A DNA stretch of 64,000 nt from NCBI RefSeq assembly GCF_963675165.1, contig NC_087388.1, positions 1,776,800 through 1,840,799 of the forward strand, written 5' to 3'. This document shows, one piece after another, positions 1-64,000 of this stretch; position 1 is the first letter of the stretch; every line of letters starts with the position of its first letter. The position numbers and the translations under genes were made by a program. The notes beneath the pieces were generated by a model. That model was not told where the DNA came from. It ran no database searches and was given only the letters and a program-made list of their open reading frames with translations. The stretch comes from Halichondria panicea (lineage: Eukaryota; Porifera; Demospongiae; Suberitida; Halichondriidae).

Positions 1-4
1 CTAG

Positions 5-75
5 TTGGATAGAACACTTCCTCTAACCAATCAGATTGCGGTATTTTAATAGGCAAACATGATCTAAATTAATGT
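5..75. repeat. Dispersed repeat, copy 1 (partner at 31645-31705)
   Basis: The stretch starting TTGGATAGAACACTTCCTCT recurs with few changes at 31645-31705 inside a TTC27 intron, including the following AACCAATCAGATTG segment and the AAACATGATCTAAA segment. It is cut by the window edge, so its class cannot be told. No coding potential is seen in it. Confidence 0.6.
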
Positions 76-230
76 AGCAAAGCTAGCTAATTCAGTTTGC
101 GCATGTGCAGGCCTATATTTTAATTGGCCTGGATTCGAGGCTAGTGTTGACAATGTATAATGCTGAAGTCAGCACTTACTAAAAAACAATAATAACTTTC
201 TAATAAGGCGACCTTCACCAAGTTCAGCAA

Positions 231-243
231 GAACCTTCCAGAA
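231..243 (+). promoter_or_regulatory. Three-module heat-shock element (GAAccTTCcaGAA)
   Basis: The sequence GAACCTTCCAGAA matches the canonical HSF binding pattern nGAAnnTTCnnGAAn with no mismatch and perfect 5-bp module spacing. Removing the two later insertions (260-577 and 633-12480) places it roughly 150 bp upstream of the start codon of the HSP40 gene at 12565. A TATA-like TGTATATTA sits at 12501-12509. HSEs at that distance are normal for HSP40 promoters; that this one works is inferred. Confidence 0.65.
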
Positions 244-259
244 GCATACGACCTCTTTC

Positions 260-577
260 TAGTTGGGCGGAGCCCGACCGTCCCTGACGGGAGGTCGGGT
301 TGCAAGCCTATCTGGAATTTGTTCTGCGCATTATGTAGTACTGCTATGAATATTATTATTCTCAGGTGGGTGTTAACCGACTTGATGACGTTGTAAACCA
401 CAGGATGGCACAGCAATACTGCATGCGGTTTTGCAACTAGATGCAAGCGGAAGTGTAACCAAGCCACGTGAAAAATGCTGCAATCTGATAGGGCGCCACT
501 ATAGTGGCGCTAGAACAAATCCCAGATAGGCTTGCAACCCGACCTCCCGTCAGGGACGGTCGGGCTCCGCCCAACTA
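260..577. mobile_element. 318-bp MITE with ~60-bp terminal inverted repeats and 9-bp target duplication
   Basis: Bases 260-320 and 517-577 are inverted copies with one or two differences, both beginning TAGTTGGGCGGAGCCCGACC. The element is flanked by the perfect 9-bp direct repeat ACCTCTTTC (251-259 and 578-586). A 9-bp target duplication with long TIRs fits a non-autonomous Mutator-like element. Its ends differ from those of the large MULE next door, so it belongs to another family. A minus-strand open frame at 141-467 crosses the element edge and looks accidental. Confidence 0.85.
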
Positions 578-583
578 ACCTCT

Positions 584-626
584 TTCCAGAACTACTCCGA
601 AAGCTGAGGCACTTAGTAGAAGTTTC
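584..626 (+). promoter_or_regulatory. Second cluster of heat-shock-element modules
   Basis: TTCcaGAA at 584-591 is followed by GAA at 599-601, which keeps 5-bp module phasing with one degenerate module between. GAAgtTTC lies at 619-626. The last one overlaps the target site of the giant MULE, whose 9-bp duplication TTCTTTTTG begins at 624. In the uninterrupted locus these would lie about 20-60 bp upstream of the TATA-like sequence at 12501. Confidence 0.5.
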
Positions 627-632
627 TTTTTG

Positions 633-735
633 ACTAACCGTTAGAAACAGTGAAAAACCATTTATTAACGTTACGTAAAGGTTATATCACGTGATCCACA
701 CAGCGCTATACAGTGCAGTAAAGTACGTGAAATGC
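633..735 (+). repeat. Left unique part of MULE terminal inverted repeat
   Basis: Aligned by eye to the complement of 12378-12480, this region differs at only a few positions and includes the shared segments AACCATTTATTAAC, TATATCACGTGAT and CAGCGCTATACAGTGCAGTA. After about 725 the left copy has a short extra stretch, and then both ends enter the repeat arrays, where the similarity goes on. Confidence 0.9.
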
Positions 736-749
736 ATGAGAGCTAGAGA

Positions 750-2660
750 GTGTTCATTGGTGTGTATGTGTCTGTGAGTGTTCACTAGTGTCAGCCAGTG
801 ATCATGGGTGTATGCCAGTGTTTACTAGTGTGTGTCAGTGTATGCCAGTGATCATGGGTGTATGCCAGTGATCATGGGTGTCCGTGAGTGTTCGCTGGTG
901 TCTGCCAGTGATCATGGGTGTCTGTGAGTGATCATGGGTGTCTGCGAGTGTTCGCTGGTGTCTGCGAGTGTTCGCTGGTGTCCGTGAGTGTTCACTGGTG
1001 TCTGCCAGTGATCATGGGTGTCTGCCAGTGATCATGGGTGTCTGTGAGTGTTCGCTGGTGTCTGCTAGTGTTCTCTGGTGTCTGCCAGTGTTCCCTGGTG
1101 TCCCTGAGTGTTCCCTGGTGTCTGCAAGTGATCATGAGTGTCTGTGAGTGTTCGCGGGTGTCTGCCAGTGTTCATGGGTGTCCATGAGTGTTCGCTGGTG
1201 TCTGCCAGTGTCTGTGAGTGTTTGCTGGTGTCTGCCAGTGATCATGGGTGTCTGCCAGTGATCATGAGTGTCTGCCAGTGATCATGGGTGTCTGCCAGTG
1301 ATCATGGGTGTCTGCCAGTGTTTACTAGTGTCTGTCAGTGTATGTCAGTGTCTATGGGTGTCTGTGAGTGTTCGCTGGTGTCTGCCAGTGTCTGTGAGTG
1401 TTCGCGGGTGTCTGCCAGTGATCATGGGTGTCTCAGGAGTGCCTGTGAGTGTTCTCTGGTGTCTGCCAGTGATCATGGGTGTCTGCCAGTATTCTCTGGT
1501 GTCTGTGAGTGTCCGCTGGTGTCTGCGAGTGTTCGCAGGTGTCTGCCAGTGATTATGGGTGTCTGTGAGTGTTCGCTGGTGTCTGCCAGTGTTCGCTGGT
1601 GTCCGTGAGTGTTCCCTGGTGTCTGCAAGTGATCATGAGTGTCTGTGAGTGTTCTCTGGTGTCTGCCAGTGATCATGGGTGTCTGCCAGTATTCTCTAGT
1701 GTCTGTGAGTGTTCGCTGGTGTCTGTGAGTGTTCGCTGGTGTCTGCGAGTGTTCGCAGGTGTCTGCCAGTGATCATGGGTGTCTGTGAGTGTTCGCTGGT
1801 GTCTGCAAGTGATCATGAGTGTCTGTGAGTGTTCGCGGGTGTCTGCCAGTGATCATGGGTGCCTGCCAGTGTTCGCTGGTGTCTGTGAGTGTTCGCTGGT
1901 GTCTGCGAGTGTTCGCTGGTGTCTGCGAGTGTTCCCTAGTGTCTGTGAGTGTTCGCTGGTGTCCGTGAGTGTTCACTGGTGTCTGCCAGTGATCATGGGT
2001 GTCTGTGAGTGTTCGCTGGTGTCTGCGAGTGTTCGCTAGTGTCTGCGAGTGCTCACTGGTGTCCGTGAGTGTTCCCTGGTGTCTGCAAGTGATCATGAGT
2101 GTCTGTGAGTGTTCGCGGGTGTCTGCCAGTGATCATGGGTGCCTGCCAGTGTTCTCTGGTGTCTGTGAGTGTTCGCTGGTGTCTGCGAGTGTTCGCTGGT
2201 GTCTGTGAGTGTCGCTGGTGTCTTTAAGTGAGTGAGAGTGTCTGCAAGTGTTCGCTGGTGTTTGCCAGTGTCGATGTGTGTCTGTGAGTGTTCGCTGGTG
2301 TCTGCCAGTGATAATGGGTGTCTGCCAGTGTTCGCTGGAGTCTGTGAGTGTCGCTGGTGTCTTTAAGTGAGTGAGAGTGTCTGCAAGTGTTCGCTGGTGT
2401 TTGCCAGTGTCGATGTGTGTCTGTGAGTGTTCGCTGGTGTCTGCCAGTGATCATGGGTGTTTGCTAGTGTCTTTGAGTGTTCCCTAGTGTCCTTTGGTGT
2501 CTATGAGAGTTCACTGGAGTCTGCTAGTGTCCCTCGGTGTCTGTGCATGAGTGTTCCCTGGTGTCTGCTAGTGTCCCTCGGTGTCTGTGAGTGTCTCGGT
2601 GTCCGCATGAGAGAGTCTGTGAGTGCATGTTCCCTGGTGACTGCGAGTGAATAAGAGTGT
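750..2660 (+). repeat. Left subterminal array of ~20-bp repeats
   Basis: About 95 units of a 20-bp motif, mainly GTGTCTGCCAGTGATCATGG and GTGTCTGTGAGTGTTCGCTG variants, run with near-perfect 20-bp register and occasional slips. Each unit keeps AGTG and GTGTCTG cores, and many contain the palindrome TGATCA. Several open frames of 60-110 codons run through it in both directions, but these only reflect a unit with few stop codons. The array is the inverted counterpart of 10750-12375. Confidence 0.93.
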
Positions 2661-2894
2661 CAGCAATTGTATATGTACTTATAGTATCTAGTTCAGTCAG
2701 TGAAGTGCATGCCCTACGCCTAGACAAGTTGCATGGGCGGAGTCCAACCAACTACGTCTAGACTATGATTATGAATGCATGTGTCCACAATGTAACTATA
2801 GAATCAAGAATGGACAAATATGAATCCAGTAGTAAGCAATTAATGCACTATAGAGTATAGTTTAGTTTAGTCAGTTCAGTTCACAATGAGCAGT
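2661..2894. other. Short non-coding spacer inside the MULE
   Basis: About 230 bp between the left array and the stop codon of the minus-strand NTPase gene. It presumably holds that gene's 3' untranslated region. A sequence at 2731-2756 (GGGCGGAGTCCAACCAACTA) weakly resembles the TIR tip of the 318-bp MITE at 260-577. Nothing else is seen. Confidence 0.4.
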
Positions 2895-5800
2895 TCACAA
2901 TTTTCGTTTCACTCTGTCTCTTGTTGTTGACTTTGGATGAAAGAAATCCGAAAGACTGTCGTGTAAAGCCAACTCGCGAGAATGTTTGCCCAGTTTGGCA
3001 CTAGAACTTGGAGATATGATCACATCGCTAGGCAAAGGAGTGGCCACAGCAGAAGTGGAACTTGGAGATATGATCACATCGCTAGGCAAAGGAGTGGCCA
3101 CAGCAGAAGTGGTGACAGAGGATACGACAGGAGTGGTATTCACGTGCACAGTTGCAGCTACAGCAGGAGTGGTGACGGAGGATACGGCAGGAGTGGTGAC
3201 GGAGGATACGACAGGAGTGGTATTCGCGTGCACAGTTGCAGCTACAGCAGGAGTGGTGACGGAGGATACGGCAGGAGTGGTGACGGAGAATACGGCAGGA
3301 GTGGTAATCACGTGCACAGTTGCAGCTACAGCAGGAGTGGTGATGGAGGATACGGCAGGAGTGGTAATCACGTGCACAGTTGCAGCTACAGCAGGAGTGG
3401 TGACAGAGGATACGGCAGGAGTGGTGACAGAGGATACAACAGGAGTGGTATTCACGTGCACAGTCGCAGCCACAGCAGGAGTGCTGGGAGTTGTAGTCAC
3501 AGCTATATAAAAACAAAAAAAGTGTATATTATTACTGGTATATAACATGCAGAATAATGTCATGCACATAATTATAATTATATCAAGTGTATTGTATATG
3601 TAACAGTCAGATAACATACCAATCTTTAGTTGTTTGACAAGTTTTGGTGGCCATCTTTTATCATCAACAAAAATAGCCAAGCAGCTCCTCCTTACAGTGT
3701 TTTTGTTTGGTTGAAAGGCCGTGTCTGTACAACCAAGCTTGAGGAGAGGCCTCTTGATACCACCCCTGCCTAATTTTAATCTCCTGATAGTGAGACTAAA
3801 ATCCTCATCAATGTGAACCAGCTCATTTACTCTGCTCATCCACATGACCACAACTGGACGCCTTTCTAGAGTAGAACTCCTCATGAATGCCAAAACCTAT
3901 ATGACAAAAATGTAATGCATATATGCACAAAAATAATAATAATTATATAGATATAATTATAGTCCCTTCAATTGCATATTTTAATGGATCTCATTAATTG
4001 GTCAACAGCATGTACGATAATATAGAAGATATACCACAGCTATACTTGGAGCCTATATACATGCATGCATGCATAATACATTTATAACTCGTGCATGCAT
4101 GTGCATACCTCGTGTTTTTGCAGTGTAGCTGTGACCAAGCAGATGCTCTGCACTGTTTCGAAGAAACTTGAGGCTGAGCACGAAGTTTGTGATTTGGCTG
4201 TTGTTGATTGAACTCTTTTTGATGCTTTGTGTACAATGAAGTGCATCGCCTCAGCAACAATAGTACTAACACACTCGGCCTGCATGAATAATACTGGAGT
4301 ACGGCACAAGTATATACCATGCATGCATATTTTTATCATTAAGTATCCACGCAGGCTGACAATGATGCATGTGTTCTAATTTTAAACCGCACCTACAACT
4401 TATAACAGATTAGAAAGTACCTTGTTGCATTCTTCATCACCATCCTCTTCTTTCTGCAGCTCATTTGTATCACTTTCGTACACCATGTTGATAAACTGCA
4501 TATACATGATGATTAACAGACACGTAATAAATTAAAAAGGGCCATGCATGCCAGTACATTGCTAAAATTCTTACAAATGCACGTGTAACATATATATATA
4601 TACCTTCTCCAGAAAGTAGAAGGAGATTGCCCAGCTCAAAACATTACGGGAGACCATAGAGTGGGACTCACTTCCCTGGAGGTCTTCCCTGATCTCCTGA
4701 ATTCTCTCTTCACCACTTTCCAGCATTGTCTTACCCTGTCTGATGATCCATCCGACAAGGGATGAGTACTTCCCACTTTCACAAGCTCTCTGGAAATCCC
4801 CGTACACAGTGCATTCCTCTGCCGTTACTGGCCCACAAGAGGGGAGCTCAAATGGGATCAGGAGTACTCTGGATAGCACTCTGCATGTATATATAGTGTA
4901 TATATAGTGTAAATAGCTGTTGTATAACCAAGAGTGCATGACACTGCATGCATTTACTATAATGACGACAATTAATAATAACAGTGCATGCCTGCAACTA
5001 TAATAAAACAATTGGCACCCACCTGTCCATCTCGTCTGCTCCAAAGTTTGTAGCGACAATGGGAATGCTGAATGGCTTGCGTGCACCGCTTCTCAGATTT
5101 ATAGTTTTCTGCCCATTGTAGAGGTCGATACACAGCTCCCCTAAATCCAACTGGTTCGACCGTGACCCCCTACTTTTGGTAGGATCGTCTATGCCATACG
5201 GCAAGGTGGATCTGGAAGATCGCTCTAGCATTCCAGCATTCGTCCCCTTGGAACAAATTCCATTATGAGCACAACCAAAGAGTGCAAGTGCTGCCTTTAT
5301 AGCAGTCGATTTGCCAGTCCCTGATTCTCCTGTCGCAACCGTAACAGCACAACCACCGTACTTGTCTATGACTGTACGGTAGTGGAAGGACATCACAGCA
5401 CCTGATACAACCAACAACCCAGGAATAAGATTATGATTGAGACACTTCTTCAAATTAAGGAAGAAATCGACAGCACTGGAAAGGCTCAGTGGTTTCCGGA
5501 CAACAGCTGTCACATCATCCATCATAATCTTGTCACTCTCCATTATTGACTCTCTCTTCAACCAGACATGAGGATTGGATACTTCCGCTACTTCCTCTCC
5601 ATTTGAATCTAGAAAGCATTTTGAATTCATCGCAAAAATTCCGGATTGTTGTTGACCAGACACCATTACTGCTTTCTTGGTTTGTAGACCACCTTGAACA
5701 TTGCGTTTCAGAAACTGCACAAAGAATGCCACATGGTTATTTGACTCAAAACCGCAGGACATCGCTCCAGGTCCGAAGGAGTAGTTTATTTGATCAATAA

Positions 5801-7089
5801 ACTTGTTCTTTGCATTTAGAGAACTGGCTGTGAAAAAACATTCCCTGAAAAAAGGAAAAACATTACACATTACAGTGACTATCAATACAGGTTGCACACT
5901 ATACCACAAAGGTTAACCCTGCATGGAGCATAATGCAAGCTTAATACCTTAAAGGTGGTACACCTCAACACCACCTATATCAATACAGGTTGAACACACT
6001 ATACCACAAAGGTTAATTAATTACCCTGGAGCATTGAGCATAATGCAAGCTTAATACCTTAAAAGTGCATGGTACACCTCAACACCATGCAGGTACTCTT
6101 TTAAAGTTGCTGTGAGGGAAAGGTCTGTGGAAAGGACATTAACACTTGTACTAAATGTAACTATGGTTTTAGATAGCTATACCTTGTTAGTTCTAGTGAT
6201 AGCTTTAGTTGCCTGACCTTAGTTCTGTATTAGGTTCTAGAAACTTTTCTAGTTGTCTGTAAATAGCATGACTTTTGTGTGTCTCTGTCAGACTGTGTGT
6301 ATACTGATTCCGATTGTTGTTACCTGAACCTCTGTCTGTCTGATCTATAGCTAAGCTAACCGGAGGCTTACACCCCCTGCCACAAGGTGTAGTGTGACGT
6401 TTCAGTGAACAGACCACAAGAACCACACTGAGTAGCAGGTCAAGGGTGTGTTCTTCTCAACTGATAGAGCAAACCAACCACTGGCCACTATAGCTAATTA
6501 CTTAGTCTATAGGGAATTACAATTTAAAGCAAAGGTATATCCTAGTCTATATACATGCATGCATTTCAGATTTGTACACATTATCTACTACAAGTAACAC
6601 ACCTGCTTAGGTTTTCTTCAGCATCTTGTTCCCTTTTTACAAGGACGAAATAGCCAGTGTTGGTACCAGCCTCAGCGATGTACAACAGCTTCATAGCAAA
6701 ATCGTTCAGGATGTGTTTCACCCCCTTTGATGTAATGGTGCCCGATACCCCTTTCTCCCAATCATTGAAAAAGGACACTTTTGCTTGCACCTGCAATCAC
6801 ATCAATGAAGCAACAAACTCATAACCTCAAGTAATATTTATAGTCGTGTCGTGTTTTATGTAGCATAATTAGAACACACATGCAGTTACACACATGCATA
6901 AAATTATAATTATACATGATGTACTTACATTCATAATACCATGATAGTGTAAATTACCTTAGTATCTTCATACTGTTGACTACCAGCTTGACTAGCAGAC
7001 GAGAATGAGACAAAGGAGGGGGAGTCAAGTAGTGAGGCATGACTACTGGAGTCGAAAGCCGATTGTTCATCATCACCATCAAAGTCCAT
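2895..7089 (-). CDS. MULE-borne P-loop NTPase, ~849 aa, 8 exons
   Basis: Exons by GT-AG rules and continuous phase: 7089-6958, 6790-6603, 5844-5023, 4880-4604, 4495-4421, 4279-4109, 3896-3620 and 3502-2895. The total is 850 codons with the stop. A clear Walker A motif GESGTGKST lies near residue 278. It is followed by a TLPYGIDDP segment that may supply the acidic Walker B residues, so an AAA+/helicase-like ATPase is likely, somewhat like the DUF927 group; I cannot name the family. The N-terminus is Ser/Asp-rich. The C-terminal ~150 residues are Thr/Val/Pro-rich tandem repeats, ending in a basic tail (KRKL). It is transcribed away from the transposase across a 284-bp gap. A role as transposition partner, in the way MuDR carries a second gene, is inference. 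A cargo role is the alternative. Confidence 0.8.
3030..3490 (-). repeat. Coding minisatellite in the NTPase C-terminus
   Basis: Units of about 24-66 bp encode variants of TTPAVSSV and TTPAVAATVHV, repeated across the last exon. Before the array (on the minus strand, after it) lies a twice-repeated unit encoding SAVATPLPSDVIISPSS. Other frames are also open here because the unit lacks stops. Copy number is probably variable between element copies. Confidence 0.85.
5876..6095. repeat. Tandem duplication within an NTPase-gene intron
   Basis: Two adjacent copies of a ~115-bp segment sharing GCATAATGCAAGCTTAATAC, the CTCAACACCA stretch and the ACACTATACCACAAAGGTTA stretch. It lies wholly within the intron between exons 2 and 3. 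Confidence 0.6.
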
Positions 7090-7373
7090 AGCAAATAGAC
7101 ACACTGACACACAAGTAATAGAAACTTGGCAAAGGAGTAGCAAATATAGCACGAAATCCGAATGAAATGTCAACAACTAGCTATCTTGTAACAACTAAAT
7201 CCTTGCAATCTGCATGCCTAGTGCCTCTTGCGCATGCGTTTCCTTCCACTTCCTGAAATTCCTGTGGGAATACTATACAATTTGTTTTTTGTGCGGGAGA
7301 TAGCCGGTGAATTGATTTCATGCAAGAGTCAAGTTGATAGTCAAGTTGAAAGTCGTTTAAGAGGTATTACAAC
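7090..7373. promoter_or_regulatory. Divergent promoter region of the two MULE genes
   Basis: The 284 bp between the NTPase start codon (7089, minus) and the transposase start codon (7374, plus) must contain both promoters. GCGCATGCG-type palindromes occur near 7230. No clear TATA box could be assigned. Confidence 0.5.
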
Positions 7374-10300
7374 ATGCAGAGCAGTGATGCAAGTGACTCT
7401 CTCCTCAACTTTCACACTACATCCCAATCCTCCCAACAGAGCAGTGCGAGTGCCTCTACTAGTGCCCAACAAAGCAGTGCGAGTGCCTCTACTAGTGCCC
7501 AACAAAGCAGTGCGAGTGCCTCTACTAGTGCCTCTCTCCTCAACCAATCCCAACAGAGCAGTTTAAGACTCAGTGTAAGTGACTCTATCCCTCATCAACT
7601 TCCAAACTAGTCTCAATCAATCCCATGCATGTGATCCCCCCAACAGAGCAGTGAGAGTGCCTCTACTAGTGCCACTAGTGCCTCTCTTCTCAACCAATCC
7701 CAAGAGAGCAATTCAAGCAGCCTCAGTGCAAGCATAGATGCAAGTGACACTCCCCGGCGAAAGAAATTCCTTTGCTCAGTTTGTAACTCCAGCTATGCCT
7801 TCCAAACTGGTCTCTCCAGACACATTAAGGACAAGCATCGAGATAATAGTGATGACTATTTACAATGCCAATTCTGCGAAAAAAGGTATATGAACTAATT
7901 ATTGTAGACCTAATATTTAAATGTATACGGAGTGAGTCTATAATTATACGGATCTATTGTTATATATAGTCACGTGTTCATCATTATTTACTTAGTTTTG
8001 CAACATCAACAAAATGTGATGGGGTTGCCGCTCTATAATGTGATGAGGCTATTATAAGGTGCATTCCATATTAAGAGCTTTTTGTGGGGATGTTTGTTCA
8101 AAATTCTTTTTTTGTGATAATTATTACGTTTAGTCTCATTTCAACTGAAGTTTTTGGGACCTGTAGGTTCAAAACTATATCAAGTCTATCCACTCATATG
8201 GGGACAAGTCATAAAGAAAATGTTCTGATAAAACACGATTCTTTCAGTGACGTTGCAGCATTTCATGAATGGAAAAGTAAAGAAGAAAGGCAAACACAGT
8301 CCTCATTTGTACAGTCGTGTGGAACAAAGCGAACAAAAAGCACTGAGTATACTTACTATTACTGCAACAGACAGGGACATTTTTGCTCACGATCAAATGG
8401 CAAACGTGTTATGAAATCACAGGGTACCTGCAAACTGGTGGAACATTGCACAGCATATATTAAAATGACCAAATGTGTTACTGACGGTACCGTGTCTATA
8501 CAATATTGCACCAGCCATTCTCACGAAGTTAATATTGGACACCTCCGCCTTCCGAATGATGTGAGAGTTTCTATTGCCACAAAGCTTCAAGATGGAATCC
8601 AATCTGATAAGATATTGGATCAGATACGAGACAATGTATCTCCGAAAACACTAGGAAGAGAACATCTCATAAGTAAGCAAGATATCCACAACATTGAGAA
8701 GCAATTTTGTGTAGATGGAGTACAGAAACACCTAAATGACTCCCAGAGTGTAAATGCATGGGTACAAGAGCTTCACTGTTCTGAGTACTCTCCTGTGCTT
8801 TTGTATAAAATGCAGGGAGTAGAAGATGTGGCTATCGGAACAACTTCTGCATTTAGCAGAGATGATTTTGCCCTATGCATTCAGACAAAATTCCAATGCG
8901 ATATGCTATCAACGTTTGGGAAGAACGCAATATGCATAGATTCTACACACTCTACTAATCAGTATGATTTTTTACTAAACACGATCATGGTGATTGACGA
9001 GTTTGGCGAGGGGATACCAGTTGCTTACTTGATAAGCAACCACGAAACTGGAGCAGTTATTGAGGCATTCTATGAGGCAATAAAATGTCAAGTTGGCATG
9101 ATTGAACCTTTGGTTTTCATGACTGATGATGCACCACAATACTTTACCGCTTGGCAAAATCAATTCGGGCGTAACTCTCGAACACAAAAACTGTTGTGTA
9201 GATGGCACTTAGACAAAACTTGGAGGGGAGCTATACGTGAGAAGGTATCTAGCGACCTTCAACCAGAAATTTATCGCTATTTATTGGTGTTACTACATGA
9301 AACAACATTAGCAGAATTTAACAAAAAACTACAACAATTTCTAAGTTTTTTGAAGGAAAAGAAACAGCATTTGTTCCTGGAATACTTTCAGAAAAATTAC
9401 TGTAATCGTACAAGCCAATGGGCAACTTATGCAAGATGCTACACAAGTGTAAATACGAACATGCACATAGAAGCTTTCCACCGTCTTGTAAAAACTGTTT
9501 ACTTTCAGCAAAAACAAAATAGGAGAGTAGATGCACTTTTGAACGTTCTTCTGAAATTGGCCAGAGACAAAGCATTTGAACGACTCATCAAGACTGAGAA
9601 GGGAAAGCTCACTCACAAGATTTCAGAAGTGAACAAGAGGCACACAAGTGCAGAGAAAGTGAGTGAGTGCACTACTGTGACATCAATATCGCAAGATCAC
9701 TGGACCATAAAATCAGCACAAGGCCAGAGCAGCTATACTATCAAAAAGTCTTCGCCACAAGCATGCTCTTCTTGTCCACTCAAGTGTTCCCACTGTGGAG
9801 TGTGTATGCACATGTATTCATGCACATGCCTTGATAGCATATTGCATAGTACAGCCTGCAAACATGTGCACTTAGTGCACATGCACATGCAGCAACAACT
9901 CAGTTGTACAGAACAATCTGATGAGCAATCTACGGGTGATACACTCAATCAGTCTGACAATGAGGAATACTCCACAACATTTCCTCAATATTTGGAAAGA
10001 ACAAATTCAGACAACAAATTTCTTACAGAATCGCTTGTCACTACTTGCAGGGAAATACAGCAGATTATTCCGAGTATATCGAACATAGCTGCAAAGAGAG
10101 CCGCTAACAAACAATTGAAATCAACTCTATCTCTACTTAAAGCTTCGATTTCAAGTGAAAATGTTACGCTGCAACCTACAAGGAAGTATGCAGCAAATAA
10201 GCACCATGAGAAGCAACAGAGGTTTTACTCAACAAGACAGAAAAAAGCAAGTACATCAAGTAGATGGAGTAAACCAACTGCAGAAGAGCAGGTATCCATC

Positions 10301-10474
10301 AGCAATGAACTAGCCACAATTGAAGTTAAGTTTTGCGGTATTTGTTTTAAGGAAGATGACGGTAACTCTGAATGTGACTTCAATGAATGGGTTGAATGCT
10401 GTGGGTGTGATATCTGGATACATACAACTTGTAGTAGCAAACGTGGTGACTTAGAATTTTGTCATTTTTGTTGA
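7374..10474 (+). CDS. MULE transposase with C2H2, SWIM and PHD fingers, ~915 aa
   Basis: Exons 7374-7574, 7647-7885 and 8167-10474 join in phase with GT-AG introns (72 and 281 bp). The first intron removes an in-frame TGA. The second splits a zinc finger cleanly. N-terminus: Ser-rich, including a threefold ~33-bp repeat. Residues ~127-175: two C2H2 fingers (CSVC..H...H and CQFC..H...H). MULE DDE core: Asp in ICIDSTH (~405), Asp in FMTDDAPQY (~466), the CRWHLDKTW Cys/His motif, and Glu in NMHIEAFH (~581). SWIM finger: CTC then CKHVH (~697-718). PHD-type C4HC3 finger at the extreme C-terminus. It should cut and paste the element by binding its ends. The catalytic triad is complete, so it looks active. 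Confidence 0.92.
7434..7535 (+). repeat. 33-bp coding tandem repeat in transposase exon 1
   Basis: Three nearly identical units encode QQSSASASTSA. A related fragment is found again after the first intron (7641-7700), so that intron lies inside an older, longer repeat. Confidence 0.85.
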
Positions 10475-10749
10475 TAGTATAGATAGATCTAATTATGTAT
10501 ATATACACATCATCATATTAAATAATTATGACATAAATGTTATTGACAATTACAGTCTTAAGGATTTTTCAGTAACTTTGTGATGGACAGCCATACTCTG
10601 CGGTCCTCCACACTCTGCGGTCCTCGATCGGGGATTAAGTCACTACAGTGCCATAGACTTGCAACCTGTAATGTTAGTAAAGAGAGAATAGATTTAATTA
10701 AATGTATATACTATATGTACTGTCTCTCTGTATTGATTAACACGGACAC
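10475..10749. other. Non-coding spacer after the transposase
   Basis: It holds the presumed transposase 3' untranslated region and a short direct repeat (ACTCTGCGGTCCTC twice, about 10595-10626). No gene is seen. Confidence 0.4.
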
Positions 10750-12375
10750 TGAGACACTCTCACTCAGTCGCAGAAATGCATGCAGGAACTCACAGACACC
10801 TTGGAACACTTGCAGACACTCTCAGATACCGAGGGACACTAGGGATACTAGAATACACTGTCACTCACTCAAAAACACCAGTGAACACTCACAGACACCC
10901 AGGAACACTCATAGACACTGGCAGACACTCTCATTCACTTGCAGACACCAGCAAACATTGGCATACACCCATGATCACTGGCAGACACTCAGGAACACTC
11001 GCAAACACTCTCACTCACTCGCAGACACCAGCGAACACTGGCATACACCCATGATCACTGGCAGACACTCAGGAACACTCGCAAACACTCTCACTCACTC
11101 GCAGACACCAGCGAACACTGGTATACACCCATGATCACTGGCAGACACTCAGGAACACTATAACAAACACTCTCACTCACTCGCAGACACCAGCGAACAC
11201 TGCATGGCATACACCCATGATCACTGGCAGACACTCAGGAACACTAACAAACACTCTCACTCACTCGCAGACACCAGGGAACACTCACAGACATCGAGGG
11301 ACACTAGCAGACACCAGTGAACACTCACAGACACCCAGGAACACTCATAGACACTGGCAGACACTCTCACTCACTTGCAGACACCAGCGAACACTGGCAT
11401 ACACCCATGATCACTGGCAGACACTCAGGAACACTCGCAAACACTCTCACTCACTCGCAGACACCAGCGAACACTGGCATACACCCATGATCACTGGCAG
11501 ACACTCAGGAACACTAACAAACACTCTCACTCACTCACAGACACCAGGGAACACTCACAGACATCGAGGGACACTAGCAGACACCAGTGAACACTCATAG
11601 ACACCCAGGAAAACTCATAGACACTGGCAGACACTCTCACTCACTTGCAGACACCAGCGAACACTCACAGACACTAGCGAACACTCGCAGACACCAGCGA
11701 ACACTCACAGACACCCATGATCACTGGCAGACACCAGTGGACACTCACGGACACCAGCGAACACTCACAGACACTAGCAAACACTCGCAGACACCAGCAA
11801 ACACTCACAGACACCCATGATCACTGGCAGACACCAGTGAACACTCACAGACACCAGCGAACACTCAGAGACACTAGAGAACACTCGCAGACACCAGCGA
11901 ACACTCGCAGACACTAGAGAACACTCGCAGACACCAGCGAACACTAGCAGACACCAGCGAACACTCACAGACACCCATGATCACTGGCAGACACCAGTGA
12001 ACACTCACGGACACCAGCGAACACTCACAGACACCAGCGAACACTCACAGACACCCATGATCACTGGCAGACACCAGTGAACACTCACAGACACTAGAGA
12101 ACACTCGCAGACACCAGCGAACACTCACAGACACTAGAGAACACTCGCAGACACCAGCGAACACTAGCAGACACCAGCGAACACTCACAGACACCCATGA
12201 TCACTGGCAGACACCAGTGAACACTCACAGACACCAGCGAACACTCACAGACACCAGCGAACACTCACAGACACCCATCGACACTGGCATACACTGACAG
12301 ACACTAGTAAACACTGGCATACACCCATGATCACTGGCTGACACTAGTGAACACTCACAGACACATACACACCAA
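10750..12375 (-). repeat. Right subterminal array of ~20-bp repeats
   Basis: About 80 units such as ACACCAGCGAACACTCACAG and ACACCCATGATCACTGGCAG, the complement of the left array. Higher-order blocks of roughly 150-240 bp recur at 10920-11640, showing duplication of groups of units. Open frames of up to 184 codons through it are artefacts of the repeat. Confidence 0.93.
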
Positions 12376-12377
12376 TG

Positions 12378-12480
12378 AACACTCATTCACTTTACTGCAC
12401 TGTATAGCGCTGTCTGAATCACGTGATATAACCTTTACGTAATGTTAATAAATGGTTTTTCACTGTTTCTAATGGTTAGT
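12378..12480 (-). repeat. Right unique part of MULE terminal inverted repeat
   Basis: Inverted partner of 633-735. The last bases, AATGGTTAGT, abut the TTCTTTTTG target duplication (12481-12489). Confidence 0.9.
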
Positions 12481-12952
12481 TTCTTTTTGTAACAGGTACT
12501 TGTATATTACAAGCGCAAATCGTTTCTAAAACAGTAAAACATCGAAGAAGAATCATCTGAAGTCATGGGAAAAGACTATTACAGCATACTTGGTATATCT
12601 CGAGGGGCATCACAAGATGAAATTAAGAAAGCTTACAAAAAGATGGCACTAAAGTATCATCCTGACAAAAACAAAGATCCAGGAGCAGAGAACAAATTCA
12701 AAGAAATAGCTGAAAGTTATGAAGTTCTCAGTGATCGTAAGTAAAAATATAACTGGCTACACTGCACCGATAGCACTCGTTACTTTTTAGTGTCGCCTTA
12801 GTACGGTATGCTTACCTTGGCATGTACATGAGATGCGTATTCCTTACGATTATTCCTACTCATTACTTCTTCAGCAAAGAAGAAAGATGTCTTTGACAAG
12901 TTTGGAGAGAATGTACTGAAACATGGTGGAGGTGAAAGTGCTGAATACAACT

Positions 12953-13099
12953 TGTTGTGGTTTAGTTTACTTCCTGTTCTATGTGTACTATTTATGTACG
13001 TGTGTTCTCAATGTTTTTAGTCTCTATTAAACTGTCAACTGTAAACCAGTACTGAGTTGGTAACTTAGCGGTGAGTCCAGACCTAGCTAAGTTACGACA
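12953..13099 (+). repeat. 5' LTR of gypsy element
   Basis: 147 bp, TGTTGTGG to ACGACA, same as the 3' LTR by eye. It splits the HSP40 exon right after the codon for Asn in GAATACAAC. Confidence 0.93.
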
Positions 13100-13121
13100 T
13101 AAATTGGCGACGAGGAGTTAG

Positions 13122-14898
13122 AACTCTATGATGGCTACAGGACTGCTTGGGTAGCCTCTACACAGGCTCTCCTTTTTCTGTTCTTTATCTCTTTCCTTGG
13201 CAATCTGTTGTAGAAATTACAACAATGGGTAAGGAATCGTTATGATGAATTAGATGAAGTTGTATGTGAGCTCCTCCCTGACAAACAAACTGTAGTCTAG
13301 GTAACCGCCTTATCAGTCAAGTAGGCTAAAAATCTGTGTCCTTTGATGTAAGCTTTGATGTCTCTTTGTGCATATGTAGTTATAAAAAAAAAAAAAAAAA
13401 AAAAAGAAACCTTTGACTAGCTAGGAAGAGTAGCAGCAGTAGGCAGCAGTAGTAGTAGCAGTGCAAGCAGGACTAGACTAGATTAAAAAGTTGGTGGAAA
13501 GAATAACTGACCGTTTGGACGTCACCTGGCTGCCAGACTTTCATCTGGACTCTTCCCCCTGAGTAGCTGGCCTTTCTCTAAGCCACAAAACTGAGCAAGA
13601 AGCTGAAGAAGCAGCTAGACAGAGACATGTACCTAGCCTTGAGAATTGGGAGGCGTGGCTCAACTAGTTAGCCCAGCCCAGAGGAATTGTTACCGTGGGT
13701 ACTGAACAACCGTAGAAGTAGGGCTACCCCTGGCTTTACTGAATTAACTAGCTGTGTCTGCTGTCTAGTTGGACCAGATTTAGCTAGATAATGGGGTAGA
13801 GAATAGTTGAGCGGTGCTGTGTGTAGCTTGAACTGTACTGGCTGGCAAGAATCTAGTAAGCACCCTATGCACTGATAACTCGTCAGAATGGAGGGTATGT
13901 TCTAGGGATCTGGACAGCTGTACATCCAAAGGAGCCAGGGAGTGCCAATCATCTTCTCCCAGTCTCTGACACGCTAAACAAAAGGAGCTAGAACTGGGAG
14001 TCCCAGCTAGAATTGCTAGCCGGATCTAGACTAATAGAATGACTTGGAGGCGTGGTGAGGCCGGATCCACACTAATTGATCGACCTAAAGACGCTCCTGT
14101 TCCAGATTTCACGAATGGCAAGGAAAGGGTTATCACGATCGTTCAATAAGATAAAATACTGTCTTAATCGTTCAATGAGATAAAATACGGTATTAATTGG
14201 AGGAATAAAGAAAGAAATAGACGTAGAGTTAGGAAAAAGGAGAGCCTGTATCGGGAAGTCGCGTGAGGGTAGAAGGGTGGTAGAAGGGTGAAAATGAGCG
14301 TGGGCATGCTGAGCTAGAGATGTTGGACTGCCCACGCAGATATCTATGACTAATAAAACTTTGCCTGCAGCAAGCTGGACATGGACTTGGAACTGGAAGT
14401 TTGCAAGCACTATAGCTAGCTATATACCTTAGGCTTAGCTAGATGATCTACTAGTCTAGATTGTGTGTTCAGATTCTATCAGACTATTACCTTTTCTTGT
14501 GTCTTTCTACATGCTAGTATAGATCAAGAATAGCTTAGTCATCATTATCATATAGCAGGTAGCTACTGCCACCAGAGCTGGCCACGCTGGTTCTCTGATC
14601 TGACTTGCAGCACAGCTTGGGTGGTTGTCTCAGTACAGTTTTATTAACTCTGAATGCGTGGGAGAATACCTTACGTCACGATTGTGGGCTACATATCGCC
14701 CACGTTCATAAAAATCCTTGTGGATCACGCGATTTCCCAAACCAGGCCTTACTTTTTCTTAACTGTACGCCCATTTCTTTCTTTGCTGCCTCACTATGAC
14801 TTTCTTGTGATTTATGGATGAACAGTGACAACAGCAAGAAAAAGTAAGGCCTGGGAACGAGGCTACTGCTTGGGCACCTCGAGCAATTCGATCCAGCG
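13122..14898 (+). other. Long gypsy leader with nested inverted repeats
   Basis: About 1.8 kb between the primer-binding site and gag, unusually long. It contains a poly-A run at 13382-13403. A diverged inverted pair lies at about 14205-14266 and 14724-14790. A shorter inverted pair (AAGTAAGGCCTGG against CCAGGCCTTACTT) lies near 14736-14860 and may be a MITE inside the element. No protein family is recognised in the short frames at 14072-14410 and 14605-14799, which are the two arms of the repeat read through. Confidence 0.5.
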
Positions 14899-17379
14899 TT
14901 GGAGGAATGGCCGCAGTATGTGGAGAGACTCGAACAGTTTTTTGTTGCGAACGATATCACTGGAGATGGTAGTGCTGTGAAGAAGAGAGCTACCTTTCTC
15001 GCAGTAGTGGGCCGTAGTGCCTACAATCTGCTGCGAAGTCTAATTGCACCAGCAAGGCCTGCAGAGAAAACATTTGAGGAGCTGGTGGAAGTGCTTACTG
15101 CACACTACAGTCCGAGGCCTACCGAAGTCATGCAACGTTTCCGATTCAACTCTAGAGCGAAGAAAGAAGGAGAGTCTATTGCTGACTATGTAGCTGTGCT
15201 GAGGAAGCTAGCCGAATTTTGTAATTACGGTGCTGCATTGGACAAAGTGCTACGTGACAGGCTAGTGTGGGGAGTCAAGGACACCTACATACAGAAGAAG
15301 CTGCTAGCAGAACGAGAGCTGACATTGGCTACGGCTATTCAGATTGCTCAAGGTTCTGAGACTGCAGAGAAGAACCTTCGTGAGATGGGAAGCGAATCCC
15401 ATAAAGAAGGAGTACATTACGTCCAGAAACAGACGCCGAAACCGATTAAAACTAACTCGAAGTGTTATCGATGTGGCAAGACGAGTCACAGTGGCAATGA
15501 CTGCCCGTACAAGGACTTTGTGTGTAGAGGATGTCATAAAGTGGGACACTTGCAAAAGATGTGTCGAGCTGCCAAGGGACGCCCAAACCCGAAGAAGTTC
15601 CCCCGACATGACAAGTATAAGAAAAGGGCTGGAATAAACCAAGCAAGAGAGTCTGGAGAATCAGATGACGAAGACTTCCTGCTGATGGTAGAAGAAGTTG
15701 GAGGAATCCACAGGATCTACCAGCCCCCAATAAAAGTACCCGTGAGTATAGAGGGTACTACTGTGTGTATGGAACTAGACACAGGTGCCTCAGTATCTCT
15801 AGTATCAGAGTCACAGTACAAACAGTTGTGGCCAGGGAGGAGCTTAGACCCATCTGATATCAACTTACAGACCTACTCAAAGGAACCCCTTGTAGTAATG
15901 GGAAGTTTTGATGTTGAGGTTGTGTATGATAACAAAAAGGTGACCTTACCTCTTGTTGTTGTTCAAGGGAATGGACCTTTGTTGTTTGGCAGGAACTGGC
16001 TAAATGCTATTAAGTTGAATTGGTCTAACATTCACTATACCCAAGCTCCAGGTTTACAGGACTTACTGGCCAAGTACCCCGATGTGTTCCAGAAAGGACT
16101 GGGTACGTACCAGGGACAAGAAGCCTCCCTTGTAGTGGACGCTGATGCTGTTCCCCGTTTTAACAAAGCCAGACGTCTTCCATATGCTATGCGAACGAAA
16201 GTTGAAGAGGAACTGGAGAGGCTGGTTCAGGAAGGCACTCTGAAGCCCGTGGACTATGCTGAATGGGCCGCACCAATTGTGGCAGTGTTAAAGAGTGATC
16301 GAACGAGTGTGAGAATATGTGGCGATTTCCGAATGACAGTTAACCCCGTTTCTAAACTCCATCGTTACCCCCTGCTGAAGGTGGAAGATTTATTTGCAAC
16401 CCTGGCTGACGGAAAGATCTTTACTAAATTAGATCTGACACAAGCTTATCAACAGTTAAAGCTTGACACCCAATCTCAGAACTATGTGGTAATCAACACC
16501 CTAAAAGGGTTGTTCCAATACACGAGATTACCTTTTGGAGTGTCATCAGCCCCTGGCATTTTTCAGAAGACCATGGAGACCCTGCTACAGGGTATTGCTG
16601 GGGTAGTGGTGTATTTGGACGACATTTTGATCTCTAGTGCAACCGAAGCGGAGAACCTGAAATCACTCGAGGAAGTGTTGAAACGCCTATCCGAAGCTGG
16701 TTTGCGAGCCAAACGAGGCAAGTGCACGTTCATGGCTCCATCTGTCGAGTTTTTGGGTCACCTGGTTGACGCTAAGGGTATCCGACCCTTACCTGAGAAA
16801 GTCCGTGCTGTCCAGCAAGCACCTACCCCTACCAATGTGACGGAACTGAGGTCCTACATTGGATTGATTTCTTATTATGGGAAGTTCCTACCGAATCTAG
16901 CCACTCGCTTAACACCATTGTACAAGCTGTTAAACAAAGATGTGCCATGGGAATGGTCATCTGAGCAAGAACTTGCTTTTAACAGGTCGAAACAGCTGCT
17001 GACATCAACAAATCTGTTAGCTCATTACAACCCCCAATTACCTATTGTTCTGGCCTGCGATGCCTCTGCATACGGAATTGGAGCCGTACTTGCTCACCAA
17101 ATGCCTGATGGTACCGAGAGACCGATAGCCTATGCTTCTAGGACTTTGAATTCGGCTGAAAGAAATTACTCGCAGCTTGAAAAGGAAGGACTGTCCTGTG
17201 TTTTCGGAGTAAAGAAATTCTATGCATACCTATTTGGTCGAAAATTCACTCTAATTACGGATCACAAACCGTTATTGAGCCTGCTGAGTGGACAGAAACC
17301 AACCTCATTACAAGCCTCCGCAAGGATTCGTCGATGGTCATTGGCACTGTCGATGTACGAGTACGAGCTGAAGTTCTGA
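14899..17379 (+). CDS. Gypsy gag, protease, reverse transcriptase and RNase H
   Basis: An 826-residue frame. Gag-like helical region first. Two CCHC zinc knuckles follow (CYRCGKTSHSGNDC and CRGCHKVGHLQKMC). The aspartic protease motif is LDTGAS. RT has the YLDDIL catalytic box. RNase H starts LACDASAYGIGAVL. The frame stops at a TGA (17377-17379) inside the usual RNase H-integrase connector. The same frame resumes downstream, so gag and pol form one fused frame with no frameshift signal. The true gag start may lie upstream of 14899. Confidence 0.9.
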   Translation: MEEWPQYVERLEQFFVANDITGDGSAVKKRATFLAVVGRSAYNLLRSLIAPARPAEKTFEELVEVLTAHYSPRPTEVMQRFRFNSRAKKEGESIADYVAVLRKLAEFCNYGAALDKVLRDRLVWGVKDTYIQKKLLAERELTLATAIQIAQGSETAEKNLREMGSESHKEGVHYVQKQTPKPIKTNSKCYRCGKTSHSGNDCPYKDFVCRGCHKVGHLQKMCRAAKGRPNPKKFPRHDKYKKRAGINQARESGESDDEDFLLMVEEVGGIHRIYQPPIKVPVSIEGTTVCMELDTGASVSLVSESQYKQLWPGRSLDPSDINLQTYSKEPLVVMGSFDVEVVYDNKKVTLPLVVVQGNGPLLFGRNWLNAIKLNWSNIHYTQAPGLQDLLAKYPDVFQKGLGTYQGQEASLVVDADAVPRFNKARRLPYAMRTKVEEELERLVQEGTLKPVDYAEWAAPIVAVLKSDRTSVRICGDFRMTVNPVSKLHRYPLLKVEDLFATLADGKIFTKLDLTQAYQQLKLDTQSQNYVVINTLKGLFQYTRLPFGVSSAPGIFQKTMETLLQGIAGVVVYLDDILISSATEAENLKSLEEVLKRLSEAGLRAKRGKCTFMAPSVEFLGHLVDAKGIRPLPEKVRAVQQAPTPTNVTELRSYIGLISYYGKFLPNLATRLTPLYKLLNKDVPWEWSSEQELAFNRSKQLLTSTNLLAHYNPQLPIVLACDASAYGIGAVLAHQMPDGTERPIAYASRTLNSAERNYSQLEKEGLSCVFGVKKFYAYLFGRKFTLITDHKPLLSLLSGQKPTSLQASARIRRWSLALSMYEYELKF

Positions 17380-17466
17380 AACACTACAGCTCACGGTAAT
17401 GCAGATGCTTTGAGTCGTCTGCCCTTAACTGACACTGTTCCTGATGACTGAACACCACCAGAACTG

Positions 17467-18843
17467 GTGCTCTTACTGGAACATCTCGATTCCTCACCGA
17501 TCACGGCTGCACATATCAAAGAGGCTACCAGACGAGACCCAGAACTCTCTACTATTCACCAGTATGTGCAACAAGGATGGCCACACCGTTCCGCCATGGA
17601 AACCAGTCTAATGCCCTTTTATGAGCGACGAGAAGAACTTTCAGTACATGATGGTTGCTTGCTGTGGGGAAATCGTGTGGTGGTACCCAAGACCTACCGA
17701 GGTGATGTGCTCGTACAACTGCACGAAGGACATCCTGGCACCACTCGCATGAAAGGACTATCGCGTATGTATGTGTGGTGGCCTGGTATTTCGAAAGACG
17801 TCGAAGAGACGGTACAAGATTGCATTCCCTGTCAACAACAACAGTCAAAACCACCTGTTGCCCCACTCCATCCTTGGGCTTGGCCTACACGCCCGTGGGC
17901 CAGATTGCATATCGATTATGCTGGTCCCATTCACGGACAAATGTTTTTGATTGTCATTGATGCCCATTCAAAATGGATTGAAGCAATTCCAACATCTGGC
18001 TCGACATCCCGAGTAGTGATCGAAGAACTACGGTTTTTGTTTTCTCAATTTGGCCTACCAGAGTGTGTTGTGTCTGACAATGGCACATGTTTCACTAGTG
18101 CAGAATTCAAAGGATTCCTGAAGAAAAATGGTATCAACCAAATTCTGTCTGCCCCTTATCACCCCTCTACAAATGGCCTGGCTGAACGAGCAGTGCAAGT
18201 AGTTAAGAAGGGACTTAAGAAGGAAACAAAAGGTTCGATGCGCAGTAGACTTGCAACGGTGTTATTTGCTTACAGGTTAACTGCACAGTCAACCACTGGA
18301 CAATCCCCAAGTGAACTTTTGTTAGGTCGTCGACCACGATCTCGTCTAGATCTGCTTAAACCGAACACAGCAGAGAGAGTTGAACGTCAACAAGCAAAAC
18401 AGGTGAAACAACACGACAACCGTGCTCGCGAAAGAAGTTTTGAGCCCGGAGATCTGGTGTATGTCAGAAATTACCAGTCAGGAAATCGTTGGTTACCGGG
18501 TGTGATACAGGAAAAGACAGGACCAGTATCGTTTCGAGCGAAGATGCAGAATGGTCAAGTGCGAAGGTGTCATGTGGACCAGGTTCGGAACCGAACAGTA
18601 GACGAACCTACCGAGCCAGAAGAGGTCCCTATTCCGAATGCAATTCTTCCTGACGAATTGACCACACCGTATGCACCTCAAGCTGATAGTACTCCTGGAA
18701 ACAGCTCCCCGTCACCTGAAGTTGGTGTAGAACCACCTGTCGACGTCCCTAGTCAAGGTGTTGTCTCAAAACCTGCAACTGCGATTAAAGTATACCCTAA
18801 GCGTAACCGTAAGACTGTGGATCGATATGAACCTAAATGGTAG
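17467..18843 (+). CDS. Gypsy integrase (pol 3' part)
   Basis: In the same frame as the preceding gag-pol part, separated by two TGA codons (17377-17379 and 17449-17451) that flank the normal HGNADALSRLP linker. It has the HHCC zinc-binding region (LHEGHPGTTRMK to CIPCQQQQ) and the DDE core: Asp in HIDYAGP, Asp in VVSDNGT, Glu in NGLAERA. A C-terminal basic and Pro-rich tail follows. No chromodomain is evident. The first ATG is not meaningful; the protein would be made by read-through or from an intact copy. Confidence 0.88.
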   Translation: MLLLEHLDSSPITAAHIKEATRRDPELSTIHQYVQQGWPHRSAMETSLMPFYERREELSVHDGCLLWGNRVVVPKTYRGDVLVQLHEGHPGTTRMKGLSRMYVWWPGISKDVEETVQDCIPCQQQQSKPPVAPLHPWAWPTRPWARLHIDYAGPIHGQMFLIVIDAHSKWIEAIPTSGSTSRVVIEELRFLFSQFGLPECVVSDNGTCFTSAEFKGFLKKNGINQILSAPYHPSTNGLAERAVQVVKKGLKKETKGSMRSRLATVLFAYRLTAQSTTGQSPSELLLGRRPRSRLDLLKPNTAERVERQQAKQVKQHDNRARERSFEPGDLVYVRNYQSGNRWLPGVIQEKTGPVSFRAKMQNGQVRRCHVDQVRNRTVDEPTEPEEVPIPNAILPDELTTPYAPQADSTPGNSSPSPEVGVEPPVDVPSQGVVSKPATAIKVYPKRNRKTVDRYEPKW

Positions 18844-18945
18844 TTATTGATTGGAAACTGGTATTTTATTGGTATTGTTTTGTCATTAGTTGGATGATTT
18901 TTGTCATTAGTTAATTTTGTGAGTCCTCACTAAAGGAAGGAGGAA

Positions 18946-19092
18946 TGTTGTGGTTTAGTTTACTTCCTGTTCTATGTGTACTATTTATGTACGTGTGTTC
19001 TCAATGTTTTTAGTCTCTATTAAACTGTCAACTGTAAACCAGTACTGAGTTGGTAACTTAGCGGTGAGTCCAGACCTAGCTAAGTTACGACA
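18946..19092 (+). repeat. 3' LTR of gypsy element
   Basis: 147 bp matching the 5' LTR, preceded by the polypurine tract and followed by the CAACT target duplication, after which the HSP40 reading frame continues. Confidence 0.93.
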
Positions 19093-19781
19093 CAACTTTA
19101 ATGGCAACCCTCTTGAGATGTTCTCACAAATGTTCGGTGGATCTGTTTCGTTTGGGAACGTGTTTGGTGGATCAAGTTTCTCTGAAGGTGATAATGGTTT
19201 GTTTGGTAGTAGAGCCTTTGAAGAAATGAACTTCAATCCAAAACAAGACAAAGAAGTCAACCACGACTTGTACGTAACAATGGAAGAATTATTTCTAGGC
19301 TGCACAAAAAAGATGAAAATATCTCGTACGGTGTTATCGTCGTGTGGAAGCTCAAAAACAGGAAAAAGTAGAAGAAGTTGTTGTAAAGCCAGGTTGGAAG
19401 GAAGGTACCAAGATAAGATATCAGAAACAAGGAGACCAATATCCAGGAAGGATACCAGCAGACATTGTTTTCACAATAAAAGAAAAACCACACCACCATT
19501 TCACACGAAATGGAAATGACCTGAAATTCACTTCTAAAATTTCGCTTAAAGATGCGCTATGTGGTGTAACTATAACTGTTCCTTGCATTGACAAGACAGT
19601 AAAGACTCTGGACATCAAAGAAATTGTTTCACCAAAGTTTGTGTGGAAACTATGTGGTCATGGAATGCCTCTTTCGAGTAAACCTGGCTGCCGCGGTGAT
19701 TTAATAGTGAATTTTAACATACAATTTCCATCTATTCTCACTGCAGAAGATAAGAAAACACTGAAATCCATCCTCTCTTAG

Positions 19782-21542
19782 TAGCATGTTTTATGGTGCT
19801 TACTCATGAATGTTTGTGTTTTTCTGATAAATTAATTACAGCATGCTAACTGACACAAGATTGATTTTTATTCACTTTTATAGCCATTTTTTGATGAGAA
19901 CGTTATGCAAAACTTATATTTAATGATCTTTACCAAAAATGGACATAAATTGGTTTTATGGCCAATTATTCTTTAGACACCTATTATTCCATGACCATTG
20001 CCTAAAAAGTGGTCTCAGGTCAAAACCTGACTGCATGGTGGCTCTATAGCCCTGTCATATGAATGACATTGTAACGGATTGAGTTATGCACTCACCGAAT
20101 TTCTTGTTTCTACTGGCCAATCCTAGCAATGTTTGCATTTTTTAGTTCGATATACCGTCATACATATATACAAAGCAAACTATAATTGCCTCTTCTATAA
20201 CATTCATGAGCGAAACAAAACATGGCGAGAGGTATAATTAGCACAGCGCAGCTTGCAGCACTCGTTACTATTCAGCACTCATTACAAACACAACACATTT
20301 AACTCGTATATACATTGAAAATGGTAAGCAACATTGATCAACACAGTTTTTTAACTGAGAGCTGCATCGTTATCTTGATCGTATTCCTACAAGTAGAGCG
20401 GAGATTGTATAGAGTGAGTGAGCATAATTATGATTATACACATATATAATTGTGCATGGCAACATCACAAATGTTATAATCATTGGTTCAAAAACTGTTT
20501 CAATATCTTTAAATCCTCCACATAAGTCACTTACAACTTATGCATGTACATGTAAGCTACCATGCACTATCATATAGTTTTGCTTGAGTACATACGTGTG
20601 TTAGTCCCGAGGCAAGGACAAGCTCATTTTCCAAAATGTGGTTTCGACACTACAGTCATGCATGCATGTGATCCAATACATTTCAATCAACTCACAGCGT
20701 AAGTCTCGTATTCAAAGCGATGTCTGAGGTTTAAGTGCTGAAGAAAGTTTTGGCTGCGTTGGTTAGAAGAGCCATAAATATTTTTGTGTGGCTTATTTAT
20801 TCCGCACAATGGTACCAGCACCATTTCTTAAGACATTTAAGTACAACTATTCACAACTTTATGGCCTTCTACTCGGGGCAAGCGAAGTGAGTCCCTAGCT
20901 TACAGATAGTGTTGACATTTTGTCTGCGCAAGAGTAATTAGGAAACAATCGGGAACTTGGGCACATGCAGTTCTGGGATATGCTGTAAGTCAACTCATAA
21001 AAAAAACAAAAACGTGTAACGATGATCTAAATCAGAAGTTAAGCTATATTCTCTTCCACCCCATCCCCATGCACACACACACAAACACACATGCACTCCA
21101 TGCACAGATCGTTGATACCCAGGTTGCCCACATATCTACCTCAACTGCAGTTTGCGCTGGGTTCGAGGTTCACTATACTTTTGTTTTAACCCACCTTTGT
21201 CAAAAGTTGTATCAACGGGTGAGACTGATCTCAACTCCCTCTTAGATATGATGCTTATCACCAAGACAACAAGTGCCAATTGGACACAAGAGGTTGTGGA
21301 ACAGCTTTAACTAACGGTTACATAATTGTCACAATACCATGTTAGAGGACTTAATTAGATCTATAATATGAAAACTATGATAATTTTGACATAACGCTGT
21401 ACACCCTTTGATTTAATTCGGTCATCTAGTTATCTTAAACTGATTCATACACAATTATAATTATATACATGTATACACAAACACAACACTTTGAACTCGT
21501 ATACATTGACAATGGTGAGCCAACATCGACCAATATAGTTTT
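19782..21542. other. Intergenic stretch with a decayed duplicate of the RNF 3' end
   Basis: About 1.76 kb with no complete gene. It holds the HSP40 3' untranslated region, a repeat piece at 20220-20260 (ACATGGCGAGAGG and AGCACAGCGCAGCTTG, seen again near 54595-54630), the RNF-like exon remnants listed separately, and a short open segment at 21206-21310. Confidence 0.5.
20290..20790 (-). pseudogene. Fragment of the RNF114-like gene (last two exons), decayed
   Basis: 20352-20388 resembles the last exon of the neighbouring RING gene but is shortened: the acidic EYDQDNDAA is followed by an early stop. 20701-20775 resembles exon 5 of the same gene (the region encoding HLNLRH). Flanking intron and 3' sequence is also shared, for example the ACACAACAC and AACTCGTATA segments. 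This is a tandem partial duplicate of 21470-22010 lying just downstream of the parent gene. Confidence 0.7.
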
Positions 21543-23564
21543 TTAATTGTATTCCAGAGAAGCTTGAACAGCTGCTTCGAAAGCTGCATCGTCGTCTTGA
21601 CCGTACTCCTACAAGTATAGGGTGGAGATAGTATATATTGAGCATACGACACATACGTGATTATGCAGTGACATACATAACTGTAATTTTATGTCCTGGA
21701 TATTCAAAACACTATCTAGAAGATAAGTCATAACTTGTGCAAGCTACTATCATACATGTGTGTGTATTAGCACCCAATTTCCTCGAGGCAAGGACAAACT
21801 ACTTCGACACTGCATGTGTCAGTGTTTAGCAGCCATTCCATAACTTAAAGCATAAATGTGTGGTTTCGACGCTACAGTCATGCATGTGACCCAATACATT
21901 TGCAGTTCTTGAAAGGCAATCAACTCACAACGTAAGTCTCATATTCAAAGCGATGTCTGAGGTTTAAGTGCTGGAGGAAGTTTTGGCTGTGTTGGTCAGA
22001 AGAGCCCCAGGGCATAGATGCACACACAGGGCACACCTATATACAGTGTGGGGGATCAAAAAATAGGGTTTGTGTGAATGATGAACCAGTATTCGATTGT
22101 CTACACACTATAGTACAATCATGCTAGATTATGAACCCTACAGTATACAGGCTACAAAATCTGAACGTGGTTACTAATTAAGAGACAGAGAAGAATATTA
22201 ACATTGTAGCTGGTGGGTGTTTTAATTTAACAATTTGGCGGATTTTACCAAAAATTGCCAATTTTCCGGTGGACACAACGTTATTGCAGCAGTAGCTACG
22301 CCCGAGATGTCAAATTAAAAACCACAAATTACGTTTAAATGGCTCATCCACCCAGTTATACGGTAGTACAGTTGATTGCGACAAGCATATAGTAGTCCTT
22401 TATTTTACATGCATGGTTTGTACTGGCATACATTGTAGCAGTCGTACTTTATACTTAGTACTCACCACTGATTCAGTAGAGTTGGCATGGTAATGGTTCA
22501 CATGATCTACCAGCTCCTTGCAGTCCATGTGGCTTTGAGGACAGAGGGGACACTTGAAGGTGCTTCTGTTTTGAGGAGGGCTGTGGAAATAAACACATGT
22601 AGGCAGAGTATATGTAAATATGCATAGTTTGTCTATAATTATACTGGTAACATAGTTATAAACACATGGTGTGTTCAGACCAAACAAGAAATCATAAAGA
22701 TTGGCCTGGGTATGTCACTTATCGAAATACATGCACCGTTGACATACACTGACACGGCCAATGAACCAATGCCGCTTGCTAGATCACTGAAACAACAGAC
22801 AAGTGTGCGAGTGCTTACTTGACTTCTTGACTAGTGTCTGCTATGGGTCTGAACTGGAGAGTAGGCTTTCTTTTGGAGCAGTTGATAGTGTGAGCATCCA
22901 ACTCTTGTAATGCCAACTATCATTGTCAGTGTGTGTGCATTTGTGTTTACATATTTTAACACAACAAACGGGTGTTAGTTACTTCATAAGACATCATGAA
23001 ATGCACCAAAGTGAAGTTCCACAAAACACTAACACACAGTACCATTTGTGGTGCATGTCGGTAAACAAACTATCTCACCTGTTTATGACAGGCCTCACAG
23101 GTGGTTACCACGGTAGCTATCTCTCTCTCTAGAGCTCTGTCTGCAGTGAGGTCACACTCCAGTCTGAAGGACTGTCGACACACGGGACACTGTACAGAAC
23201 CCTCCTCCGCTGATTTGGACATTCTCAGCAGACACTTGTAACAGAATCTGTTATGTAGAAATACAGAGTAAAATCGTCTGGGTATATATCCAACAACAAT
23301 TATTATTATTATTAGCCACGATCACTATTGTCATTGTACACACTGCACAGGACAAAAGACTATTAGAACCTAAGCGCAATTCTGTGACCATATCAATAAA
23401 AACAGGGCTATATTAAAAGAAGCTGACGAGAACGAAATGGATAACAGAGGCAAGCTACATGTAGCTAGCTAGACCTACTTGTGAGCACATCCATTGATTG
23501 TCACCGGCTTCTTGAGAACTTCTTGACACACAGGGCACTGAAACTTTGCATCAACCTCCGCCAT
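21543..23564 (-). CDS. RNF114/125/166-family RING E3 ubiquitin ligase, ~212 aa
   Basis: Six exons in phase: 23564-23479, 23247-23079, 22916-22819, 22580-22466, 22036-21932 and 21608-21543. The N-terminal C3HC4 RING runs from FQCPVCQEV to CPVCRQSF. A second zinc-binding segment contains CEACHKQ. A C2H2-type finger (FKCPLCPQSH...H...H) and the family signature VCPVCASMPWGSSDQ follow. The protein ends in an acidic helix (QDDDAAFEAAVQASLEYN) that looks like a ubiquitin-interacting motif. The length is close to vertebrate members (~230 aa). It should transfer ubiquitin to substrates; the precise orthologue is not resolved. It is head-to-head with EXOSC7, 180 bp apart. Confidence 0.9.
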
Positions 23565-23744
23565 AAGGTTTGTTCTGCAGCTACTCAGACTCTTTAATAT
23601 CCACCATCAGTATTGAAGACAATTGCATTGGCATGGGTCATCATAGGAGAAAGCTCAATAATGAGCTTGTACATTGGCGACCCTTACCAAGCCAGGTCAT
23701 TTTGTGCATTGTCCATTGAGGTCTCGATTGAGGTGCAGTGCAGC
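23565..23744. promoter_or_regulatory. Bidirectional promoter between RNF114-like and EXOSC7
   Basis: Only 180 bp separate the two start codons on opposite strands, so both promoters must share or abut this segment. No TATA box is obvious. Confidence 0.5.
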
Positions 23745-25508
23745 ATGGCTAGTTTCTTACTCTCTAAGCCCGAGATAGACTACATTGTGGACGGGGTTAA
23801 CTCAAACTACAGAGCAGATGGACGAACCTGTAAGGATTATAGACATTTTAATATTCAAACTGGAGTTGTTTCCAACACAAGTGGATCTGCAAAGATTCAA
23901 TTGGTAAAGGGTCAACAGAATAAAATGTTAATTTTAATTCATACACTTTCCCCCTACACAGGATCGTACAGCTGCTGTAGTGGGTGTGAAGGCTGAGCTT
24001 GGATCACCCCTCCCCATGTCACCTGGCAAAGGACGACTTGAGTTCTTCATCGATTGGTGTGTGCTTAAATAACTTCCAATCATGCATCCATGTTACATTT
24101 CGTTCTCGAATCATGGCGTATTTTTATAACATCCTCTACTGTTTTGCATCCCACATTGTATTATAATAATTTACATTCATCATTCTTTGTATAACAAGTC
24201 CGCACATTCACACAGCTCTGCTCTGGCGAGTCCCGAGTTTGAGAACAGAGAGGGGGAGGAGCTTGGTCAGCATCTGGCCAGGAGACTAGTGGAGGCCTAT
24301 CACAACACATCGGCTATCGACCTCTCTCAGCTCTGTGTGATTCCCGGGCAACAGTGTTGGATACTCTACGTGGATGCTTTGGTAAGTGAACAGGTGGTGT
24401 GTATCGACTCAGCATACTATGCCTTAGAATTTTATATATAAATGCAATGCCTTTCAGTCATACTCAATCTGATCTGCATTACTATAAATATTACAACGCT
24501 AGTTGCTAGTGTGTCACATCTATATCCTGACCGCACACGCTCATACACTATCAGACCACACCCATCTGACCCCACCTCCCGTCATGCAGGTACTAGAGTG
24601 GAGTGGTGGTGTTCTGGACGCCCTCTCTATGGCTGTATGGGCTGCTCTCTCCACCACACTGATCCCTAAGCTCACTGTGACTGGAGAGGGGGAGGAGTTA
24701 GAGATTGAGGTCTCTGATAATCCTCATGACTCCACCAAGATAGATGTCTCCAAAGCACCCGTTGTTGTCACTCTCACACAGGTATAGGAGCTATATAGCT
24801 GTCAAATTGGAAACTCTATTGCGATGTTTCGAATCATTTGTAATGGAATCTGCGTGGACCACCAAGCCTCATGTCTTTATATTCTTAACACCCTTGAGGC
24901 ATTTACATGTACGTAGGTACGTAGTATAGTCGCTGATGTGGTGACTGCATACTTGATACAACAAGAGTATAATCTATCAGGCGCTGATAAATGTTGTGCT
25001 AATTAATTGACCTGCAAAATTTCCCTCAAACTGAAAGTATATAATTATGAATTGTGTTTATTTGTTGACAGGTTGGCCGTGAGTATCTGGTGGATGCCAG
25101 TCAAGAGGAGGAGGCGTGTTCCTCTCTACGTGTTGCCATGGGAGTGGACAGAGAGGGTCATGTGACCAGTGCCAACAAGGAGGGCGATGGTGGGATCCCC
25201 TATCACAAGATGAACGACATTGTCACAGTAAGTACTGTACTAACAATACCGTATAACTAATAAGGGATATCACTTAACTGTGTACATCTGCCACGACTCG
25301 TGTCCTTAAAAATTAATAATTAAAGCATAGAGTTTCTTTTGCTATCATTTTCGTCTTCATTATATATAATTCAGTGCTTGTATTACACTCTCTTCTACAG
25401 TTGGGGGTTGATGTGGGCAAGCAAGTGTTCCAGCGATTGGATTCTCTAGTGCAGAAACAGCTGAGTAGTGATACTATGGACACTACCGAACAAACAATGT
25501 TTAGGTGA
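23745..25508 (+). CDS. EXOSC7: Exosome complex component RRP42 (EXOSC7), 291 aa
   Basis: Exons 23745-23903, 23962-24056, 24216-24381, 24590-24781, 25072-25227 and 25401-25508 give 292 codons with the stop, the same length as I know for the human protein. The RNase PH fold is recognisable: DGR near the N-terminus, VVSNTSGSA, GVKAELGSP, LEFFID, then LCVIPGQQCWILYVDAL and VLEWSGG, and the C-terminal VDASQEEEACSSLRVAMG. It is a catalytically inactive ring subunit of the 3'-5' RNA exosome in nucleus and cytoplasm. The start is the ATG that gives the conserved MAS start. Shares a promoter region with the RING gene. Confidence 0.93.
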
Positions 25509-25682
25509 CGCTCATTTCGACACATTATTCAATAATGACACTTACATAGTTCTGTACATTGTTTTCACGATGCTATTGAAACAAAAACAACTTCTCAACA
25601 CTTATGTGAAAGTACTAAATGCACAGCAGCAGTCAATCTAGCTAATTATGATCCCGTTGCTTGTTTGGAGCCTTGTACGGTG

Positions 25683-26061
25683 TTAACTTGTAAAGATCTG
25701 TAAGAGTATTTAAAAACACATACAGCAAGCAAGGTGTGGTATTATGTCCACTAAGTTAATTGTGACGGTGAATCTACTCTTCTACACTCCTGCATGAGCC
25801 TATAGTATGCATGTATAATTATATACTCACCTTATCTTTACACCTCTTACAACGGCACGGCCACGTACGTAACTCAATGCAATTGAATTTAAGGCAGTTT
25901 CGATATTCACAGGCTAACTTACAGCCTGTCTGCTTCACACCTGTGTAAGAGGTAGTGGCTTAGTAGCCATTTTGATCGAATTGTTTACCTGTGCATTTTG
26001 AAGTGGTTGAAAGTGTGAAGAGAGACACCAGCAACAGCATTACAAAAATTTGTTTCTTCAT
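25683..26061 (-). CDS. Small secreted cysteine-rich peptide, ~65 aa
   Basis: Exons 26061-25989, 25940-25831 and probably 25697-25683 join in phase. Exon 1 is a classic signal peptide (MKKQIFVMLLLVSLFTLST). The mature part has eight cysteines in about 40 residues with spacing C-x7-C-x3-C-x4-C-x4-C-x7-C-x1-C-x2-C and many Lys/Arg. The CxxxC and CxC pair is reminiscent of cysteine-stabilised alpha-beta peptides (defensins, venom-type scaffolds), but no family can be named. An antimicrobial, signalling or other secreted role is guesswork. The last exon adds only four residues and is the least certain part. It sits between EXOSC7 (convergent) and the GuK-ELMO gene. Confidence 0.65.
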
Positions 26062-26286
26062 GGTCGCTTTAGACGTCAGCGTACACTAATGTCTATAGCT
26101 AGCTTTCAAGCTTCTTTAATTACTCCCAAAAGTTTACTCCCAAAAGAAAACAAATCCTTTAATATACCAAACCATTGTATTGTACATTCACATTCACATT
26201 AACTTTATATGTACATGCATGTACAACACTGAAGCTTCAACTAATCAACAACACATAAAGTACAATAAAAAAGTTATAAAATGTGT

Positions 26287-28344
26287 CTACACATCACTAT
26301 AATCTTCTAGAGGAGTGAATGGTTTCGGTGCAGTCTCAATTAGGTCTGAAGGAGCTTGTCTCGAGTTTTCTTTCTTGCTCTGATAATCGTGATAGTTTTT
26401 TAGTACGTCTCGAGCATGTTTACACGCGTAGTCACTGACACTTTGAATAAGAGTACTCGAATCAAGCATTGCCATACCGTGAGATTTCCACATCATGTAG
26501 TAGTGATAAAACGTTGCAGTGTAAAAATCGTTTATTATCACAAAGACCTGCTCTCGTTTATTCGCAAGTTTTGTCAGAAAACTACCTCTCAATGCCGATA
26601 GAGCAATTTGCGTAACTTGAAAAGACAGATTACAAAACGGAATTGTAGGTGTTTCTTGCTTGGTGTAACGAAATATCTCCCGTGCCAAAGAGATGTTGTT
26701 ATCCAACAAATATATCAACTGGGCCAAGCCAAACATTCCTACTCCTTCCAGATCATCAGCTGGGTCTGATCCACTAAATCCGATAGCCGTCCAATGTGCT
26801 CCATACCGTCTGCAATTGATATTTCTACCTGTCAATCTGATATAGATAGTTTGCAAAATGCGTAGATGAAGCTTGTTTTTGTCTAGCGAACATCTAGCCA
26901 TTGCTAGTACAAGTAATCGTTCGTCACGAAGTTTTTTGTCAAGTTTATTTCGACTAAACGCTCCTTCTTTTGGTATCTCTTCTTTTGCAAGCTCTCTCTC
27001 TTTTCTAAAGTTGATGCTTTGAAAGTGTGTGAGAACTTCGCTGAAGGTGACCGGTCTGACATTAGCCTGAGGCCCCGTTGCGTCAGTGCTAGTTTCTAGC
27101 TTGACTGTTGGTAGACTGTCCCATTCGTGTTTAGTGATCTCGTACCGTGTGGTTTGTGTTAACTGGAGATCTTCGACCAATTGCATCACACACTGATGAA
27201 GTTGTTTGTACGCCTCGTTTGGCTGATCAGCATTGACAGTGAAATCTGGCTTTACTCCACCCTGTTTTGGGGGCTTTGTTCCTGAATGAATGAGAATATA
27301 GGTAGCCTTTGTTCCGTTCTTCTTAAACTGCTGTGCACCAGTCATCGTTACATTGAGCACAACGCAGGGCTTTGCGAGCTGAGTTGCTTCAGCTAGTGCT
27401 TGTTTCGTGGTGCCGATAAACTCTCCACTCACTATCGGGCTATCTTCTGCTAAGAGATCAAATTTAGAGGATGTCCGTTGTGGTTGTTCTAAGAGGGTAG
27501 GAAGATCTGTTGGAAAATCCACTGCAGTTGAACGACGTTTGGCTGTTTTCATTATCATATCAACATCAGACGTAGCGGCTCTTTGCATTCTCTTCTTTGG
27601 TCGTTTTTGAAGTTGTACGTACTCGAGATAGTCGCCCCTAGCCATGCCCAGAGACATTTGCTTCTGAGAAATAAAATTGAAATCGATTCCATCTACTTCG
27701 TCAGCTCTTTTCTTCCTCGTAGTATTTGAGACCACTTTAGCAAACATGGCTGGGTTACTGTGCACAAGTTTCTCAACTAAATTCGTCTTTCCACATCCTG
27801 CATGGCCATAAATAACAACCGTTCTGTAGTTGTACAGGGCACTGTTTAGTTTGGTTTGGAACTTGTTGGATGTTTTCGGCGAAGGTGGACTAGCTTGGGC
27901 TTCTTGGATTCGCATCAGCTTAAATTTAGGTGTGCTTGGTAGGCTGGTATCCAAGGTATAATGTGGTGGGGTGAGTATCTGCAAGTTGGTGTCACTAGAA
28001 GTGCTATGCATCGGACTCGTAAGTACCAGACTGGGTACTGGATGCTTCTGCTTTGTCTTGCTTTGCTCTTTTGTTGTGCTTTCTTTTGCCAACTTAGGAT
28101 TTTCTGGTGTATCCATTGGTTTAGGAGCTGATTCACTACGTTCCGCTTGCTCCTCAGAGCTTAGCTTGGTATCATTAGCTGTGTATTTCATAGTCATCTC
28201 GTCATGACCACCAGAAAATTCAAACTCAGATATTGAACTTGATCTTGATTCTTTGTTCCCTGGCTCAACAGGCACAGGACTGGTAGCTGTGATGTATGCC
28301 ACCTCAGCATCGTATTCCAGACCGTCCACTTCTATTCCAGCCAT
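26287..28344 (-). CDS. Guanylate-kinase-like plus ELMO-domain protein, 685 aa, single exon
   Basis: Residues ~1-165 are a disordered Ser/Pro/Glu-rich region. Residues ~172-350 form a guanylate-kinase fold: P-loop VVIYGHAGCGKTNL, SNTTRKKRADEVDGIDFNF (the GMP-binding loop of this family), then GEFIGTT and VVLNVTMTGAQQF. A low-complexity insert at ~245-300 interrupts the GMP-binding region, so the domain is probably a binding module and not an enzyme. Residues ~475-640 match an ELMO/CED-12 domain (RRYGAHWTAIGFSGSDPADD, then GVGMFGLAQLIYLL), known in ELMODs as a GTPase-activating module for Arf/Arl proteins. The key Arg of ELMOD GAPs could be the RRYG pair; not certain. No introns, unlike its neighbours, which hints at an old retrocopy or intron loss. 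Head-to-head with TTC27. Confidence 0.82.
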   Translation of the reverse strand: MAGIEVDGLEYDAEVAYITATSPVPVEPGNKESRSSSISEFEFSGGHDEMTMKYTANDTKLSSEEQAERSESAPKPMDTPENPKLAKESTTKEQSKTKQKHPVPSLVLTSPMHSTSSDTNLQILTPPHYTLDTSLPSTPKFKLMRIQEAQASPPSPKTSNKFQTKLNSALYNYRTVVIYGHAGCGKTNLVEKLVHSNPAMFAKVVSNTTRKKRADEVDGIDFNFISQKQMSLGMARGDYLEYVQLQKRPKKRMQRAATSDVDMIMKTAKRRSTAVDFPTDLPTLLEQPQRTSSKFDLLAEDSPIVSGEFIGTTKQALAEATQLAKPCVVLNVTMTGAQQFKKNGTKATYILIHSGTKPPKQGGVKPDFTVNADQPNEAYKQLHQCVMQLVEDLQLTQTTRYEITKHEWDSLPTVKLETSTDATGPQANVRPVTFSEVLTHFQSINFRKERELAKEEIPKEGAFSRNKLDKKLRDERLLVLAMARCSLDKNKLHLRILQTIYIRLTGRNINCRRYGAHWTAIGFSGSDPADDLEGVGMFGLAQLIYLLDNNISLAREIFRYTKQETPTIPFCNLSFQVTQIALSALRGSFLTKLANKREQVFVIINDFYTATFYHYYMMWKSHGMAMLDSSTLIQSVSDYACKHARDVLKNYHDYQSKKENSRQAPSDLIETAPKPFTPLEDYSDV

Positions 28345-28602
28345 TGCTTATTGTGTCAGCTACAATTAACTTAACCATAGATATATCTATGACTTAACTG
28401 TAACTGTTGTGTTTTGCTAAAGGCCTACGCCCTCTTTTTTTGCAGAATGAGCCCCTCCCCCCTCAAATGCAAAAACTTGGCTTGGGAATGCAGTGGCCGT
28501 GGCTTTCGTTTCCTGTTTAGTGGTCACATCACATACCACATCATATATATAGATTCATTGAACAAGGCTGGCCGGCTAGCCACGTGGCTGAGAATTTGCT
28601 CT
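28345..28602. promoter_or_regulatory. Bidirectional promoter between GuK-ELMO gene and TTC27
   Basis: 258 bp lie between start codons on opposite strands. TATATATAG-like stretches occur at 28380 and 28545, but neither can be assigned as a TATA box. An upstream open frame beginning at 28447 is continuous with the TTC27 frame, so the true TTC27 start could be earlier than 28603. Confidence 0.4.
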
Positions 28603-31600
28603 ATGGAGTTCCTTGAAAGCGATGTGTGGAAGTCAGTACTGAGCAGTCATGAGGAAGACCTACAGACTGGTGAGAAGCTCACTTTCAAGTTTTAAACATG
28701 TACAAATGTATTAAACTTCATATACATACTCCCCTAATTTTCTCTCCAGTTATTTCTGCCAGTATTTTGCAGTCTAATGACCCCAATCTTCAGGGGTTCC
28801 TCCTGTCTTGGGGGGCGGGGCTGCTTGATCTCTTTTGTCGGCTCAACTGGACTGGCCCACCTTTGACCTCTGACGGAGAGACAACACTTGCAGAACTCTC
28901 TAGGTTCAACAATAAAAGTTTGGACATCCTTTCGTGGGACAGTGAGGTGAGGTTGGGTCAACGTTTCGTACATACAAATGAGTATATAGCTATGTGCGCA
29001 TAATAAATTGTGCATGAAGCCATACCAACAGACAGTCTGTTGGAGCGCTTAATAAGTGCCCATGGGGCGTAAGCACAAATCATTATGTTGAACAGAGAGC
29101 CGGCAACTCAAAATAGAAAATTAGCTTGATATGGTCTGATGATGATCAAGCTTGCACTGTACACTTCATTACAAATTATATTCATTGTAAATCTTTTCAC
29201 GATTATACTTATTTACGCCCACTCCTTTTTCAGACTTCCTACCATCTTTCTCAATGTCCCACGCTGCTTGTCTTATCCCACCTGTTGTTGGATAAATGGG
29301 CGGAGCTAGTTGGAGGTAAGAAAGGTGAAGAAGTGTTTGCTGGCGAGAGGTGGAGGGTCAGGTGCTTGTTCATTCAGCAAAGGTTGCTGAGTCAGCGTTC
29401 GGAATCACTCTGGAAGAGAATATCGCAAAGTATTGGTGAGTAGGATGTAAAAAGACTCTATATACATTTACTCTAAACTATTGGGTTAAGCTGTTTTCCA
29501 AGGCATGTATAATGTACCAGTCCTGTAACATGCGGTAACATTATCTGCAGATGAACACATTTTACCTGAACTGGAGGGGAAGAATTTGCCAACGTGAGCT
29601 CGCTTACAATAGACACACAGCACACGTGAGCTCTTCCATGCTGTGCCCTGAGGATCACAAAATATTGCCTTGTACCAAACGCTTTAGTTTTTGAATTCAA
29701 TGTACCACTAGTTCATGTATCTTACACCAGGAGTAAATTCATGTACATGTACTCCTGCTAACACTAATGATGCTTCCTGCAGGAGTGACCTGATTGAACT
29801 GTACCTGGAGCTGGGTCACATGTATCTCTACTATTCCGACTTAAACCATGCCCAGGTGTGGTAAATATACAGAGTGCTGTAATTGTGATGTGATCATAAC
29901 ACTATTGTTCCTTCAGGAGTTCTTCAAAAGAGCACTAGATTTATTTGGAATGGAAACAGATCTCTCGGGTAAGTTTATGTAGTGTTAGTTATTTTTAAGC
30001 GTTTTGGAGGTGCTTGACAGTTGTAAGAGCATTTTTATATGCAGGGCCCGCGTCTGAGGCCTGAAACATGTATACTTTTATATATTGTAGATCATTTGTA
30101 CACCCACTGATAAACTGATTCCCTCTTACCTGTATATTAGGTTCCCTTGGCAAAAGGACTAAGTTTCAGCAAAAGGACATCGCTCAGTTGATACTTCAAG
30201 TCACCATCAGCGACAATAAAACCATTCCCACTGCCCCACCCACCAACACCCAAACTACATCCTCCCACTCCACACCCTCACAAGCCTCACTGCCCCAAGA
30301 CGTAGCACTCGGTGACGATACACTGCTGGATAATATAGAGTTTGTGGACCAGCCCTCTCAGCCGCAGCTCTCTCACCTACAGCAAGCCGTTGTGTTGGGG
30401 GAATGGTGAGAGGATAGATAAATGTTAGCCAGGAATTTGCCTCCACACCCCCCTCCAAAAAAATATTGGTAGCTATGTAGTATAATGAAAGCAACGCAGG
30501 TGCTGATGCCTCGGTGGAGGTACCAAAGCTATGTAACATATAAAGCTACGTAATAACTAGCTTTTATACACACATTGATTATGATGAACGTTTTTAATTT
30601 TACCATAGATATAATTTTACGCGTGCAAAATCCAGAAGAGTGGGTAATGATCGACGATGATTGTTGTTAAAAACGATCGATGCCAAAAGTTCAAGTCTAA
30701 AATTATGGCTGCAAGTCAGCAGAGCCTTGCAGCTCTCTTCTCACTCTTGCAGCTACCAATAGCTAGTGTTCTAGTGCAGAGCTAACTACTAAGTAGAGTA
30801 GCAACACTCGGTGAACAAGTTTTGCTACGGACTCTTCTGAAAAGGCTGCAATGGCATTCCAAGTAAGCAAAACTAGGCATAACTCGAGAACGAAGCTTTA
30901 TTTTGCAAATCCACAAATACAAATCCAAGAAAACATGACTAGATAATGGTTAGACACTGTTTAGGAAGTTTCTACGTGATTTAGAAGCCCAAAGGGCGTT
31001 CTGTAGAATCCCGAACGCAGTGAGGGTTCTACTAGCCCTGAGGGCTTCTAAATCACGTGGAAACTTCCTAAACAGTGTCTAAGCATTTTAGATCATAGCA
31101 ACAACGCTCATACGCCTGACAACAATGGTTTGAACGCACAAACAATGGATTCTGAGCCTCCTCCTGTGCCGAACGCTTTCTTGAGTTCCCCTATTACACG
31201 GTTTCGAACTACTGAAACCCAGCCCACCCTTCCCTGCTTCCTTCCAAACCAGCCACACCTCCAGCTCTGTCTTTGCAGCAACCAGCCCCACCTCCATATC
31301 TGCTGCAGCAACCAGCCCCACCTTCCTATCTGCTCTCTGCTCTCTCTGACCTGCAAGACGAAGGTTCGTAGACTATTTGCTCTCCTCCATAGCCAGTGAG
31401 AACCTACTTACTGCTCCAGTGGCAAAGAAAGCAAGAAAATTCGCTCCCCCACAGTCAAGTAAAGAAGTAGAACAAGCAAGAAAGGAAACAATACCAAAGA
31501 AACACTCATTGACGTCAAGTATTGCTTATTATTATTATTATTATGTACGTTTATTATGATTATTATCTTATCTTGATCAAATCTTTGCTACATGATTTTC

Positions 31601-34600
31601 TATTGAAGTACATGATTTTCTATTGAAGTACATGATTTTCTAAATTGGATAGAACATTTCCTCTAACCAATCAGATTGCAGTATTTATGACAAACATGAT
31701 CTAAAAGCCTATAGAAACTCTTACTTGCACTTCATTGATCCTTGAGCAGCTGTAGCAGTCTACACACAGACACACTACCGGCTGTATACCTCACTTGCGC
31801 ATGCGCACCGAGGCATAATTATGTCTGTCAGCATTAGATGTAACACACTATATTTAGTGCATTGAAGAATACTTACCGTAAGCTCTATTTTAGTGTTGTT
31901 GCTCTTCTCTCTGATTGTACATGAACTGCTTCAATCAGACTCAACTAATGTCACCTATTTGTCTTGTGTTATGCAGTTTGCTGCGTCAGAAATCAATGGC
32001 CAGGCAAAGATTGACCAATGAAGAATTGGGAGCATACATTAGGGTACGTACAGATTATTTACTACAATCATTCCCCCAATACTTTTATCCCCCACACTTG
32101 GCGTGAGTGATAGCATCAGCCTAGCAATAAATGTTGTTGCTGTAGTGTTATCTCTTCTGTGCATGCATGCATAAACTAATAAACTGTTGTGTGTGTAATT
32201 TTCCTATTCTGTCAACTAAGCACTCCTCCACCAGGGTGTCATACAGGGGGGGAAGGGGGAATATCCCCCCTCTGGCTCCAATTTCCCCCCCCCTAAATTT
32301 GCATTCAGGTACTAGTTGTATGACTGAGTGTCCATAGCCGGCAGGGTAGTGAAATAATTATTTAAATGTTCTGGTGACTTTTCAAAGCATGCCCTACCGT
32401 ATAGCGGGTATATTTCGACGGTATAAATTTTCGCGGATGTGCCTTTAGAAAGGTTTTCGCGGATTTAATTTTCGTGGAATAGCGCCTTTTTTGCAGCATG
32501 CATGCATGAAATATTAAATTCGCGGTTATAAATGTTCGCGGTTCATGCCTAATCCGCGAAAACCACGAACATTTATACCCTCGAAATATACCCTCTATAC
32601 GGTATTTCCCCCTTCTACTTCAAAATCCTGTATGACACCCTGCCCCACCCCTACAGTGCGTCCTCTCCCACCCGTCCTGCTGGGTAGTTCAGTTCCGAGC
32701 CCTCTACACTCGCAGTCTGCTGGAGAAGACCCTGAGGCGTAAGGTGGAGAGGGCCATGATGCAGCTGCAGTATCTGGTGGACTATGTCGGAAAGGGGAGT
32801 GGTGCGGGTGTAGAACGTATGTTTCTGTTCTACTGTGTACCCATGCCACCAAGATGGATCTTAGAGGTGAGTGGAAGAAAATTTTTACTAAAATGGAGCA
32901 TTTTTCTGTTGTGGTGTTTTATCTGTTAACTGATCCCCTCTGTAATTAAAATCCCATTACCTCATATAGTATTAGGGTACATAAGTACGTAAATGTAGTA
33001 ATTGACTCAAATTTAAATTCACAAATAATTATAACCACCTCTGCACACACACACACCTCACAGCGCCAGCTGGCCCAGGTCCTGGTGTCCCTCGGCTCTC
33101 ACCACAGTGCCCTGGAGATCTACGAGCGTCTCCAACTCTGGGAGGACATCATTACCTGTTACCAGGCAACCGGCAGGAAAGGACGAGCGGAGGAAATTGT
33201 CAGAGAGAAACTCCAAGAAAAGGAAACGCCCACCATGCTGTGTCTCCTTGGTGACCTAACAAATGACCCCCAGCATTACAAACGAGCGTGGGAGGTGTCT
33301 AATAATCACAGTGCACGTGCTCAGAGGGCCCTGGGGCTGTATCACCTGAGGAGAGAGGAGTATCACGAGTGCATAGAGAGTTTGCAGCTGTCATTGAAAG
33401 TCAACGCAATGCAGGTGGGTGTGACAGGCTGTATCGGTAATGTGCTTAGTCTTGGACCTGGAGCCCATTATCCACACCTAGCAATTGTATCTCCTTTGTT
33501 TCGTCTTGTGTCACTACAAAAAAGTATACAAAACGAGTATACGTGTACTTAGTGGAGCAAGCTAGTAATTATTGTGTGTACATGTATGAACTGTTTTGAT
33601 TCTGTGGTACGAGTGTTGACTCTCTTGTTGTGTGTAGGATGGGCTGTGGTTCAGTCTTGGTTGTGCTGCCTCCAAGGTTGGGGACGTGGACCTCGAGGTA
33701 AAGGCTTTCCATCGAAGTGTCACTCTGGAGCCAGACGTGAGGAGAGGGTGGGGTGGGCGTGTCTCATACGTATTGGGGGCGTGTATTATAGAAGAGACAA
33801 GTTCTACACTATTCTAGTGGAACCTGTGCCTTTATAAGCGAGCACCCGTGCAATGCAGTAAGCCCTTTTACATCTCTATGTCATCATCAACCCCAAAATT
33901 CTTAAATTTACGGAAGAGACTGTACTGTAATGGCCTCAATCCTTGTAGTTTCCCGAGGCCTGGAGCAACTTGGGATCTGCTTATCTCAAGAAGAAAGAAA
34001 CGTGAGTGCCCTAAATATTACTTAATGTCACCTATCATAAACGGGTACTAATTTTAGCGAATTTGTAATATCACTAAATTGAGTCTCGCTAATAATAATT
34101 TAAAAACGCATTATGGATTAAATCACTAATGAAAATGTGTTTTTAAGAGTATGCTAAGCAAGCTAGCCCTTTTTTCATCTGTATCTGACTCCATTCAACC
34201 ATAAACTCATACTTGTACATCTTTTGACAAATATTTGTGTTAATGAATTTGCTACAAATCCGCCAAAATTAGTGCCCTAAAAATCTGAATTACTACCCGT
34301 CTATAATAGTAGCATTAAGGTATACCTTAGGCTTACGTAATCGGCTACATCACGCAATCGATGTTTCTTGTCTAAAGTCCATGTTTGTTAATACAAGTAC
34401 TGGTGGAAGCAGAAATATCTTGTTTGGAGTAGTGTAGTGCCTTTGTAGTCGTTTGCTATTGACAAGTATAGTTTTCAATGTTTTCCCTTGTCCGGCCATG
34501 CAATAAGTTTATTCGCTTGAGTGTTTTTCCCACAATGTGCATTACTCTGCTCCAATTATTTGTGTTACAATGTTGTGTGTGTTGCAGAGTGAAGGCATAT

Positions 34601-35171
34601 CATGTGTACAAGGAGGCGGTCAAGTACGGCTACAGCAATTGGAACATATGGGACAACTTTCTGGTGGTATGTTATGACATGTACATGTGTGTAACTTTCT
34701 TGTCTTGGACTATGGAACCAACGGTTTCTATGGAACCTTTTATAATCCAGCCTTGTATTGTTTTTAAAAGCCTTGCTATAATTATTATGTGTTCAAATTC
34801 ATATGGGGTTGGCATGTGTGTACTATATACGTGTAGACTGCAGCCATAATTGTTAGGTTGTGTGGGTTTAGCTACTGTACAGAAGTTATGTTGTTGTTTT
34901 GCGCAGGTGTGTGCCGAGGTGGGTGCATTTGGAGACGCCATCAGAGCATATCATCGTCTCATGGATCTGAGGGACAAGTATGTTGACGTGGGCGTGCTCA
35001 GAGTCTTGGTGACAGCTGTCAACGACAACCTTCCGGACTTCAAGAAGCAACCAGGTAATGCCACGCCCCATTCATGTACCTGCAGGAGTTTATCCACTGC
35101 CGATTTTTGAGTATTTTCTTGACCAATTAATTTTTTCTAGTTAACTTATCTTCGCATGTGTTAGCCACACA

Positions 35172-35213
<42 letters not shown>

Positions 35214-36006
35214 TTACCCCACCCCCACCCAACACACACACACATTCAGCTGATTTACTCCGAGGCAAGTTGGGGGAGCTCCTCGGTCGACTGTGTGCCA
35301 GCACCACCGTCGGGTGTGAGGTGTGGCATCTCTACGCTACCTACCACTTTGCCAGCGACGACCCACTCAACCAAGAGAAGGTGTGGTTGAATGGTGTTGG
35401 AGATGTGTGTGTGTTTGTGTTTTCTTCAAATTAAAATCATCATTGTAGTCACTGCATGGAGTTCAATTCTGATACTCTCTCACAAGTTTCTTAGTAGGAT
35501 ATAATAGGTACATGTATAGTTCACATCAAAGCTTGAGTATTCATACATGTATGATATGTACACAATGTGTGCTGAGCAATGGTCTTGTAGCACTAAATTG
35601 ATCTTGCACATCATGTGATCACCACAGGGGCTGATAGAGATGCAGAAGGCTCAGCGAGCAGTAAGACAGGAGGCGGACTGGGACAAAGACGAACAGAAAT
35701 TGGGGAGGGTGGTCCAATTCACTATTGACTATTGTCAAGGTAACAACAATGCACTATAGGCTTGTAATTAAAGTACACTCGGAATACCTCTCAACTTGAT
35801 TCGTACATTCTGCATTTGGTTTTTTAAATATTGAGTTATTGTTAAATTTTGGCTCACTCTAAATTTTCTAAGGCAGTGTTCTTTTGTAACAACCACTTAC
35901 TGATTGGCTGGTGTTCACTACTGTTACGGGGGTGGACTTAACAACGTGTTTACTTCACTAGCTAAATAATTAGCTAAAGTTACATTCTCACGCACGCACG
36001 CACACA

Positions 36007-36065
<59 letters not shown>

Positions 36066-36728
36066 CTTGTCGACGTGTTAGTGCTCTAAGAGGTTCTGAC
36101 CAGCGTAAGCTATCTCTCTCAAACCTCTCATCAGCTAAGCTAGTGCTTCAGTCACTGCTATCTAAGGCAAAGGTAAATGGGGTATAGCACAAATGTTTGT
36201 CTCTACCTCAATACATAAAGTGTTTTCCCTTGCAATTATGGGTGTAAGAAGACCTCATTTATAATGATCCCTCTATATGAACTGAATATTGACCTTTACT
36301 TTTGTGTCATCATGATGTGCACTACTTATGCATGTGAACTCTTGGCACCTGTTATAATAGTGGTTGACCATCAGTGGGCGGTGGTGGTTTATTCTGCAAC
36401 CAAGGTCAAAATACGCAGACTTATTCATTGTATTGTCTTTGCAAAATGGCATACTACTCTGATTCGGGTTTTTTTACAGACACTGCAGCATATTTCTTAC
36501 TTATCGTGCCCTCGTCATGCCTTATGCTGTACTGCTAATAACCTGTACTTGTAACTTATAATTATATCTACATGTTATAATTATACTGTAAAGGATGCAA
36601 TAATAATTTTTTCTTTACAGGGATTTGGACTAACAGAGGTCACAAGTGTGCAGCTGATAATTGAACACTTAGAGAATGAACTGAAATCAGTACTCTCATC
36701 AATGACTGAGCTAGATGTGAACTCTTAA
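28603..36728 (+). CDS. TTC27: Tetratricopeptide repeat protein 27 (TTC27), ~792 aa, 17 exons
   Basis: Exons: 28603-28669, 28750-28946, 29234-29435, 29731-29855, 29917-29968, 30141-30405, 31977-32043, 32657-32875, 33064-33414, 33638-33736, 33949-34001, 34588-34663, 34907-35054, 35250-35380, 35628-35739, 36066-36172 and 36621-36728. All join in phase. Family signatures: [81 protein letters not shown], the TPR block [16 protein letters not shown], and [18 protein letters not shown]. Human TTC27 is 843 aa, so the length fits. It is a TPR scaffold linked to HSP90/R2TP-type assembly and RNA polymerase or snRNP biogenesis in yeast and human. Exon 4 is uncertain: the nearer acceptor at 29783 breaks the frame, while the acceptor before 29731 keeps it. 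Confidence 0.9.
30950..31082. mobile_element. 133-bp palindromic MITE in TTC27 intron 6
   Basis: About 42 bp at each end are inverted copies (TTAGACACTGTTTAGGAAGT against its complement) with one or two mismatches. The tips TTAG/CTAA would fit a TA target duplication, as in Tc1/mariner-type MITEs, but this assignment is weak. Confidence 0.8.
31100..31520 (+). pseudogene. Coding-like relic in TTC27 intron 6
   Basis: One frame encodes a Pro/Gln-rich repeat ([20 protein letters not shown]) followed by [10 protein letters not shown]. After a possible 41-bp intron comes [20 protein letters not shown] and a basic segment ending TIPKK. The pattern resembles the N-terminal part of transposon-derived proteins of the DUF3504/Crypton kind seen in invertebrates, from memory only. 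No catalytic part follows within the intron. It may be a captured 5' fragment. Confidence 0.35.
31589..31705. repeat. 20-bp tandem repeat joined to dispersed repeat copy 2
   Basis: TACATGATTTTCTATTGAAG occurs two and a half times (31589-31642), then passes straight into the second copy of the repeat that opens the window (31645-31705). Confidence 0.7.
32232..32642. mobile_element. Nested MITEs in TTC27 intron 7
   Basis: The outer element has CAGGGTGTCATACAG at 32232-32246 and its complement at 32628-32642. Inside it, 32395-32604 is a second palindromic element whose tips are TACCGTATAG and CTATACGGTA, with TATATTTCG and TTTTCGCGG-type inner repeats. The outer element ends only 14 bp before exon 8 (32657), so it supplies part of the region just upstream of the splice acceptor. 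Confidence 0.8.
35166..35245 (+). repeat. (CA)n microsatellite before TTC27 exon 14
   Basis: A run of CA dinucleotides at about 35170-35210 and shorter CA runs to 35243. Exon 14 begins at 35250. Confidence 0.9.
35996..36065 (+). repeat. (CA)n microsatellite forming the acceptor of TTC27 exon 16
   Basis: About 30 CA units run directly into the AG that precedes exon 16 at 36066, replacing a normal polypyrimidine tract. Confidence 0.9.
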
Positions 36729-37105
36729 GACCATAACATTTTTGTGTGCTCTCATGTGGAATTTTTGGCATTGCCTTAAGTTGTCATTTGCTAATGTAAA
36801 TAGAGAGTTGTGGGTGTTTGATTGATTGTTCTTTGGCCAAATTAAGAACACTGCCTTTTAAAAAACGGGAGTTGCTGTGGTTGGCACCGCTTATCTACAA
36901 GCACTCGTGTTAATATACAACATGTAAGGAACAGTTTCCGTGGTTATACATTGAAGTGCCCACTTGCACTCGCTTGGTAATTGCTTACAATGGTCATAGT
37001 ACATACGCACAACTTGACATAATAATGGAATTGTGTAAAACCAAAAGTGTGAAAATAAATTGTTTAATGATATATACTTGTACATACATGATTATTTTTC
37101 TCAGT
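36729..37105. other. Short AT-rich intergenic region
   Basis: 377 bp between convergent TTC27 and ligand-like copy A. Only 3' untranslated sequence is expected; no gene or repeat is recognised. Confidence 0.4.
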
Positions 37106-39309
37106 TTAGTTCTTCTTATAATCAGAAATCCTCGTGAGGTCAAAACCGGCACCTCCATAATCAGGATTGTTGATTTCTGCCGACTGTACACTGGTGTAGA
37201 GGGTGTTCTCAAACTCATGATCAGTCATGGTTGATCTCATCGTACTCGTGTTGGCTAGCTTTGTGGATGTAGTTCGTTCCAAAGTGTTGTCGGGGATACC
37301 GTACGCTGGGTTGTCTCCATGTATCTCACCATTAGGGAAGTATGTAGCAACGATGGCTGTATATATGGTAACAGAGATCAAGGTAAAACTAACATTGTAT
37401 ATGGATCTATGTGCCGTATGCATACACATACATTATTATATTGTCACTACGAATTAACTGATATTCGCCCATGATAATTAATTATAGGCTCCCTGTTCAC
37501 TGGATGTAACACATTACTAATGTACAACTTCCAGACCTTCGATAACTGCACTTACATTTCTTTTTCCTTACAAGACAGGCAATCACCACTAGCAAAGAGA
37601 TGATGATCAACACTAGCAGAAGCAGTGCAGCCGTTATCCCACCCACCAGTGCCTCTATGACAACTCCATCCCCAAATCCTATCGAAAAATCAATTGAAAT
37701 AGTATGACTGGGTTACGTTGCTCACAAAATAAATGTGGGTACGTACTTTTTGATTGCATATCCGGGCAGTGGCTACACAGTTCTCCAGTGAATCCAGGAT
37801 TGCAATCACATGTGAAGTTAGTTTGTCCGTTAACACAGCGACCGTTTCTGTTACAATTCACACCATAGCAATAATCAATCCTCTCACATAGCGACCCAGT
37901 GAACGGAGGGTCACAGTTACAGGAGAATGAGTTTACGCCATCGATACACGTACCGAGTCCATTGCAATCTTGATTCACGCAATCGTCAATGTTAGTTTCA
38001 CAGTTCATACCTGTGAATCCAGTATTGCAGACACAGGTATATGAATTGAGCCCATCAATACATTTACCACTTCCACTGCAAATTTGAAACTCACAGTCGT
38101 CAACATTTGTGTTGCAAGTAACACCAGTATACCCAGCATCGCATACACAAATATAAGAGTTGATTCCATCCATACACAGTCCTTTACCACTGCAGTTTTG
38201 ACTATCACATTCGTCAATATTTGTCTCACAGTTTGACCCAGAAAAACCTGGTGCACACTCGCAATGATAAGAGTTGATTTCATCAATACAGCGGCCATTA
38301 CCACTACAATTCTCATCTTCACAATCATCAATGTTTCTCTCACAATCAATCCCAGTATAGCCAGGATTACAGTCGCAAATGTGTGATGATTCTTCGTTGG
38401 TGCATATTCCATTTCCATTACAAGACTGTCCAAAGCAATAGTCTATCAACTCACAATTTTCTCCCATGAAACCATCATTACAAACACAGGTATAGCTGTT
38501 CATCATCTTAACACACATGCCACTTCCATTGCACATGATGCTATCACGTTCACACACATCAACAAACTGACATTGTTCTCCATGGTAAATTGTTGCACAG
38601 TGCACTCTAACAATCAGACTCATCTTTCCGTAATTGTGAACTCCTGATACGTTAGTCAGTGTTAAGCCAGCACTGTTGAGAACGTTGCTGCGTAGTTGGA
38701 CTGTAATTATATCAACAAGATCATCGGAATCACTTTCCTGAGAATCCCTATCTATCACTCCTACATACAGCTGGATACCATTCTGAAATGGAAGTTTAGT
38801 AACGTTCATACTTTTGTTGTTAGCAAAACTATCTTACCCAAAGTTGGTCATCAGTCAGTGTTATCATATTAGGTCCAGTTGAAGTGAATTCAAGAGAATC
38901 ATCATTCAAGACAATGTCTGTAGTAAACATTTGTGGTGCCATGCATCCACTTGTTTCTGTAGGTGGAGTACTGAATGGACGCAAACAGAATGTGAAGAAG
39001 TTATCACAGAGCTCATCTTCAGTACATATTCCATCATTCGAAAGATCACTGTTTTCTGCTGGATCACAACATTCTCCATTGTTACCAGCTGCTCTACTCT
39101 CTGGGTTGTTGTAGGACCTGAGATTTACTTGAACCACATAGTCACACAGAGCTCTGTGGTCACTTAGCTGTACAGATTTTGTAACATAATTATTGAGCAG
39201 AATATTCTAGAATATTCTGCTATAGTGAGATCTAGTGAGATCTAGAGATCTGTGATTTTCTCACCATATAAATCACAAAGAAACAGAGGAGAGTAAAATT
39301 GTACCTCAT
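37106..39309 (-). CDS. Notch-ligand-like transmembrane protein, copy A (intact), 594 aa
   Basis: Exons 39309-39265, 39167-38838, 38782-37747, 37678-37556 and 37356-37106 join in phase (595 codons). Signal peptide MRYNFTLLCFFVIYM is its own exon. An MNNL-like domain follows (VNLRSYNNPESRA, CCDP, CDNFFTFCLRP, the pattern of Delta/Jagged N-termini). The start of a DSL-like motif (VHCATIYHGEQCQF) runs straight into EGF 1, so a full DSL is missing. Seven EGF repeats come next, most with calcium-binding NIDDC/NIDEC starts. The transmembrane helix lies in exon 4 (ITAALLLLVLIIISLLVVIA) with a RKKK stop-transfer. The ~80-residue tail has NPAY and NPDY motifs of the NPxY endocytic type. Likely a cell-surface ligand; receptor unknown. 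Confidence 0.85.
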
Positions 39310-40597
39310 CTTTTTAGTCCACTGGTAGAGGTGGTCTAGATCAGAGATTACTCTATCCCTGTCTAGATCTCTGTCTATATTCAATATTGTTGTTAATTTT
39401 ATGCGCATGTGCAAGTGCAAAAACAGAGGTGTGGCTGCATGGGTGCTTTTTCGCCATTCAATCTCTCTATCCCAGAATGAGTTTATCTCAATTGAATTGT
39501 ACACCCTCTTAGCAGTGGTGTATTGATGCTATCAAGAGGAGATGCGGCTGTGTACTGATTAAAGTAGTCATCCATACCGTCAAGAGCTCTGATACTCCTG
39601 ATGCCGTGAACTTATCATAATTATCCTCGGCTTTCATTCAAACTTTAGCAGGCAATGCAGGCAAAGTCATGCAGATAGAGAGTTTTATCTCCACCAGCTC
39701 TATAATACGTACATCACGTACTCTGTTTGTAAACACGCTCTCAATTAATTTTACCACTTTAAGTAAAAGATATCTTGTTAGTACACAAGATATATATTTT
39801 TTAGTATTGGATCTTTATACCAGTATACCATTTATAGGTAGTTGTATGCAGCTATATACTGTATAATATACTGTAATCAGTATAATAATGATTCAGTCTT
39901 CAGAGGATGTAGTCTGTAGACTAGTTCATCAAACATTCTGATGTGTGCTTGTAGAAGGAGCTGCTTTAGAGACACGTACTCTGGAAGAGGGCTATAGGGC
40001 TCAGGCTGAGCCTTGCTCACTAGCACTGCACGCACTGCACTAGGCATGTTCAGCTTCTGTACGTATTCAAAGAAAAAGAAACCGTAATGTAAGAGTGCTA
40101 TTCTAAGCTTACCTTTGCTCTGGCATAGCCGGGTCTATAGACACAGTCAGAATAAGTATATTTTTATTGGAATTACGTTGTTGTTATTAAAATTTTGTTA
40201 GTTTTCGATCATGTATAATTATGTATGGTGGCATGTTTACAGAACAGCGCTTTTAAGAAACAGGGGTTGCTACTTATCTACACATGTCAAGCACTTACAC
40301 TGAATATGCTTTATACCATGAATAAGGGTAGTGTGCCATGGTATACAATTATACTCACGCTTGCACAATGTATAAGTACCCAGCATGACTAATATAAGGA
40401 TGTATACTTGAACAAAATGCAATTAGTGAGAACATTCATAAAATGCAATAGCACAACTCAACAACTCAACTATTACTACTTTGAAAAAGCAAAAAAACAC
40501 TGGATAGTGTAATGTCACAAAACACAGAACACTGCATGATAATGTGTTGAAGGCTATAATTTTATAATAATTGTTCCTCACTGAAAAATGTTATCCT
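39310..40597. other. Spacer between copies A and B, shared with the E-F spacer
   Basis: 1.3 kb without a gene. Most of it is near-identical to 60230-60635 and 62010-62736 between copies E and F, so it was duplicated with the genes. Upstream regulatory sequence of copy A must lie at its left end. Confidence 0.7.
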
Positions 40598-43513
40598 TTA
40601 GAGTGAGAACTCCTTGAGATCAATATCTTCATCATCGGGATTGTTGACTTCTGCCAACTGTACACTGTCGTAAAGGGTGTTCTCAAACTCAGCAATGTCT
40701 GATCTCATCGTACCTGTGTTGGTTAGGTTTGTGGATGTAGTTTGTTCCAAGGAGTTGTCGGGGATCCCGTACACTTGGTTGTCTCCATGCATCTCACCAT
40801 TTGGAAAGTATGTAGCATTGATGGCTGTATGGCAACAGAGGGGCATATAGAACAAATAAACGTTGACGCACGTGTGTACACATGCACATTAATGTGACAG
40901 GCTCTGGGAAAACCAGACTATTGGAGCAGACCAAAATGTTGGTGATTAATGTACCAAGTGATAGAGCAGAGCATTGCCTACACAATGATATGCTTAGTGT
41001 TCACATACCTAGTTTCATACCCGAGTCATGCGCGTTGGAAACTCGAAGCCGTAAAATGTAGTATCGAGAAAACGGCTCTCAAAGATTGCTTAATTAGGAA
41101 AAATAAGGTAATAGCGAAAGTTTGGACGAAGCGTTTCGATGGAAAGAGTTGGATTTAGAGCATCATATTTTACAGAGAGGTAGTAGAAGGACTGTAGATA
41201 CTTATACATTAATAACATTTTATTTGAGATTTTATACTGTAGGCATAAATATAGCTGTAGCTCAATACCAAATTCTGCTCCAATAGTCTGGTTTTCCCAG
41301 AGCCTGTCACATTTATCGATAGTTTCAATACAAGCAATTCTCCTAAACATCAATAATGATAATCCACACAGGCGCTAATGTTTGGAATTCTCCCAATACC
41401 TATAAATGGTTGTCACAATTATAGGTCCTAATAAACAGTAGCATTGATGACTGTATGGCAACAGAGAGATGTATGGAACAAATAAATGTTAATACTTGCG
41501 TGTATGTACACATTTATCTATGCTTTCTACAGTATAACTGTCAATACAAGCAATTCCGAATCAAATAGGGCCCTAATAAACATCGATGTTTATGGACTCT
41601 CCAAAGCAACCAATGCCTAATCGTGTTTGTCATTATTATAGGAAACAATAACTCTAGTATACATGTCTATAACATTGTAAGGGAATATTTGATAACACAC
41701 ACATGCATGCACTCACAATTCTTTTTCTTTACAAGGTAGGCTATCGCCACTAGCAACAAGATGATGATCAACACCAGCAGAAGCAGTGCAGCCGTTACTC
41801 CACCCAGCAGTGCCTCTATGACAACTCCATCCCCCACTTCTGTAGGAAAAATGTATGTTACGCTTAGCTAACCTTCCTCTGTCTCTATTGTATATTATGT
41901 CAGGAATTGCTCACAAATACGTACACAATGTAATGTACTGTATGTACCATTTAATTGCATATCCATACTACACAGTTCTCCAGTGAATCCAGGATTGCAA
42001 TTACAAGTGAAGCTAGTTTGTTCGTTAACACAGCGACCGTTTCTGTTACAATTCACACCATAGCAATAATCAATCCTCTCACATAGCGACCCAGTGAACG
42101 GAGGGTCACAGTTACACGAGAATGAGTTTATGCCATCGATACACGTACCTATAGTCCATTACAATCTTGATTCACGCAATCGTCAATGTTAGTTTCACAG
42201 TTCATACCTGTAAATCCGGTATTGCAGACACAGATATAGGAATTGATTCCATCCATACATTCACCACTTCCGCTGCAATTCTGAAACTCACAATCGTCAA
42301 TGTTTGTGCTGCAATTATCACCAGTATACCCAGCAAAACATACACAAGCATACGAGTTGATTCCATCCATACATTCACCATTTCCGGTACAATTTTGAAA
42401 CTCACAGTCGTCAAAATTTGTGTTGCAATTAACACCAGTATACCCAGCATCGCATACACAAATATAAGAGTTGATTCCATCCATACACAGTCCTTCACCA
42501 CTGCAGTTCTGACCATCACATTCGTCAATATTTGTCTCACAGTTTGTCCCAGAAAAACCTGGTGCACACTCGCAATAATAAGAGTTGATTTCATCAATAC
42601 AGCGGCCATTACCACTGCAATTCTCATCTTCACAATCATTAATGTTTATCCCACAATCAATCCCAGTATAGCCAGGATTACAATTGCAAATGAATAATAA
42701 TTCTTCGTTGGTGCATTGTCCATTTCCATTGCAAGACTGATTAAACCATTCACACGCATAAAAAACTGACATTGTCCTCCATAGTGAAATGGTGCACAGT
42801 ACACTTTAGCAGTTAGAATAATTCTTCCATGATTGTGATTTCCTTGTATGCTGAACGTTAAACCGGCAGCACTGGCACTGTTGATCTGAAGGATACCAAG
42901 TGGGATCGTGATTGTATCAACCAGATCATCCTGGGTACCATTATCTTTATCAACCACCATCACAAACAGCTGGATATTATTCTGAAATTGAAAGCAAAAT
43001 CGTGATACAAGTAATCAGTTTACACGAATTTTTACCTGCCAAGAGCCGTTAATTGTCCATGTTAGTGGATTGGGTACTCCAAAATCAGTTGAGGTGAAAT
43101 TTAGAGAATCGCTATTAGGGATGATGTTAGTAGTGATTGTTGGTGATTGCGATGTAAAACATTCTGTATTAACTTGTCCGCTTGGTCGTAGACAGAACGA
43201 GAAGAAATTATCACAGAGCTCATCTTCAGTACAAATTTCATCATTCGAAAGATCACTGTTTTCAGTTGCTGGATCACAACATTCTCCATTGTTACCAGTT
43301 GCTCTGCTCTCTGGGTTGTTGTAGGACCTGAGATTTACTTCAACCACATAGTCACACAAAGCTCTGTGGTCACTTAGCTGTACAGATTTTTTAAGATTGA
43401 AAGGTATATTCTTAGAGTAGATCTAGTATAGCTACCTATATAGGGCCTACTATATAGGGGTTTCTCACCATATAAATTGCAAAGAAATAGAGAAGAGCAA
43501 AATTGCACCTCAT
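40598..43513 (-). pseudogene. Notch-ligand-like copy B, probably broken
   Basis: Same five-exon plan: 43513-43469 (signal peptide), 43377-43036 (MNNL-like), 42981-41948 (EGF exon), 41839-41717 (transmembrane) and 40824-40598 (tail). The EGF exon has two lesions relative to copy A. After the DSL-like GGQCQFF the frame changes and EGF 1 is missing. Near 42148-42155 an extra pair of bases brings a stop in the EGF NQDCNGL segment. The tail ends NNPDDEDIDLKEFSL, without the NPxY tyrosine of copy A. Splicing around the second lesion is conceivable (a GT follows it), so inactivity is not proven. Confidence 0.72.
40894..41310. mobile_element. 417-bp MITE in copy B, absent from copy F
   Basis: Inverted ends of about 37 bp (GTGACAGGCTCTGGGAAAAC and its complement). 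The matching intron in copy F (around 63025-63035) lacks the whole segment and shows a single short target instead. Flanks ATTAAT and ATTTAT may be a diverged target duplication of 6-8 bp. Confidence 0.8.
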
Positions 43514-43940
43514 CTTTGTATTTCACTTTAGTAGTTCTACATAGACTGCAATGCAGTCTTAACAGAGGCGTGGCTCTGGGCTCACCAGTATGCTGTTGCA
43601 ATGTTGATTGCCTGCATCCTATGGTGATATAACTCAAAATTATGTAATCTGATTAATTAAAAAGAAAACTGCCAAGCCGGATAATCGAGGTTCCGGATAA
43701 TCGAGGGCCGGATAATCGAGGTTCTACTGTATCACTTCTTGGAAATAACATTAAACACGTGTCTCAGTTTTACGACAATGCTGTAATTAAACAGGATCTG
43801 TTATTGTTTACTAACAGAGCTTACAAGTGTGCAGCTGAAAACAGTTCTCTCGCCAATGGCAGATCTTAGTTTGTCTTCCATGTACATTACGTGTGGGTTT
43901 GAACAATGGAGAACTATATGGTGCATATTATGAGTGCTGC
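43514..43940. other. Spacer with pogo-like repeat tip
   Basis: No gene. At 43675-43735 the 14-mer CCGGATAATCGAGG occurs three times, once truncated. The complement with TAGAACCTCGATTATCCGG resembles the tips of pogo/jerky-type transposons as I recall them; only one end is visible. Confidence 0.4.
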
Positions 43941-45028
43941 TAGCCTCGATCCCAGGCCGAGTTTTCGCTTTTATAACGGTTAGGCGAACAACTGGGCCTG
44001 GTACTAGTTGTCTGCGCATGCGTCAAATTTTCATTGTATATTTGTGGTCGGCAAAAATATTTAATAAATCAATAATGGAAATTTGTACACAGAAAATGCA
44101 CAGGGTGAGTACACAAAAGATGCACATAGGGAGCTGCTTCACAAAGGCCTGGGGAGTTGCCAGTTGTGCTGCAGCACAATTACAGTGACCCAGGGCAACT
44201 TCAGGATGATTGAATGCCTTCAAATTACGTTTCAAAAAGATTTAGCAGGCTGCTGGACTTCTCTGATTCTAGGCCCCAACTCGTAACTCATTGCTTGAGA
44301 AAACGTAGATTCTCTTGATGTCTCTGAGCTACCCAGCAACGCTCGAATGAGCAGGTCATACTCCAGTCCTGTGTCTGTGAGTATAGGACAATATTAAAAG
44401 AAACCAAAGACGGTTAAACCCTTACCTCAAACTGTCCAGTCTCGTCCGTTAGTATAGCCAAGAGGAGCACTGTTGGGATAGCTGGATATTAGCCATTGCT
44501 CCTGTACAGAGAAGTAGACATTTTAAATACGTGTAGATCTATACATATTAAATTTCTCGGTTATAGTGTCATTGTCGACGAGCTGATGATGGCAGCACCA
44601 AGTTCTCTAGCTCACACTCTTCACTTGATCCACCATATTAATGATGAAACTATAGTCTACCTACATTCTTGCCAAACATGAACAAGACTTGATAGCATAG
44701 CCGGCCATAGGGCCCACACAAAAATATCTGACCTTAACAAGCTTGACAAAGCTTTATACCTCTTCCCTTGTTGTTCAGTCTTCAGAATAAGCTTCAGAGA
44801 AGAGAGAAGCTTCAGCTAAGAGCCATTCCAATCGATTCCAATAATGATAAAACGGGAACTGACTTCTAGTACACGATAGTACACGAATATAAATGTCACA
44901 AAAGTGAACGAGAATATCCATTCGTCAGAATCTGACGAACGACTGACGCATGCGCAGACAACTAGTACCAGGCCCAGTTGTTCGCCTAACCATTATAAAA
45001 GCGAAAACTCGGCCTGGGATCGAGGCTA
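43941..45028. mobile_element. 1.09-kb MITE-like element with ~88-bp TIRs and 9-bp target duplication
   Basis: 43941-44028 (TAGCCTCGATCCCAGGCCGA...) is the inverted copy of 44941-45028. The 9-bp GAGTGCTGC flanks it perfectly on both sides (43932-43940 and 45029-45037). The interior has no transposase; short frames there show no family resemblance. Fits a non-autonomous Mutator-like element. Confidence 0.88.
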
Positions 45029-45096
45029 GAGTGCTGCATGTTTGATTCAGGGCCTGTGGTTTTTATAGAAACAGTGATTGCAACTTATCTCCACAA

Positions 45097-45440
45097 GCAT
45101 GTACTTATATGCACCTATCAATTTCAATCCCCACTACCCCCCATGCGGGCCGGGGGTATGTCGGGGTTTAGTGGGGATTTCGTTTGCATCAATATCAACA
45201 GCCCACCCCTGGGGGCCGGTTGAAATCAATTTCCCACTTCCCCTCCCATACCCCCACTTAGTAACCCTGGGATTTGACTCGCACGTGTGCATGTGCTACA
45301 CTTTTCCGGATATTTACTGTTGTAAGTTTGTACACTGAGGAAGTCAAATTCCCCACCCTATCCCGTACCTCGGGGTTACTTGCTGAATCAAAACCCCACT
45401 ATGCCCCGCCAGGGGGTAGTAGGGACTGACATTGATAAGT
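45097..45440. mobile_element. GC-rich MITE, copy 1 (partner 50016-50267)
   Basis: Ends GCACCTATCAATTTCAATCC and its diverged complement form a TIR. Both strands of the inside are rich in CCCCACTA and GGGGT-type short inverted pieces. A second copy in the ankyrin-ROC gene's first intron shares both tips. Confidence 0.7.
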
Positions 45441-45761
45441 GCATTACGCTTAACATAATTATGCATGAACTATTGAACAAGGGCAGTGTATATATAATTT
45501 ATTATAATCAAAGTGCCTATAATAATAATATTATATAACTCACTTGTTAATTAAGGCTTATAGCACAATGTAAGCCCATGCAGCATGACTTAGATCGATG
45601 TAATGCAATTAGTAGAAACAGAAAAAAAAAACAGCATGCACGGCTCAACTACATTACTACTTTTAAAAAGCAAATTACTTCATAGTGTAATGATCACAAA
45701 ACACTGATAATTATGTTGAAGGGTATACGTTTGTTCTTCACTGCGTGAGCCTGAAATGTTA

Positions 45762-46760
45762 TTAGAGTGAGAAATCCTTGAGATCAGTATCTTCATCATC
45801 AGGATTGTTTACTTCTGCCGACTGTACACTGGCGTAAAGGGTGTTCTCAAACTCGGCAATGTCCGATCTCATCGTACTCGTGTTGGTTAGGTTTGTGGAT
45901 GTGGTTTGTTCCAAGGAGTTTGTCGGGGATCCCGTACACTTGGTTGCTTCCATTCATCTCACCATTAACTTTTGTAGCATTGATGGCGGTATGGCAACAG
46001 AGAGGCTTATGGAACAAATAAACATTGATGAATGTGCGTATGCACATTCATCCATGCTTTCAATATGTACTGTCAATACAAGCAATAATCTCTCCTAAAA
46101 TGGCTGATGATATAAGAATAGGACCAGCCGTAATAAACATTGATGTTTATGGAATTCTCCAAAGCACACAACACAATGATAGGTCCCTGATAAGTATATA
46201 TAGGTGTGTGATCAATCTATAGTTTAAACTTGGTGTAGAGTGTAACTCCAGACATTTAATAGCACATGCATGGCTGATGCACTTATTCAAACTTCAAAGT
46301 AGCTTAGGCTATCCTATACTAGCAATAATTATAATCAACACTAGCAAAGAAGTGCAGCCCTTACTCAATCCACTCCTGTCAAAATAATTTATGTTAAGCT
46401 TAGTACAAAGCTATTTTTGTCAGGATCTCACAATGTAATGTACGTACTGTTTAATTGCTATCCATACTACACAGTTCTCCAGTGAATCCAGGATTGCAAT
46501 TACAAGTGAAAATAATATGTTTGTTAACACAGCGAGACCGTTTCTGTTACAATTCACACCATAGCAATAATTAATCCTCTCACATAGTAACCCAGTGAAC
46601 GGAGGGTCACAGTTACAGGAGAATGAGTTTACGCCATCGATACACGTACCGAGTCCATTGCAATCTTGATTCACGCAATCATCAATGTTAGTTTCACAGT
46701 TCATACATTCACCACTTCACTGCAATTCTAAAACTCACAATTGTCGATGTTTGAGATCCA
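45762..46760 (-). pseudogene. Notch-ligand-like copy C, truncated pseudogene
   Basis: A tail exon resembling copy B (ends NNPDDEDTDLKDFSL) with a frame change near 45920, a heavily decayed transmembrane exon (about 46310-46380), and only the last two EGF repeats (46420-46704). Those carry another frame change after NRNG. Upstream EGFs, MNNL-like and signal exons are gone. Remnants of one further EGF can be followed to about 46760. Confidence 0.85.
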
Positions 46761-47357
46761 TAAAAGACACGCATAAATTAACCAGTATATACACAGAGAT
46801 TACACTTATTACAATGATTCATTATCCTCGAGACAGAACCGCAAAATTAGTCTTTAGATTCGGGTATAGGGTTGTTTTTTAGCTGCGGCTCTTTTCTGAA
46901 ATGCGGCCATCTCACTATTCCGACCAAGCTGCGCTGTCCCAAGGGTGGCCAAATTATAACGAGAGTCTACTAAACTATTACCACACATGTTACTAGCCCT
47001 CTACATCCCCTACTCAGATTAAAATACACACATACCATGCAGTGACCCGATATAAACTTATAAAAAAATGCGGTTGATTGTTATTTGCAAAACAGTGCCA
47101 CTTAAGAAACAGGTGTTGCTGAAGATTTTAATGGAAAATACCAAGATTACATTGAAATTCCACACAGTTTTTAGTTGCCTACTACCAGTATATCATAGGC
47201 GAGCACAATCATACATCTATTCTGTTGTAACAGCACAAAGTATAAACGTATACGTTCAGCATGTCTAAATTAAAGGCACTAATAATCGTGCAAAATTATA
47301 GTGGTATAAACGTACGTATGGTTCCTCACTGAGACTTGAAAAATGCTCTTATAATAG
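46761..47357. other. Spacer between copies C and D
   Basis: No gene. From about 47030 it matches 57480-57790, the sequence downstream of copy E, showing that D and E were duplicated with their 3' flank. Confidence 0.6.
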
Positions 47358-49475
47358 TCATTGAGAAATTCTTGTGAGATCAATCTCTTCATAATCAGTA
47401 TTGTTGACCTCTGTCGACTGTAAATTGGTGTTCTCAAACTCTGATCTCATCGTGTTGGTTAGCTTTGTGGATGTGGTTCGTTCCAAAGAGTTGTTGGGGA
47501 TATTGTACGCTTCGTTGTCTTCATGTATCCAGCCATTAGAGAAGTGAGTAGCTATGATAACAGAGAGCCATATATGGACAACCATAATACTGTCCATATA
47601 ATGGTAACATTTATGTTTCTTCAATCTCCCAATTACATGCAGGTCTGTAATAAACTATATAGTCTGTAGCTCTGCTGCACAGACCTTTAATAACACATGT
47701 AGTGCACTCACATTTCTTTTTCCTTACAAGACAAGCCACTGGCAACAAGATGATGGTCAACACTAACAGAAGAAGTGCAGCTGTTAATCCACCCACTAGT
47801 GCCTCTATGATAACTCCATCTCCCAATCCTGTAGAAAAAATGTCTTAGCTAAACTTCCGAATGCTTCCTCCGTCTCTATGGTATATTTTGTCAGGAACTG
47901 CTCACAAATACGTACACAATGTATGTACCATTTGATTGCATATCCATACTACACAGTTCTCCAGTGAATCCAGGATTGCATTTACAAGTGAAGTTAGTTT
48001 GTTCGTTAACACAGCGACCGTTTATGTTATAATTCACACCATAGCAATAATCAATCCTCTCACATAGCGACCCAGGAATGGAGGGTCACAGTTACAGGAG
48101 AATGAGTTTACGCCATCGATACACGTACAGAGTCCATTGCAATCTTGATTCATGCAATCGTCAATGTTAGTTTCACAGTTCATACCTGTAAATCCGGTAT
48201 TGCAGATACAGGTATATGAATTGAGCCCATCCATACATTCACTATTTCCACTGCAATTCTGAAACTCACAATCGTCAATGTTTGTGCTGCAATTAACACC
48301 AGTATACCCAGCAAGACATACACAAGTGTACGAGTTGATTCCATCCATACACAGTCCTTCATCACTGCAGTTCTGGCCATCACATTCGTCAATATTTGTC
48401 TCACAGTTTGACCCAGAAAAACCTGGTGCACACTCGCAACGATAAGAGTTGACTTCATCAATACAGCGGCCATTACCACTACAATTCTCATCTTCACAAT
48501 CATCTATGTTTATCCCACAATCGATCCCAGTATAGCCAAGATTGCAATTGCAAATGAATGATGATTCTTCGTTGATGCATATTCCATTTCCATTACAAGA
48601 CTGTTCAAAGCAATAGTCTATCAACTCACAATTTCTCCTGTGAAGCCACCATTACAGACACAGGTATAGCTGTTCCTCATCTTAACACACATGCCACTTC
48701 CATGCACTGCACATGATGCTATCACGTTCACACACATCAACGAACTGACATTGTTCTCTCCACGGTAAAATTGTGCACAGTGCACTCTAACAGTTAGACT
48801 CATCTTTCCATAATTGTGAATTCCTGATACGTTAGTCAGCGTTAAGCCAGCACTGTTGAGAACGTCGCTGCGTAGTTGGACTGTAATTATATCAACAAGA
48901 TCATCGGAATCATTTTCCTGAGAATCGCTATCTACCACTCCTACATACAGCTGGATACCATTCTGAAATGTAAGTTTAGTAACATTCATACTTTTGGTTA
49001 GCAAAACTATCTTACCAAAAGTCGATCAACAACTGTCAGTGTTATTATATTAAGTCCAGTTGAGGTGAACTCAAGAGAATCATCATTCAAGACAATGTTT
49101 GTAGTACCCATCGGCTGTGTGATGCATCCACTTGTTTCTGTAGGTGGAGTACTGAATGGACGCAAACAGAATGTGAAGAAGTTATCACAGAGCTCATTTT
49201 CAGTACATATTCCATCATTCGAAAGATCACTGTTTTCAGCTGCTGGATCACAACATTCTCCATTGTTACCAGCTGCTCTACTCTCTGGGTTGTTGTAAGA
49301 CCTGAGATTTACTTCAACCACGTAGTCACACAGAGCTCTGTGGTCACTTAGCTGTACAGATTTTATAGCATAATTATTGAGCAGAATATTCTTGTCTATA
49401 GTGAGATCTAGAGATCTGTGATTTTCTCACCATATAAATCACAAAGAAATAGAGAAGAGTAAAATTGCACCTCAT
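47358..49475 (-). pseudogene. Notch-ligand-like copy D, frameshifted
   Basis: Exons 49475-49431, 49351-49016, 48962-47929, 47828-47712 and 47551-47358. The signal peptide, MNNL-like, transmembrane and tail exons are open. The EGF exon is not. Compared with copy A it has small indels near 48700-48760 (CysRich EGF 1 region), at about 48632 (after GFTGE) and at about 48092 (DPPF), each changing frame. The tail has NNTDYEEIDLTRISQ, close to copy A. Pseudogene, unless the indels are assembly errors. Confidence 0.75.
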
Positions 49476-49800
49476 CTTTGTATTTAACTTTAGTCCACTA
49501 GTAGAGGTACTGTAGTCTAGATCTATGTCTATAAAAGTATTGTTATTCATTAATTGTATGCGCATGTGCAAGTGCCTGTAACAATGGTATCTGGTCAGAG
49601 GTATTACATCCTAGTTGGTGTGGCCCCACCCTGGACACAACATAGGCTTTTTTGCTATTATAATGAAGCCATAATTGACCACATAACTTCCTGGGTTGAA
49701 CCATAGATTGAAGAGTTAGACTCAACGTAAAATACACACACTGACAATTGATTGTGCTATAGGCTAGTGACCAATTTAATATACGTTAACGTACATCAAC
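49476..49800. promoter_or_regulatory. Head-to-head interval between copy D and the ankyrin-ROC gene
   Basis: 325 bp between start codons on opposite strands. No motif can be assigned. Confidence 0.35.
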
Positions 49801-52800
49801 ATGAGTATCCACATGCTCGGTCTGACTGACAGGACTGCTCAAGGTAGCCCTCGTTGGAAGCTGGTGAGAGCATGCAGGGAAGGTGATCTGGACATGGTGA
49901 AACAACTGTGTGAAGACGACTACCCATTTGAAGAAGAATCAGAGCCTAATGTTCCTCTGCATGAAGCGTGTTGGTATGTTTTTAGCAATCACATGCAGGC
50001 CTATATTAAATATGTGTATGTATACCTATCAATGTCAGTCCCCACTATACCCAGGGCCCTCCTGCAGAGCATAGTGAGGTTTTGTTGGGGTTTTGATTCA
50101 GCAAGTAACCTGGGTTATTGGTTATTAAGTGGAGGGGAAGTAGGGATTTAATTTCAACCAGGCCCCTAGGGATAGGGCAGTTGATATTGATACAAATCAA
50201 ATCCCACTAAACTCCGACATAGCCCGTATGGGGGATAGTGGGGACTTGAAATTGATAGGTGCATAACGAGGACTTTATCGTTTTATGCCTAGCTAGGCGC
50301 CTATAGATAACTAAGCTCAGAGCTGTTGCCTTGTATACATGTAAGTGTCATTATGCCTCACAGGGTTTTCTGTGGTTGTATATGGGGAATTTTTCTTGCA
50401 TAATTATTATAATTATCTGTGAAATTCCTTAAGCTTTATTAGGTTGTCGTACACCAATGTTCTGCTTGCTATTATACAGGAGTGGGCATTTGAATATTGT
50501 TAAGTACCTGATTGAAAGGAAGCAGTGTAATATTTACAACGAGTGTTCTATCGGATGGACAGTTGTTCACTCAGCTTGTGCGTAAGTTAACCATATTAAT
50601 AATTATAGTGCATAGTTGACACAACGGCAAGCAGGCCCGTATTTCAGAGGAGGTTGAAGAATGACATTAATTTTTAGTTGTGACCTGCATGGCTATAGAT
50701 AGTGACTGGACCACAGTGTCAGTGCAAACCCAAGTTAAATTGTTGATAATGGCTTTAATAATGAATGAGCTATTATTATGTCTCATCACTATAGTAAATA
50801 AATATACTCTCAGAGGTATAAATAACACATCTTGATTGTCCTGACAAGTTGTCTTAGCATAGTACATTTTGTTCTGCCATCAGGTGATAATATTTATTGG
50901 TCGGACACTAAATTACCCATGCAATGTACTAAGTAATCTACTAAGTAATCTATAAAAAAAGGGAGGCTTTAGGGAAGATAAGGTAATGCTTAGCACATAA
51001 AATAGAAGCTTACCAGTCGTCTTGTCACTATGCTACATAGATATAATAATATGCATATCTAGGCCTTCTTCTGTGCAATAAAGACACATGCATGGCTGTT
51101 ATGAGATCATTATTTTAGTGCACATCGCATCATAACTATGACCTTTGGCTAGGACACTATGACCGAGCAAGTAGCTAAATGGCCGGTCAAATAGGCTAAT
51201 TGCTCGGAAATTGATCAATGACCGACTGTTATTTATACCTCTGTACTCTGGGCAATAATTATAATTATATAGATGTATAGAAATGACACAGGGTTGCATG
51301 CAGGAGTACGTACCATTCTGTTTGCTTATTAGGGTGTAGGTTGTGTCTATCCTTCTAAATGCATCATAATTATTATGTATGTAATATCTATCCTTCTAAA
51401 TGCAGGTATGATCAATTGCATATTGTGAGGTATTTTATTGAAGAACGAAGTTGTAGTGTGAACATGACCAATTATTGTGGGTGGACCCTACTACACACCA
51501 GCTCCTGGTATGTTACTGTGCTTTAGAATGGTATCCAATTGATTTACGGGGTTGATCAATGAGTTACATTTCCTTGTGTACAAATGTGGCTCTTTCATAC
51601 TGCAAGACCGTTCAAGCTTAGCTACATTATCCCGTTGCTACGTTGTTGCTAAGTGCAATATGGATAAAACTAACCAAAAAGTCATCACTAACCACTAACA
51701 CCCCTCTGGCATTAGACTGACGTAAGAAACTAGAGCACTAAAGTGCAAACCCTCGGCTGGTGACATGATTATGAAGAAACCAGAAGAGTGATATAATGCA
51801 GTGCATGTAGTGATGTATGACTGAGCTGGCTAGCACAGCAACTCAGGAGCAATCAGTAAAACTAAACCAGACTGGAGGCATGCTGAAAGAGTTTTAGTGG
51901 CACATAGGCATGCACAGTGGACTAGGTCCTGAGTCTAGGATCAGCAAAGAAGCCTGGAGTCTCGGAGAAGTATGGCTCCTGGAGTAGGATCCCGGAGTCG
52001 AGTCAGCACAGAGTTAGAGCAACAAACAAGTCACAATTCTAGCTTTCTATTATAGTGACCCTTTTCCACTGTTTTTGGTACAGGATCACTTCAGCTGTAA
52101 AAGCGGAGGGTACCTCGAATAAAGGTCGCGTGTAATTAGCTAGCTAGCTGCCAATGTGCAAGTTTAAGCTTCTTGGTTTTTGCTCGCTTTTATTCGACAA
52201 CAAAGCTCTAACATCGAAATCTACCATTGATAACTTACATGTATTGTGTGAAGGCTATCTATGCTATAAACGCAGTGCTATGGCAGCCAGGTGAGCAGAC
52301 CCAGAAATTACAACAGACAAACAACGCACGCCTCGAGTAATAACATAATGAGAAATATAAGTATCAAAGTTAAGTCCAGCCATGCAGGGTAATGTTAATG
52401 TTCAGCACTGCTGCATGGAGTTTCTTCTTCTTTGCACATGCACTGAGAAGGTTCATTTTGTGGAAGATTATGTGTTTCTAGTCCCTCGTGATGCATGGCT
52501 TAGTTAAGTCCTTCAATTCTGCTTCACCGTAATATAAGCATCTAGAAGCACTCAGGATACATGGCATATATTGCACTCAGCCCTCAGGGCTTATATTATA
52601 CGCCCTCGTTCCTCAGTGCAGTATATGCCATACATCTCTCTTGCCCATAATTAGTATATTATAATCATAGATATAAGAAGGGAGAGGGATGGGAAACGCT
52701 ATGTAAATAGCATTGACGATCTGCGTTTCGGTCAATGTTTTCTTCTTTATTTCCTCCAATCCATGCTTTTAGCTAGTACTAGGCTATAAACTAGCTACTG

Positions 52801-55800
52801 AGCTCCATGTATTAGCAATGGCTAGTGAAACAGTCACAACAAGGCAGCAGCAATAGTTAGTGAGACCCCTCCAAGCAGTAAAAAGCAGCTTGGACAGGCA
52901 AATTCTTGAGAGGAGCTCTGTCTGTACCGTTGAGTATTCCAGTACAGTCACAGTCATGATAGAGAATTATGGAAATGTAGCGAAGTTCTGTCGTAAATTA
53001 CTGTCGATACGATGAACTAACTATCAATGAATACAAAGAGACATTTACCTACATTCAATCATTGATATAACTTTCTAAATGGGTACACAAAAAGTCTGCT
53101 TGTCAAAACCAACTTACTAAGACAAAAATGAACATCTTACCAACCTAAAGCCAAGTGGCTTTGAATTTACTTGCATACAATGCCCAGCTATACTTAAGAA
53201 AGAGGGAATCATTAATATGTTGGGCTGCAGTCACAGCCTCTCCTTGTAGAAGGTACACAAAGCCACTAGATAGAGCCGAAACGATAATACAACACTCAAA
53301 AAACTGCCTTTAAAAGCTTTTAAGCTTTTGGTGAGATACACAACGCTTCTATATGATGCACAGTAGGCGTGGATGCTCAGCACAGCACTAAGAGTCCCAG
53401 TGGGGCGTTTTGTGGTTAGTGCATTATGACTTTGTGGTTAGTGCACTATGCTGCATATGGGATATAACGTTGTTATCCTGTGTTAGCTGGTATCTGGCTA
53501 ACAGTTAGTGCATGCGCAACCACCAGGCCCATCTCTGAGAGGAAGTGAGCGTGGGGTCGAAGTTAGTCACATAATTATATATACAAAACGAAAAAATTAA
53601 CATTATGAGATTTACTTATATTCTTTATCCTATGCACAGGGGTGGAAGTGTGAATGTGGTGAAATACCTCATGGAAGATAAAAATTGCATTGTTGGGTGT
53701 ACTGACAGTGACGGATATACCCCACTACATTGGGTGTGTTGGTAAGTTATAGTTATAGCACGGGCACGAGGGATGTATGGTGTATATATATATTGCACTA
53801 AAGCACGAGGGCGTAAGCCCCGAGGGCTGAGTGCAATTACGTATATGCCATGCATCCCGAGTGCACGTGTTATAACTAGTTTATATCCCGAGGGCATAGC
53901 AACATAACACTATCTTAGTAACACAATTAAACTGAACAATAATAAAAAGAAGAGTCAACCCTAGACACAGCTCCATCTCCAATTCTCTCTTCTAGACGAT
54001 ATAATTATGTGCCAGTATCTGCAGCGTATAATATTGTCATGGACCAAGGAATGGCTTAAATTGACACAAAATTGTTGGAGTTCCAAATCTGAAATCACTC
54101 CTGCTTTCTCACCCCACTTCTGCTGCTACAAAACAGCCCCACTCCACTGCTGCTCGGTCTCACAATCAAGCCAAAGAAGCTCGACTCTATCTATACACTG
54201 CTGCAACACAGCTCAAGCTATAAATAGCCCCCATGCAGCAAAAAGATCCGCTTCTAGACGCTTGTGCTATGTGGTGAAGCAGAATTGACATGCATCACGA
54301 GGACTAAGTCTAGGAACACATGCAGAATCTTCCACAAAAATTAATGAACATTTGAAAAACCTGCATGGTTGCAAACAAGAAACTCCAGCAGTGCTGAACA
54401 TTCCTGCATGCATGGCTTTGTTATTTCTTATGATGTTAATAATAATTTTATGTCTGTCTAATGCCAGAGGGGCGTAGTGCATTATGACTTTGTGGTTAGT
54501 GCATTATGCTGCATATTGCACTTGGCAACACGTAGCAACGGGATATAAGTCTTATAATTACCTCTTCCACTCTAATACTTGAGCAAAAGTAAAACATGGC
54601 GAGAGGCATTAGCACAGCGCAGCTTGTTATACTACAATAGCCTGCTCGAAATGGTAACATAGGTGTCCATAATATATCCGAGTATTGTTGTAAAAACTAG
54701 TGGAGCCTCTGAACGAGAAGGCTTAATTAAGAGCAGACACTTAGACTGAGGGCCTATTTAAGAGCCTAGTAAAAGCGTATCTATATACAAATGAGAAGAA
54801 TGTATACTATTACCTGCGACCGTCTTCGATAGGAGGATCCACCATATGGCAGCCATGCATGCTAAGAGTAAATGTTGTGTTGTTTTAGTCAATCATTTAT
54901 GTATATGTACTCTGCAAAATATATCGGGCGTCTATACAATGTCTATACAACTTATGTATATGCATTCAGTACACTCATTACAATTTTGCAGTTCAATGGG
55001 AATAACCGATACAGATCGAACACTTGAAGTAATGAAATGTCTTTTAAGGTCACCTGAATGTGACCCGACAAAAAGAGATTACTTTGGAATGTCTGCTCTT
55101 CAACTCTTATCAAGGGGTGGCATTATTGGCATTGGTGCAAACCGAAACCTGGCAATACAGTTGCTACTTAATCACAATGCCCCACCACCAGATGAATCCT
55201 GGGCAAAGTTAGTGGATCAACAACCTCCTGAAGCATACACCAAATTGTTTCTAATGGGGTTTCCAGGAACAGGGAAAAGTACGCTTGCTAAATCGATCAA
55301 AACGGATGTTGAAGACGATGTGAAAAGCCTCGCTCATCGATTCAAGAAAGTTTGTGATGTTAGTAAAAATACGAGTGGCATTGTTCCAAGCGACATTGAG
55401 AGCAAGAGGTTTGGTTTGATGACAATCTATGATCTCGCAGGTCATAGTGAGTTCTATGCCAGTCACAATTTCGCCTTGAGAAGCATTTTAGCTGGGTCTC
55501 CTTGTTCCATCATACTTCTAGTCGCTGATATAAGCACTGAGCAGGATTCTCTTCGTAAAGCTATCTTACATTGGTGTAATTTTGCTTCTAATCTTTTTAA
55601 CTGTCAATCGAATGACAAACCGTTTCTATTTATCATTGGGAGTTATGCTGATAAAGTGTCTGTGAAAGATATTGAGTCGTGTAAAGTTATAATTGAGAGT
55701 CTCACATCCAGAAGATTATTCTCAACGTTTCAGTTGCATTCTTTTCTTGCCCTCGATTGTCGATACCCTGTGTCAGCAGATATGACCCAGCTGCGCTCTC

Positions 55801-57224
55801 ATATATCAGACTGTTGCCAGAGCATAAAACAACAGCAAGAAATTAATATTCAGCAGCATTGCTTTCTTGTTGGAATTATAAGTGAATTTGGTCATAGAGA
55901 TGCCTTCACCATTGCTGAATTGATCACCCATGCTGAACAATCATCTATCACTTCATATTTCAGCAAATTTATCCGTGAAGTAGAGCATAACACCATTGTG
56001 AGAATGTGTATCAAGCTCAACATGCGAGGAAACATTCTCTTTCTTCAAAACCAGTGCAGTTCAATCGATAGTTGGATAGTGCTCAAAAAAGATGTTTTAT
56101 TAAAACGAATATGTGGATCAATTTTTGCTCCTGATTCATTTGAGGACCATAAACCTTTGGCTTCTGACACTGGCATCGTTCCTGCTTTCAAACTTGCTGA
56201 GGAGTTTCCTGATGTTGATACCAAGTTGATTATCTCTATCATGTCTCATTTTCAGTTTTGCCATGAAGTTACTGACCCTGAGATCCTTGATCAGCTCTCG
56301 GTTGTATCCTCTGCTAGTACCAAATACCTTTTCTTTCCAAGCTTAGTCACTGTCACAACACCTCAAGGAATTTGGGACCCTCAAAGCCAATTTTCATATC
56401 AATCTGTGTGGATTATGAAATGTCGAAATGATGAGCAATTTTTCATATCGAATTTTATGCACGTGACAATCCATTGTCTTGCATTCTCATTTGCGATGGC
56501 CCCAAGTTCTTCTTTGTCTGCAAAATTATCAATTCAGAGAAGATGTAAAGTATGGAAAAATGGTATTTTTTGGCGATCCTTGTGTGGTATTGACATCATT
56601 GTTGAAGTTGACAGCAAAAGCATAGCTTTGTATATTCGAGCAAGAAAAGATTGTGAGCTAGATGCAGTTAAATTGCGATCTCAGTTGATTTCAAGAATTC
56701 TGACCACAAAATCTGAATATTGCAAGGAGGTGGAAGTCAATGAGTTTTTTGTGAAACCTGATTGCATTACTTTCCCCTTGGGTAATGATGATAAACTTGT
56801 CAATTTGTTAGAAATTGCACGTTCAATCTCTACGTGTAAACCTTTCGCATTTGATGTAGCTGATATGCTTGTTGAAATTCAAGCCCTTCTTCACTTCGAG
56901 CCTTTCTTTGACCTAGGAGAGAGTGTTCTCTGTGAGTTGTTTAACCAAGATGCCGCTGTGACTATAACCAACAAATTCCTTTTAAAACTTGCTGAAAAGT
57001 CCCACCGCAAAATGAATGTTTTTGTCAAGGTCTTAGACATATCAGATTATGCACTGGCAATAGCTCTCGAAGGTGCTCGACCCTCTAATAATGTGGACAA
57101 ATTTTATCGTGTACTCGAGTATTGGCAAAGTCGACATCCTACTTACAGTGAATTGCGCACCACATTTGCTGAGTATAGTATATTTGTTGGACGCAACCCA
57201 TTAGACTGTCATAAGTTGGACTGA
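49801..57224 (+). CDS. Ankyrin-repeat ROC-GTPase (ROCO-like) protein, ~903 aa
   Basis: Exons 49801-49973, 50480-50581, 51406-51507, 53640-53741 and 54992-57224 join in phase (904 codons). Exons 2, 3 and 4 are each exactly 102 nt and phase-symmetric, one ankyrin repeat per exon (GHLNIVKYLIE, YDQLHIVRYFIE, GSVNVVKYLME). The last exon adds another repeat, then a Ras-like ROC domain: P-loop GFPGTGKSTLAKS, switch motif DLAGHSEF, and GSYADKV in the base-recognition position. About 450 residues follow that should be COR-like, with no kinase domain after them. Such proteins act as GTP-regulated scaffolds in signalling or innate sensing; the role here is unknown. The frame is intact. Confidence 0.85.
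50016..50267. mobile_element. GC-rich MITE, copy 2, in ankyrin-ROC intron 1
   Basis: TIR tips ACCTATCAATGTCAGTCCCC and the complement of the same at the right end. Related to 45097-45440. An open frame from exon 1 reads into it to 50151, which is intron read-through only. Confidence 0.7.
51620..52530. repeat. Left copy of an inverted pair in ankyrin-ROC intron 3
   Basis: Blocks ATCCCGTTGCTACGT, CCCCTCTGGCATTAGAC, TTCAGCACTGCTG and ATTCTGCTTCACCG recur in opposite orientation and the same order at 54265-54545. The left copy has about 650 bp of extra sequence in the middle. This looks like two copies of one repeat family flanking exon 4. Confidence 0.65.
52550..52640. mobile_element. Short imperfect palindromic MITE
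   Basis: ATACATGGCATATATTGCAC and CAGTGCAGTATATGCCATAC arms flank a centre of CCCTCAGGGC and GCCCTCG. It resembles the palindromes at 53755-53880 and 61880-61995. Confidence 0.6.
53755..53880. mobile_element. Palindromic MITE just after ankyrin-ROC exon 4
   Basis: Arms GTTATAGCACGGGCACGAGG and its diverged complement, starting 13 bp after the exon 4 donor. Same general design (CGAGGGC centre, TGCA-rich arms) as 52550-52640. Confidence 0.65.
54265..54545. repeat. Right copy of the inverted pair in ankyrin-ROC intron 4
   Basis: Inverted, more compact copy of 51620-52530. A related fragment (GTGGTTAGTGCATTATGAC) also lies at 53413-53450. Confidence 0.65.
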
Positions 57225-57808
57225 ACATAATCATTTTTTTGTGTATAATTATACTATAGCCTCGTCCCCATGCCGATTTTTCTCTAATGGACTGTTTTAT
57301 TAATGAAAAATCGGTATGGGGACGAGGCTAGATCTAGTACAGTAAATGCATTGCTTTTTTGCTCTTGAACTAATTTTATACACATTGTAATTTTGTATGT
57401 CATTGTCTCTGAAAGAACAACATTTTTTTAAATTGTCAAACCTATACAAACAATTTCATTTAACAGTATACATGTAATCGAAATATACCATGCAGTGACC
57501 GATATCAAGTTATAAAAAATGCGGTTGATTGTTATTTGCAAAACAGTGCCACTTTAGAAACGGGTTACTGAAGATTTTAAAGGAAAATTCCAAGATTACG
57601 TTGAAATTCCACACACTTTTTAGTTGTCTACTACCAGTAGTTATAGGCGAGCACAATTAATCATTATCTATTCTCTTATAACAGGACAAAAGTATAAATG
57701 TATACGTTCAGCATGTCTAAATTAAAGACACTGATAATCGTGCAAAATTATTAGTGGTATAAACATGCATATAGTTCCTCACTGAGACTTGAAATGCTCT
57801 TATAATTG
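57225..57808. other. Intergenic region with a 74-bp hairpin MITE
   Basis: 57257-57330 is a near-perfect hairpin with arms TAGCCTCGTCCCCATGCCGA and complement, sharing the TAGCCTCG tip with the 1.09-kb element at 43941. From 57480 on, the sequence matches the 3' flank of copy D (47030-47340). Confidence 0.7.
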
Positions 57809-60167
57809 TCATTGAGAAATTCTTGTGAGATCAATCTCTTCATAATCAGTATTCTTGACCTCTGTCGACTGTAAATAATTGGTGTTCTCAAACTCTGATC
57901 TCATCGTGTTGGTTAGCTTTGTGCATGGATGTGGTTCATTCCAAAGAGTTGTTGGGGATATATACCGTAATAATATGCTTTGTTGTCTTCATGTATCCAG
58001 CCATTAGAGAAGTGGGTAGCTATGATAACAGAGAGCCATATGGGTAACCATAATACTGTCCATACAAACGATAGTTAAATGCCTATAATGATAAATAACA
58101 TTTATGTTTCTTCAATATCTCCGAATTACATGCAGGTCCGTAATAAACTATATAGTCTGTAGCTCTGCTGCACAGACCTTTGATAACACATGTAGTGCAC
58201 TCACATTTCTTACAAGGCAGGCCACTGGCAACAAGATGATGATCAACACTAAGAGAATAAGTGCAGCTGTTACTCTACCCACTAGTGCCTCAATGACAAC
58301 TCCATGCATTCCCCCACTCCTGTAGAAAAAATATATGTTACGCTTAGTACTACACTTCCTCTGTCTCAGGATGTCACAATGTAATGTATGTGCCATTTAA
58401 TTGCATATCCATACTACACAGCTCTCCAGTGAATCCAGGATTGCATTTACAAGTGAAATTAATAATTATGTTCGTTAACACAGCGACCGTTTCTGTTACA
58501 ATTTACACCATAGCAATAATCAATCCTCTCACATAGCGACCCAGTGAACGGAGGGTCACAGTTACAGGAGAATGAGTTTACGCCATCGATACACGTACCG
58601 AGTCCATTGCAATCTTGATTCACGCAATCGTCAATGTTAGTTTCACAGTTCATACCTGTAAATCTGGTATTGCAGACACAGGTATATGAATTGAGCCCAT
58701 CCATACATTCACCATTTCCACTGCAATTCTCAAGCTCACAATCATCGACGTTTCTGCTACAATTAACACCAGTATACCCAGCAAAACATACACAAGCGTA
58801 CGAATTGATTCCATCCATACATTCACCATTTCCAGTACAATTTTGAAACTCACAATTGTCAACGTTTGTGCTGCAATTAACACCAGTATACCCAGCAAGA
58901 CATACACAAGCATACGAGTTGATTCCATCCATATACATTCACCATTTCCGGTACAATTTTGAAACTCACAATCATCAATGTTTGTGCTGCAACTAACACC
59001 AGTATACCCAGCATTGCATACACAAGCATACGAGTTGATTCCATCCATACACAATCCTTCACCACTACAGTTCTGACCATCACATTTGTCAATATTTGTC
59101 TCACAGTTTGTCCCAGAAAAACCTGGTGCATACTCGCAATGATAAGAGTTGACTTCATCAATACAGCGGCCATTATCACTGCAATTCTCATCTTCACAAT
59201 CATCTATGTTTATCTCACAATCAATCCCAGTATAGCCAGTATTGCAATTGCAAACGAATGATGATTCTTCGTTGGTGCATATTCCATTTCCATTACAAGA
59301 CTGTTCAAAGCAATAGTCTATCAACTCACAATCTTCTCCTATGAATCCACCATCACAGACACAGGTATAGCTGTTCATCATCTTAACACACATGCCACTT
59401 CCACTGCACATGATGCTATCACGTTCACACACATCAACGAACTGATATTGTTCTCCATGGTAAAATTGTGCACAGTGCACTCTAACAGTTAGACTCATCT
59501 TTCCGTAATTGTGAACTCCCGATACGTTAGTCAGCGTTAAGCCAGCACTGTTGAGAACGTCGCTGCGTAGTTGGACTGTAATTATATCAACAAGATCATC
59601 GGAATCATTTTCCTGAGAATCCCTATCTACCACTCCTACATACAGCTGGATACCATTCTGAAATGGAAGTTTAGTAACATTCATACTTTTGTTGTTAGCA
59701 AAACTATCTTACCCAAAGTTGGTCATCAGTCAGTGTTATCATATTAGGTCCAGTTGAGGTGAATTCAAGAGAATCATCATTTAAGACAATGTCTGTAGTA
59801 ATTTGTGCTGCCATGCATCCACTTGTTTCTGTAGGTTGAGTACTGATTGGACGCAAACAGAATGTGAAGAAGTTATCACAGAGCTCATCTTCAGTACATA
59901 TTCCATCATTCGAAAGATCACTGTTTTCAGCTGCTGGATCACAACATTCTCCATTGTTACCAGCTGCTCTACTCTCTGGGTTGTTGTAGGACCTGAGATT
60001 TACTTCAACCACATAGTCACACAGAGCTCTGTGGTCACTTAGCTGTACATATTTTGTAACATAATTATTGAGCAGAATATTCTAGTCTATATATAGTGAG
60101 ATCTAGAGATCTGTGATTTTCTCACCATATAAATCACAAAGAAACAGAGAGTAAAATTGTACCTCAT
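57809..60167 (-). pseudogene. Notch-ligand-like copy E, frameshifted
   Basis: The signal exon (60167-60126), MNNL-like exon (60042-59713) and first two thirds of the EGF exon (from 59657) are open and close to copy A. A two-base insertion near 58930 (CCATATACAT where the other copies have CCATACAT) shifts the frame inside an EGF. More indels lie near 58465. The EGF exon donor appears as GC, not GT (58393-58392). The transmembrane exon (58319-58205) lacks the RKKK end. The tail region (57809-58030) has further insertions. The EGF exon encodes more EGFs than copy A, with near-identical repeated units around 58700-59000. Confidence 0.75.
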
Positions 60168-60635
60168 CTTTGTATTTAACTTTAGTCCACTAGTAGAGGT
60201 GGTCTAGATCTCTGTCTAGTTGTTAATTTTATGAGCATGTGGAAGTGCAATAACAGAGGTGTGGCTGCATGGGTGCTTTCAATCTCTAACCCAGAATGAC
60301 GTCAATTGAATTGTACACCCTAGCTCTTACTAGATTTAGCAGTGGTGTATTGATGCTATCAAGAGGAGATGCGGCTGTGTACTGATTAAAGTAGTCATCC
60401 ATACCGTCAAGAGCTCTGATACTCCTGATGCCAGTAAACTTATCATATCCTCGGCTTTCATTCAAACTTTAGCAGGCAATGCAGGCAAAGTCATGCAGAT
60501 AGAGAGTTTTATCTCCACCAGCTCTATAATACGTACATCACGTACTCTGTTTGTAAACACGCTCTCAATTAATTTTACAACTTTAAGTAAAAGATATCTT
60601 GTTAGTGCACAAGATATATATTTTTTAGTATAGTA

Positions 60636-61460
60636 TGGCGCTATATTAGTGCCATAATTCAAGGGGGTATACTTTTTTGCATTAGGGGGTATACTTTTTC
60701 ATTAGGGGGTATACTTTTTTTTTATTAGAGGTATACTTTTTCATTAGGGTATACTCTTTTCATTAGGGGGTACACTTTTTTCTAGGGTATATATTTTTTT
60801 CATGAGAGCAGTATTAGGAGAACATTTATTCAATATACTTTTCACTGAAAATAATGGAGCCCATATTTATAGGCTCCTGATAAATCGATGACCATTTCCA
60901 GAAGACGTTTGACTTATTGACCGACCTTTGACCTAAACACAAAAGAAATTCAGAGGAGGCTGGAACCACTTGACCTTAGTTAGTTAAGGTCACTAAATAG
61001 GATTTCTTCAAACTTCTCTTTCAGACTACTTCAAGTCTAGTTTTAGTGTCTGTAAGTTTTAAAACGTTATTCTACAGGGGGGGAACAATTTTTATTTCGC
61101 CAATTTTTTTCAAAAGCAGATATACGATCAAAAGTCAGCTCTTGTACTAGCCTCGATATCGTGAGCGGCTTGTTCTCGAGGTCAATGTACAACTGGCTTT
61201 GACTTTGCGATACAAGTCTCACAAGATACAAGTATATCCCTATCATGTATAATTATAATTATACCAATGAGAAAAAGTATGAAAAGAGTATACCCTAATG
61301 AAAAAGTGTACCCCCTAATGAAAAAGTATACCCCCTAATGAAAAAGTATATCCTAATGAAAAAGTGTACCCCTAATGAAAAAAGTGTACCCCCTAATAAA
61401 AAAGTATACCCCCTAATGAAAAAGTATACCCCTTTGAATTATGGCACTAATATAGCGCCA
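60636..61460. mobile_element. 825-bp element with TIRs and inverted subterminal repeats
   Basis: TGGCGCTATATTAGTGCCAT at the left end is inverted at the right end. TAGTA flanks both sides (60631-60635 and 61461-61465). The equivalent place in the A-B spacer (about 39801-39812) has one TAGTA and no insert, a clean empty site. Just inside each tip run 7-9 copies of AGGGGGTATACTTTTTCATT-type units, in opposite orientation at the two ends. No coding frame. Confidence 0.88.
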
Positions 61461-61507
61461 TAGTATGGGATCTCTTTATACCAGTATTTATAGGTAGTTG
61501 TATGCAG

Positions 61508-62007
61508 CTTTGTTGCATTTTGAGTGGGCAGATCAAAGGAAACACTGTGCCAATATCTGCCATATGGCACAGGTCAAGCCTTGAACTGTGCCACTATCTA
61601 GATACTGGCTGAAGTTACCTAAAGCCCACCCTCTACCTAGTAACCTGAAACGGTCCCTTTTATAGTAGATTCAGTGGTAGGCAGAAAACGTTTTTCATGC
61701 GTCTGGTGCATTCCACAACCACCACAAGTAGTTGAAACTAGTTGTCCTATAAAAGGAGTGATGTTCCCTTTTATAGTATAACACTGTTAAACAGATTCAG
61801 TGGTAGGCAGAAAACGCGTCTGGTGCATTCCACAACCACCACAAGTAGTTGAAACTATAAAAAGAGTGATGTGTACACGGAAAGGAATGCACTCGTCGTG
61901 TGCACATTGGCTCAATAGTTGCTTTGCCCTCGAGGCCTGCGGCCCTCGGGCCTAAGTCACTACTGAGCCAATATATCCCAGGCACTCGTGCATGTGTCAC
62001 AACTATA
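61508..62007. repeat. Second E-F spacer insertion with a ~100-bp tandem duplication
   Basis: Absent from the A-B spacer. It has two direct copies (about 61658-61751 and 61768-61870) sharing GATTCAGTGGTAGGCAGAAA and TCTGGTGCATTCCACAACCA. A palindromic segment follows (61880-61995, centre CCCTCGAGGCCTGCGGCCCTCG). Confidence 0.7.
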
Positions 62008-62736
62008 ACATATACTGTATAATTATACTGTAATCAGTATAATAATGATTCAGTCTTCAGAGGATGTAGTCTGTAGACTAGTTCATCAAACATTCTGATG
62101 TGTGCTTGTAGAAGGAGCTGCTTTAGAGACACGTACTCTGGGAGAGGGCTATAGCTCAGGCTGAGCCTTGCTCACTAGCACTGCACGCACTGTTTAGCTT
62201 CTGTGTTCAAAGAAAAAGAAACCATAATATAAGAGTGCTATTCTAAGCTTACCTTTGCTCTGGCATAGCCGGGTCTATAGACACAGTCAGAATAAGTATA
62301 TTTTTATTGGAATTACGTTGTTGTTATTAAAATTTTGTTAGTTTTTGATCATGTATAATTATGTATGGTGGCATGTTTACAGAACAGCGCTTTTAAGAAA
62401 CAGGGGTTGCTACTTATCTACACATGTCAAGCACTTACACTGAATATGCTTTATACCATGAATAAGGGTAGTGTGCCATGGTATACAATTATACTCACGC
62501 TTGCACAATGTATAAGTACCCAGCATGACTAATATAAGGATGTATACTTGAACAAAATGCAATTAGTGAGAACATTCATAAAATGCAATAGCACAACTCA
62601 ACAACTCAACTATTACTACTTTGAAAAAGCAAAAAACACTGGATAGTGTAATGTCACAAAACACAGAACACTGCATGATAATGTGTTGAAGGCTATAATT
62701 TTATAATAATTGTTCCTCACTGAAAAATGTTATCCT

Positions 62737-64000
62737 TTAGAGTGAGAACTCCTTGAGATCAATATCTTCATCATCGGGATTGTTGACTTCTGCCAACTGT
62801 ACACTGTCGTAAAGGGTGTTCTCAAACTCAGCAATGTCTGATCTCATCGTACCTGTGTTGGTTAGGTTTGTGGATGTAGTTTGTTCCAAGGAGTTGTCGG
62901 GGATCGCGTACACTTGGTTGTCTCCATGCATCTCACTATTTGGAAAGTATGTAGTATTGATGGCTGTATGGCAACAGAGGGGCATATAGAACAAATAAAC
63001 GTTGACGCACGTGTGTACACATGCATCATTTATCGATAGTTTCAATACAAGCAATTCTCCTAAATACCTATAATGATAATCCACACAGGCTCTAATGTTT
63101 GGAATTCTCCCAATGCCTATAAATGGTTGTCACAATTATAGGTCCTAATAAACAGTAACTTGATGTAGCATTGATGACTGTATGGCAACAGAGAGATGTA
63201 TGGAACAAATAAACGTTAATACTTACGTGTATGTACACATTTATCTATGTTTTCTACAGTATAACTGTCAATACAAGCAATTCTCTTAAATGCCGAATCA
63301 TATAGGGCCCTAATAAACATTGATGTTTATAGACTCTCCAAAGCAACCAATGCCTAATGGTATTTGTCATTATTATAGGAAACAATAACTCTAGTATACA
63401 CGTCTATAACATTGTAAGGGAATATTTGATAACACACACATGCATGCACTCACAATTCTTTTTCTTTACAAGGTAGGCTATCGCCACTAGCAACAAGATG
63501 ATGATCAACACCAGCAGAAGCAGTGCAGCCGTTACTCCACCCAGCAGTGCCTCTATGACAACTCCATCCCACACTCCTGTAGGAAAAATGTATGTTACGC
63601 TTAGCTAACCTTCCTCTGTCTCTATTGTATATTATGTCAGGAATTGCTCACAAATACGTACACAATGTAATGTAATGTATGTATACCATTTGATTGCATA
63701 TCCATACTACACAGTTCTCCAGTGAATCCAGGATTGCAATTACAAGTGAAGTTAGTTTGTTCGTTAACACAGCAACCGTTTCTGTTACAATTCACACCAT
63801 AGCAATAATCAATCCTATTACATAGCGACCCAGTGAATGGAGGGTCACAGTTACACGAGAATGAGTTTATACTATCGATACACGTACCTAGTTCATTGCA
63901 ATCTTGATTCATGCAATCGTCAATGTTAGTTTCACAGGTCATACCTGTGAATCCGGTATTGCAGACACAGATATAGGAATTGATTCCATCCATACATTCA
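62737..64000 (-). CDS. Notch-ligand-like copy F, partial at the window edge
   Basis: Tail exon 62963-62737, transmembrane exon 63576-63454 and the 3' part of the EGF exon (64000-63687, continuing beyond the window). All visible parts are open. The tail ends like copy B (DEDIDLKEFSL). About three EGF repeats are visible (TCETNIDDC, NRIDYC, and a last one ending GFTGELC). Nearest relative is copy B, but F lacks B's MITE and B's stop near 42150, so F may be functional. Confidence 0.8.

Follow-up and report, generated by a model that had tools for sequence, protein, structure and literature searches.

The window, by which we mean the whole stretch of 64,000 nucleotides analysed, contains a complete and very large Mutator-type element (MULE) of 11,848 bp at positions 633-12480. 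Judged from its sequence, the element is best read as a satellite-ended MULE variant with what appears to be a replication-initiator-like ATPase, the ATPase being the apparently new part. The outer ends of its terminal inverted repeats (TIRs) lie exactly at 633 and 12480 (ACTAACC...GGTTAGT), and a perfect 9 bp target-site duplication (TSD) flanks the element. The features are as follows.

624-632, no strand: left TSD TTCTTTTTG, by flank comparison
633-724, + strand: left TIR, identical to the right TIR at 88 of 92 bp
724-2640, + strand: left satellite array, 10 bp unit GTGTCTGCNA with a 20 bp higher period, core GTGT 94-98% conserved
2895-7089, - strand: ATPase gene, 8 exons, 849 amino acids (exon model)
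7090-7373, no strand: divergent intergenic 5' region common to both genes, between the modelled start codons, putative bidirectional promoter
7374-10474, + strand: MULE transposase gene, 3 exons, 915 amino acids (exon model)
10850-12380, - strand: right satellite array, unit GTGTCTGCNA and core as in the left array, inverted
12389-12480, - strand: right TIR, aligned to the left TIR
12481-12489, no strand: right TSD TTCTTTTTG, by flank comparison

Anatomy of the element and its copies

A preliminary description had claimed a complete giant MULE with inverted satellite-like arrays inside its ends and two divergent, open, spliced genes, and all of this was borne out. The left array measures ∼1.9 kb (about 724-2640) and the right array 1.5-1.6 kb (10850-12380 by our own bounds, with a start at 10781 according to Tandem Repeats Finder); the two are mutually inverted, with 1455 identities over 1904 columns in an arm-to-arm alignment. 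The genes lie head-to-head and were modelled without transcripts, from predicted starts and splice sites with GT-AG at every junction. In these models both remain open across their introns, and neither has an internal stop. The ATPase exons are located at 7089-6958, 6790-6603, 5844-5023, 4880-4604, 4495-4421, 4279-4109, 3896-3620 and 3502-2895, and those of the transposase at 7374-7574, 7647-7885 and 8167-10474. An assembly join within 633-12480, which had been raised as a possible flaw, is unlikely because the window does not contain any N and the left and right arms differ in sequence; together with seven sister copies, these observations led us to reject an assembly artefact.

The transposase contains C2H2 fingers, a MULE/DDE domain with CxxH, a cysteine-rich SWIM-like stretch and a C-terminal PHD-like finger. 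It matches the MULE family PF10551 above the cut-off (E = 3.3e-9). PF10551 is also matched by all 23 sequences of an alignment of the window transposase, that of family B (see below) and 21 of 80 transposase matches, in which D289, E466 and C375 are invariant and D351 and H378 nearly so. This domain and the 9 bp TSD (superfamily range 8-11 bp) are features of MULE membership. The PHD match of the window transposase falls below the cut-off (E = 0.065), its C4HC3 spacing being judged by eye, and at E ≤ 0.1 the PHD profile was matched by 5/23 sequences of the alignment, the best value being 4.4e-6.

Searching the genome with the TIR of the window element (family A) returned only its own two ends, and a single partial copy (94%) was present among the loci fetched. 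Family A is thus nearly single-copy, which comes close to the TIRs 'only once in the genome' that the preliminary description had named as evidence against the element; however, this is answered by a multi-copy sister family, B, with the same plan. Here, 14 of 17 TIR matches make up at least seven complete copies; in the gene region, compared over 4.8-6.0 kb, these are 98.8-99.8% identical to one of them (C8). The left and right flanks agree at 9/9 positions in five of the seven copies and at 1/9 and 3/9 in the remaining two, the former of which has a perfect 8 bp repeat, whereas 42 cross-copy flank comparisons averaged 2.0/9 with a maximum of 5. The main ATPase exon is whole in 5/7 copies. 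Across the seven copies, the very few changes in this exon comprise two synonymous, three nonsynonymous and one stop (pN/pS 0.44), and the few in the transposase comprise nine synonymous, 16 nonsynonymous and no stops (pN/pS 0.49). Family D has an 8 bp flank repeat, read by eye.

The ATPase, its relatives and its neighbours

The third exon of the ATPase encodes the Walker A motif GESGTGKST, and the C-terminus is repetitive. Among 54 aligned ATPase sequences, DUF927 was matched by 34 (best E = 2.6e-6) and AAA_22 by 30 at E ≤ 0.1, and at E ≤ 0.01 matches were obtained to a phage DNA primase (phrog_1139; 22 sequences, best 2.4e-6), a clamp loader (phrog_168; five) and a primase/helicase (phrog_8841; four). 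The window ATPase itself lies under the curated DUF927 cut-off (PF06048; 13.3 versus 22.6 bits), which its relatives P0098 and P0119 exceed. Sequence searches of the PDB with the window ATPase gave no significant match, the Pfam DUF927 model did not match when run against the sponge's own genome, and NCBIfam yielded two families only, with one member each. No TnsC or IstB model was among the profile matches listed for the ATPase sequences, and neither a primase nor a polymerase was recognised in the element. From these sequence profiles we infer a resemblance to DNA-replication or replication-initiator ATPases.

ATPase loci numbered 24 in the genome, 14 of which, mostly the best-scoring, were examined. 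For 13 of these 14, the sequence fetched around the ATPase includes a transposase, so that a chance neighbourhood was rejected; nine of the transposases are of MULE type, and the other four represent a second type, for which an OTU-like match was weak. Inverted arrays flank the ATPase on both sides at ten of the 14 loci and are missing on one or both sides at the other four (C10b, C15 and two at C17). We group the elements that carry the ATPase into five or more families (A, B, C, D and C10b), whose transposases are of the two types; identity of the ATPase is 38% between A and B and 31% between A and C. Comparison of the MULE alignment with two family C/D transposases using hhalign gave a probability of just 1.1% (E = 0.049) over the D-D-[C/D]xxH stretch, and we therefore assign the C/D transposase to no group. 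The ATPase and the arrays look like a module common to the two transposase types, and the presence of the ATPase with both kinds in one genome suggests an exchangeable helper module.

Outside the sponge, no relatives were found in viral contigs for the ATPase alignment, the window transposase or the family D transposase, nor in prokaryote genome contigs for the ATPase or the family D transposase. Relatives from named organisms were obtained for the transposase (insects and a snail) and none for the ATPase, and the transposase lineage may therefore do without the ATPase in some cases. A transposase (P0008) and an ATPase (P0104) come from contigs of equal length (9711), which hints, without proof, at a pair in another record.

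Comparison with described elements

Rehavkus, a Repbase group in the MULE superfamily or its outgroup, was compared through its published description. Its outline comprises a MULE-type transposase, a PHD finger, a 9 bp TSD and a minisatellite before the 3' TIR, with one tabulated ORF and with arthropods and annelids listed as hosts in the pertinent part of PMC6446971; Rehavkus-1_TC, at 9.5 kb, has a 164 bp repeat in its inverted termini (excerpt of PMC10218199). The window element shares the 9 bp TSD, the MULE-like transposase, a terminal minisatellite and perhaps the PHD finger, but has two genes in place of the single tabulated ORF, units of 10/20 bp rather than 164 bp, and arrays at both ends rather than at the 3' TIR. 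Satellite ends alone are therefore not new, since the element largely fits this outline as published in those sections. However, an ATPase partner is absent from the Rehavkus descriptions there. No transposon gene for an ATPase of this kind was found in literature searches, including the relevant portions of PMC13359780, PMC6431247 and PMC10045372. The earlier statement that the combination matches no described element consequently stands, within these searches, for the ATPase partner and falls for the satellite-ended MULE.

Other systems share single traits, as far as the corresponding passages of the sources go. Tetris and Galileo, of foldback type, have tandem repeats inside long TIRs, with TSDs of 8-10 bp in Tetris; however, none of the Tetris copies found there has a transposase, Galileo belongs to the P superfamily and no ATPase is described for either (PMC4079207). 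The MULEs MuDR of maize and Hiun of Arabidopsis pair a transposase with one or more helper genes, but mudrB, vanB and vanC are not described as ATPases and satellite ends go unmentioned (PMC6446971). Some Kolobok lineages, DDE transposons of eukaryotes, encode an additional protein for DNA processing, such as the RecQ helicase of KolobokH, but belong to another superfamily (TTAA TSD) with helicase/nuclease proteins that differ by description (PMC9587614). In bacteria, Cch, which contains DUF927, is described as related to the Rep helicase of SaPIBov1, and SaPI Rep as an iteron-binding protein (PMC7581432). The DUF927-like core of most aligned ATPase relatives and the short direct repeats of the element resemble this arrangement, although SCC is mobilised by site-specific recombinases (same source), the window ATPase lies below the DUF927 cut-off and repeat binding in the window element is proposed by analogy.

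Possible roles of the ATPase and the arrays

Our tentatively favoured reading, plausible if somewhat short of probable, is a cut-and-paste, satellite-ended, Rehavkus-like MULE with a head-to-head DUF927/primase-helicase-like ATPase that acts on the repeats while the transposase acts at the TIRs. It starts from what is seen directly: the anatomy with its TSD, the pair of open genes, the sister family with its several copies, and the repeated occurrence of the ATPase together with transposases and with inverted short-repeat arrays. The transposase would cut and join at the outer TIRs; the ATPase might assemble on the hundreds of phased 8-10 bp repeats, as Rep helicases do at iterons, and there would open or locally replicate the element ends or bring both ends together. 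Such loading would account for the tendency of arrays to accompany the ATPase, and for how one ATPase could serve two transposase kinds. The iteron parallel is loose because the repeat-binding experiments in the part of PMC7581432 concerned deal with Cch2, a non-DUF927 helicase. Also weighing against this reading are the DUF927 score of the window ATPase below the cut-off, the searches of the PDB and of the sponge genome with the DUF927 model that gave nothing, the four loci with arrays missing on one or both sides, the core constraint that is clear in family A only, the transposase relatives in insects and a snail, and the fact that neither primase nor polymerase was recognised. A bolder version, which we regard as unlikely, holds that, in animal DNA transposons, the ATPase and its inverted iteron-like arrays form a self-contained unit for replication or end processing, which is exchangeable and is carried by at least two DDE transposase types, the elements being replicating transposons built like the bacterial SCC/SaPI islands. 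These readings and those below overlap, and the probabilities given to them need not sum to one.

The ATPase could instead be an AAA+ transposition regulator of target choice or transposase activation, comparable to TnsC, MuB or IstB, with the arrays bound by the transposase alone. The AAA_22 matches, the pairing at 13 of 14 loci and the service to more than one transposase type agree with this; however, the families most often matched are DUF927, AAA_22 and phage primase, no TnsC/IstB model is listed, and the association of arrays with the ATPase under both transposase types is left unexplained. We consider a regulator rather unlikely. Quite unlikely, in our judgement, is a MULE of foldback or Rehavkus-like kind in which the arrays offer the transposase many binding sites, as has been proposed for Galileo and Tetris, and which captured the ATPase for stability or anti-silencing, with no role in transposition. 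Foldback TIR repeats are indeed linked to transposase binding (passage in PMC4079207), and gene acquisition is frequent in MULEs, with one anti-silencing gene (section of PMC6446971), but a captured passenger accords poorly with a gene that recurs across families at such low identity and with two transposase types, is open in family A and keeps its main exon in most family B copies. Equally doubtful, and compatible with a regulator or a captured gene, are arrays that arose as by-products of slippage or unequal exchange in long TIRs and have no binding role. Array units are 8-10 bp in four families (A-D), with core positions that are each 88-100% conserved. In family A the core contains fewer rare variants than the other positions, but in B, C and D the two are not clearly different, and since constraint is clear in family A only, the cores may merely mirror array amplification; an alternating dimer structure, with lag-2 identity exceeding lag-1 in A, B and C, also fits by-products. 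Against them stand the family A core itself and the two-sided inverted arrays in four families, each with a single core that is common to both arms and differs among the families.

For cut-and-paste transposition in eukaryotes, a transposase is generally regarded as nearly sufficient. The recurrence of ATPase, arrays and transposase would offer a concrete explanation, open to test, for transposon ends that resemble satellites, and new satellite DNA might arise from such elements. Furthermore, a replication-type ATPase would tie animal transposons to the replication-initiator logic of bacterial islands.

Anatomy of the transposon and its transposase

A complete transposon of 11,848 bp occupies window 633-12480. 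Its terminal inverted repeats (TIRs) are 92 bp in length with an identity of 88/92, the target-site duplication (TSD) TTCTTTTTG is located on each side, and an array of a 10-bp unit with a 20-bp period lies internal to each TIR, the left and right arrays being inverted. Two genes are arranged head-to-head between the arrays; both are exon models built without transcripts, with no stop across the introns:

2895-7089, minus strand: ATPase gene, 8 exons, 849 aa
7374-10474, plus strand: transposase gene, 3 exons, 915 aa

The TIRs, the identical flanks, the inverted arrays and the two open gene models bear out the preliminary description of a complete MULE with satellite-like ends and two divergent genes.

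The window transposase matches the MULE profile (3.3e-9) and the RNase H-like domain of ZSWIM1-3 (2.4e-10), both above cut-off. In a 23-sequence alignment, the catalytic D, D and E, as well as a CxxH between the second and third of these residues, are invariant or nearly so. The protein also carries C2H2 fingers, and its C-terminus holds a PHD-like finger whose own PHD match is weak (E 0.065); PHD is matched by five of the 23 aligned transposases (best 4.4e-6). A search of 3984 candidates yielded 80 relatives. Organism names accompany a minority of these and point to beetles, an aphid, a leafhopper, a plant bug and a snail. One hit from another record (P0002) is 100% identical to the window transposase over the searched part.

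Several neighbouring features were also observed. Beyond the right end of the element (window 12481-12565), 84 bases separate it from the start codon, at 12565, of a gene that resembles DnaJ (codon and gene name by eye). Immediately to the left, inverted 50-60-bp ends (260-320 and 520-580) delimit a small MITE-like element with a possible 9-bp duplication, ACCTCTTTC, both recognized by eye. Window 14900-16000 gives, by eye, a retrotransposon-like gag/protease reading with zinc knuckles and an aspartic protease-like motif. Furthermore, 37500-49600 and 57400-64000 hold duplicated segments (~80-97% identical) containing 114-bp tandem repeats that resemble EGF-like coding repeats, and are probably a tandem gene family.

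The ATPase and its transposase partners

A first ATPase search recovered at least one relative among 8000 candidates scored, and an alignment-based search recovered 69 among 5994, one of the 69 (P0082) being the protein of the window itself. In an alignment of the window ATPase with 53 of the 69 hits (n = 54; the 16 excluded hits were mostly short), the conserved positions include D242-D243 and N289, as well as the Walker A residues G195, T199, G200, K201 and T203. DUF927 was matched by 34 of the 54 sequences at E<=0.1 (best 2.6e-6), AAA_22 by 30 (E<=0.1), the phage DNA primase phrog_1139 by 22 at E<=0.01 (best 2.4e-6), and a clamp loader and a primase/helicase family by five and four, respectively (E<=0.01); the window ATPase itself scores under the DUF927 cut-off. 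Because of these matches across the aligned relatives, the ATPase is, as judged from sequence, related to DUF927 and primase-helicase ATPases, and by the curated cut-off it is not a member.

When the source genome (131 Mb, 39 contigs), which is eukaryotic with spliced genes and probably that of an animal, was queried with the ATPase, 30 exon matches were obtained, forming 24 loci by our own count. The examined set numbers fourteen: the window plus, from the remaining 23, the twelve with the highest scores and a thirteenth locus; this choice is biased to strong matches. A MULE-type transposase lies beside the ATPase at nine of the 14 (the window, seven copies of a sister family, B, and locus C15), another transposase-like protein at four (C1, C1d, C10b and one at C17), and the remaining locus, at C17, is a fragment of the window's own family (A) with no transposase of its own. 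Inverted arrays flank both sides at ten (the window, the seven B copies, C1 and C1d), C10b has a single array, and none was found at C15 or at either C17 locus. The C1 locus contains 200 N, and the fetched stretch stops short of the outer end of its left array.

The transposase-like proteins of two further families, C and D, are 38% identical to one another. Neither has a MULE match at E<=1, and their alignment to the MULE alignment is not confident (probability 1.1%, E 0.049). The family D protein has weak matches to OTU (E 0.11) and otubain (E 0.002), both under cut-off, and this region was recovered by tblastn in C and C10b; PMC6446971 tabulates a cnidarian MULE group that bears OTU. In family D, the element is flanked by the 8-bp repeat GGAAATTT (by eye), and the ATPase and transposase genes are tail-to-tail, whereas those of the window element are head-to-head. 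Within the family C locus, another P-loop protein (TGTPGVGKT; L031:5616-6773, minus strand) was observed, which matched nothing in Pfam at E<=1; this gene is perhaps a nested insertion.

In an ATPase tree of 47 of the 69 hits (22 excluded) and the four families, D groups with A and B, and C is separated by a 100/100 branch. Where D falls among A and B is not supported (85/16), and its branch is long. Since one ATPase clade holds both MULE-type and other partners, at least one change of transposase partner is required; a conflict between ATPase and transposase trees does not follow by itself.

Family B, the repeat arrays and a model of transposition

At least 14 TIR matches, corresponding to at least seven complete elements, belong to family B, and at least three more matches are partial. 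Across 4.8-6.0 kb, the identity of the copies to C8 is 98.8-99.8%; their TSDs are perfect 9-bp repeats in five of seven, a perfect 8-bp repeat in C10a and absent in C7a. The transposase frame aligns gap-free in two copies (C2a and C8). In C10a, C2b, C7a and C9 it breaks at one common place (query residues 425/434), with 11 bases missing in each of the first three; C9 carries a further insertion, and an internal stretch is lost in C7b. The common break in several copies suggests that family B may have moved in trans. The main ATPase exon is intact in five of seven copies (part is missing in C10a, and C7b has a stop); at these loci (L015-L024, L027-L030) the combination of a transposase break common to several copies with an intact ATPase exon in most of these is a hint of such spread.

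The four families have four distinct array repeats (10, 9, 9 and 8 bp; 9 bp in family B), each with a core common to both arms (GTGT; GAGTC and a later G; GGTAA; GTTCCA). Conservation per core position is 0.88-1.00 over ten arms and is lowest in family B: two of its four arms have values of 0.88-0.95, and in the remaining two the T stands at 0.88. A rare-variant test supported core constraint in family A only, family B having been tested on copy C8 alone. Separately, an ~835-bp element at window 60632-61465, without recognized genes, is bounded by TIRs (GGCGCTATATTAGTGCC...), and a 20-bp repeat forms inverted arrays just within its ends, which is the anatomy of the window transposon in miniature with a different repeat; a 7-bp flank match was seen by eye, and its interior has at least 66 genome matches, from the 40 of 235 candidates that were scored.

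The anatomy of the element lends good support to a model in which the MULE transposase would cut and paste at the outer TIRs, duplicating 9 bp. In the accessible text of PMC7581432, the bacterial-island DUF927 protein Cch is described as a relative of the SaPI Rep helicase, and Rep as iteron-binding; the binding experiments there concern Cch2, of another helicase family. The parallel between these iterons and the short-repeat arrays suggests that the ATPase may load onto the arrays. Alternatively, the ATPase could be an AAA+ regulator of the transposase, the transposase could itself bind the arrays with the ATPase as a passenger, or the arrays could be by-products.

Relation to known elements

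For satellite ends combined with an ATPase gene, the preliminary description could name no described counterpart. With respect to outline, this claim must be narrowed: as far as Rehavkus is presented in PMC6446971 and PMC10218199, its MULE-like transposase, its 9-bp TSD and the satellite at its inverted termini recur in the window element, whose PHD-like finger, weak by its own match, may correspond to the PHD finger of Rehavkus. Rehavkus is tabulated with one ORF, whereas the window element has two. With respect to the ATPase, the claim stood: no paper on a transposon-borne ATPase of this kind came up in searches in an open-licence library. The element is therefore rated as a variant within a known, Rehavkus-like kind.
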